Positions 1-40,193 of a stretch of 40,193 nucleotides of DNA are shown in pieces. Both the position numbers and the translations under genes were made by a program. The notes under the pieces were generated by a model. That model saw only the letters and a list, made by a program, of their open reading frames with translations, did no database searches and had not been told where the DNA came from. The stretch is from Thauera carbonicopians (lineage in GTDB: Bacteria; Pseudomonadota; Gammaproteobacteria; Burkholderiales; Rhodocyclaceae): NCBI RefSeq assembly GCF_025699485.1, contig NZ_JANUXN010000027.1:1-40193 (forward strand). Reading direction: 5' to 3'. How positions within the stretch are numbered: the first letter of the stretch is position 1; every line of letters begins with the position of its first letter.

Positions 1-87
1 CTCGGGACCATCACCCACGTGCGATTCAACATCTTCCCCGACGGCGGCGTCTCCCGACTGCGGCTGTGGGGAAAGCCGAGCCGCTGA
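1..87 (+). CDS. alc: Allantoicase, 3' end only (partial)
   Basis: Only the last 28 codons and the TGA stop are in the window. The translated tail contains [19 protein letters not shown], which matches the conserved C-terminal strand of allantoicase (allantoate to ureidoglycolate plus urea). The identification rests on this short motif alone, but the surrounding purine and glyoxylate genes fit: ureidoglycolate is the direct source of glyoxylate for the gcl operon downstream. The gene runs in the same direction as eno, which starts 130 bases later. Confidence 0.75.
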
Positions 88-217
88 ACCCGGCACGGCG
101 GCGGCGCCCATCCTCACCTGCAGCGATGGGCGCACGCCCCCTCTCCCCGACTCTGCCTGCCGGATACGGCCGGCCCCTCAGCGCTGCAGCCCGCGCTCAC
201 CGAACCAGGACGATGAC

Positions 218-1501
218 ATGAACGAAATCCTCCGCATCGAAGGCCTCGAGATCCTCGACTCCCGCGGCAACCCCACCCTGCAGGCCACCGTCACGCTGAA
301 ATCCGGCCATCACGGCCGCGCAGCCGTGCCCTCGGGCGCGTCCACCGGCACGCGCGAAGCGCTGGAACTGCGCGACGGCGACCCGGCCCGCTTCGGCGGC
401 AAGGGCGTGCTGAAGGCGCTCGCCAACCTCGAAGGCCCCATCGCCGGCGAACTCGCCGGCATGGACGCAAGCCGGCAAGCGGACATCGACCGCCGCCTGT
501 GCGAACTCGACGGCACAGCGGACAAGTCGCACCTGGGTGCCAACGCCATCCTCGCCGCCTCGCTCGCCTGCGCCCACGCCGCGGCAAACGCGCGCGGACT
601 GCCGCTGTACCGCCACCTTGCGGTGGACGGCCTGGCCCCCACGCTGCCGGTACCGCTGATGAACGTCGTCAATGGCGGCGCGCACGCCAACAACAGCCTC
701 GACATCCAGGAGTGCATGATCGTGCCGCTGGGCTTCGAGCGCTTCAGCGACGCGCTGCGCGCCGGCGTCGGCGTGTTCCATGCGCTGCGCAGCCTGCTCG
801 ACAGGCACGGCTTCCCCACTTCGGTCGGCGACGAAGGCGGCTTCGCGCCCAACGTGAACAACACCCGCCATGCGCTCGACCTGATCGTCGACGCCATCGC
901 ACGGGCCGGCTACAAGCCGGGCGAGGAAGTGGCGCTGGCACTCGACTGCGCCTCGTCCGAATTCCATCACGATGGCCGCTACCGGCTCGAAGGTGAAGGG
1001 CTGGATCTGACGCGCGCCGAATTCGGCAGCTATCTCTCCGAACTGGCGGGTGATTACCCGATCATCAGCATCGAGGACGGCATGGCCGAGGACGACTGGG
1101 CCGGCTGGGGCCAGCTCACCGACCGCCTGGGGCGCCGCCTGCAGCTCGTCGGCGACGACCTGTTCGTGACCGACAGCGACACGCTCGCCCGCGGCATCGA
1201 CAAGGGCATCGCCAACGCCATCCTGATCAAGCCCAACCAGATCGGCACGCTGAGCGAGACACTGGACGCCATGGCACTTGCGCGCCGCCACGGCTACGCC
1301 GCGATCGCCTCGCACCGCTCGGGCGAGACCGGCGACACCACCATCGCCGACCTCGCCGTGGCCACCGCCTGCGGCCAGATCAAGACCGGCTCGGCGAGCC
1401 GTTCGGACCGCGTGGAGAAATACAACCGCCTGCTCGCCATCGAGCGCGAACTCGGTGCCGCAGCAAGCTTCGCCGGTGCGGCCGCGTTCCGGCGCGCCTG
1501 A
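218..1501 (+). CDS. eno: Enolase (phosphopyruvate hydratase)
   Basis: A full-length 427-residue enolase that interconverts 2-phosphoglycerate and phosphoenolpyruvate in the cytosol. Visible family residues are the N-terminal loop VPSGASTG, the acid pair around Glu165 and Glu206 (GDEGGFAP), metal ligands Asp243, Glu286 and Asp313, catalytic Lys338 (LIKPNQIGT) and His366 in ASHRSGET, and the C-terminal block with SGSASRSDR-like residues. The ATG at 218 has an AGGA eight to eleven bases upstream and gives the normal N-terminus. It lies between allantoicase and a urea/amide channel gene rather than beside pyrG, the usual place of housekeeping eno. It is therefore likely an extra copy for glyoxylate-derived glycerate; that role is inference. 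Confidence 0.95.
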
Positions 1502-1636
1502 GCGCGGCCCGGCCTCCTCTCCCCTGCAGCGCACGCATATCGCTTTCCTGATGCACCTTATCGGCGTCCACCACACACCTGGCGCGAACACACCTCTACA
1601 CTCCGCGCGCCCCCAAATGCACCAAAGGAGTGCGTA

Positions 1637-2152
1637 ATGTTGCTCGGCTTGTCGTTGTTCTATGTCGGCGCGGTGCTGATCCTGAACGGACTGTGGATGC
1701 TCGGACGGATCAGCGACCGTGAGATCTCGATTATCAACCTGTTCACCGGCGGGTTGACCTTGCTGGTGTCGCTGAAGCTCGCCTTCGGCGAAGGCGCCGA
1801 TCACACGTCGATCAGGGCCGCTGCGCTGTCGCTGCTGTTCTCCTTCACCTATCTGTGGGTCGCCTTCAACCGCCTGACCGGCGCCGACGGCCGCGGCCTG
1901 GGGTGGTTCAGCCTGTTCGTGGCGATCACTGCGGTGCCGGTCGCCATCGATACCCTGAGTACGGCGTCCAGTGCGCTGGACTGGTGGCAGGGCCTGTCGT
2001 GGGCCGCGTGGTCGCTGTTGTGGCTGCTGTTCTTCCTAATGCTGGCACTGCACAAGCCGATCGTCCGGTTCACCGCCGGCATGGCGATCGGCCAGGGCAT
2101 CGTCACCGGCTGGCTGCCGGGCTACCTGCTGCTGACCGGCGTACTTCGCTAG
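1637..2152 (+). CDS. AmiS/UreI-family urea or short-amide channel
   Basis: A 171-residue, almost wholly hydrophobic protein with about six membrane segments. It begins MLLGLSLFYVGAVLILNGLW and carries the AmiS/UreI-type pattern of short helices, with YLWVAFN near the middle. The family includes the proton-gated urea channel UreI and the amidase-linked AmiS. The start at 1637 follows an AAGGAG site (1624-1629). Next to allantoicase, which makes urea, a urea or ureide channel is the natural reading, but the substrate cannot be fixed from sequence. A strong hairpin at 2180-2220 lies just downstream. Confidence 0.85.
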   Translation: MLLGLSLFYVGAVLILNGLWMLGRISDREISIINLFTGGLTLLVSLKLAFGEGADHTSIRAAALSLLFSFTYLWVAFNRLTGADGRGLGWFSLFVAITAVPVAIDTLSTASSALDWWQGLSWAAWSLLWLLFFLMLALHKPIVRFTAGMAIGQGIVTGWLPGYLLLTGVLR

Positions 2153-2179
2153 ATCCAGCTTCGGCGACTGCCGCCTTGC

Positions 2180-2220
2180 CACGAAGGCCGTGCCGCCCCC
2201 CGGGGCGCACGGCCTTCGTG
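2180..2220 (+). terminator. Strong hairpin after the AmiS/UreI gene
   Basis: A perfect 14-base-pair inverted repeat, CACGAAGGCCGTGC at 2180-2193 and its complement at 2207-2220, with a 13-base C/G-rich loop, starts 27 bases after the stop codon. No T-run follows, so it is not a textbook intrinsic terminator. It may stop transcription weakly or protect the mRNA 3' end. Confidence 0.55.
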
Positions 2221-2583
2221 CGTTCGGGCTTGCGCAGCGTATCTGGATGCACTCGAATTGTGCACCGCAAAAATATAAATTTTTTTATTACAGTTATTAG
2301 GGCGGTGCGCACCACACGCCTCGACGAATCCCTAGACTGCACCTCATCAATGCAGCACATGGTACGGCCATCGGCCAGCAAGGCATGCCACGACAGGCGA
2401 TCACGGACACGAGCCGGCGCCCGGAAAGGCGGAGAACAGCACTGTCGGACAGCCACAGCAGCCGATCGGTACCGATGACGGCCCAGATGACAAAGGAACG
2501 GCACGGACATTGCATTGATGCTCCACCGGCCAAGGTCCGCTCCGGCGGCGATGAGACAAACAAAAGCGAAGGAAGGGTACGAC
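2221..2583 (+). promoter_or_regulatory. Gene-free leader of the NCS2 permease gene with AT-rich core
   Basis: This stretch of about 360 bases has no supported gene. A very AT-rich island (2269-2300) stands out from the GC-rich surroundings. It is flanked by a 7-base inverted repeat, GCACCGC (2262-2268) and GCGGTGC (2302-2308). The island is a likely promoter/operator region, but I could not pick convincing -35 and -10 hexamers. The remaining sequence up to the ribosome site at about 2569-2576 would be a long 5' leader. An in-frame extension to 2515 exists but has a poor start context and no family homology. Confidence 0.4.
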
Positions 2584-4083
2584 ATGTCAGACCAAGCATC
2601 GAAAAGCGACGCCCAGCTCGTCCATCCAGTGGATGAAAAGCTGCCCAGCGCACGCCTCGCCACCCTGGGCATGCAGCACGTACTGGTTATGTATGCGGGC
2701 GCGGTAGCGGTACCGCTGATCGTCGGCCGCGCGCTGGGCCTCGATCCCCATCAAGTCGCCATGCTGATTTCGGCAGACTTGTTCTGTTGCGGTCTGGTGA
2801 CGCTCATCCAGTCGCTCGGCTTCACCAAGTATTTCGGCATCAAGCTGCCGGTCATGATGGGCGTCACCTTTGCCGCCGTCGGGCCGATGGTGGCGATGGC
2901 CAACGTCCAGGGGGGGCCGGAAGGCGCCCGGGCGATCTTCGGCGCGATCATCGGCGCCGGGCTCGTCGCAATCGTCATCGCACCCTTCATGAGCCGGCTG
3001 CTGCGCTTCTTTCCGCCGGTCGTCACCGGCACCATCATCGCCATCATCGGCATCAGCCTGATGCGGGTGGGGGTGGGCTGGGCGCTGGGCGGTCCTGCCC
3101 ACCTGGCACAAACCGTCGATGTTCCGCAACTGGTGCAGATGGTCGATGGCGCCAAGGAAACGGCCGCGGCTGCCGGCACCGAGCTGACCCGGCTGCCGGG
3201 CCCCATCCCGATGGTCGACAGTCCCACCTACGGTGCGCTCGACACCATGGCGGTCGCGGGCTTCGTGCTGGTGGTGATCCTGCTGATGGTGCGCTACGGC
3301 CGCGGCTTCATCGCCAACATCGCGGTGCTGCTGGGCATCGTCATCGGCTGCATCGTGGCGGTGATCATGGGCAAGATGCACTTCGACATGGTCGCCAAGG
3401 CCGACTGGTTCGCCATCGTCACCCCGTTCGCCTTCGGCATGCCCACCTTCGATCCGGTGATGGTACTGACCATGACGCTGGTAATGATCGTGGTGATGAT
3501 CGAATCGGTGGGCATGTTCCTGGCGCTGAGCGACATCACCGACAAGCCCATCTCCCGCACCGAACTGGCGGCAGGCCTGCGCACCGACGGCCTGGGCACC
3601 GTGATCGGCGGCGTCTTCAACACCTTCCCCTACACCAGCTTCTCGCAGAACGTGGGCCTGGTGGGCGTGACCGGCGTCAAGAGCCGCTGGGTCTGCGTGG
3701 CGGCCGGCGTGATCATGATCGTGCTCGGCATGCTGCCCAAGATGGCCGCGCTGGTGGAGTCGGTGCCGACCTTCGTGCTCGGCGGTGCAGGCCTGGTGAT
3801 GTTCGGCATGGTCGCCGCGACCGGCATCCGCATCCTGACCAACGTCGATTTCAAGACCAACCGCAACAACCTGTACATCGTCGCCCTGTCGATCGGCTTC
3901 GGCCTGGTGCCGCTGGTGGCCCCGCGCTGGACCCAGCACATGGCCCACAGCCTGCACCCGCTGCTGGAGTCGGGCATCCTGCTGACCGCGATCTCGGCGG
4001 TGGTGCTGAACATGTTCTTCAACGGCGGCCGTGACGATACCGCCGGTGCGATCGAAGCGGCGAAGGCGGCGGAAGCGCACTGA
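2584..4083 (+). CDS. NCS2-family nucleobase:cation symporter (uric acid/xanthine type)
   Basis: A 499-residue permease with about 12 to 14 membrane helices. The NCS2 signature is clear as QNVGLVGVTGVKSRW, and the helix-1 region has the family motif LGMQHVLVMYAGAVAVPLIV. The extended lysine- and histidine-poor core resembles the xanthine/urate branch (XanQ, UacT, PucJ/K) more than uracil carriers. I chose ATG 2584 because GGAAGG lies just upstream and the MSDQ start suits the family; the in-frame ATG at 2515 adds 23 unlike residues. Placed in a urate-degradation block, it probably imports uric acid or xanthine with H+ or Na+. The exact substrate is inferred. Confidence 0.9.
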   Translation: MSDQASKSDAQLVHPVDEKLPSARLATLGMQHVLVMYAGAVAVPLIVGRALGLDPHQVAMLISADLFCCGLVTLIQSLGFTKYFGIKLPVMMGVTFAAVGPMVAMANVQGGPEGARAIFGAIIGAGLVAIVIAPFMSRLLRFFPPVVTGTIIAIIGISLMRVGVGWALGGPAHLAQTVDVPQLVQMVDGAKETAAAAGTELTRLPGPIPMVDSPTYGALDTMAVAGFVLVVILLMVRYGRGFIANIAVLLGIVIGCIVAVIMGKMHFDMVAKADWFAIVTPFAFGMPTFDPVMVLTMTLVMIVVMIESVGMFLALSDITDKPISRTELAAGLRTDGLGTVIGGVFNTFPYTSFSQNVGLVGVTGVKSRWVCVAAGVIMIVLGMLPKMAALVESVPTFVLGGAGLVMFGMVAATGIRILTNVDFKTNRNNLYIVALSIGFGLVPLVAPRWTQHMAHSLHPLLESGILLTAISAVVLNMFFNGGRDDTAGAIEAAKAAEAH

Positions 4084-4109
4084 TCCACGCAGACCTGCAA
4101 TGAAACACC

Positions 4110-4140
4110 ACAGGCCACCGCGCAGCATGCGGTGGCCTGT
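4110..4140. terminator. Bidirectional terminator between convergent genes
   Basis: A perfect 12-base-pair stem, ACAGGCCACCGC at 4110-4121 and its complement at 4129-4140, has a 7-base loop. TTTCATTT follows on the + strand and TGGTGTTTCATT on the - strand. It lies between the ends of the NCS2 permease (+) and the LysR gene (-) and can serve both. Confidence 0.8.
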
Positions 4141-4228
4141 TTCATTTCCGGCCCGGCTGCCGGCAAGCTCGCAGCCCTCCGGCCACCGGATGCAGGGCCC
4201 GCCCGCCGTGCTGCCTCCGCCTTCTTCC

Positions 4229-5140
4229 TTACGCACCCCCTTCCCAGTACCCCGGCCGGTTGTAGACCACCTTCAGATAGTCGATGAAGCGCCTCACCTT
4301 GGCCGGCAGGTAGCGCTGCTGCGGATACACCGCCTGGATGTCGTAGCTCGGCGCGGCGAAGTCGTCGAGCACCGTCACCAGTTCGCCGCGCCGCAGCTCC
4401 GCCTGGATCTCCCAGGTCGAGCGCCAGCCCACGCCCAGGCCCTGCTTCACCCACTGGAACAGCAGTTCGCCGTCGTTGCAGGCCAGGTCGCCCTCGACCC
4501 GGACGGCGAACAGCTTGCCGTCGCGCACGAAGCTCCAGCCGCGCTGCTGGCCGCCGGCGAGGTTGAAGGCGAGGCAATTGTGGCGCACGAGATCTTCCGG
4601 CTGGCGCGGCACGCCGTGGCGCTCGAAGTACTCCGGCGTGCCGCACACCACACGCCGGTTCGGGAACAACCGTACCGCCACATAGTTGGGATCGGTGACC
4701 TCGCCGATGCGGATCGCCATGTCGTAGCCCTCGCGCACCAGGTCGACCACGCTGTCGGTGAAGTTGAAGGACATCTTCAACTCCGGATGCAGGGCACGGA
4801 AACCCAGCGCATGCGGCGCCACGTGCCTCCGCCCGAACGCGGCGGGCGCCGACACCACGAGGTGCCCGCGCACCATGTTGCGGCCCGCGCTGATGCCGCT
4901 CTCGATGACGTCGAACTCGCGCAGCAGGTGCCGGCATTGGTCGAGAAACTGCTCGCCCAGATCGGTCAGCGTGAGCCCGCGCGTGGACCGGTGCATCAGC
5001 TTCACGCCCAGCCGCTTTTCCAGTGCGTCCAGCCGACGCCCCATCACCACCGGCGTGACCCCTTCGACCAGGGCTGCGGCGGCGAAGCTGCCCTTTTCAG
5101 CGACGAGGGCGAAACTGCGCATTTCAGTGTAGCGATCCAT
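4229..5140 (-). CDS. LysR-family transcriptional regulator
   Basis: A 303-residue protein. The N-terminal winged helix-turn-helix (about residues 1-60) includes FALVAEKGSFAAAAL and GVKLMHRSTRGLTLT, typical of the LysR subgroup with CrgA- or DmlR-like members. The C-terminal ligand domain has the usual NRRVVCGTPEYFERHG stretch. The start at 5140 has a GGAG site at good distance; the open frame continues upstream but has no homology there. It is separated from the MFS gene by a terminator, so it is transcribed alone. Its target could be the neighbouring permease or MFS gene; nothing in the sequence shows the ligand. Confidence 0.9.
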   Translation of the reverse strand: MDRYTEMRSFALVAEKGSFAAAALVEGVTPVVMGRRLDALEKRLGVKLMHRSTRGLTLTDLGEQFLDQCRHLLREFDVIESGISAGRNMVRGHLVVSAPAAFGRRHVAPHALGFRALHPELKMSFNFTDSVVDLVREGYDMAIRIGEVTDPNYVAVRLFPNRRVVCGTPEYFERHGVPRQPEDLVRHNCLAFNLAGGQQRGWSFVRDGKLFAVRVEGDLACNDGELLFQWVKQGLGVGWRSTWEIQAELRRGELVTVLDDFAAPSYDIQAVYPQQRYLPAKVRRFIDYLKVVYNRPGYWEGGA

Positions 5141-5237
5141 TCGATACTCCAGCGGGGCCACGGGCCTTGCATGCGGGCAGGGGGCGGGAAGCGGCCATGG
5201 CAACGAAGGCCGCCACCGGCGCTGCACCTGAACGAAA

Positions 5238-5277
5238 AATCCCCTGCACCGGGCATCACTGCCCGGCACAGGGGATT
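5238..5277 (-). terminator. Intrinsic terminator of the MFS/urate operon
   Basis: A long hairpin pairs AATCCCCTG...CCGGGC (5238-5254) with GCCCGG...CAGGGGATT (5261-5277), with a two-base internal mismatch and a 6-base loop. Read on the - strand it ends in a run of five T. It lies about 110 bases beyond the stop of the MFS gene and before the LysR gene. Confidence 0.85.
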
Positions 5278-5388
5278 CTATGTCGCTTCGTGCCGCCATG
5301 AAGCCGCCGTCCGGCAGCCGCTGCAGACGGGCATCAGGAATTTCAACCTTCCGTCCGCAGCATCGCCGCCTTCCCGGCGGCCCCTCGC

Positions 5389-6708
5389 TCAGGCCGGTCT
5401 GCGCCTGGGAATGAAGGCGAGGATGATCAGCAGCGTGAGCGCCTCGATCACCGCGACCGCCAGCAGGCCGCTGGTGAACGTACCGGTATTGGTCTTCACC
5501 ACGCCCAGCATCCATGGCGCACCGAATCCGGCCAGGTTGGCGATCGAATTGATCAGCGCGATGCCGGCGGCGGCGGCCGTGCCCGACAGGAAGTAGTTCG
5601 GCAGTTGCCAGAACACCGGAATGGCGCTCATGGTGCCGACCACCGCGACCGCCAGTGCGGGCAGCGCGATCACCGGGCTGGCGTCGAACACCGCGACCAC
5701 CGCCAGGCCGCCGGCCCCCAGCAGCGCGGCAAGTCCGCAGTGCAGGCGCGCCTCCTTGCTGCGGTCGGAGTGGCGGCCGTTGAGGATCATGCCGGCGGCG
5801 CCGAGCAGGTAGATCCCCGACATGATCCAGCCGATCTGCATCGTGCTGGTGAAGCCCAGCCCCTTGACCAGCGTGGGGGCGAAGAAGGTCAGCGAGGAAT
5901 TCGCCGCGATCACGCAGAAGAAGATCAGCACCATCAGCCAGATCTTCGGATTGCGCAGCGCGGCCATGAAGCTGTGCTCGCGCTCGCCGAGCGTGCCGTG
6001 GTCGCGCTCGAGGTCGGCCAGTACCAGGCGCTTTTCCTCGTCGCTGAGCCACTTCGCCTCCTGCGGCTTGTTGGTCAGGTAGAACATCGTCACCACGCCT
6101 GCCAGCACCGATGGAATGCCTTCGAGCAGGAACAGCCATTGCCAGCCGGCCCAGCCGTTCACCTCGTGCATGCCGGTCATGATCCAGCCCGCGAGCGGGC
6201 CGCCGATGACGCCGGCGAGCGCCGACGCGGACATGAACAGGCCGAAGGCACGCGCGCGCCGGACGGTGGGGTACCAATAGGTCAGGTAGAGGATGATGCC
6301 CGGGTAGAAGCCGGCCTCGAACACGCCCAGCATGAAGCGCAGGAAGTAGAACATCCCCGGCGTGGTCACGAACATCTGTGCGATGCACACCAGGCCCCAG
6401 CCGATGGTGATGCGCATGATGGTCTTCTTGGCGCCGATCTTCTCCAGCAGCAGATTGCTGGGCACTTCGAAGAAGAAATAGCCGAGGAAGAAGATTCCCG
6501 CGCCGAGCCCGTAGATCGCCTCGCTGAAGGCAAGGTCGTCGAGCATCTGCAGCTTGGCGTAGCCGATATTGACGCGGTCGATCCAGGCCAGGATCCACAG
6601 CGCCGCCAGGAACGGGATCAGGCGCCAGGTGATCTTCGAATAGGCGCGCTCGAGGATGGAGGTTTCGGTGGCGGTGGGCGGCAGGGGCAGGCTTGCGGCG
6701 TGGTTCAT
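5389..6708 (-). CDS. MFS transporter, anion:cation symporter (ACS) family
   Basis: A 439-residue, 12-helix carrier. The first helix region reads RLIPFLAALWILAWIDRVN followed by IGYAKLQM, the ACS-family signature seen in phthalate, tartrate and glucarate carriers. It also has a loop with the conserved GWIMSGIYLLGA region and a positively charged C-terminus. The ATG at 6708 follows GGAGGG, preferred over an upstream in-frame ATG at 6735. It is the last gene of the leftward urate operon (uraD, two uraH, MFS), 120 bases after the cytosolic uraH. It may carry urate, allantoin or another organic anion; substrate unknown. Confidence 0.9.
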   Translation of the reverse strand: MNHAASLPLPPTATETSILERAYSKITWRLIPFLAALWILAWIDRVNIGYAKLQMLDDLAFSEAIYGLGAGIFFLGYFFFEVPSNLLLEKIGAKKTIMRITIGWGLVCIAQMFVTTPGMFYFLRFMLGVFEAGFYPGIILYLTYWYPTVRRARAFGLFMSASALAGVIGGPLAGWIMTGMHEVNGWAGWQWLFLLEGIPSVLAGVVTMFYLTNKPQEAKWLSDEEKRLVLADLERDHGTLGEREHSFMAALRNPKIWLMVLIFFCVIAANSSLTFFAPTLVKGLGFTSTMQIGWIMSGIYLLGAAGMILNGRHSDRSKEARLHCGLAALLGAGGLAVVAVFDASPVIALPALAVAVVGTMSAIPVFWQLPNYFLSGTAAAAGIALINSIANLAGFGAPWMLGVVKTNTGTFTSGLLAVAVIEALTLLIILAFIPRRRPA

Positions 6709-6828
6709 CGCGGCGCCCTCCGGTGGGCGATGCACAGGTACGAGTGGTTCATCTCGGCCTCCGGTCGTTGTTTTGTATCGATGGCCCTGCGTCTTTGCGC
6801 AGGGCGGCGGGACGCTGCGGCAGCGCGC

Positions 6829-7182
6829 TCAACTGCCGCGGTAGGTGGCGCAGCTCCACGGCGTCGCGAGCATCGGCACGTGGTAGTGCTGGGCCGGATC
6901 GAACACCGCGAAGCGCACCGGCACCTCGCCGATGAAGGACGGCTGCGGCAGCCGCATGCCCAGCCGGCGGTAGTAGTCGTCTACGTGGAAGACCAACTCG
7001 TAGTGGCCGACGACGGTCTCCTCGGGCTTGAGCAGCATTTCGTCGGTGCGGCCGTCGGCGTTGGTGACGACGGTCTTGAGCAGCCGATAGGCGCCGTCGG
7101 CCAGTACCGAAAAATCGATCCGCATGCCGGCGCCGGGCATGCCGCTGGTGGTGTCGAGCACGTGGGTGGTGATGCCTGCCAT
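6829..7182 (-). CDS. uraH: 5-hydroxyisourate hydrolase, cytosolic form
   Basis: A 117-residue transthyretin-related protein that hydrolyses 5-hydroxyisourate, the product of urate oxidation, to OHCU. Catalytic residues are all visible: His7 (ITTHVLDT), Arg45 (ADGRTD), His101 (QHYHVP) and the terminal tetrapeptide YRGS (114-117). Start 7182 follows AGGAGA and gives the standard short N-terminus with no signal peptide. It is 35 bases downstream of a second, exported copy. Length is normal for the family. Confidence 0.95.
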   Translation of the reverse strand: MAGITTHVLDTTSGMPGAGMRIDFSVLADGAYRLLKTVVTNADGRTDEMLLKPEETVVGHYELVFHVDDYYRRLGMRLPQPSFIGEVPVRFAVFDPAQHYHVPMLATPWSCATYRGS

Positions 7183-7217
7183 GGTCGTTCTCCTGTGGTG
7201 TGGCTGGGGCTGCGCCT

Positions 7218-7682
7218 TCAACTGCCGCGGTAGTAGGAATAGCTCCACGGGCTGAACAGCACGGCGAGGTGGTAGCGCTGCGCAGCGTCATGCACGCCGA
7301 AACGCAGCGGCACCTTGGACAGGAAGGCCGGCGAAGGCAGCGGCGTACCGAGCGCGGCGAAGTAGTCGTCGATATGCAGCAGCGCTTCGTACAGGCCCGG
7401 CTTCAATTCCTCGCCTTCGATCACGGCGCCGTCCGAGCGGCCGTTCTTCACGGTGTCGAAGCGCTTCACCAGTTCGTAGCGGCCGCCTTCCAGCCGCCGC
7501 AGTTCCACCCGCAGCGTGCCGACCGTGGAACCGTGGTGGGTGTCGATGGCGTGGAAGGTGAGCCGGCCGCCTCCCGCGGCCGGCTGCGGTGCGTCGGCGG
7601 CGCGGGCGGGCAATACCGCGGCCGTGCCCAGCGCCAGGCCACCGGCGATGAAGCGGCGCCGCAGGCGATCATGGTCGTCCAT
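7218..7682 (-). CDS. uraH: 5-hydroxyisourate hydrolase, Tat-exported form
   Basis: A 154-residue second transthyretin-like hydrolase. Residues 1-28 form a twin-arginine signal (LRRRFIAGG, hydrophobic core, then PARAAD), so this copy should act in the periplasm after folding. The mature part keeps the catalytic set: His44 (LTFHAIDT), Arg82 (NGRSDG), His138 (QRYHLA) and C-terminal YRGS (151-154). The start at 7682 has GAGGAG upstream. It lies between uraD (53 bases) and the cytosolic uraH (35 bases). It is clearly diverged from that neighbour, so it is not a recent duplicate. Confidence 0.92.
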   Translation of the reverse strand: MDDHDRLRRRFIAGGLALGTAAVLPARAADAPQPAAGGGRLTFHAIDTHHGSTVGTLRVELRRLEGGRYELVKRFDTVKNGRSDGAVIEGEELKPGLYEALLHIDDYFAALGTPLPSPAFLSKVPLRFGVHDAAQRYHLAVLFSPWSYSYYRGS

Positions 7683-7735
7683 GTCTGTCTCCTCTTTTTT
7701 TGCTGGTTGATGGCGGGTGTCCGCCGGTCCGGCGG

Positions 7736-8248
7736 CTATTCCCCGGCGATGGCGGCGATGCGCAGCCGGGTGATGGCGAAGATCTGCGCCAGGCATTCGC
7801 CGAGTTCGGCCTCGCTGTCGTTGCCGAGCCGCCGTTCGAACTCGCGGAAGATTCCATCCTTGGTGTAGCGGCGGGCGGCGATGATGAAGGGGAAGCCGTG
7901 CCGCGCCCGGTAGCGCACGTTGAGTTCGTGGATACGGGCCATTTCCGTCCTGCTGAGGGCATCCAGCCCGGCGCTCGCCTGCTCGGAAACCGAGTGCGCG
8001 GTCATCGTCCCTTCCTGCGCCTCCGTGCCGGCGAGATCGGGGTGGACGCGAAGCAGCGCGATCTTCTGCGCCGTGGGCACCGCGCCCACGGCCGCCGCCA
8101 TTGCGCCGTGCAATGCGTCGAAATCGCTGAAGGGGCGCGCCTCCCAGGCGCGTTCGGCAACCCACGGCGAATGCTCGAAGATGCCGCCGAACAGCGCCAT
8201 GAACGCCTCCCGATCCATGGCGTTGACCCGGTCGATGGACAGTTGCAT
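7736..8248 (-). CDS. uraD: OHCU decarboxylase
   Basis: A 170-residue 2-oxo-4-hydroxy-4-carboxy-5-ureidoimidazoline decarboxylase, which makes S-allantoin from the uraH product. Family marks are the catalytic His69 in HPDLAG, Glu89 in SVSEQASAGL, and HGFPFI near residue 117. The start at 8248 follows AGGGAG. The open frame runs further upstream to 8437, but that part covers the promoter and overlaps the divergent LysR gene. It is the first gene of the leftward uraD-uraH-uraH-MFS operon. Confidence 0.93.
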   Translation of the reverse strand: MQLSIDRVNAMDREAFMALFGGIFEHSPWVAERAWEARPFSDFDALHGAMAAAVGAVPTAQKIALLRVHPDLAGTEAQEGTMTAHSVSEQASAGLDALSRTEMARIHELNVRYRARHGFPFIIAARRYTKDGIFREFERRLGNDSEAELGECLAQIFAITRLRIAAIAGE

Positions 8249-8318
8249 GAGTGATTTCTCCCTGCCGGCGCGGCCGGCCTTGCCCATGGATGCGCAGGAA
8301 ACGTCCTTGCGTGATGAG

Positions 8319-8365
8319 CAGTATATTTTTCGGAAACGGGAGAAATCGGCGCCGCGGCTATACTG
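8319..8365. promoter_or_regulatory. Divergent promoter region between uraD and its LysR regulator
   Basis: In the 167-base gap, CAGTATA (8319-8325) and TATACTG (8359-8365) form an inverted repeat. Each contains TATACT reading outward toward its own gene, close to the -10 consensus. The -35 parts would overlap in between, which is the usual arrangement of a LysR gene and its target. No good -35 match is visible, and the T-N11-A LysR box is not obvious, so this is a candidate only. Confidence 0.45.
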
Positions 8366-8415
8366 AAAATAAGCTGCCTTGATAGCGCAGCCGGCCTCGA
8401 TGGACGGACACACCA

Positions 8416-9348
8416 ATGCCAAAAGCATCAGATTCACTGGACACCCACCTGCTGCGCGTTCTGTGCACGCTGGTCGCCGAACGCAGCGTCTCGCGCACCG
8501 CGATCAGGCTCAACCAGTCGCAGCCGGCGATCAGCAACGCGCTCAAGCGCCTGCGCGACATGTTCAAGGATCCGCTGTTCGCACTGGAAAAAGGCCGCCT
8601 GATACCGACCGAAAGAGCGCTCGAACTGCACGGCACGGCGCGCAGCATCCTCGGCGACATCGACAAGCTGTTTGCCGAACACAAGCATTTCGAACCGGCC
8701 AGGAGCGCGCAGAGCTTCCGGGTCGGTTCGCCGGATTTCCTCTCCGTGGTCTTTCTTTCAGGCGTCGTCGAGCGCATGCGCCGCGAAGCGCCGCATGCGC
8801 ACCTGATCGTCCATCCGCTGGGGCCGGGTTTCGACTACCAGCGCGCACTCGCCGAAGGCGAGCTCGACATCGTCATCGGCAACTGGCCGACACCACCGGA
8901 CAACCTGCACATGACCACGCTGATCGAGGACGACATCGTCTGCGTGGTGGGGAACACGCATTCGCTGGCGCACACGGGCATCAGCGCCGAACAATACCTG
9001 CGCGCGGCGCACATCGTGCCCATGCCGTATTCGGTGGTCCACCGCGGCGTGGTGGAAACGCATCTGGCGAGCCTGAACCTGTCGCGCAATGCGGCGGTGG
9101 TGCTGCCCTACTTCAGCATGGCACCCTACCTGCTGCCGGGCACCGACCTGGTGTTCACCACCAGCCGCCATTTCGCCCGCCACTTCGCCAGGTTCCTGCC
9201 CCTGGCGGTCCTGCCGCCGCCGCTCGATTTTCCGCGCATGCGCTTCTACCAGCTGTGGCACGAACGCACCCACCTGACCGACAGCCACCGCTGGCTGCGC
9301 GGCCTGCTGGGCGAAGTGGGCCGGCAGGTGCCGAACGAGGAATACTGA
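8416..9348 (+). CDS. LysR-family regulator, NodD/NahR-like branch
   Basis: A 310-residue protein. The N-terminal helix-turn-helix contains LDTHLLRVLCTLVAERSVS and QSQPAISNALKRLRD, a pattern of the NodD/NahR/PcpR branch rather than the CrgA branch of the other LysR gene here. The ligand domain includes GELDIVIGNW and a conserved PMPYS stretch. The gene is divergent from uraD with a shared 167-base promoter region, so it most likely controls the uraD operon. The inducer, perhaps urate or a later ureide, is inferred from context only. Confidence 0.9.
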   Translation: MPKASDSLDTHLLRVLCTLVAERSVSRTAIRLNQSQPAISNALKRLRDMFKDPLFALEKGRLIPTERALELHGTARSILGDIDKLFAEHKHFEPARSAQSFRVGSPDFLSVVFLSGVVERMRREAPHAHLIVHPLGPGFDYQRALAEGELDIVIGNWPTPPDNLHMTTLIEDDIVCVVGNTHSLAHTGISAEQYLRAAHIVPMPYSVVHRGVVETHLASLNLSRNAAVVLPYFSMAPYLLPGTDLVFTTSRHFARHFARFLPLAVLPPPLDFPRMRFYQLWHERTHLTDSHRWLRGLLGEVGRQVPNEEY

Positions 9349-9372
9349 CAGCAGCCCCCCAGCCCGCCGGCG

Positions 9373-9840
9373 CTACTGCCTGAACACCTGTTCCGCCTCG
9401 TCCTCGAGTGCCGGACCTGCGACTTCGACCCCGCGCCCGCCGCGATTGAGGATCTCGCGGCAGCCGATGCGCAGTTCATCGCCCGAAGTCGGCAGCAGCG
9501 CATAGTTGCGCTCGCTGCCGAGCGCATACACGACGCGCTTCACGCCGCTCCAGAAGATGGCGCCGGCGCACATCGCACAGGGCTCGGCACTGGCATAGAG
9601 GGTCGCATCCGCCAGGGTCGCCCGGTCGAATACGCTGCCGGCCTTGCGGACCAGGTTCATCTCGGCATGCCCGGTACCGTCGCACTCGGTCACCTGAGTG
9701 TTCTCCGCCTCCGCCAGCACCTCGCCCCCTGCGCCCACGAGCACCGCACCGTAGGCGCCGTTGCCTTTCGCCTTCGCTTGCCGGGACAATTCGATCGCCA
9801 TGCGCAGATGGCGAAGATCGGTTTCGTCGACTGTATTCAT
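9373..9840 (-). CDS. CDA-fold deaminase, probably guanine deaminase
   Basis: A 155-residue zinc deaminase. The zinc site is complete: His58 and Glu60 in GTGHAEMN, and Cys88 and Cys91 in AEPCAMC. Length and layout match the short bacterial guanine deaminases (GuaD of the Bacillus type), which convert guanine to xanthine; the purine context supports this. The motif is shared with tRNA adenosine and other nucleoside deaminases, so the substrate is not certain. The start at 9840 has AGGAGA upstream. The 265-base gap to gcl is divergent. Confidence 0.8.
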
Positions 9841-9997
9841 GCCTGTCTTCTCCTGTAAATCGGCGGACGCCCTGCGTACCGAAAGCGGACGCATACCCGG
9901 AGGAAGTCTATGCCTTCCTCCGGGCACGGCCATTACCATCCGCTATGTTCCGGATAACGACCTCCTTGTCCTGTGTGGTGTAGGCGCGAAGGCGCCA

Positions 9998-10012
9998 GAT
10001 ACTAAAAGTATC
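9998..10012. promoter_or_regulatory. Palindrome in the deaminase/gcl divergent region
   Basis: GATACT-AAA-AGTATC is a perfect 6-base inverted repeat with a 3-base spacer, about 95 bases before the gcl start. It is the clearest operator-like element of the 265-base divergent gap. The bound regulator is unknown. GATACT could also act as part of a -10 element. Confidence 0.35.
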
Positions 10013-10105
10013 GACAGAAAAGATTTATGCACTCATTCATTCCGTCGCCGCCTGTCTTTATTCTTCAGCCACCCGCTTCATCCACACACCCCAAAGGAGA
10101 TGACA

Positions 10106-11881
<1,776 letters not shown>

Positions 11882-11913
11882 GCAAGCCCGCCGGGCCGTC
11901 CCGGCACGGCCAT

Positions 11914-11933
11914 GCGCCCCCTTCGGGGGGCGC
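11914..11933. repeat. TTCG-loop hairpin between gcl and hyi
   Basis: GCGCCCCC-TTCG-GGGGGCGC forms an 8-base-pair stem with a stable tetraloop in the 109-base gcl-hyi gap. No T-run follows. It may set relative mRNA levels within the operon; function not shown. Confidence 0.45.
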
Positions 11934-11990
11934 TCGCGCAGAGGGAAGGGGCATGACGCGCCCCACGACCGACAATAGGAGAACACGACG

Positions 11991-12770
11991 ATGCCAAGAT
12001 TCGCCGCCAACCTGACCATGCTGTTCAACGAGGTTCCGTTCCTCGAGCGCTTCGAGGCCGCCGCCCAGGCCGGCTTCAAGGGCGTGGAATACCTCTTCCC
12101 CTACGCTTTCGACAAGGAGGCGCTGGCCGAGCAGTTGCAGAAGCACGGCCTCACGCAGGTGCTGCACAACCTGCCGGCCGGAAACTGGGAAGGCGGCGAG
12201 CGCGGCATCGCCTGCCATCCGGACCGCGTCGGCGAGTTCCAGGACGGCGTCGGCCGTGCGATCGAGTACGCCACCACGCTCGGCTGCAAGCAGATCAACT
12301 GCCTGGCCGGCATCACGCCGGCCGGTGCCGATGCCGGCAAGGTCCACGAGACCCTGGTCACCAACCTGCGCTTCGCCGCCGGCAAGCTCGGCGAAGCCGG
12401 CATCCGCCTGCTGGTCGAGCCGATCAACACTTTCGACATCCCCGGCTTCCATGTGAATGGCACCGCGCAGGCGATCGCGCTGATCGACGAAGTGGGCTCG
12501 GACAAGCTCTTCCTGCAGCACGACATCTACCACATGCAGCGCATGGAGGGCGAACTGGCCAACACCATCGCCCGCCACCTGCCGCGCATCGCCCACATGC
12601 AGATCGCCGACAACCCCGGCCGCAACGAGCCGGGCACGGGCGAAATCAACTACGCCTGGCTGTTCCGCTTCATCGACGGCCTCGGCTACGACGGCTGGAT
12701 CGGCTGCGAGTACAAGCCGGCCGCCGGCACCCGCGAAGGGCTGGGCTGGATCCAGGCCCTGGCAGGCTGA
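11991..12770 (+). CDS. hyi: Hydroxypyruvate isomerase
   Basis: A 259-residue TIM-barrel protein of the Hyi/xylose-isomerase-like family, interconverting hydroxypyruvate and tartronate semialdehyde. Typical segments are the N-terminal ANLTMLFNEVPFLERF, LLVEPINTFDIPGF with a metal-binding glutamate, the FLQHDIYHMQ region and IGCEYKP near the end. The start at 11991 has AGGAGA upstream. It lies between gcl and glxR, the standard order in glyoxylate operons. Confidence 0.95.
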   Translation: MPRFAANLTMLFNEVPFLERFEAAAQAGFKGVEYLFPYAFDKEALAEQLQKHGLTQVLHNLPAGNWEGGERGIACHPDRVGEFQDGVGRAIEYATTLGCKQINCLAGITPAGADAGKVHETLVTNLRFAAGKLGEAGIRLLVEPINTFDIPGFHVNGTAQAIALIDEVGSDKLFLQHDIYHMQRMEGELANTIARHLPRIAHMQIADNPGRNEPGTGEINYAWLFRFIDGLGYDGWIGCEYKPAAGTREGLGWIQALAG

Positions 12771-12809
12771 CGCGCACACCACGAACACCGCACTCAAGGA
12801 GACGACATC

Positions 12810-13694
12810 ATGGCAAACATCGGTTTCATCGGACTCGGCATCATGGGCGCGCCCATGGCGGGCCACCTCATCAACGGCGGCTACACCGTGTACACCTTCA
12901 CCCACGGCGAGACGCCCAAGGCGCTGATCGACGCGGGCGCGAAGCAGTGCGCCAGCGGCGCCGAAGTCGCACGCAACGCCGACATCATCATCACGATGGT
13001 GCCCGACACGCCGCACGTGGAAGACGCGCTGTTCAACCCCGAAGGCGTCGCCGCCGGGCTGTCGAAGGGCAAGATCGTGGTCGACATGAGCTCGATCTCG
13101 CCGGTCGCGACCAAGGAGTTCGCCAAGCGCATCAACGCGCTGGGCTGCGAATACCTCGATGCGCCGGTGTCGGGCGGCGAAGTCGGCGCCAAGGCCGCCA
13201 GCCTGACCATCATGGTCGGCGGCAGCGAAACGGCCTTCAACAACGTGAAGCCGATCTTCGAGCTGATGGGCAAGAACATCACCCTGGTCGGCGGCAACGG
13301 CGACGGCCAGATCACCAAGGTCGCCAACCAGATCATCGTCGCGCTGAACATCGAAGCCGTCGGCGAAGCGCTGCTGCTGGCCGCCAAGGCCGGCGCCGAC
13401 CCCGCCAAGGTGCGCCAGGCGCTGATGGGCGGCTTCGCCAACTCGCGCATCCTCGAAGTGCATGGCGAGCGCATGGTCAAGCGCACCTTCGATCCGGGCT
13501 TCCGCATCGAACTGCACCAGAAGGACCTGAACCTGGCGCTGACCACGGCCCGCCAGCTCGGCGTGTCGCTGCCCAACACCGCCACGGCGCAGGAACTGTT
13601 CAATGCCTGCGCCGCGCACGGCGGCAAGGCCTGGGACCACTCGGCGATGGTTCGCGCGCTGGAGAAGATGGCCAATTTCGAAATTGGACAATGA
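12810..13694 (+). CDS. glxR: 2-hydroxy-3-oxopropionate (tartronate semialdehyde) reductase
   Basis: A 294-residue member of the beta-hydroxyacid dehydrogenase family that reduces tartronate semialdehyde to D-glycerate with NAD(P)H. The nucleotide site is GFIGLGIMGAPMAGHL at the N-terminus, substrate loop DAPVSGGEVGA follows, and the catalytic lysine sits in ITKVANQIIV. GarR and GlxR of enteric bacteria share this layout; the position after gcl and hyi favours GlxR. Start 12810 has AAGGAG. The gap from hyi is 39 bases. Confidence 0.95.
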   Translation: MANIGFIGLGIMGAPMAGHLINGGYTVYTFTHGETPKALIDAGAKQCASGAEVARNADIIITMVPDTPHVEDALFNPEGVAAGLSKGKIVVDMSSISPVATKEFAKRINALGCEYLDAPVSGGEVGAKAASLTIMVGGSETAFNNVKPIFELMGKNITLVGGNGDGQITKVANQIIVALNIEAVGEALLLAAKAGADPAKVRQALMGGFANSRILEVHGERMVKRTFDPGFRIELHQKDLNLALTTARQLGVSLPNTATAQELFNACAAHGGKAWDHSAMVRALEKMANFEIGQ

Positions 13695-13822
13695 CGGCCG
13701 GCTTACCGGCCAGCCCCCCCCCCCGACAATAATGAAGTGCCGGCATCGACCGGCACCCGGGCGACGGACCTTCTCCCTCCCCTCGACCGTCCGTCGCCCA
13801 CCCATCGAAGGAGATCATCACG

Positions 13823-14245
13823 ATGCGCCATCTCGCCATCGAAGTCGGATCATTCCGCTTCGTCGCCCGCATGGAAGAAGCCGCTGCGCCCAAGACCTGC
13901 GCCGCTTTCCTAGAACTGCTGCCTTTCTCGAACCAGGTCATCCACTCGCGCTGGAGCGGCGAGGCCGTATGGGTGCCGCTGGGTGAATTCGACACCGGCC
14001 TCGGCTTCGAGAACCACACCAGCCATCCCTCGCGCGGCGACATCCTGCTGTATCCGGGCGGCTTCTCCGAGACGGAGATCCTGTTCACCTATGGCAGCAG
14101 CTGCTTCGCCAGCAAGATGGGACAACTCGCCGGCAACCACTTCCTGACCGTGGTCGAAGGCGGCGATCAACTTTACGAAATGGGCCGCACCGTGCTGTGG
14201 AAGGGCGCGCAGTGGATCCGTTTCACCGACATCGGAGAGCGCTGA
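13823..14245 (+). CDS. DUF3830 family protein, cyclophilin-like fold
   Basis: A 140-residue protein recognised as DUF3830 by RFVARMEEAAAPKTCAAF, the HSRWSGEAVWVPLG stretch and GDILLYPGG. The family is structurally related to cyclophilin-like barrels and its biochemical role is not established to my knowledge. No signal peptide or membrane segment. It follows glxR by 128 bases, with a C11 run and a GGCCGG/CCGGCC hairpin in the gap, and is almost joined to the next gene (2 bases). It may act on a reactive glyoxylate-pathway intermediate, but that is a guess from position. Confidence 0.75.
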   Translation: MRHLAIEVGSFRFVARMEEAAAPKTCAAFLELLPFSNQVIHSRWSGEAVWVPLGEFDTGLGFENHTSHPSRGDILLYPGGFSETEILFTYGSSCFASKMGQLAGNHFLTVVEGGDQLYEMGRTVLWKGAQWIRFTDIGER

Positions 14246-14247
14246 TC

Positions 14248-14667
14248 ATGAAACCCACACACATGCTGAGCCTGGAAGACGCCAGGCGCATCGCCGCCGC
14301 TGCGGAAACCGAGGCACGTGACAACGGCTGGTCGGTCAGCATCGCGATCTGCGACGCCGGCGGCCACGCCCTGTGGCTGCAGCGCATGGACGGCGCACCG
14401 CTGATGAGCGCCGCCGTCGCCCCCGAAAAGGCGCGCACCTGCGTGCTCAGCGGCAAGCCGAGCAAGGTCTACGAAGACATGGTCAACAACGGCCGCTTCG
14501 CCGCGCTGGCGATGCCGGTGGTGCCGCTCGAAGGCGGCGAACCGATCGTCGTCGACGGCAACGTCGTCGGCGCCGTGGGCGTATCCGGCGTCAAGGCCGG
14601 CGAAGATGCCCAGGTTGCCCGCGCAGGCGTGGCCGCCCTTACCGCACATCAGGGAGATGCAGCATGA
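14248..14667 (+). CDS. GlcG/HbpS family protein
   Basis: A 139-residue protein of the GlcG/HbpS-like family. It begins with the ordered LSLEDARRIAAAAETEAR helix and then SVSIAICDAGGHALWLQRMD, the family core, and ends with GVSGVKAGEDAQVARAG. Relatives are encoded in glycolate-oxidase (glc) and other C2 operons and some bind haem or cobalamin; their metabolic role is unclear. Start 14248 sits 2 bases after the DUF3830 stop and the stop overlaps the pyk start by 4 bases (ATGA), showing translational coupling. Confidence 0.85.
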   Translation: MKPTHMLSLEDARRIAAAAETEARDNGWSVSIAICDAGGHALWLQRMDGAPLMSAAVAPEKARTCVLSGKPSKVYEDMVNNGRFAALAMPVVPLEGGEPIVVDGNVVGAVGVSGVKAGEDAQVARAGVAALTAHQGDAA

Positions 14668-16082
14668 AACGCGAACGCAGCGCCCGCATTCTCGCCACCC
14701 TCGGCCCCGCCAGCTCCAGCCGCGAGCAGATTCGCGCGCTGGCCGAGGCCGGCGCCGACGTCTTCCGCCTGAACTTCAGCCACGGCAGCCATGAGGACCA
14801 CGCCGAACGTCTGCGGACGATCCGCGAAGTCGAGCAGGAAATCGGCCGCCCGATCGGCGTGCTGATGGACCTGCAAGGCCCCAAGCTGCGCGTCGGCCGC
14901 TTCGCCGAAGGCAAGGTGACGCTCGCCGCCGGGGCATCCTTCCGCCTCGATCTCGACCCCGCCGCCGGTGACGCCAGCCGTGCCAACCTGCCCCATCCCG
15001 AGATCTTCGCCGCACTCGAAGCCGGCACCGAGCTGCTGCTCGACGACGGCAAGCTGCGCCTGCGCGTCGACGCCTTCGGCGCCGATTTCGCCGAGACCAC
15101 GGTGCTGGTCGGCGGCGTGCTGTCGGACCGCAAGGGCGTCAACGTGCCGGGCGTGGTGCTGCCGATCTCGCCGCTGACCGCCAAGGACCGCGCCGACCTC
15201 GACTTCGGCCTGACCCTGGGCGTCGACTGGGTGGCGCTGTCCTTCGTGCAGCGTGCGGAAGACCTGCGCGAAGCGCGCGAGATCATCGGCGACAGTGCCT
15301 GGATCATGGCCAAGCTGGAAAAGCCCGCAGCCATCGACCAGCTCGAACCCATCGTCGCGCTGGCCGACGGCATCATGGTGGCGCGCGGCGACCTCGGCGT
15401 CGAACTGCCGCCGCAGCAGGTGCCGGTGCTGCAGCGGCGCATCGTGCGCGCCTCCCGCGCCGCCGGCAAGCCGGTGGTGGTCGCCACGCAGATGCTCGAA
15501 TCGATGATCACGTCGCCGGTGCCCACGCGCGCCGAAGCTTCGGACGTCGCCACCGCGATCTACGACGGCGCCGACGCGGTGATGCTGTCGGCCGAATCGG
15601 CTTCCGGCCAGTATCCGGTCGAAGCGGTCAGCATCATGCACCGCATCATCTGCGAAGTGGAGCACGATCCCGCCTGGCGCGCCGGCCTGGAAGCCAGCCA
15701 CACCCCGGCGGCGGCGAACACGCCGGATGCGATCTGCTGCGCGCTGCGCCGCGTCACCGGCCTGCTCGAACCCGCCGCCACCGTGGCCTACACCACGTCC
15801 GGCTTCAGCGCCCTGCGCGCCAGCCGCGAACGTCCGGTGGCGCCCATCCTCGCGCTGACGCGGCAACTGCCGACCGCGCGCCGGCTGGCGCTGGCGTGGG
15901 GCGTGCATGCGGTGCCGTTCGAGGAAGTGCACGATGTCACCGAGATGGTCGAGCACGCCGCGAACACCGCCGTCAGCCATGGCTTCGCCAAGCCCGGCGA
16001 CGACGTCGTCATCATCGCCGGCCTGCCCTTCGGCCACAGCGGCACCACCAACCTGCTGCACGTGGCGCGCATCCCGCGCTGA
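14664..16082 (+). CDS. pyk: Pyruvate kinase
   Basis: A 472-residue pyruvate kinase, phosphoenolpyruvate plus ADP to pyruvate plus ATP. Key blocks are RILATLGPASSS and FRLNFSHGSHEDH at the N-terminus, catalytic lysine in MAKLEKPAAI, the metal and substrate loop MVARGDLGVELP and VVVATQMLESMI. The C-terminal allosteric domain is complete. The start is the ATGA overlap with the GlcG-family gene, so it is translated with the glyoxylate cluster. A strong terminator follows directly. Together with the enolase upstream it would carry glycerate carbon to pyruvate. Confidence 0.96.
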   Translation: MKRERSARILATLGPASSSREQIRALAEAGADVFRLNFSHGSHEDHAERLRTIREVEQEIGRPIGVLMDLQGPKLRVGRFAEGKVTLAAGASFRLDLDPAAGDASRANLPHPEIFAALEAGTELLLDDGKLRLRVDAFGADFAETTVLVGGVLSDRKGVNVPGVVLPISPLTAKDRADLDFGLTLGVDWVALSFVQRAEDLREAREIIGDSAWIMAKLEKPAAIDQLEPIVALADGIMVARGDLGVELPPQQVPVLQRRIVRASRAAGKPVVVATQMLESMITSPVPTRAEASDVATAIYDGADAVMLSAESASGQYPVEAVSIMHRIICEVEHDPAWRAGLEASHTPAAANTPDAICCALRRVTGLLEPAATVAYTTSGFSALRASRERPVAPILALTRQLPTARRLALAWGVHAVPFEEVHDVTEMVEHAANTAVSHGFAKPGDDVVIIAGLPFGHSGTTNLLHVARIPR

Positions 16083-16104
16083 CGAAGCGCTTTCCAGCCC
16101 TCGG

Positions 16105-16138
16105 CACTCTGCCCGCACCGGCAGAGTGCTTTTTTTTT
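16105..16138 (+). terminator. Intrinsic terminator of the gcl-pyk cluster
   Basis: GCACTCTGCC (16105-16114) pairs perfectly with GGCAGAGTGC (16121-16130) over a 6-base loop and is followed by eight T. It begins 22 bases after the pyk stop. Confidence 0.92.
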
Positions 16139-16189
16139 GCGGGAGCGCGGCACCCCCGGCTGAAGCCGCTCCCTACGAAAACCTCCTAT

Positions 16190-17296
16190 TCAGCTCATGG
16201 ACAAGGCGCCGCAGGCCGTGCGCCATTCGCGTGCGAGTTGCGCCATCAATTCCGCCGCCGGCAGCGCCCGCGCCGCGGCCACGCCCTGGCCGGCCCACAG
16301 CGAAAGATGGTCCGCCCGCCCCTGCGCCGCAGCCGCCCGGCGCAAGGGACCGGTGAGGACGTTCTGGACGGGATATGGCGGCACGCTGGCTTCGTCGCCG
16401 GCGAGCCGCTCCATCATCGCGTTGACGATGCCGCGCGCCGGGCGGCCGGAATAGATCCGCGTCACGCGCGTATCCATGGCGCCGGCAGCGGCCATCGCGG
16501 CACGCTGCGCCGGGACGATGCCCGACTCGGCGCAGGCGAGGAAGGCCGTGCCCAGCTGCGCCGCCTGCGCGCCCAATGCCTGCGCCGCGGCGATGCCGCG
16601 CCCGTCCATGATGCCGCCGGCGGCGATCACCGGAATGGACAGCGCATCCACGCACTGCGGCACCAGTGCCATGGTGCCGATCATGCCGGCGGCGAAATCC
16701 TCCGCCGATGGCTGCCCACGGCCTTCCGCCATTCCGCTTCGCGGCAGGAAAGTGCCCCTGTGCCCGCCCGCCTCCATGCCGGAAGCGCAGACCGCGTCCG
16801 CACCCACCGCCTGCCATGCCAGCGCCTCGGCCGGCGTGGTCGCGGTGCCGATCACGAAGCTGCCGGCCTCATCCTTCAGGCGCCGCACCTGCGCCGCATC
16901 GAGGATGCCGAAAGTGAAGCTCGCCACCGCCGGCCGAGCGGCGATCAGCGCCTCGAACTGCGCGCCGAAATCCTCGCACCAGCGCGCCGGTACCTCGGGC
17001 GCCAGGCCGAACTCGGCATACAGCGGCGCGAGCCGCGCCATCGCCGCCTGCACGACGGCAGGATCGGGTGAAGGCATGGCCTGCACGAACAGGTTCATGC
17101 CGAAGGGCTTGCCGGTGGCCGCGCGCACCGCGGCGGCAGCTTCGGCGATCGCCTCGGGTGAACGCATGCCGCAGCCCAGCATGCCGAGCCCGCCCGCCTG
17201 CGAGACTGCGGTGGCCAGCCGAGGCGTGTCGGAGCCCGCCATCGGGCCCTGGATGATGGGCAGGTCGATGCCGAGGCGCTGCAGGAGGGGATTCAT
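16190..17296 (-). CDS. Nitronate monooxygenase (NPD family)
   Basis: A 368-residue FMN-dependent TIM-barrel protein. The N-terminal IQGPMAGSDTPRLA, the central GMEAGGHRGTF and AAGGIMDGRGIAAA are the class I nitronate monooxygenase signatures; the histidine in GGHRG is the proposed catalytic base. It would oxidise alkyl nitronates such as propionate 3-nitronate. The start at 17296 has only a weak GGA upstream, but matches the family N-terminus; the open frame beyond it overlaps the hemerythrin gene. It is convergent with pyk and has no clear link to the neighbours. Confidence 0.88.
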   Translation of the reverse strand: MNPLLQRLGIDLPIIQGPMAGSDTPRLATAVSQAGGLGMLGCGMRSPEAIAEAAAAVRAATGKPFGMNLFVQAMPSPDPAVVQAAMARLAPLYAEFGLAPEVPARWCEDFGAQFEALIAARPAVASFTFGILDAAQVRRLKDEAGSFVIGTATTPAEALAWQAVGADAVCASGMEAGGHRGTFLPRSGMAEGRGQPSAEDFAAGMIGTMALVPQCVDALSIPVIAAGGIMDGRGIAAAQALGAQAAQLGTAFLACAESGIVPAQRAAMAAAGAMDTRVTRIYSGRPARGIVNAMMERLAGDEASVPPYPVQNVLTGPLRRAAAAQGRADHLSLWAGQGVAAARALPAAELMAQLAREWRTACGALSMS

Positions 17297-17421
17297 GGGT
17301 CGGGTTCCGGAGCAAATGGATCGGACAGGTCTCGCCGATGCGAGTGTGGCACGCCCGCGGCAATTGATGAATACAGCTTCAGACGCATCCTGCCGAGCTG
17401 CGCGTGACCGACCGCCCTGCC

Positions 17422-17871
17422 TCAAGCACCCGGCTGACGAGAGCCTCGACGGAACACCAAGGGCGAACCGCCATGCGAGCGCTTCACCATCCAGCTTGCC
17501 AGGGCCGAATCCATGTAATCGGCATGACCGGGAAACCAATCCATGAGGGCATGAGCCAGCTCGCGAACGATTCCAGTGTTCCCGCCGGCGAGCGCCTGCT
17601 GAACTTCACGCACCGACTCCAGCACTTTGGCATGCTCGTCGATATGACAGTCAGCGGCAGGAAAACCGCTGTCCTTCATCCAGCCATCCTCCTCTCCGAA
17701 GTGGGCCGTGGCATGATCGGCAAATGCCGCCAGAGCCTGCCCCAGCGTCGCATCGGGTGCCTGAAGCAATGCATCGACCAACTCGACGAATTCACGATGC
17801 GTGGCATCCATCACCGCATGGCCGAGCAGATACCGATCCTCCCAGCCAAAGCCCACCTGCTCTTCAAGCAT
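17422..17871 (-). CDS. Bacteriohemerythrin
   Basis: A 149-residue single-domain hemerythrin, a di-iron oxygen-binding protein. Metal ligands are visible as His18 or His25 (GHAVMDATH), His57 and Glu61 (HFGEED), His76 and His80 (HIDEH), and His116 with Asp121 (GHADYMD). The domain fills nearly the whole protein, with a basic tail of about 20 residues. Start 17871 follows GGAGAT. It is 41 bases after another hemerythrin-like gene and may be co-transcribed with livF upstream. A role in oxygen storage or delivery to the oxygenases of this region is possible but unproven. Confidence 0.9.
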   Translation of the reverse strand: MLEEQVGFGWEDRYLLGHAVMDATHREFVELVDALLQAPDATLGQALAAFADHATAHFGEEDGWMKDSGFPAADCHIDEHAKVLESVREVQQALAGGNTGIVRELAHALMDWFPGHADYMDSALASWMVKRSHGGSPLVFRRGSRQPGA

Positions 17872-17912
17872 GGTCCATCTCCAAAAAATTCCGAACACGC
17901 ATGACCCGGTTC

Positions 17913-18485
17913 TCAGCCTCCCAGTCCGACCGGCGCGGGGGCGATGTTCACGATTCGGGAGAACAGCGCCGCATACTCGCCCGCCGCTCCCTGCCACGGG
18001 TTGTCGTTGGCCAGAAAGGCGGCATCGATCTCGGCCCAGTCCTCGGCGCTCAAATGGGCTTTGGCGAGCGGAAAGATCATGCGCTCTTCCATGTTCATGT
18101 GTTGCCACTCGTGCGCCGTATACGTCTTGAGTGCCGCCTGGAAGCCGGCCAGGCCGGCAACGCCGTTTTGGCGATAGGTTTCGAGTGCAGTGCGCAGGGC
18201 GGCGATTCGCTCATCGCCCTGGCGATGCTCTTCTTCCAGGTGCTCGATGATCGGCAGCGCCTCTTTGCTGCGCAGGCGCAGCTTGGCAAACAGAAAGGCA
18301 TCCTCCTTCGGGTGATGGACCTTCTCGGGCACTTTGTCGATGTAGTCGATCATGGACGCCATCAGGTTGAAATCGGGCTGCAGCCGCCCGGCCTCGATGC
18401 CGGCGACGAGCGTGCCCAGGCCGCTCAGCATCGCCGCCAGCGCGCGGTGCTCATCGTGGATGATGTCGAGTGATTCGTAGCTCAT
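17913..18485 (-). CDS. Hemerythrin-domain protein (HHE type)
   Basis: A 190-residue protein with the HHE cation-binding pattern: HDEH (10-13), HHPKED (57-62), EHLEEEH (81-87) and HMNMEE (129-134). This is the cytosolic HHE type related to YtfE/RIC-like and oxygen or NO-responsive proteins, not the compact bacteriohemerythrin next door. The ATG at 18485 has AAGGAA upstream; an ATG at 18524 would overlap livF by 8 bases and add 13 unlike residues. The gap to livF is 31 bases, so it can be the tail of the transporter operon. Confidence 0.85.
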   Translation of the reverse strand: MSYESLDIIHDEHRALAAMLSGLGTLVAGIEAGRLQPDFNLMASMIDYIDKVPEKVHHPKEDAFLFAKLRLRSKEALPIIEHLEEEHRQGDERIAALRTALETYRQNGVAGLAGFQAALKTYTAHEWQHMNMEERMIFPLAKAHLSAEDWAEIDAAFLANDNPWQGAAGEYAALFSRIVNIAPAPVGLGG

Positions 18486-18516
18486 GGTCGGGTTCCTTGC
18501 GAATGCAACGCGGGGC

Positions 18517-19230
18517 TCAGACACCGAGATGCGTCTGGATCAGTTCCGGCTGCGCGCGGATCTCGTCGCTGCTGCCGTCGAACACCACCTGTCCTTTCAC
18601 CAGGATCATCGCGCGGTCGCAGATGCTGGTGACGGCGCCGTGGTTCTTGTCCACGATCACGGTGGCGATGCCGGTCTTGCGGATTTCCTTGACGATGCGC
18701 CAGATCTCCATCGCGATCAGCGGCGCCAGGCCTTCGGTGGCCTCGTCGAGGATCAGCAGGTCGGGATTGGTCATCAGCGCGCGGCCGATGGTGAGCATCT
18801 GCTGCTCGCCGCCCGACAACTGCCAGCCGCCGTTGTCGATGCGTTCGCCCAGGCGCGGAAAGGTCTCCATCACGCGGTCGAAGGTCCATTCACGGCGGCC
18901 ATCGACGCCCGCGCGGGCCGACATCAACAGGTTCTCGCGCACCGTCAGACTCTTGAAGATGCCACGGCCCTCGGGCACATAAGCGATGCCCTGCTGTGCC
19001 GTCCGATAGGTGCGGGCCCTGGTGTAGTCGTCACCGCGCACCAGCACCCTCCCATGGCGAGGACGGACGACGCCGAGCATGCTCTTGATCAGCGTCGACT
19101 TGCCCATGCCGTTGCGGCCCATCAACGCGATGCCCTCGCCCTCGCGGATGTTGAAGTCGATGCCGTGCAGGATGTGGCTGGCGCCGTAATAGGTGTGGAT
19201 TTCCTTGGCTTCGAGCAGCATGTTAGACAT
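18517..19230 (-). CDS. livF: Branched-chain-type ABC transporter, ATPase LivF
   Basis: A 237-residue ATPase. Walker A is GRNGMGKST, the signature is LSGGEQQML and Walker B is LLILDEATEGL, with the short length and TYYGASHILHG start typical of LivF. The gene begins within the last 8 bases of livG, so the two are translationally coupled. It powers uptake of the ligand brought by the binding protein encoded upstream at 21909-23081. Confidence 0.93.
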   Translation of the reverse strand: MSNMLLEAKEIHTYYGASHILHGIDFNIREGEGIALMGRNGMGKSTLIKSMLGVVRPRHGRVLVRGDDYTRARTYRTAQQGIAYVPEGRGIFKSLTVRENLLMSARAGVDGRREWTFDRVMETFPRLGERIDNGGWQLSGGEQQMLTIGRALMTNPDLLILDEATEGLAPLIAMEIWRIVKEIRKTGIATVIVDKNHGAVTSICDRAMILVKGQVVFDGSSDEIRAQPELIQTHLGV

Positions 19231-19999
19231 GGAAACTGTCCTCCGTACCCAGATAGGCCTGCTGGACGGCCACGCTGGCCTTGATCTGCGCGGGGGGGCC
19301 GCACTCCAGCAACTGGCCGTTGACCATCACCGTGATCATGTCCGCGACCGCGAACACCGCATCCATGTCGTGCTCGACGAGCAGGATGCCGCGCGTCCGG
19401 CGCAGGCGCTTGAGCACCTCGACCATGCTTGCCGATTCTTCCGAGCCCATGCCGGCCAGCGGCTCGTCGAGCAGCAGCACCTGCGCATCGGTGGCGAGCA
19501 CCATGGCGATCTCGAGCTGACGCTGTTCGCCGTGGCTGAGCACGCCCGACACCCAATCCACGCGCTTGCCCAGGCCGGCTTCCTCGATGCAGGTGCGCGC
19601 CTTGTCCAGCGCCCATTCCGCCTCCATCGCCTTGCTGAAGATGCGCCACGGCTGTTGGCGGCGCGACTGCGCGGCCAGGCGCACGTTCTCCAGTACCGAG
19701 AACTGCGGGAAGATGTTGGTGCGCTGGTAGCTGCGGCCGATGCCGACCTGCGAGCGCTGCGCGGCGCTGAGCCGGGTGATGTCCTGGCCCATGAAGTGGA
19801 TCCTGCCCTCGCTGGGCGGCAGATCGCCCGACAACATGTTGATGCAGGTCGACTTGCCGGCGCCGTTCGGCCCCAGCAGCACATGGATCATGCCGCGCTC
19901 CAGCGTCACGCTGATGTCCTGGTTGGCCACCAGGCCGCCGAAACGGCGAGTCAGCCTGTCGGCCTGCAGCAGCACTTCCTGCTTCGTCCTTTCACTCAT
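19223..19999 (-). CDS. livG: Branched-chain-type ABC transporter, ATPase LivG
   Basis: A 258-residue ATPase with Walker A GPNGAGKST, signature LSHGEQRQLE and Walker B VLLLDEPLAGM. LivG-type features are the RFGGLVAN start and the later loop LVEHDMDAVF. The start at 19999 overlaps the livM stop by 4 bases (ATGA). The open frame continues upstream to 20716 but that is a shadow of livM. Confidence 0.93.
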   Translation of the reverse strand: MSERTKQEVLLQADRLTRRFGGLVANQDISVTLERGMIHVLLGPNGAGKSTCINMLSGDLPPSEGRIHFMGQDITRLSAAQRSQVGIGRSYQRTNIFPQFSVLENVRLAAQSRRQQPWRIFSKAMEAEWALDKARTCIEEAGLGKRVDWVSGVLSHGEQRQLEIAMVLATDAQVLLLDEPLAGMGSEESASMVEVLKRLRRTRGILLVEHDMDAVFAVADMITVMVNGQLLECGPPAQIKASVAVQQAYLGTEDSFHV

Positions 20000-20961
20000 T
20001 TGGCCTCTCCCCCTTGCAGGGCACGCTTGATGCGGCCCGGAACCCCCGCCAGGCCGCCCGGCAGGAACAGCACCACGGCAACGATCACGCCGCCCATCAG
20101 AAGCTGCCAGTACTTGGTGATGTCGGCGAATATCTCGCGCATCGCCTCGAAGGCGAAGGCGCCGGCCACCGCACCGGCCAGATTGCCCATGCCACCCAGG
20201 ATGACCATCAGCAGCACGTTGCCCGACTCGTGCCAGGACAGCAGCTCCGGGGTGACGAAACCGAACAGCACCGCGTACAGGAAGCCCGCCAGCCCGCCGA
20301 GCGCACCCGCCAGCGTGAAGGCGCCGAGCTTGTAGCGGAAAGTGAAGTAGCCGAGCGACTGCATGCGGTGCTCGTTGCTCTTGATGCCCACCAGCACGCG
20401 GCCGAAAGGCGACTGCAGCAGCCGCGCCAGGAAGAGGTACACCAGCACCATCATCGCCAGGATGAAATAGAACAGGTGCACCTCGTTCGTCAGCTCGAAG
20501 GGCTCCCAGCCGAAGATCGCGGCCGACGGTTTGTTGTCGAGGTACATGCCGTCCGAGCCGCCGCCCAGCGGCGTGTCGTGGAAGATGAAGTAGGCCATCT
20601 GGGCAAAGGCCAGCGTCACCATGATGAAGTAGATGCCCTTGGTGCGCAGCACGAAGAGGCCGACGACGAAGGCCGCCAGCGCCGACAGCGCGATCGATGC
20701 CGGCAGCACGACCCACAGGCTGGCGGCATCGTACTGCGGGCTCAGCAGCGCGACCGCGTAGGCCGCGATGCCGAAGTAGGCCGCGTGGCCGAAGCTGACC
20801 AGGCCGGTGAAACCCACCAGCAGGTCCAGGCTCATGGCGAAGATCGCCATCACCAGGACCTTGCCGACGATCTCGATGTAGAAGGATTCGCCCGACAGCG
20901 GCACGCAGGCGATGATCGCGACGGCGATCAGTTTGGGAAGCAGGGAAGCATGTGCGTTCAT
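19996..20961 (-). CDS. livM: Branched-chain-type ABC transporter, permease LivM
   Basis: A 321-residue inner-membrane permease with about nine to ten helices. It has the LivM marks SLDLLVGFTGLVSFGHAAYFG near the N-terminus and LGGMGNLAGAVAG in the second half. It lies 4 bases after livH and overlaps livG by 4 bases. Permeases of this family also carry aromatic acids in some soil bacteria, which fits the meta-cleavage genes upstream. Confidence 0.93.
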   Translation of the reverse strand: MNAHASLLPKLIAVAIIACVPLSGESFYIEIVGKVLVMAIFAMSLDLLVGFTGLVSFGHAAYFGIAAYAVALLSPQYDAASLWVVLPASIALSALAAFVVGLFVLRTKGIYFIMVTLAFAQMAYFIFHDTPLGGGSDGMYLDNKPSAAIFGWEPFELTNEVHLFYFILAMMVLVYLFLARLLQSPFGRVLVGIKSNEHRMQSLGYFTFRYKLGAFTLAGALGGLAGFLYAVLFGFVTPELLSWHESGNVLLMVILGGMGNLAGAVAGAFAFEAMREIFADITKYWQLLMGGVIVAVVLFLPGGLAGVPGRIKRALQGGEAK

Positions 20962-20965
20962 GGTT

Positions 20966-21832
20966 TCAGCCTTTCTTCAGGATGCCTTCGGGGCGCCACA
21001 GCAGGACCACAGCCATCACCACGTACACCACGATGCCCGACAGCTCGGGGATCAGCACCTTGCCGAAGGTGTCGGCGAAACCGACGATCAGGGCCGCGAC
21101 CAGCGCGCCCCACACCGAGCCGATGCCGCCGATGACGACGATCACGAAGGAGATGATCAGCACGTGGCTGCCCATGTTCGGAAACACCGACGAGATCGGC
21201 GCCGCCAGCATGCCGGCCAGTGCGGCCAGCGCCACGCCGAGCGCGAACACCACGCGGTAGATCATGTCGATGTTGATGCCGAGCGACTCGACCATGCTGC
21301 GGTCGTCGTTGCCGGCGCGGATCATCATGCCCAGGCGCGTGCGCTGGATGACGTAATAGAGAGCCACGGCCAGCGCGACACACACCGCCGAGATCGCCAG
21401 CCGATACACCGGGTAGCTCATCACCTCGGTGAGCTGGATCGAGGCATCGAGAAAGGCCGGGATGGCAACGCCGTGCACGTCGTCACCCACCAGCAGGCTG
21501 CGCAGTTGCTCGAAGATCAGGATGAGGCCGTAGGTCAGCAGTACCTGCTCGAGGTGGTCGCGCTTGTACAGATGCGAGAACAGCGCCCACTCCAGAATGG
21601 CACCGAAGACCAGGGCCAGTGGAATGCCGAGCACGATCGCCATCACCAGGCTGCCGGTGGCGCTGCTCAGCACGAAGGCCAGATAGGCGCCGACCATGTA
21701 GAAACTGCCGTGCGCCAGGTTGATGATCCCCATGATGCCGAACACCAGCGTCAGACCGCTTGCCACCAGGAAGAGGAGCAAACCGTACTGCAGCGAGTTC
21801 AGCGTCTGGATCAGGAAGCTTGCGAAATCCAT
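20966..21832 (-). CDS. livH: Branched-chain-type ABC transporter, permease LivH
   Basis: A 288-residue permease. The start MDFASFLIQTLNSLQYGLLL, then FGIMGIINLAHGSFYMVGAY and VVIGGIGSVWGALVAAL are LivH signatures. The ATG at 21832 has GGGGGA upstream; the open frame further up overlaps the binding-protein gene and has no homology. It pairs with LivM, 4 bases downstream. Confidence 0.93.
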   Translation of the reverse strand: MDFASFLIQTLNSLQYGLLLFLVASGLTLVFGIMGIINLAHGSFYMVGAYLAFVLSSATGSLVMAIVLGIPLALVFGAILEWALFSHLYKRDHLEQVLLTYGLILIFEQLRSLLVGDDVHGVAIPAFLDASIQLTEVMSYPVYRLAISAVCVALAVALYYVIQRTRLGMMIRAGNDDRSMVESLGINIDMIYRVVFALGVALAALAGMLAAPISSVFPNMGSHVLIISFVIVVIGGIGSVWGALVAALIVGFADTFGKVLIPELSGIVVYVVMAVVLLWRPEGILKKG

Positions 21833-21908
21833 GACTGTCCCCCGCCCGGCAGGCACACGCCCGCCGGGACGACAAAGGCTTAGGAATGAAGGATGGAAAG
21901 CCGGACGC

Positions 21909-23081
21909 TCAGAGCTTGCAGCCGCGGGCCGGGTCTTCGAGGCCCTTCGAGACGATCTCGACCACGACGTTCTCGCCGCCCTTGACTTCGCGCATGTAAA
22001 TGTCCTGCACCGGGTTGTGCGCCCGGGACAGCGTGAAGGCGCCGCGCGGGCTGTCGATCGTGGCGGACTCCATGCCCTTGATGAGTTCTTCCTTCCTACC
22101 CGGATCGCCGCCGGCGGCGCGCAGGCCGGCGTCGTACATCTGCGCCGCGTCGTAGCCCTGCACCGCATAGACGTCGGGCTGCATCCTGTAGCGCGCGGCG
22201 TACTTCGTGCGGAACGCCGCATCCCTGGCGTTCGTCAGGCCGTCGGCATAGTGCAGCGTGGTCAGCAGGCCTTCGCCGGCGGCGCCCATCGCATCGAGAT
22301 TGCCGTCGGTCAGGAAGCCCGGGCCGTACAGCGGGATGCTGCTCTTGAGGCCCGCCGCAGAATAGTCGCTGACGAACTTGGCCGCGCCGGCGCCGGCGAA
22401 GAACACGAACACCGCATCGGGCTTGAGCGAGGCGATCTCGGTCAGGAAAGGCTGGAACTCGACGTTCGGGAAGGGCAGCGTCATCTCCTTGGCGATCTTG
22501 CCGCCGCCCTTCTCGAAGGCCTCCTTGAAGCCGGCGACCGACTCCTCGCCGAAGGAATACTTCCAGGTCACCGTCACGATGTTCTTGAGCCCCTTCCTCG
22601 CCAGCGCCTCGCCCATCGCATAGGACGGCTGCCAGGCCGAGAACGACGAACGGAACACGTAGGGCGAACACAGCGGGCCGGTCAGATCGTTGGCGCCCGC
22701 ATTCGGCACGATCATCAGCGTCCTGGTGTCGCGCGCCACCTTGGCCATCGCCAGCGCGACACCCGAATGCACGGTGCCGACCAGCACGTCCACTTTCTCG
22801 CGCGAGACCAGCTTCCTCGCGTTTTCGGTCGCTTTCGCCGGGTTGGACTCGTCATCCACCACGGCGTATTCCACTTCGCGGCCGCCGAGCTTGCCGCCGT
22901 TTTCTTCCACGTACTGCTTGAAACCGTTGGTGATGGCGTTGCCCAGCGCGGCATAGGTGCCGGTGTAGGGCAGCATCAGGCCGACCTTGATCTTGTCGGC
23001 GGCATGCGCGCCGCCGATGCTGGCGGCGGCGATTGCGAGGCTCAGCGCGGTGCTGCCGGCGATCTTGACTGTCTTTCCCAT
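21909..23081 (-). CDS. Periplasmic binding protein of the ABC transporter (Leu/Ile/Val or aromatic-acid type)
   Basis: A 390-residue type I periplasmic binding protein. A signal peptide of about 27 residues ends at GGAHA-A. The mature protein begins with KIKVGLMLPYTGTYAALG, the Peripla_BP_6 pattern, and has the VDVLVGTVHSG ligand-side segment. Start 23081 follows AAGGAG. It is 110 bases after 4-oxalocrotonate decarboxylase, in the same direction. Homologues in aromatic degradation operons bind benzoate or hydroxybenzoates; here that ligand is inferred from context. Confidence 0.9.
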   Translation of the reverse strand: MGKTVKIAGSTALSLAIAAASIGGAHAADKIKVGLMLPYTGTYAALGNAITNGFKQYVEENGGKLGGREVEYAVVDDESNPAKATENARKLVSREKVDVLVGTVHSGVALAMAKVARDTRTLMIVPNAGANDLTGPLCSPYVFRSSFSAWQPSYAMGEALARKGLKNIVTVTWKYSFGEESVAGFKEAFEKGGGKIAKEMTLPFPNVEFQPFLTEIASLKPDAVFVFFAGAGAAKFVSDYSAAGLKSSIPLYGPGFLTDGNLDAMGAAGEGLLTTLHYADGLTNARDAAFRTKYAARYRMQPDVYAVQGYDAAQMYDAGLRAAGGDPGRKEELIKGMESATIDSPRGAFTLSRAHNPVQDIYMREVKGGENVVVEIVSKGLEDPARGCKL

Positions 23082-23191
23082 GATGTCTCCTTCTTTGAAT
23101 GTGCTTGAATTCGTGGTGTCGTAGCGTGTTGCGCTGGTGGTCCTGGCGGCGGGGGGCGCGGTGCCACGGCAGTGCACCTGCCGCCAGCGGC

Positions 23192-23980
23192 TCACACGAA
23201 GCGGGTGCTGACGCTGCCGAGCGACTGGATGCGCAGGCTGACGTTGTCCCCTGCGGCGACCGACACGGCCTCGGTCACGCCGCCGGACAGGATCATCGTG
23301 CCGGCGGGAATTTCCTCGCCGCGCGCACCCAGGTGGTTGGCCAGGGCCGCGATCGCCGCCGCCGGGTGCCCCAGCACCGCGGCGCCGGCGCCGATCGCGA
23401 CGGGTTCGCCGTTCTTCTCGAGCACCACGCCCAGGGTGCGCAGATCCAGCCCGGCCACGGCGGCCGCCTGGCCGCCGAGCACGAAACGGCTCGACGAGCA
23501 GTTGTCGGCGATCACGCTCTTGAGGTCGAATTTGAAGTCCTTGTAGCGCGAGTCGATGATCTCGATGCCCGGCATGACGAAATCGGTCGCCGCCAGCACG
23601 GCGCCGATGTGGCAGCCCGGCCCCTTCAGCGCGCGCTTGGTGACGAACACGATTTCCGGCTCGACCTTTGGGTGGATCAGCCTGGCGGCCTCGATCTCGC
23701 CGCCGTCGGGCTCGCTGAAATAATCGACCAGCCAGCCGAAGACCGGCGTCTCGACGCCCATCTGCTTCATCTTGCCGCGCGAGGTCAGCCCGGCCTTGAG
23801 GCCGACCACGCGGTTGCCGCGCGCCAGCTTGCGGCGCAGGATCTCGGCCTGGATCGCGTAGGCGTCGCCCCAGTCCATGTCGGGATGGGCCTCGGTGATC
23901 TTCACCACCTCGTGGGCCTGCAGCTCGGCGTTCTCGAGATGTTCGGCAAGCTGCTCGATGGTTTGTTGACTGAGCGTCAT
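23192..23980 (-). CDS. dmpH: 4-oxalocrotonate (2-oxo-3-hexenedioate) decarboxylase, copy 1
   Basis: A 262-residue enzyme of the meta-cleavage pathway, decarboxylating 4-oxalocrotonate to 2-oxopent-4-enoate in complex with the hydratase. The decarboxylase branch is marked by [32 protein letters not shown] with the metal-binding glutamates, KFDLKSVIADNCSSS and [13 protein letters not shown]. These match DmpH/XylI rather than the hydratase. It is 28 bases after dmpE. A second, similar copy lies at 39298-40086. Confidence 0.95.
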   Translation of the reverse strand: MTLSQQTIEQLAEHLENAELQAHEVVKITEAHPDMDWGDAYAIQAEILRRKLARGNRVVGLKAGLTSRGKMKQMGVETPVFGWLVDYFSEPDGGEIEAARLIHPKVEPEIVFVTKRALKGPGCHIGAVLAATDFVMPGIEIIDSRYKDFKFDLKSVIADNCSSSRFVLGGQAAAVAGLDLRTLGVVLEKNGEPVAIGAGAAVLGHPAAAIAALANHLGARGEEIPAGTMILSGGVTEAVSVAAGDNVSLRIQSLGSVSTRFV

Positions 23981-24008
23981 GGATGGACTCCTGTTTGGTT
24001 TGTACGGA

Positions 24009-24791
24009 TCAGACGAAACGCACCGAGCAGCCGCCGATGCCGCCGATGCTCATGCGCAGGTTGTCGCCCCTGGCGACCGGAACCATCGCGCCCATCGCGC
24101 CCGACAGCACGATGTCCCCGGCCTCGAGCGCGATGCCCAGCCCGCCGAGCATGTTGGCCAGCCACACCATGGCATTGACCGGATGCGCCATGGTCGCGGC
24201 GCCGGCGCCGGTGACGACGATCTCGCCGTTCTTCTCCAGCACCATGCCGGCCAGCGCGAGATCGATGCCGGCGACATCGACCAGTTGGTCGCCGAGCACG
24301 AACACGCCGCACGAGGCGTTGTCGGCCACGGTGTCCTGGATGCGGATCTTCCAGTCCTGGATGCGGGAATCGACGATCTCGAAACAGGCCATCACGCCTT
24401 CGGTGGCGGCCAGCACGTCGGCGGCGGTGACGCCAGGCCCCTGCAGATCGTGCTTGAGCAGGAAGGCGATCTCGCCTTCAGCCTTGGGCTGGATCAGCGA
24501 ATCCATGGAGATGGATTCGCCTTCGTTGTAAACCATGCTGTCGAGCAGGTAGCCGAAGTCCGGCTGATGCACGCCCAGCATGTTCATCACCGCCTTGCTG
24601 GTGACGCCGATCTTCTTGCCGACGACACGCGCGCCCTTTTCCAGCCGGCGCGCGATCATGCGCTGCTGGACGTGGTAGGCGTCCTCGATCGTCATGTCCG
24701 GATGCGCCGCGCTCAGCGGCGCGATCGGCGTGCGCGCGACGAGCGCCTCGTACAGCGCATCGCCCAGCGACTCGATGGTGTTCTGGTCCAT
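24009..24791 (-). CDS. dmpE: 2-oxopent-4-enoate hydratase
   Basis: A 260-residue hydratase (DmpE/XylJ) that adds water to 2-oxopent-4-enoate, giving 4-hydroxy-2-oxovalerate. Distinct from the decarboxylase by VVGKKIGVTSKAVMNMLGV, LIQPKAEGEIAFLLK with metal-binding glutamates, and the GAGAATMAHPVNA segment. The start at 24791 has GAGGAAGG upstream. The gap from the dehydrogenase gene is 11 bases. The hydratase normally forms a complex with the decarboxylase encoded next. Confidence 0.94.
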   Translation of the reverse strand: MDQNTIESLGDALYEALVARTPIAPLSAAHPDMTIEDAYHVQQRMIARRLEKGARVVGKKIGVTSKAVMNMLGVHQPDFGYLLDSMVYNEGESISMDSLIQPKAEGEIAFLLKHDLQGPGVTAADVLAATEGVMACFEIVDSRIQDWKIRIQDTVADNASCGVFVLGDQLVDVAGIDLALAGMVLEKNGEIVVTGAGAATMAHPVNAMVWLANMLGGLGIALEAGDIVLSGAMGAMVPVARGDNLRMSIGGIGGCSVRFV

Positions 24792-24802
24792 GGTGCCCTT
24801 CC

Positions 24803-26263
24803 TCACAGCTTGATGCAGACGTTCTTGAGATCGGTGTAGAACTCGAGCGAGTGCAGGCCGCCCTCACGGCCGATGCCCGACTGTTTGGAGCCACCGAACG
24901 GAGTGCGCAGGTCGCGCAGGAACCAGCTGTTCACCCACGAGATGCCGACTTCCATCTTCTGCGCCACGCGGTTGGCACGCGCCACGTCACGGGTCCAGAT
25001 CGCGGTGGCCAGGCCGTACTTGTTGTCGTTGGCCTTCTCCAGCACTTCCGCTTCGGTGTCGAACGGCGCGATGTGGCAGCAGGGCCCGAAGATCTCTTCC
25101 TTGATCACGCGCGCGGTCTCGGGCAGGCCGGTCCAGATCGTCGGCTGCACCCAGCAGCCGTCCTGCAGTTCGCCGGCCATCTCGGGCACGCCGCCGCCGG
25201 TCACCACCGTGGCGCCCTCTTCCACTGCCAGGCGGCAGTAGGACAGCACCTTCTCCTGGTGCTCCTTGCTGATCAGCGGCCCCATGTCGGTCGCCGCATC
25301 GTCCGGCACGCCGATCTTCATCGCCTCGGCGCCCGCCTTCAGCGCGGCGACGAAGCTGTCGAAGACAGGACGCTCGACATACACCCGCTCGGTGCCCAGG
25401 CAGACCTGGCCGCAGTTGGCGAAGGCCGAGCGCAGCGTGCCTTCGATCGCCGCATCGAAATCGCAGTCGGCAAACACGATCGCCGCATTCTTGCCGCCCA
25501 TTTCCAGCGAAACCGGGCGCGAGCCGATGGCGGCGGCGCGGTTGATGATTTCGCCGGTGCGGGTCTCGCCGGTAAAGGTGATGGCATCGACATCCGGGTG
25601 CGAAGTGACGAATTCGCCCGCCGAGTTCGGGCCGAAGCCATGAACGACGTTGTACACCCCCTTGGGGATGCCGACCTTGTTCATCACTTCGCCCAGCAGC
25701 GCCGCAGTGCGCGGCGTCTCTTCCGAGGGTTTGACCACCACGGTGTTGCCGCAGGCCAGCGCCGGGCCGACTTTCCAGGTCATCAGCAGCAGCGGCAGGT
25801 TCCACGGGCAGATCACGCCGACCACGCCGACCGGACGGCGATAGCCGTAGTTGATGCACGAGCCGCCGTCGGGCGTGGCCATCTCGAAGAATTCGGTGGA
25901 GGCGTTCCTGATCATGTCGGCGAAGACCTTGAAGTTCGCCGCGCCGCGCGGAATGTCGATATGCGCGGCGAGGCTCCGCGGCTTGCCGGTGTCGGCGCAC
26001 TCGGCCGCGAGGAATTCGTCGAAACGGGCATCGATCTCGGCGACCAGGGCTTCGAGCAGCTCGACGCGGCGCGCCAGCGACATCGTTCCCCAGGGGCCTT
26101 TCAGCGCGGCGCGCGCGGCGGCCACCGCGGCATCGACCTCGGCCTTGCCGGCTTCGGCGACCTTGCCGATGACGGTGTTGGAGATCGGCGTCCGGTTGTC
26201 GAACCATTTGTCGGTGGCTACGTACTCGCCGTCGATGAAGTTGAGGATCTTGTCTGCAAGCAT
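24803..26263 (-). CDS. dmpC: 2-hydroxymuconic semialdehyde dehydrogenase
   Basis: A 486-residue NAD-dependent aldehyde dehydrogenase, oxidising the catechol meta-cleavage product to 2-hydroxymuconate. ALDH residues are visible: PWNLPLLLMTWK, FTGETRTGEI, the catalytic glutamate in LEMGGKN and the catalytic cysteine in NCGQVCLG. N-terminal ILNFIDGEYV and the operon position fix it to the DmpC/XylG group. Start 26263 follows GGAGAA. It is 122 bases after catechol 2,3-dioxygenase; a hairpin (26303-26334) lies in the gap. Confidence 0.95.
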   Translation of the reverse strand: MLADKILNFIDGEYVATDKWFDNRTPISNTVIGKVAEAGKAEVDAAVAAARAALKGPWGTMSLARRVELLEALVAEIDARFDEFLAAECADTGKPRSLAAHIDIPRGAANFKVFADMIRNASTEFFEMATPDGGSCINYGYRRPVGVVGVICPWNLPLLLMTWKVGPALACGNTVVVKPSEETPRTAALLGEVMNKVGIPKGVYNVVHGFGPNSAGEFVTSHPDVDAITFTGETRTGEIINRAAAIGSRPVSLEMGGKNAAIVFADCDFDAAIEGTLRSAFANCGQVCLGTERVYVERPVFDSFVAALKAGAEAMKIGVPDDAATDMGPLISKEHQEKVLSYCRLAVEEGATVVTGGGVPEMAGELQDGCWVQPTIWTGLPETARVIKEEIFGPCCHIAPFDTEAEVLEKANDNKYGLATAIWTRDVARANRVAQKMEVGISWVNSWFLRDLRTPFGGSKQSGIGREGGLHSLEFYTDLKNVCIKL

Positions 26264-26302
26264 GCGTGTTCTCCGCCGCCCAGCGCGGCGGCTCTCGGTT
26301 AC

Positions 26303-26334
26303 GCATCCGCCGCCTTTAGGCACGTGGCGGATGC
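26303..26334. repeat. Hairpin between xylE-type dioxygenase and dmpC
   Basis: GCATCCGCC (26303-26311) pairs with GGCGGATGC (26326-26334) across a 14-base loop. No T-run. Possibly an RNA processing or stability element inside the operon. Confidence 0.4.
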
Positions 26335-26385
26335 AGGGGATCGGGTCGTGTCAGGCCCGGCGCTGCCGCCGGGCAGCGGCTCGGA

Positions 26386-27315
26386 TCAGGTCACCACGCC
26401 CAGGAAGCGGTCGTTGAGCTTGCGGTCGTGGTAGAAGATGCCGGTGCCGACCTCGTCGAAGGTCCAGGTCAGCGGTTGATGGTCGGGGTAGGTCTCGTAG
26501 CCGCCGCAGAAGGTCTCGAAGCGGTTGCCCGACGGATCGAAGGCATAGATCGTGGTGCCGCGGGTGACGCCGTGGCGGGTCGGGCCGATGTCGATCGACA
26601 CCTTGTTCATCGACATGATGTCGGCCGCGCGCAGCACCTGCTCCCAGCTTCCCAGCAGGAAGGACAGGTGATGCAGCCTGCCCGGTTCGGGGTGGCAGAC
26701 GAAGGCCAGATCGTGGGCCTTGTGCGAGCAGGAAATGAAGGTCGCCAGCAGCGCCTCGCCGTCTTCCATCAGGATGCGCTCGACCAAGTGGAAACCCAGC
26801 ACTTCGGTGAAGAGCTTCAGGTTCTCTTCGATGTTCGGGCCGTACAGCAGGCAGTGATCGAAGCGGTGCGGGGCGATGCCGTGCTCGGCTGCAGGGATCC
26901 AGGGATCGGGGTTGGTGTAGGGCTGGCCGTTGCCGACGTCGGTCTTGTCGGCGTACAGCTCCATGACGTGGCCGGTGGGGGTGGTGAAACGCACACGCTC
27001 GCCGGTTTCCAGCAATTCGCCCGCGGGGATGCGCTCGGTGGCGACGCCGTAGGCCTGCAGGTCCTTGTCGAACTGCTCGAGCGTGGCCCTGTCCTTGACC
27101 TTGAAGCCCATCAGGTCCATGCCGGCACGGTCGGCCTGGCGCAGGATCACGCTGTTGTGGTCACGCTCGTCCCAGGCCTTGAAATAGACCCGGCCCTGGG
27201 CATCGCGGCCGGTCTCGACCAGACCGAGCATGTTCTTGTAGAACTCGACGCTTTCGTCGATATCCAGCACGCGCAGCTGGATGTGGCCAGGGCGCATCAC
27301 TCCGGTGGTTGCCAT
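26386..27315 (-). CDS. xylE: Catechol 2,3-dioxygenase
   Basis: A 309-residue extradiol dioxygenase opening catechol to 2-hydroxymuconic semialdehyde. It has the XylE/DmpB start VMRPGHIQLRVLD. The non-haem iron ligands are His154 (RFDHCL), the His pair at 215-216 (RLHHLSF) and Glu267 (GNRFETF). The conserved segment IDIGPTRHGVTRG precedes the last ligand. Start 27315 follows GAGGAG; the open frame continues upstream over the ferredoxin gene but is not homologous. It lies 128 bases after the xylT-type gene that should keep its iron reduced. Confidence 0.96.
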   Translation of the reverse strand: MATTGVMRPGHIQLRVLDIDESVEFYKNMLGLVETGRDAQGRVYFKAWDERDHNSVILRQADRAGMDLMGFKVKDRATLEQFDKDLQAYGVATERIPAGELLETGERVRFTTPTGHVMELYADKTDVGNGQPYTNPDPWIPAAEHGIAPHRFDHCLLYGPNIEENLKLFTEVLGFHLVERILMEDGEALLATFISCSHKAHDLAFVCHPEPGRLHHLSFLLGSWEQVLRAADIMSMNKVSIDIGPTRHGVTRGTTIYAFDPSGNRFETFCGGYETYPDHQPLTWTFDEVGTGIFYHDRKLNDRFLGVVT

Positions 27316-27443
27316 CTTTGATCTCCTCTTCGGGTCGTTGGCGGGACTCGCGCCTTGTGGGCGGCACGCTGTCCCCTGCTTGCGTCGGTGGCGGGACGAT
27401 GTCCGCCCCTGTTGCTGAAACCTGTTTCCCCTGCGCCCGGCGC

Positions 27444-27848
27444 TCAGGCGCAGACCTTCTTCTTCATCTTTCCCAGTACCGCCAGGCGGATGTCCGACAG
27501 CGGTTTCACCCGGCAGGCCAGCACGATGCCGGCGCCCTCCTCCTCGGCGCTGACATGCTCCCTGCTCATCGCCCGCGCGCAGAAGGCGCCGGATTCGATC
27601 CGCACCTTGCACACCCCGCAGCCGCCGCCGCGGCAGCCCACCGGGATGCCGCACTTGCCGAGCCGCTCCATGCCGGCCAGCAGGGTTTCATGCTCGCCGC
27701 AGCGGAACGCTTCGCCGGTGTCGGCGACCGTCACCGCGAAGTAGGTCCTTGCGGCGGCTGTCGCCTCGGCCTCCCGCCGGGCCGCGCCAAGGGCGGCCTG
27801 TTCCCCCTCGGCGGGCGTCGCAGCTATCGAGCGCGGGAGCCGTTCCAT
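27444..27848 (-). CDS. xylT: XylT-type [2Fe-2S] ferredoxin
   Basis: A 134-residue plant-type ferredoxin. The cluster ligands are Cys72-X4-Cys77-X2-Cys80 (GCRGGGCGVC) and Cys112. The C-terminal part VKPLSDIRLAVLGKMKKK matches XylT/DmpQ, which re-reduce oxidised iron of catechol 2,3-dioxygenase. It is longer than usual XylT by an alanine-rich N-terminal extension of about 30 residues; no better internal ATG with a ribosome site is seen, though the first Met is only one base after the oxidoreductase stop. The tight join to a ferredoxin-reducing enzyme is unusual. Confidence 0.88.
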   Translation of the reverse strand: MERLPRSIAATPAEGEQAALGAARREAEATAAARTYFAVTVADTGEAFRCGEHETLLAGMERLGKCGIPVGCRGGGCGVCKVRIESGAFCARAMSREHVSAEEEGAGIVLACRVKPLSDIRLAVLGKMKKKVCA

Positions 27849-27849
27849 C

Positions 27850-30800
27850 TCAGGCCACCTGCCGTTCCTGCTGCGGTTCGAGGAAAGCCTTCATCCGCTC
27901 GGCCTGCAGCTCGCGGGCGAGGACAACGCTCTTTTCCTTGACGTGGCCATAGCCACGGATCTCCTCCGGCACACTGGCCAGGGCCACCGCAGCGGCGTGG
28001 TTGGCTGGGGTAAGCCGGGCGAGGATCTGCTCCAGCAAGACGATGTAGTCCTCGATCAGTTGGCGTTCCATGCGGCGCTCGGCAGCCTTGCCGAACACAT
28101 CCAGCGCGGAGCCGCGCAAGCGCTTCAGGCCTGCCAGACGCTTGAAAGCCTTGAACATCCACGCCCCGTACTGCTTCTTCTGCAGATGGCCGGTGGCGGG
28201 GTCGGTCTTGGCCAGCAGCGGCGGCGCCAGGTTGTATTTCACCGAGTAGCCGTGCGGGAACTGCGCATCCAGCTCGGCCAGGAAAGCCGGGGCGGTATGC
28301 AGGCGGGCGACTTCGTATTCGTCCTTGTAGGCCATCAGCTTGTACAGCTGGCGGGCGGCGGCCTCGGACAGCGCGCTGCCGGAGGCGGCGCGCTGCTCGG
28401 CGGCGACGACACGCTGGATGACTTCGGCGTAGCGCCTGGCGTAGGCCTCGTCCTGGAACGCGATCAGCTCGGGCACGCGGACTTCGGCCAGACGCTTCAC
28501 CTCGCCTTCGGCGACGATCGAATCGACGATGGCTCGCGCCGCAGGCGACAGCTGCGGCCGCCGGTGCAGGGTGATCACCGTGCCGCCGCTGGCCAGCCGC
28601 GCCGCTTCGGCTTCGACGAAGGCGCGATCGACCACCGCCAGGCGGCCCCAGCGGAACGCGGCCAGGCTCATGTCGACCGCCACGCCCGACTGGCGGATGG
28701 CTTCTTCGATCGATTCCGCCTGCAGCGGGATGGTGCCCGCCTGGAAAGCGACGCCGACCATGAAGTTGTTGGTCGCCATGGCATCGCCGAACAGGCCCTC
28801 GGCCAGCGCCTGGCCGTCGAGGAAGACGTTGTCCGCCGTGCGCGTGACGCGGTCGATGCCCGCACTCAGGCCGCCGACGGCCGGAAACAGCGTCTTGCGG
28901 TTGGCCACCATCTGTCCGGTCGGCGTCTCCGTGGTCGATACCACCGCGATCGTGCGGTCCGGGCTGCACTTGTCCAGGTTCTTGGGGTCGGTGGCATTGA
29001 GGATGTCGAAACCCAGGTAGAGGTCGGCGCGGCCGTCCGAGATCTTGTTCGAGCCCTTGAACGGCGCATGGGTGATCTTGATGTCGGAGATCACCGCGCC
29101 GCCCTTCTGCGCCAGGCCGGTCTGATCGAGGCCGATCACGTGCTTGCCCTCGAGACGCGCGGCCTTGGCCAGCGTCGCCACCACCGTGACCGAACCCGTG
29201 CCGCCGATGCCCATGACGTGGATGCCGACGCCGATCGTGTCATCCACTTTTTTCGGCGGCACCGGCAGTTCTCGCTCGAACACCGGGATGCGCCCTTTCC
29301 GGCGCTTCGGCGCATCCTCGGCAGCCGGTGCGGGATTCGGCGTGATCGTCAGGAAAGACGGACAGAAGCCTTTCACACAGCTGTAGTCCTTGTTGCACGA
29401 GGACTGATGGATGCGGGTCTTGCGGCCGAACTCGGTGTGCACCGGCTCGACGCTCATGCAGTTCGAGACCTCGCCGCAATCGCCGCAGCCTTCGCACACA
29501 CGCTCGTTGATGACGACGACTTCGGCCGGCTCCTCGGCCCTGCCCCGGCTGCGCGCCCGGCGCAGCTCCGCCGCGCACTCCTGGTCGTGCAGCAGCACGG
29601 TGGTGCCCGGCGTCGCTGCCAGCACGCGCTGGGCCTCGTCGAGGCGGTCGCGGTGCCAGACCTCGGTGCCGCCGGGCAGGCTCACCGCATTGAAGCGCGA
29701 CGGATCGTCGGTGGTGACGATGATCTTCCTGACCCCGTTGGCCAGCAGCTCGGACACCATGCCGGTCACCGGCGCCTCGCCCTGGATGGCCTGGCCGCCG
29801 GTCATCGAAGTGTGGGCGTTGCGCAGCAGCTTGAAGGTGATGTTGACCCCGGTCGAGGCCGCATAGCGGATCGCCAGGCTGCCCGAGTGCGCATAGGTGC
29901 CGTCGCCCATGTTCTGGAAGATGTGCTGCGCCTCGGTGAAGGGTGCCATGCCGATCCACTGCGTGCCCTCTGCGCCCATGTGGGTGCCCATGACCACGTT
30001 GCGCCCCATCCACATCGCCATCGTGTGGCAGCCGATGCCGGCCGACACGATGCTGTCGTCGACCGCCTTCGTCGAACTGTTGTGCGGACAGCCCGAGCAG
30101 TACCAGGCGGTGCGCACCGCGGTCGGCAGCTTGCTGCGCGAGTGGATTTCGTCCAGACGCGCGAGCCAGTTCTCCGCCGACTCGATGCGCGTCTTGCGCG
30201 ACAGGCGCTTCAACAGCGCACGCACCAGGGTGTCGGACTCGAACTCGCCGTAGTGCGGCAGCAGCTCCTTGTCTTCCTCGTCGAACTTGCCGACGATGCG
30301 CGGCGCGTTGGCCATGCCGTACAGCACCTGCTTGGCGAACATCTCGAGGAAGGGACGCTTTTCCTCGATGACGAAGATCTCTTCCAGCCCCTGCGCGAAC
30401 TCGCGCACGATGCTCGGCTCCATCGGGAACAGCATGCCCATCTTCAGCACGCGGATGCCGTGGCGGCGCAGCGCCGCATCGTCCAGCCCCATCTCCAGGA
30501 AAGCCTGGTTGAGGTCGCCGTAGGTCTTGCCCGCGGTGATGATGCCGATCCAAGCATCGGGGTTGGGGAAGACGATGTCGTTCAGCCGGTTGGCGCGGGC
30601 ATAGCGCCTGGCGACCTCGAGGCGGCGGGTGTACAGCGACTGTTCCATTTCCAGCGCCTCGGCGCGCACGTTCATACCCAGGTTCATGCTGGGCATGAAC
30701 GGCTTGCCGTCGAATTCGAGATCGGGCGTGACGAACTTCAGCCGCTCGGGCGAGATACAGGCGGTGCCGGTGCTGTCGGCGACATTGGTGACGATCTTCA

Positions 30801-31392
30801 TCCCCACCCACAGGCCGGCCAGGCGCGACATCCGGTAGCCATGCAGGCCGTAATCGAGAATCTCCTGCACGTTGCCCGGGTACAGCGATGGAATGCCGAC
30901 GTGATAGAGCATCGGCTCGGACTGCGAGCACAGCGACGAGCTCTTGCAACTCGGATCGTCGCCGGCAATCGCCAGCACGCCGCCATTCCTGCCGATGCCG
31001 GTGTAGTTGGCGTGCTTGAGCGCATCACCCGAGCGGTCCACGCCCGGCGCCTTGCCGTACCACATGCCGGTGACGCCGTCGAACTTCTGCCTGCCGACGG
31101 TATGCAGCATCTGCGTGCCCCACACCGCGGTGGCGGCCAAGTCCTCGTTGATGCCATCGACGAAGTGGATGTGATGCTCGAGCAACAGCTTCTGCTGGCG
31201 GATCAGCGCCGCATCGAGCATGCCCACCGGCGAACCGCGGTAGCCGGACACGAACATGCCGGTCTTCAGCCCGCGGCGCGCGTCGGTGCGCACCTGGTCG
31301 AGCGTCAGGCGGACGATGGCGTCGATGCCGCCGAGATGGATATCGCCTTCTTCCTGGGTGAATGCGTTGAGCGTCTTCTTGCCCGATGACAT
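27850..31392 (-). CDS. Fused 2-oxoacid (indolepyruvate-type) ferredoxin oxidoreductase
   Basis: A 1180-residue fusion of the IorA and IorB chains. Residues 1-410 are the pyrimidine-binding and linker part (GYRGSPVGMLD at 50-60). Residues 430-600 are the ThDP domain, with CSGCPHNSS at 432 and GDGTY at 496. A cysteine-rich Fe-S segment follows (CEGCGDCGEVSNC from 633, then CNKDYSCVKGFC). Residues 720 to the end are the gamma-type domain with GIGGTGSVTVVATLA. The family oxidises 2-oxoacids, often arylpyruvates, to acyl-CoA while reducing ferredoxin. Its substrate here is unknown. The start at 31392 follows GAGGAA. It is the first gene of the leftward meta operon and lies under XylS-type boxes. 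Confidence 0.9.
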   Translation of the reverse strand: MSSGKKTLNAFTQEEGDIHLGGIDAIVRLTLDQVRTDARRGLKTGMFVSGYRGSPVGMLDAALIRQQKLLLEHHIHFVDGINEDLAATAVWGTQMLHTVGRQKFDGVTGMWYGKAPGVDRSGDALKHANYTGIGRNGGVLAIAGDDPSCKSSSLCSQSEPMLYHVGIPSLYPGNVQEILDYGLHGYRMSRLAGLWVGMKIVTNVADSTGTACISPERLKFVTPDLEFDGKPFMPSMNLGMNVRAEALEMEQSLYTRRLEVARRYARANRLNDIVFPNPDAWIGIITAGKTYGDLNQAFLEMGLDDAALRRHGIRVLKMGMLFPMEPSIVREFAQGLEEIFVIEEKRPFLEMFAKQVLYGMANAPRIVGKFDEEDKELLPHYGEFESDTLVRALLKRLSRKTRIESAENWLARLDEIHSRSKLPTAVRTAWYCSGCPHNSSTKAVDDSIVSAGIGCHTMAMWMGRNVVMGTHMGAEGTQWIGMAPFTEAQHIFQNMGDGTYAHSGSLAIRYAASTGVNITFKLLRNAHTSMTGGQAIQGEAPVTGMVSELLANGVRKIIVTTDDPSRFNAVSLPGGTEVWHRDRLDEAQRVLAATPGTTVLLHDQECAAELRRARSRGRAEEPAEVVVINERVCEGCGDCGEVSNCMSVEPVHTEFGRKTRIHQSSCNKDYSCVKGFCPSFLTITPNPAPAAEDAPKRRKGRIPVFERELPVPPKKVDDTIGVGIHVMGIGGTGSVTVVATLAKAARLEGKHVIGLDQTGLAQKGGAVISDIKITHAPFKGSNKISDGRADLYLGFDILNATDPKNLDKCSPDRTIAVVSTTETPTGQMVANRKTLFPAVGGLSAGIDRVTRTADNVFLDGQALAEGLFGDAMATNNFMVGVAFQAGTIPLQAESIEEAIRQSGVAVDMSLAAFRWGRLAVVDRAFVEAEAARLASGGTVITLHRRPQLSPAARAIVDSIVAEGEVKRLAEVRVPELIAFQDEAYARRYAEVIQRVVAAEQRAASGSALSEAAARQLYKLMAYKDEYEVARLHTAPAFLAELDAQFPHGYSVKYNLAPPLLAKTDPATGHLQKKQYGAWMFKAFKRLAGLKRLRGSALDVFGKAAERRMERQLIEDYIVLLEQILARLTPANHAAAVALASVPEEIRGYGHVKEKSVVLARELQAERMKAFLEPQQERQVA

Positions 31393-31492
31393 GTCCGCCG
31401 TTTCCTCTTCTCTGCCCGGCCCCCCGCGGAGGCGCCGGCCTGTCTCCGTTGCGTTCCGGCGCCAAGCGGCCTGCCGGAACGGTATGGAACGC

Positions 31493-31498
31493 AGATTA
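31493..31498 (-). promoter_or_regulatory. Predicted -10 element of the leftward (oxidoreductase/meta) promoter
   Basis: TAATCT on the - strand begins 21 bases after the proximal XylS-type box, the same spacing as on the other side. Predicted transcript start is near 31486, giving a leader of about 95 bases to the start codon at 31392. Inferred by symmetry with the benA promoter. Confidence 0.5.
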
Positions 31499-31519
31499 GG
31501 GGCAGCGGAGGGGCAGAAA

Positions 31520-31556
31520 TATCCAGTTCCTGCACGAGTGCTATCCGCTTTGTGCA
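31520..31556 (-). promoter_or_regulatory. Tandem XylS/BenR boxes for the leftward operon
   Basis: Two - strand copies of TGCA-N6-GGATA: TGCACAAAGCGGATA (31556 down to 31542) and TGCAGGAACTGGATA (31534 down to 31520), spaced 22 bases start to start. This is the known half-site arrangement of XylS at the TOL Pm promoter and of BenR at ben promoters. The pair is the mirror image of the benA pair. Confidence 0.85.
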
Positions 31557-31569
31557 CCCGGGCCCGCGC

Positions 31570-31606
31570 TGCACAGACTGGATAGCGATGCTGCAAGAAG
31601 TGGATA
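31570..31606 (+). promoter_or_regulatory. Tandem XylS/BenR boxes for benABCD
   Basis: Two + strand copies of TGCA-N6-GGATA: TGCACAGACTGGATA (31570-31584) and TGCAAGAAGTGGATA (31592-31606), 22 bases apart start to start. The second differs from the distal Pm half-site, as I recall it, at one position. The AraC-type regulator at 35730-36710 is the obvious binder. Confidence 0.88.
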
Positions 31607-31627
31607 TTTCACGCCTTTCGTCATCCC

Positions 31628-31633
31628 TAGGAT
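31628..31633 (+). promoter_or_regulatory. Predicted -10 element of the benA promoter
   Basis: TAGGAT starts exactly 21 bases after the end of the proximal box, as does TAGGCT in the TOL Pm promoter from memory. Predicted transcript start is near 31640, about 33 bases before the benA start chosen here, which also argues against an upstream start at 31643. Confidence 0.6.
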
Positions 31634-31672
31634 GCGAACTCCATGCTGCAAACGACACTGGAGACTCTGGCG

Positions 31673-33001
31673 ATGATCACTACGGAATATCTGGACTCAC
31701 TGATTCAGAAGGACAAGGGAAAAGGGCTTTTCCGCTGCAAGCGGGAGATGTTCACCGACAGGGAGCTGTTCGAGCTCGAAATGAAGCACATCTTCGAGAA
31801 CAACTGGATCTATCTCGCCCACGAGAGCCAGTTGCCGAAGATCAACGACTACTACACCACCAAGATCGGCCGCCAGCCGGTGTTCATCACCCGCAACAAG
31901 GACAATCAGCTCAACTGTTTCATCAACTCCTGCGCCCACCGCGGCGCCACGCTGGCGCGCTTCAAGCACGGCAACAAGGGCAGCTTCACCTGCCCCTTCC
32001 ACGGCTGGACCTTCAACAACTCGGGCAAGCTGCTCAAGATCAAGGACCCCACCGAGACCGGCTACCCGGACAGCTTCAACTGCAAGGGCTCGCACGATCT
32101 GAAGAAAATCGCGCGCTTCGAGTCCTACCGCGGCTTCCTGTTCGGCAGCCTGAACCCGGACGTGCAGTCGCTGGAAGATTTCCTCGGCGAATCGAAAATC
32201 ATCATCGACATGATCGTCGACCAGTCCCCCGAAGGCCTGGAAGTGCTGCGCGGCGCCTCGAGCTATGTCTATGAGGGCAACTGGAAGCTGCAGGCCGAGA
32301 ACGGCGCCGACGGCTACCACGTCACCGCCACGCACTGGAACTACGCGGCAACCCAGGCGCAGCGCAAGAGCCGCGACTCGGGCGACGACATCAATGCGAT
32401 GAGCGCGGGCGGCTGGGCCAAGAAGGGCGGCGGCTCCTACTCGTTCGAGAACGGCCACCTGCTGTTGTGGACCCGCTGGGACAACCCCGAAGACCGCCCG
32501 CTGATGGAGCAGCGCGAGCGCCTGGTCGAGGAATTCGGCGAAGCGAAGGCCGACTGGATGATCTGCAATTCGCGCAACCTGTGCCTGTATCCGAACGTTT
32601 ACCTGATGGACCAGTTCAGCTCGCAGATCCGCGTGTTCCGTCCGCTCGACGTCAACCGCACCGAAGTCACCATCTACTGCATCGCGCCCAAGGGCGAATC
32701 GGCTGAAGCCCGCGCCCGCCGCATCCGCCAGTACGAAGACTTCTTCAACGCCTCGGGCATGGCCACGCCGGACGATCTGGAAGAGTTCCGTGCCTGCCAG
32801 GAAGGCTTCATGGGCCGTGCGCTGGAATGGAACGACATGTCGCGCGGCGCCGAGCACTGGATCGAGGGCCCGGACGACGAAGCCGACAAGATCGGGCTCA
32901 AGCCCATCCTGTCGGGAGTGAAGACCGAGGACGAAGGCCTCTACGTCGCCCAGCACAGCTACTGGCTCGAGCAGATGCGCGAAGCGATCGCAGCCAGGTG
33001 A
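31673..33001 (+). CDS. benA: Benzoate 1,2-dioxygenase, large subunit
   Basis: A 442-residue Rieske oxygenase alpha subunit. The Rieske centre is Cys87-X-His89 (NSCAHRGA) and Cys107-X2-His110 (TCPFHGW). The mononuclear iron site shows Asp213, His216 and His221 ([12 protein letters not shown]). Long stretches such as [28 protein letters not shown] and [13 protein letters not shown] are those of BenA/XylX rather than anthranilate or salicylate oxygenases. With BenB and BenC it forms the cis-dihydrodiol of benzoate. The ATG at 31673 has GGAG nine bases upstream. First gene of the rightward operon. Confidence 0.96.
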
Positions 33002-33027
33002 GCAAACGTCAACCGGAGACCATCGAC

Positions 33028-33516
33028 ATGCATATTTCCTACGAAAACCTGTGCGCCTTCCTGTACCGCGAAGCCCGTTATCTGGACGATCGCGACTGGG
33101 ACAGCTGGCTGGCGCTGTACGACGAGAACTGCACTTTCTGGATGCCCGCCTGGGACGACGACGGCGAACTGACCGAAGACCCGCAAAGCGAAATCTCGCT
33201 GATCTGGTACGGCCGCCGCGCCGGCCTCGAAGACCGCGTGTTCCGCATCCGCACCGAACGCTCGAGCGCGACCATTCCCGACACACGCACGAACCACCAC
33301 CTGAGCAACATCGAAGTGCTCGAGCAGGACGGGCAGACGGTCAAGCTGCGCTTCAACTGGCACACGATGAGCGTGCGCTACAACCACACCGATCACTTCT
33401 GCGGGACGAGTTTCTACACCCTGGACGTGTCGGGCGGGCAGCCGATCATCCGCGAGAAGAAAGTCGTGCTCAAGACCGACTACATCCGCCACGTCATCGA
33501 CGTGTATCACATCTGA
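33028..33516 (+). CDS. benB: Benzoate 1,2-dioxygenase, small subunit
   Basis: A 162-residue beta subunit of the NTF2-like fold. It has LYREARYLDDRDWDSWLALY near the N-terminus, FWMPAWDDD, and the RTERSSATIPDTRTNH segment of BenB/XylY. It has no cofactor and supports the alpha subunit trimer. Start 33028 has GGAG upstream, 26 bases after the benA stop. Confidence 0.95.
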   Translation: MHISYENLCAFLYREARYLDDRDWDSWLALYDENCTFWMPAWDDDGELTEDPQSEISLIWYGRRAGLEDRVFRIRTERSSATIPDTRTNHHLSNIEVLEQDGQTVKLRFNWHTMSVRYNHTDHFCGTSFYTLDVSGGQPIIREKKVVLKTDYIRHVIDVYHI

Positions 33517-33610
33517 TTCGACAAGGACGGCAGAAGCCGCATCACGGCCTGCGCGCCGCCCTCCCTTGCGGAGCAGCGGTGCGCACGGCCTCCCCCTCCT
33601 GGAGACGACC

Positions 33611-34621
33611 ATGACATTCAAGATCGCCCTGAATTTCGAGGACGGCGTCACCCGCTTCATCGACTGCAACGCTTCGGAAACCGTAGCCGATGCCGCCTAC
33701 CGCCAGGGCGTCAACGTGCCCATCGACTGCCGCGACGGCGCCTGTGGCGCCTGCAAGTGCAAGGCCGAGTCCGGCCAGTACGAACTGGGCTTCTACATCG
33801 ACGACGCGATGAGCGAGGAAGAGGCGGGCCTGGGCTACGTCCTCACCTGCCAGATGCTCCCCAGGAGCGACTGCGTCGTGAACGTGCCGGCCTCGTCCGA
33901 CGTGTGCAAGATCAGGCAGGCAACCCTGAGCGCAGCGGTGGACGAGGTGCGCCAGCTCTCCCCCAGCACCATCAGCCTGGTGCTGCAGGGCCAGGGCATC
34001 GGCAAGCTCGCCTTCCTGCCCGGCCAGTACGCCAACCTCGAAGTGCCCGGCACCACCCAGACCCGCGCCTACTCGTTCAGCTCGATGCCCGCCGAAGGCA
34101 AGGTCGCGTTCCTGATCCGCAACGTGCCCGACGGCCTGATGAGCGGCTACCTCACCGAGCGCGCCCGCGCCGGCGACACGATCAAGCTCGCCGGCCCGAT
34201 CGGCAGCTTCTACCTGCGCGACGTCGTCCGCCCGGTGCTGATGCTCGCCGGCGGCACCGGCCTCGCCCCCTTCCTCGCGATGCTGGACAAGCTCGTGGCC
34301 CAGGGCGGCAGCGCCCACCCGGTCCACCTGATCTACGGCGTCAATACCGATGCCGACGTCGTCGCCCTCGACCGTCTGGACGCCTTCAAAGCCGCCCTGC
34401 CCAATTTCAGCTACGAAGTCTGCGTGGTTGCCGACGACAGCACCTGGCCGAAGAAGGGCTACGTCACCGCTCACATCGAACCCGTCCACCTCAACGGCGG
34501 CGAGGTCGACATCTACCTGTGCGGCCCGCCGCCGATGGTCGAGGCCGTTGCCCATGACCTGCGTGCACGCGGGATCGAACCCAGGAGCTTCCACTACGAG
34601 AAATTCGCCGCCAGCGTCTGA
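33611..34621 (+). CDS. benC: Benzoate 1,2-dioxygenase, reductase component
   Basis: A 336-residue electron-transfer protein passing electrons from NADH through FAD and a [2Fe-2S] cluster to BenAB. Order: plant-type ferredoxin domain (cluster Cys40, Cys45, Cys48, Cys80; DCRDGACGACKC), FAD domain with RAYSFSS, and NAD domain with LMLAGGTGLAPFLAML. Layout equals BenC/XylZ. Start 33611 has GGAGACGACC just before it; 94 bases separate it from benB. Confidence 0.95.
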   Translation: MTFKIALNFEDGVTRFIDCNASETVADAAYRQGVNVPIDCRDGACGACKCKAESGQYELGFYIDDAMSEEEAGLGYVLTCQMLPRSDCVVNVPASSDVCKIRQATLSAAVDEVRQLSPSTISLVLQGQGIGKLAFLPGQYANLEVPGTTQTRAYSFSSMPAEGKVAFLIRNVPDGLMSGYLTERARAGDTIKLAGPIGSFYLRDVVRPVLMLAGGTGLAPFLAMLDKLVAQGGSAHPVHLIYGVNTDADVVALDRLDAFKAALPNFSYEVCVVADDSTWPKKGYVTAHIEPVHLNGGEVDIYLCGPPPMVEAVAHDLRARGIEPRSFHYEKFAASV

Positions 34622-34643
34622 GCCGGCCCAGCCAGGAGCAAAC

Positions 34644-35423
34644 ATGCCTAACCGTTTCAGGAACAAGGTCGCGGTCATCACCGGCGCCGCGCAGGGCATC
34701 GGCAAGCGCGTCGCCGAGCGCATCGCCGAGGAAGAAGGCACGCTGGTGCTGGTCGACCGCTCGGAGATCGTCCATGAGGTCGCCGATGCCCTCGCGCAGA
34801 AGAAGACCGACGTTCTCGGCCTGACCGCCGACCTCGAGAAATTCGCCGAATGCCAGCGCGTCATGGACGCGGCCGTCGCCCGGTTCGGCCGCATCGACAT
34901 CCTCGTGAACAATGTCGGCGGCACGATCTGGACCAAGCCCTACGAGCATTACGCCGAGCACGAGATCGAAGCCGAAGTGCGCCGCTCGCTGTTCCCCACG
35001 CTGTGGTGCTGCCGCGCGGCCCTGCCGCACATGCAGGCGCAAGGCAAGGGCGCGATCGTCAATGTGTCGTCGATCGCCACCCGCGGCGTCAACCGCGTGC
35101 CCTATGGCGCGGCCAAAGGCGGGGTGAACGCCCTGACGGCCTGCCTGGCGCTGGAGAACGGTGAGCGCGGCATCCGCGTCAATGCCACCGCGCCGGGTGC
35201 GACCGAGGCCCCGCCGCGCCGCGTGCCGCGCAATACGCAGGAACAAAGCGCGCAGGAAAAGCGCTGGTACGAGCAGATCTACACCCAGTCGCTCGACAGC
35301 AGCCTGATGAAGCGCTACGGCACGCTCGACGAGCAAGCCGCCCCCATCCTGTTCCTTGCCTCCGACGACGCAGCCTACATCACCGGCACGGTGCTGCCGG
35401 TGGGCGGTGGCGACATGGGCTGA
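34644..35423 (+). CDS. benD: Benzoate cis-diol dehydrogenase
   Basis: A 259-residue short-chain dehydrogenase that oxidises and decarboxylates the benzoate cis-diol to catechol. The NAD site is VITGAAQGIG; the catalytic serine and YxxxK appear in NVSSIATRG and VPYGAAKGG. RVPRNTQEQ-type residues near 190 and the C-terminal ITGTVLPVGGGDMG match BenD/XylL. Start 34644 has AGGAG upstream, 22 bases after benC. A terminator ends the operon. Confidence 0.94.
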   Translation: MPNRFRNKVAVITGAAQGIGKRVAERIAEEEGTLVLVDRSEIVHEVADALAQKKTDVLGLTADLEKFAECQRVMDAAVARFGRIDILVNNVGGTIWTKPYEHYAEHEIEAEVRRSLFPTLWCCRAALPHMQAQGKGAIVNVSSIATRGVNRVPYGAAKGGVNALTACLALENGERGIRVNATAPGATEAPPRRVPRNTQEQSAQEKRWYEQIYTQSLDSSLMKRYGTLDEQAAPILFLASDDAAYITGTVLPVGGGDMG

Positions 35424-35457
35424 TTGCAGCGTCCTCTCCCTCCCCTCGGACGCATTG

Positions 35458-35491
35458 GCCGCGCTGTGATCGGGCAGCGCGGCTTTTTTTT
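35458..35491 (+). terminator. Intrinsic terminator of benABCD
   Basis: GCCGCGCTG (35458-35466) pairs with CAGCGCGGC (35475-35483), 8-base loop, followed by eight T. It begins 34 bases after the benD stop and separates it from the regulator gene. Confidence 0.92.
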
Positions 35492-35541
35492 CATCGCGGA
35501 CGCCCGCCCCACCAGAAACAAAAAAATTTTATATCGCCGTA

Positions 35542-35570
35542 TAGACATAGTTTTTATAAGGCCATACAAT
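35542..35570 (+). promoter_or_regulatory. Sigma-70-type promoter of the benR-type gene
   Basis: TAGACA (35542-35547), a 17-base spacer and TACAAT (35565-35570) lie in a very AT-rich island (35513-35600) of the 306-base benD-regulator gap. Predicted start is near 35577, leaving a leader of about 150 bases. No XylS-type box is seen here, so the regulator gene appears to be expressed independently of its own activator. Confidence 0.7.
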
Positions 35571-35729
35571 CGAAATTACTGAATATCTCGATAATTTTTC
35601 CCATAAGAAGCCGGAATCACCCAGCCCAGGACAAGGCGCCAGACCATCCCCTGGAGGAGAGGAGAAGGAAATGACGAACGAAGGTGTGCCGCAGGCACAT
35701 TCGCCCACATCGCCCCGGAGGGCCGCGTG

Positions 35730-36710
35730 ATGTCCCTCCAGTTCCTGAACGGCAGCAGCAAGGTCTTCGCCGCGGCGAATCCTTTCGAAGTCTCCGAATA
35801 CGTGCGTGCCAATGTCGGCACGCACAGCCTGCGGCTGTCCAACGCCGGCCATGCCAGCGCCTCACTCAGCCACCGCCGCGCCGGCATGCTGGACCTGTGC
35901 CGCCTGCGCTACGGCGCCCAGGCGCGCATCCTCTCCGAGGGCCTGGGGGACATCTACCATGCCCAATTCATCCTGCACGGGCATTGCCGCTATACCTTGG
36001 CCAATACCTCGCTCGACCTGTCCGCAGGCCATGTACTAGTCATCAATCCGGACGAGCCCATCGATCTCACCTATTCGGACGACTGCGAGAAGTTCATCCT
36101 GCGGATTCCATCGCCGATGCTGGACGATGCCTGTGCCGAGCACCGCTGGTTCAAACCCAACGAGAGCATCAAGTTCAGCCAGGTGCCGCACAAGTTCGAG
36201 GACATCGACAGCCTGCTGATGCTGCTGAAACTGCTGTGCGAAGAGGCCGAATCGGACCTCGCCACGCCGCAGATGCTGCAGCACTACAACCAGGTGGTGA
36301 CGACCAAGCTGATGGTCATGCTCAAACACAACGTCAGCATGATCACCCCGACCCGGCATGCGCCCAGCTTCGAACGCCTGAGCAACTACATCGAGCGCAA
36401 CATCAAGCTCGAACTCAGCGCCGAACAACTCGCGCAGCATGCCGGGCTCAGCCTGCGCTCGCTGTACATGCTGTTCGAGAAGAACGCCAGAACCACGCCC
36501 AAGAACTACGTTCGCCAGAAGAAGCTGGAACGGGTGCACGCCGTGCTGAGCGATCCGCAGCAGCCCTGTCCGAACGTCACCGCGGTGGCGCTCGAATACG
36601 GCTTCACCCATCTCGGCCGGTTCTCCGAACTCTACAAGTCCACATACGGTGTGCTGCCTTCGCAATCGATCCGCTGCCGCCAGCCATCATCGAAAGAAGC
36701 GAGCAAATGA
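35730..36710 (+). CDS. benR: AraC/XylS-family activator, BenR type
   Basis: A 326-residue regulator. The N-terminal about 200 residues are the ligand-binding and dimerisation part. The C-terminal AraC DNA-binding domain (about 210-315) shows SAEQLAQHAGLSLRSLYMLF and TPKNYVRQKKLERVH, close to XylS and BenR, then ALEYGFTHLGRFSELYKSTYG. GTG 35727 and ATG 35730 are both possible starts; ATG has the better spacing to GGAGG. The effector should be benzoate. Its sites are the four boxes at 31520-31606. Its stop overlaps the next start by 4 bases. Confidence 0.9.
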   Translation: MSLQFLNGSSKVFAAANPFEVSEYVRANVGTHSLRLSNAGHASASLSHRRAGMLDLCRLRYGAQARILSEGLGDIYHAQFILHGHCRYTLANTSLDLSAGHVLVINPDEPIDLTYSDDCEKFILRIPSPMLDDACAEHRWFKPNESIKFSQVPHKFEDIDSLLMLLKLLCEEAESDLATPQMLQHYNQVVTTKLMVMLKHNVSMITPTRHAPSFERLSNYIERNIKLELSAEQLAQHAGLSLRSLYMLFEKNARTTPKNYVRQKKLERVHAVLSDPQQPCPNVTAVALEYGFTHLGRFSELYKSTYGVLPSQSIRCRQPSSKEASK

Positions 36711-37111
36711 GCATCGAACGCCTGGCAATCAATCCCCCCGAACTGTTCTCCGGCAAGGCTTTCAGCCAGACCTTCTCCATCCGCGGCCACGATCGGCTGA
36801 TCTTCGTATCCGGCCAGGTCGACTGCGACGCGGACGGCAAGGTTCGTCATCCGGACGATCTCGAAGCGCAGCTCGAGGGCACGCTCGACAACCTCGACAT
36901 CGCCTTGCGCGCCCAAGGCGCCAGCATGCGCGACCTGGTCGCGGTGACGATCTACGTGGTCGGCCTGCAGCCCGAACAGACCGCCCGCATCCGTGAAATC
37001 CGCTCTGCCTATTTCGACCCGGAGCGCCCGCCCGCAGTCACCTTGCTGGGTATCGAACGCCTGGCTTTCCCGGGCCTGCGTGTCGAGGTCGACATCATCG
37101 CGGCACAGTAA
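36707..37111 (+). CDS. RidA/YjgF-family protein, without the canonical arginine
   Basis: A 134-residue RidA-like trimer-forming protein, with FVSGQVDCDADGKV and LVAVTIYVVGLQPEQ. Canonical RidA enamine/imine deaminases have an arginine in the ARS motif near residue 105; here the equivalent stretch is PPAVTLLGIERLAFPG, with valine in its place. It therefore belongs to a divergent Rid group with unproven activity. 2-Aminomuconate deaminases of meta pathways are also in this superfamily. The start is the ATGA overlap with the benR-type stop, and benE follows after 6 bases. Confidence 0.85.
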   Translation: MSIERLAINPPELFSGKAFSQTFSIRGHDRLIFVSGQVDCDADGKVRHPDDLEAQLEGTLDNLDIALRAQGASMRDLVAVTIYVVGLQPEQTARIREIRSAYFDPERPPAVTLLGIERLAFPGLRVEVDIIAAQ

Positions 37112-37117
37112 GCAACG

Positions 37118-38350
37118 GTGACCGCACACCTCGAACGTCCGGCCGGGCCTGCGCCCGGCTGGCGGCAACTGTTCGCCGACCTCGGCCCCGGCTACCTGGC
37201 CAACGGCCTGATCGGCTTCATCTTCTCCGCGACCGGCCCAGTGGCGATCATTCTCGCGGTCGGCATGCACGGCGGACTGACACAGGCAGAGCTGGCATCC
37301 TGGGTGTTCGGCGTATTTTTCGTCAACGGCCTGATCACCCTGGCGATGAGCTGGCGGTACCGGATGCCGCTCGGTTTCGCCTGGACGATTCCCGGCACGG
37401 TGCTGGTAGGGCCGGCACTACAGCACCTGAGCTTCGCCGAAGTGATCGGCGCGTTCTACGCCACCGGCGTGGTCGTGCTGCTGATGGGCCTGAGCGGCTG
37501 GGTCAAGCGCTTCATACAGGCGCTGCCGATGCCGATCGTCATGGGCATGGTCGCTGGCGTCTTCCTGCGCTTCGGCCTCGATCTGGTGCGCGCCCTCCAT
37601 AGCGACATCGCGATCGCAGGTCCGATGGTCATCGCCTTCCTGCTGCTGTCGGCGGTTCCGGCAATGGGCCGGCGCCTGCCGCCGATCATCGGCGCGCTGC
37701 TCGCCGGCGCAGCGGTCATGGCTCTCTTCGGCAGAGTCGGCTTCGACGCACTCGGCAGCCTCGGCGTGGCACAGCCGGTCATGCAGGCTCCAGCCTGGTC
37801 GCTCGCCGCCATGGTCGAACTCGTGGTCCCGCTGGCCATCACCGTGCTGGTGGTGCAGAACGGCCAAGGCGTCGCCGTGCTGAAATCGGCCGGGCACGAG
37901 CCTCCGGTCAACACCATCGCCACCGTATGCGGCATCGGCAGCCTGTTGGCTGCCGCCGTCGGCGCCGTCAGCACCTGCCTGACCGGCCCCACCAACGCAC
38001 TCCTCACCTCATCGGGCGAACGCGGGCGCCATTACATCGGCGCCCTGGGGTTCGGAGTCCTCGCCATGTCGTTCGGTCTGATGGCACCGATGTTTACCGG
38101 CCTGATGCTGGCAGCGCCGGCCGCGTTCATCATGGTGCTCGGCGGCCTGGCGATGCTGAGGGTGCTGCAAGGCGCCTTCCTCGCTTCGTTCAGCGGCATG
38201 TTCTCGCTCGGTGCCCTGATCAGCTTCCTCGTCACCGTCGCCGACATCGGACTGTTCAACATCGGCTCCGCCTTCTGGGGGCTGCTGGCGGGCGTGACCG
38301 TATCCTGGCTGCTGGAAAGACAGGACTTCGCCAGGGCAGCGAAAGGCTGA
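37118..38350 (+). CDS. benE: Benzoate:H+ symporter BenE
   Basis: A 410-residue, 12-helix permease of the BenE family. Segments such as GYLANGLIGFIFSATGPVA, MPLGFAWTIPGT and QNGQGVAVLKSAG are characteristic, as is ISFLVTVADIGLFNIG near the end. It imports benzoate with a proton. The start is GTG at 37118, 6 bases after the RidA stop, with no strong ribosome site, so translation is probably coupled. It is the third gene of the regulator transcript. Confidence 0.93.
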   Translation: MTAHLERPAGPAPGWRQLFADLGPGYLANGLIGFIFSATGPVAIILAVGMHGGLTQAELASWVFGVFFVNGLITLAMSWRYRMPLGFAWTIPGTVLVGPALQHLSFAEVIGAFYATGVVVLLMGLSGWVKRFIQALPMPIVMGMVAGVFLRFGLDLVRALHSDIAIAGPMVIAFLLLSAVPAMGRRLPPIIGALLAGAAVMALFGRVGFDALGSLGVAQPVMQAPAWSLAAMVELVVPLAITVLVVQNGQGVAVLKSAGHEPPVNTIATVCGIGSLLAAAVGAVSTCLTGPTNALLTSSGERGRHYIGALGFGVLAMSFGLMAPMFTGLMLAAPAAFIMVLGGLAMLRVLQGAFLASFSGMFSLGALISFLVTVADIGLFNIGSAFWGLLAGVTVSWLLERQDFARAAKG

Positions 38351-38393
38351 CGAAGCCTGCTGCCGCCATGCCTGCCGGAACGCAGGGCCGAGA

Positions 38394-38966
38394 TCAGGAT
38401 TTGCCGTGCCCCTGGTTGAGAAACCCACGGAGCAGGCGGACCAGCCTGGGCATCACCAGCCAGGTCATCGTCACCACGATCAGCGCCGTCAGAACTGCGG
38501 TACGCAGCAGGAAGGGCAAAGCCTGCAGCAGAGGGGCGACCAGCCAGAGCACCAGGGACACGGTCGGAAAGATGCCCAGCCAGGTCACCAGCGCCATGCG
38601 CGCGCGGGGTGGGTGCATGCTGGCAGGCACCACTGCCGGCTCGAACCAGGCTTCCAGGCCGCTCAACTTCCGGAACGCCGGCTCGCCATCGGCGACTTCG
38701 CGCAAGCGCTCGAGGCACTGCATCCGCGCTTCGCTGCGGTCCCAGACGTCCAACGCAGCCTCGGAAGCAAAACGCGTCACGATCTGATAATCGCCCCCCG
38801 GCTGCTCGGGCGGAATGATGTCGCCGCCGAGGAAACCCTTGCAGCCGCGCATCCGTGCCAGCATCTCGCGCACCCGCAATTCGTATTCCGCTTCGCAGCC
38901 CGCTTGCGCCCGACGGCGGGCAATGCGTGTGACACGCGCTGAACTGGAATGCATGGATTGATCCAT
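38394..38966 (-). CDS. Membrane-anchored antibiotic-biosynthesis-monooxygenase (ABM) domain protein
   Basis: A 190-residue protein. Residues about 10-110 form an ABM ferredoxin-like domain (YELRVREMLARMRGCKGFLG, QIVTRFAS and WFEP). Two membrane helices follow (about 125-145 and 155-175), with a basic tail. Proteins of this build are common and of unknown function. The start at 38966 has GGAGAG upstream; ATG 38954 is an alternative. It is downstream of the tautomerase gene in the same direction (87-base gap) and convergent with benE. Confidence 0.8.
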   Translation of the reverse strand: MDQSMHSSSARVTRIARRRAQAGCEAEYELRVREMLARMRGCKGFLGGDIIPPEQPGGDYQIVTRFASEAALDVWDRSEARMQCLERLREVADGEPAFRKLSGLEAWFEPAVVPASMHPPRARMALVTWLGIFPTVSLVLWLVAPLLQALPFLLRTAVLTALIVVTMTWLVMPRLVRLLRGFLNQGHGKS

Positions 38967-39053
38967 GTGGAAAAACTCTCCAGGTACGATCGAGGGTAGA
39001 AGGAAATCTGCTCATCAGCCTCCATTCTTCCGGGGCCGACGAGCATCGGAACT

Positions 39054-39245
39054 TCAGCGCCCCAGGTCCTTGGCCGAGACGCCGCCGATCCCCCAGTTGG
39101 TCTTCGGCACTTCGTTGATCATGACCCGCACGCTCTGCTGGGGTGCATCCAGCGCCTCGACCAGTGCCTGGGTGACTTTCTCGATGACGGCACGCTTCTG
39201 CTCCTCGCTGCGGCCTTCGAGGATGTTGATCTGCGCAAATGGCAT
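39054..39245 (-). CDS. dmpI: 4-oxalocrotonate tautomerase
   Basis: A 63-residue 4-OT subunit, converting 2-hydroxymuconate to 4-oxalocrotonate. After loss of Met, Pro1 is the catalytic base (PFAQINILEGR); Arg11 and Arg39 (SVRVMI) are conserved. The usual Phe50 is Trp here (NWGIGG). Start 39245 has GGGAG upstream; an upstream in-frame ATG at 39275 would hide Pro1. It lies 52 bases after the second decarboxylase gene. Confidence 0.95.
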   Translation of the reverse strand: MPFAQINILEGRSEEQKRAVIEKVTQALVEALDAPQQSVRVMINEVPKTNWGIGGVSAKDLGR

Positions 39246-39297
39246 GGCTGACTCCCGATGATGAAACGGGGGCAATCGCCCCCCCGAATGGTTTGGA

Positions 39298-40086
39298 TCA
39301 CTTGAAACGCACGGATACCGAGCCGAGGCCCTGCACCCGCAATGTGACGTCGTCGCCCGGCTGCACGGCCACGGCCTCGGTGATGCCGCCGGACAGGATC
39401 AGCGACCCGGCCGGGATCTCCTCGCCGCGCTCGCCCAGCATGTTCGCCAGCATCGCCACCGCCGCGGCGGGATGGCCGAGCACCGCCGCCCCGGCACCGA
39501 AGGCCACCGGCTCGCCATTCTTCTCCAGCACGATGCCGGTGGTGCGCAGGTCGACATCGGCGACGCCGGCCATGCTGCCGCCGACGACGAAACGGCTCGA
39601 CGAGCAGTTGTCGGCGACGACGCTCTTCAGGTCGAACTTGAAGTCGCGGTAGCGGCTGTCGATGACCTCGATGGCCGGGATGACGAAATCGGTGGCGGCG
39701 AGCACGGCGCCGATGTGGCAGCCCGGCCCGCGCAGCGGCGCCTTGGTGACGAAGGCGATCTCGGGCTCGACCTTGGGATGGATCAGCTTCGAGGTGTCGA
39801 TCTCGCTGCCTTCGGGCACGCTGAAGTAATCCACCAGGAAACCGAACACCGGCGTCTCGACGCCCATCTGCTTCATCTTGGCATGCGAGGTCAGCCCGGC
39901 CTTGAGGCCGATGACGCGGTTGCCGCGAGCGATCTTGCGGCGCTTGATCTCGTCCTGGATGGCGTAGGCGTCGTCCCAGTCCATGTCGGGATGGTCGTCG
40001 GTGATCTTGGGCGTATCCTTCGCTTCCAGTTCGCAGGTCTCGAGGTGATCGGCCAGGCGATCGATGGTTTCGCGCGACAGTTTCAT
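39298..40086 (-). CDS. dmpH: 4-oxalocrotonate decarboxylase, copy 2
   Basis: A 262-residue enzyme, colinear with the copy at 23192-23980 and about three quarters identical by eye. The same marks are present: [47 protein letters not shown] and [13 protein letters not shown]. The start overlaps the dmpG stop (ATGA), the standard order dmpG-dmpH-dmpI. This copy sits in the canonical lower-pathway setting, whereas copy 1 is in the BenR-type operon. Confidence 0.95.
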
Positions 40087-40193
40087 GCTGCAGCTCCTTT
40101 CGCCCGCGCCAGATTGAGTGCGGTATCCTCGATCATGTCCTCCTGCCCGCCGACCATGCCGCGCCGCCCCATCTCGACCAGGATCTCGCGCGC
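40083..40193 (-). CDS. dmpG: 4-hydroxy-2-oxovalerate aldolase, C-terminal end (partial)
   Basis: The last 36 codons and stop of a gene running in from the right edge. The translated end contains [20 protein letters not shown], which matches the C-terminus of DmpG, the aldolase that yields pyruvate and acetaldehyde. It overlaps the second decarboxylase start by 4 bases. The acetaldehyde dehydrogenase partner (dmpF) should lie just beyond the window. Confidence 0.85.

Follow-up and report, generated by a model that had tools for sequence, protein, structure and literature searches.

Back-to-back Pm-type promoters predicted to place benzoate oxidation and catechol meta-cleavage under one BenR-type activator in Thauera

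The benABCD genes of Thauera carbonicopians diverge from genes for a 2-oxoacid:ferredoxin oxidoreductase, catechol meta-cleavage and ABC-type uptake, and the two groups are separated by four exact BenR/XylS-type boxes set as two head-to-head tandem pairs (Table 1). We analyzed this divergon in a 40,193-nucleotide stretch of DNA (hereafter the window), in the rest of the genome, and in other genomes. We consider it highly probable that the divergon consists of two back-to-back class-II (Pm-type) promoters through which BenR and benzoate switch both operons together. According to this model, benzoate-bound BenR encoded in the cluster (35730–36710) would sit on the tandem boxes of each side, with the proximal box beside the −35 region and the distal box upstream, and would recruit RNA polymerase to both −10 elements, from which we predict the transcription start sites. 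The rightward output would be BenABCD, which turns benzoate into catechol, and the leftward output would be the oxidoreductase, an XylT-like ferredoxin, catechol 2,3-dioxygenase, the later meta-pathway steps, and ABC uptake. Catechol-making enzymes, catechol-cleaving enzymes, and uptake would then appear simultaneously.

Table 1. Features of the ben/meta divergon and its neighboring genes (window coordinates)
Feature	Coordinates	Strand	Sequence, evidence or remark
Branched-chain/urea-type ABC transporter: binding protein (21909–23081), permeases, two ATPases	18517–23081	-	
2-oxo-3-hexenedioate decarboxylase	23192–23980	-	TIGR03218, over cut-off
FAA-hydrolase-family enzyme, probable 2-oxopent-4-enoate hydratase	24009–24806	-	PF01557; specific name inferred
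2-hydroxymuconic semialdehyde dehydrogenase	24803–26263	-	TIGR03216, over cut-off
Catechol 2,3-dioxygenase (homologous part)	26386–27303	-	TIGR03211, 455 bits vs 320
XylT-like [2Fe-2S] ferredoxin (ORF, start approximate)	27444–27848	-	PF00111; name XylT inferred from place and size
2-oxoacid (indolepyruvate-type) ferredoxin oxidoreductase, 1180 aa, first leftward gene	27850–31392	-	NF009589, 1598 bits; POR and DUF6537 domains
Candidate −10, leftward promoter	31493–31498	-	TAATCT; 21 bp from proximal box
Leftward proximal BenR/XylS-type box	31520–31534	-	TGCAGGAACTGGATA; exact match
Leftward distal box	31542–31556	-	TGCACAAAGCGGATA; exact match
Spacer across dyad, between inner boxes	31557–31569	.	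13 bp; unconserved sequence
Rightward distal box	31570–31584	+	TGCACAGACTGGATA; exact match
Rightward proximal box	31592–31606	+	TGCAAGAAGTGGATA; exact match
Candidate −10, rightward promoter	31628–31633	+	TAGGAT; 21 bp from proximal box
benA, benzoate 1,2-dioxygenase large subunit	31673–33001	+	TIGR03229, 887 bits vs cut-off 781
benB	33028–33516	+	TIGR03232, over cut-off; start set by eye
benC	33611–34621	+	NF040810, over cut-off
benD	34644–35423	+	NF040811 and NF009463, over cut-off
AphS-like palindrome upstream of benR	35583–35596	.	2 mismatches to AAATmTCGAkATTT
BenR/XylS-type AraC-family regulator	35730–36710	+	AraC_binding_2 and HTH_18
RidA/YjgF-family protein	36707–37111	+	PF01042; overlaps benR stop
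BenE-type benzoate transporter	37118–38350	+	PF03594; TIGR00843, 168 bits, under cut-off 203

A preliminary description of this DNA had reported four copies of TGCA-N6-GGATA, and a pattern search of the window recovered all four as exact matches where it had placed them. The geometry it had claimed holds as well: the boxes repeat every 22 bp in both the leftward and the rightward pair, and the distance from proximal box to −10 is the same in both directions. Its imperfect inverted repeat near 31563 is the strongest in the window, with 46 of 70 positions matching between 70-base arms (rank 1 of 80,104 window centers), and both the boxes and the −10 hexamers are mirror-symmetric around that point. 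The divergent promoter pair fits in less than 150 bp; such a compact two-way promoter, probably benzoate-inducible, could be put to use as a bidirectional expression element.

Single boxes with at most one mismatch occur 13 times in the 40-kb window against 4.64 expected, a count reached by none of 100 shuffles, and only the four boxes of the divergon are exact, the nine others having one mismatch. The tandem arrangement is far rarer. Allowing two mismatches, TGCA-N6-GGATA-N7-TGCA-N6-GGATA matched twice across the T. carbonicopians genome (4,524,829 bases in 48 contigs), both times exactly and both times at this divergon, and a control pattern read backwards gave no match in the same 4.5 Mb.

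On the rightward side, each of benA–benD exceeded the cut-off of its own NCBIfam equivalog profile. The benA start at 31673, which follows the Shine-Dalgarno sequence GGAGAC (ATGATCAC), is better placed than the first in-frame ATG at 31643. The leftward genes also include hemerythrin-type ORFs and, from their strand and spacing, appear to form one transcript; the start codon of catechol 2,3-dioxygenase probably sits a few codons upstream of the homologous part. We considered a strict link between the oxidoreductase and XylT, in which electrons would serve to re-reduce catechol 2,3-dioxygenase, but did not uphold it because in one related locus (L062) the next recognized gene is catechol 2,3-dioxygenase; XylT comes after the oxidoreductase in two others (L050 and L058). 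A second oxidoreductase copy, 46% identical to the 27850–31392 protein, lies elsewhere in the genome. A second 2-oxo-3-hexenedioate decarboxylase gene at 39298–40086 flanks the ben genes together with the one at 23192–23980, both above the equivalog cut-off, and a tautomerase-like ORF occupies 39057–39245.

The cluster encodes a single strong candidate for the activator. Over 98% of its length the regulator shares 46.1% of its residues with pWW0 XylS and up to 47.5% with the XylS proteins of other Pseudomonas plasmids, and the next-best AraC-family protein of the genome shares 30% identity with it, with no other close one. Both helix-turn-helix motifs align to XylS without gaps, and in the first recognition helix one residue differs, M in place of N (LRSLYMLFEK in the window, PRSLYNLFEK in XylS), at a position that presumably matters in XylS. 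Among curated NCBIfam equivalogs the regulator reached no cut-off (the best was AndR, 112 bits against 350), and the name BenR therefore rests on XylS similarity, gene context, and the boxes.

Each half of the divergon resembles Pm, the XylS-dependent promoter of pWW0, in its tandem TGCA-N6-GGNTA boxes, in the 21-bp distance between proximal box and −10 (TAGGCT in pWW0, which we take to be the −10 of Pm), and in its XylS-like activator, and the rightward half would, like Pm, drive a benzoate/toluate dioxygenase; benABC sits directly downstream of Pm. The window differs in that it is read in two directions rather than one and has a box repeat of 22 rather than 21 bp. Pm drives xylXYZ and then the meta genes as a single operon, and Pu is the XylR-driven promoter of the upper pathway. 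The preliminary description had set the window against a separate Pu/Pm logic of TOL plasmids, a contrast that we find overstated and misdirected given the upper-pathway role of Pu; the arrangement in the window splits the logic of Pm into two divergent transcripts rather than altering it.

A 21-bp repeat is found in pWW0 Pm and in plasmid promoters of P. nitroreducens and P. luteola, and its exact GGNTA form occurs in one of 29 Thauera genomes (G008), where it precedes the gene for a 79% identical BenA by about 80 bp. We treat repeat spacing as variation rather than as a defining feature of a Pm/Pben-type promoter; P. fluorescens differs too, with Pben boxes separated by 5 bp (a 20-bp repeat; PMC1360089) as against 7 bp in the window. 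In the Pseudomonas Pben systems (P. putida, P. fluorescens), tandem boxes likewise precede benA and the activator is of the BenR type, and inactivation of benR in P. fluorescens abolishes Pben activity; in these systems benR precedes benA and is read in the same direction, and the sections of PMC1360089 on this promoter describe no divergent meta operon. The XylS mechanism as outlined in PMC5481539 involves a proximal and then a distal monomer, DNA bending, and benzoate derivatives as effectors. A literature search by titles and abstract openings of open-licence papers found no experimental study of the promoter in the window.

A co-activation divergon is already known as a prediction. In their treatment of BenR, Suvorova and Gelfand (2019; PMC6449761) predicted, for Thauera sp. 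MZ1T and Dechloromonas aromatica RCB, BenR-controlled benABCD together with a divergent operon of a COG4231 oxidoreductase, aphQ (Thauera only), aphBCEH, a benzoate ABC transporter, and a COG3945 gene. The window matches that divergon, by the COG numbers of that paper, in having benABCD divergent from an oxidoreductase/meta operon with an ABC transporter and BenR-type sites for both operons. The published divergon comes from other species, and its description in those sections gives neither the four-box mirror geometry nor the gap nor exchanges of the left partner. That one activator serves both operons, as the preliminary description had proposed, is supported by the comparison of regulators, the Pm-like layout, the recurrence of the arrangement, and the left genes, and BenR co-activation of both operons is very likely on these comparative grounds; its novelty does not stand, since PMC6449761 had predicted it. 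What we add is the exact geometry, the exchangeable leftward partners, and an alternative AphS-type wiring.

The preliminary description had called for a comparison of this intergenic region across Rhodocyclales, and in the wider set that we used the mirror arrangement recurs in 27 distinct units (identical core sequences merged, the window included). Within the genus of the window, 20 of 29 genomes contain the tandem pair (22-bp repeat, at most two mismatches), and the reversed control pattern matched none of the 29. Twelve of the 20 have the head-to-head arrangement and six have a single pair at benA only (G011, G015, G016, G018, G020, and G021); of the remaining two, G026 carries a lone pair in front of an MFS-transporter-like gene and G004 a weak match without benA. 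One genome, G013, carries the head-to-head divergon plus, at L009, a separate benA locus with a single pair. Of 297 genomes sampled from the family, 11 had a match at up to one mismatch, and the reversed control gave 1 match. Weak matches without benA nearby were set aside before counting (G004/L005 with two mismatches, G256/L032 with one, and a two-mismatch match in G024).

A scan of genome_contigs (84,980 species) for three exact boxes with a 10–40 gap, whose counts are thus lower bounds, returned 20 loci. Nineteen are betaproteobacterial by name (Thauera, Dechloromonas, Azonexaceae, Zoogloea, Zoogloeaceae, Azoarcus, Comamonas, Oxalobacteraceae, and one "Betaproteobacteria bacterium") and one is titled only "Proteobacteria bacterium"; none of the matching records is titled D. 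aromatica. The fourth box, which the search pattern did not include, is exact or has a single mismatch in all 20 loci. With these units, the 2019 prediction gains about 25 further cases.

Since the units were found through their boxes, box conservation is partly a selection effect, and the −10 elements and gene content, which played no part in finding them, speak most strongly for a functional leftward promoter. All 27 units have TAnnAT as the right −10, 21 bp from the proximal box. The left −10 reads TAATCT or TAACCT at 21 bp in 23 units, lies at 22 bp in three, and is degraded in one (L053), whose lack of a good left −10 indicates that the leftward promoter may be dispensable in some loci. 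In all 27 units benA flanks one side, and the first left gene recognized by comparison with the proteins of the window is the oxidoreductase in 13, catechol 2,3-dioxygenase in seven, XylT in four, and an ABC binding protein in three (Comamonas). Parts of the ABC transporter adjoin the divergon also in L034, L044, L046, L056, L057, L060, and L061. The leftward cargo thus varies between lineages while the promoter stays.

In the three Comamonas mirror divergons (L056, L057, and L060) the left partner is an ABC transporter. In the BenA tree these three nest among Thauera sequences (fork 86/49; grouped with the window and L048 at 96/83), a placement compatible with transfer between families.

The gap between the two pairs is 13 bp in 21 of the 27 units, 11, 12, and 14 bp once each, 43 bp once, and 44 bp twice; the long variants came from the search of Thauera genomes, as the gap of 10–40 required in the genome_contigs scan could not yield them. 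Gap sequence is close to random, with a mean pairwise identity of 0.316 among the 21 units with a 13-bp gap. This near-constant length with unconserved sequence suggested that the four boxes might form one cooperative operator, in which two BenR dimers touch or share an upstream alpha-CTD contact and the promoters fire only together, and we tested that possibility. By parsimony on the BenA tree, gap length changes six times over 13 bp (perhaps five, as L019 is placed by just 48 residues) and the −10-to-ATG length 12 times over about 38 bp, on a shallow tree in which 6 of 24 inner branches are starred and the rows for L014, L019, and L026 hold 48–67 residues. A special length constraint on the 13-bp gap is therefore unsupported, with no excess over the neighboring leader. 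The long gaps exceed the usual one by 30–31 bp, close to three helical turns, as a cooperative operator might require, but they all come from the genus of the window and may reflect a single event; helical phasing of one likely event would arise by chance roughly 3 times in 10, and we do not count it as evidence.

The layout of the window also speaks against cooperation. The inner TGCA motifs lie 17 bp apart, about 1.6 turns, which would place the two dimers on different faces of the DNA, and the spacer, with G or C at 13 of 13 positions, has a base composition unlike an UP element. We regard a single cooperative operator as distinctly improbable, and the two promoters probably act as independent Pm-like units set close together. 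A broader form of the idea, a single cooperative four-box BenR switch that competes within the lineage with AphS-type control of the divergent meta operon, also seems unlikely to us; if true, the species of Thauera would amount to natural experiments in how one divergon is rewired.

The second wiring is seen in the single-pair benA loci of Thauera (L008, L009, L011–L013, L015, and L016). These share with the window a 22-bp BenR-type pair upstream of benA and divergent meta-pathway genes, but in none of the seven did a search tolerant of two mismatches find a BenR pair facing left. Instead, all seven contain an AphS-type palindrome that departs from the consensus AAATmTCGAkATTT (PMC6449761) at one position or none; it lies on the side of the BenR pair that faces the meta-pathway genes, 161–169 bases upstream of the pair. 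The divergent meta proteins are also more distant from those of the window (catechol 2,3-dioxygenase at 54–57% in six loci, semialdehyde dehydrogenase at 68% in L009). From the motif, we propose that the meta genes of these loci are regulated by AphS. Neighboring ben and meta operons are thus wired in two ways inside a single genus, and G013 has both wirings in its genome.

These loci bear on a further reading of the window, that the rightward pair alone works, its leftward counterpart being left over from an inverted duplication, with the leftward operon under another regulator such as an AphS-type repressor that senses phenol or meta intermediates. The seven single-pair loci indicate that meta genes beside ben can run without BenR, and in the BenR and AphS predictions of PMC6449761 the D. 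aromatica divergon is under AphS besides BenR. Against a relic, conservation across genera extends to the fourth box and the left −10, both of which lay outside the search pattern, and an AphS-type palindrome (up to two mismatches, within the 396–481 bases that precede the right pair) occurs in none of the 27 mirror units. A wider scan that included the right flank gave one two-mismatch match in the 27, overlapping a BenR box in L059, and a search for an AphS site inside the mirror divergon of the window found none. We judge the relic reading very unlikely. Finally, that the boxes are an artefact of chance or composition has a practically negligible probability: the nine one-mismatch boxes of the window show that single boxes arise by chance, but genome-wide uniqueness of the tandem pair, the empty reversed control, and the same gene pair flanking the boxes in 27 distinct units rule this out. 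Two Pm-type promoters under one BenR are thus the reading we retain, which for general biology is a tidy, ordinary example of co-regulation.

Further exact BenR-type pairs lie upstream of an MFS-transporter-like gene in five Thauera loci (L020, L021, L040, L041, and L042). The encoded protein, whose family we called by eye, carries "GLVFDGYDLVVYGAVLPG" in most of them and is probably a benzoate transporter of the same BenR regulon. In three of the five (L020, L021, and L042) an AphS-type palindrome is present as well, and a semialdehyde dehydrogenase gene runs in the divergent direction.

AphS-like palindromes also occur upstream of benR. At up to three mismatches the window holds two matches to the AphS-type pattern against 0.85 expected, a count that 23 of 100 shuffles reach and that is not significant on its own. 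Across ten loci, the 250 bases preceding benR contain such a palindrome in six at up to two mismatches and in all ten at up to three. These sites agree with the cascade laid out in the AphS predictions of PMC6449761, in which AphS controls benR and Thauera benR shares an operon with a COG251 (RidA) gene.

The same upstream region contains a short leader ORF of 18–20 codons that begins 58–59 bases before the benR start codon (35671–35730 in the window). It is found in the window and in L045, L048, L049, L051, L052, L054, and L059, and is absent in L053; in eight of the nine distinct mirror-divergon benR genes examined, its stop lies no more than five bases from the benR start. We found no leader ORF at the equivalent place before xylS of pWW0 or before its homologs in G008 and P. 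luteola. A Shine-Dalgarno-like stretch precedes most of the benR leader ORFs and the leader peptide itself is unconserved, and the position of the ORF suggests translational coupling of benR.
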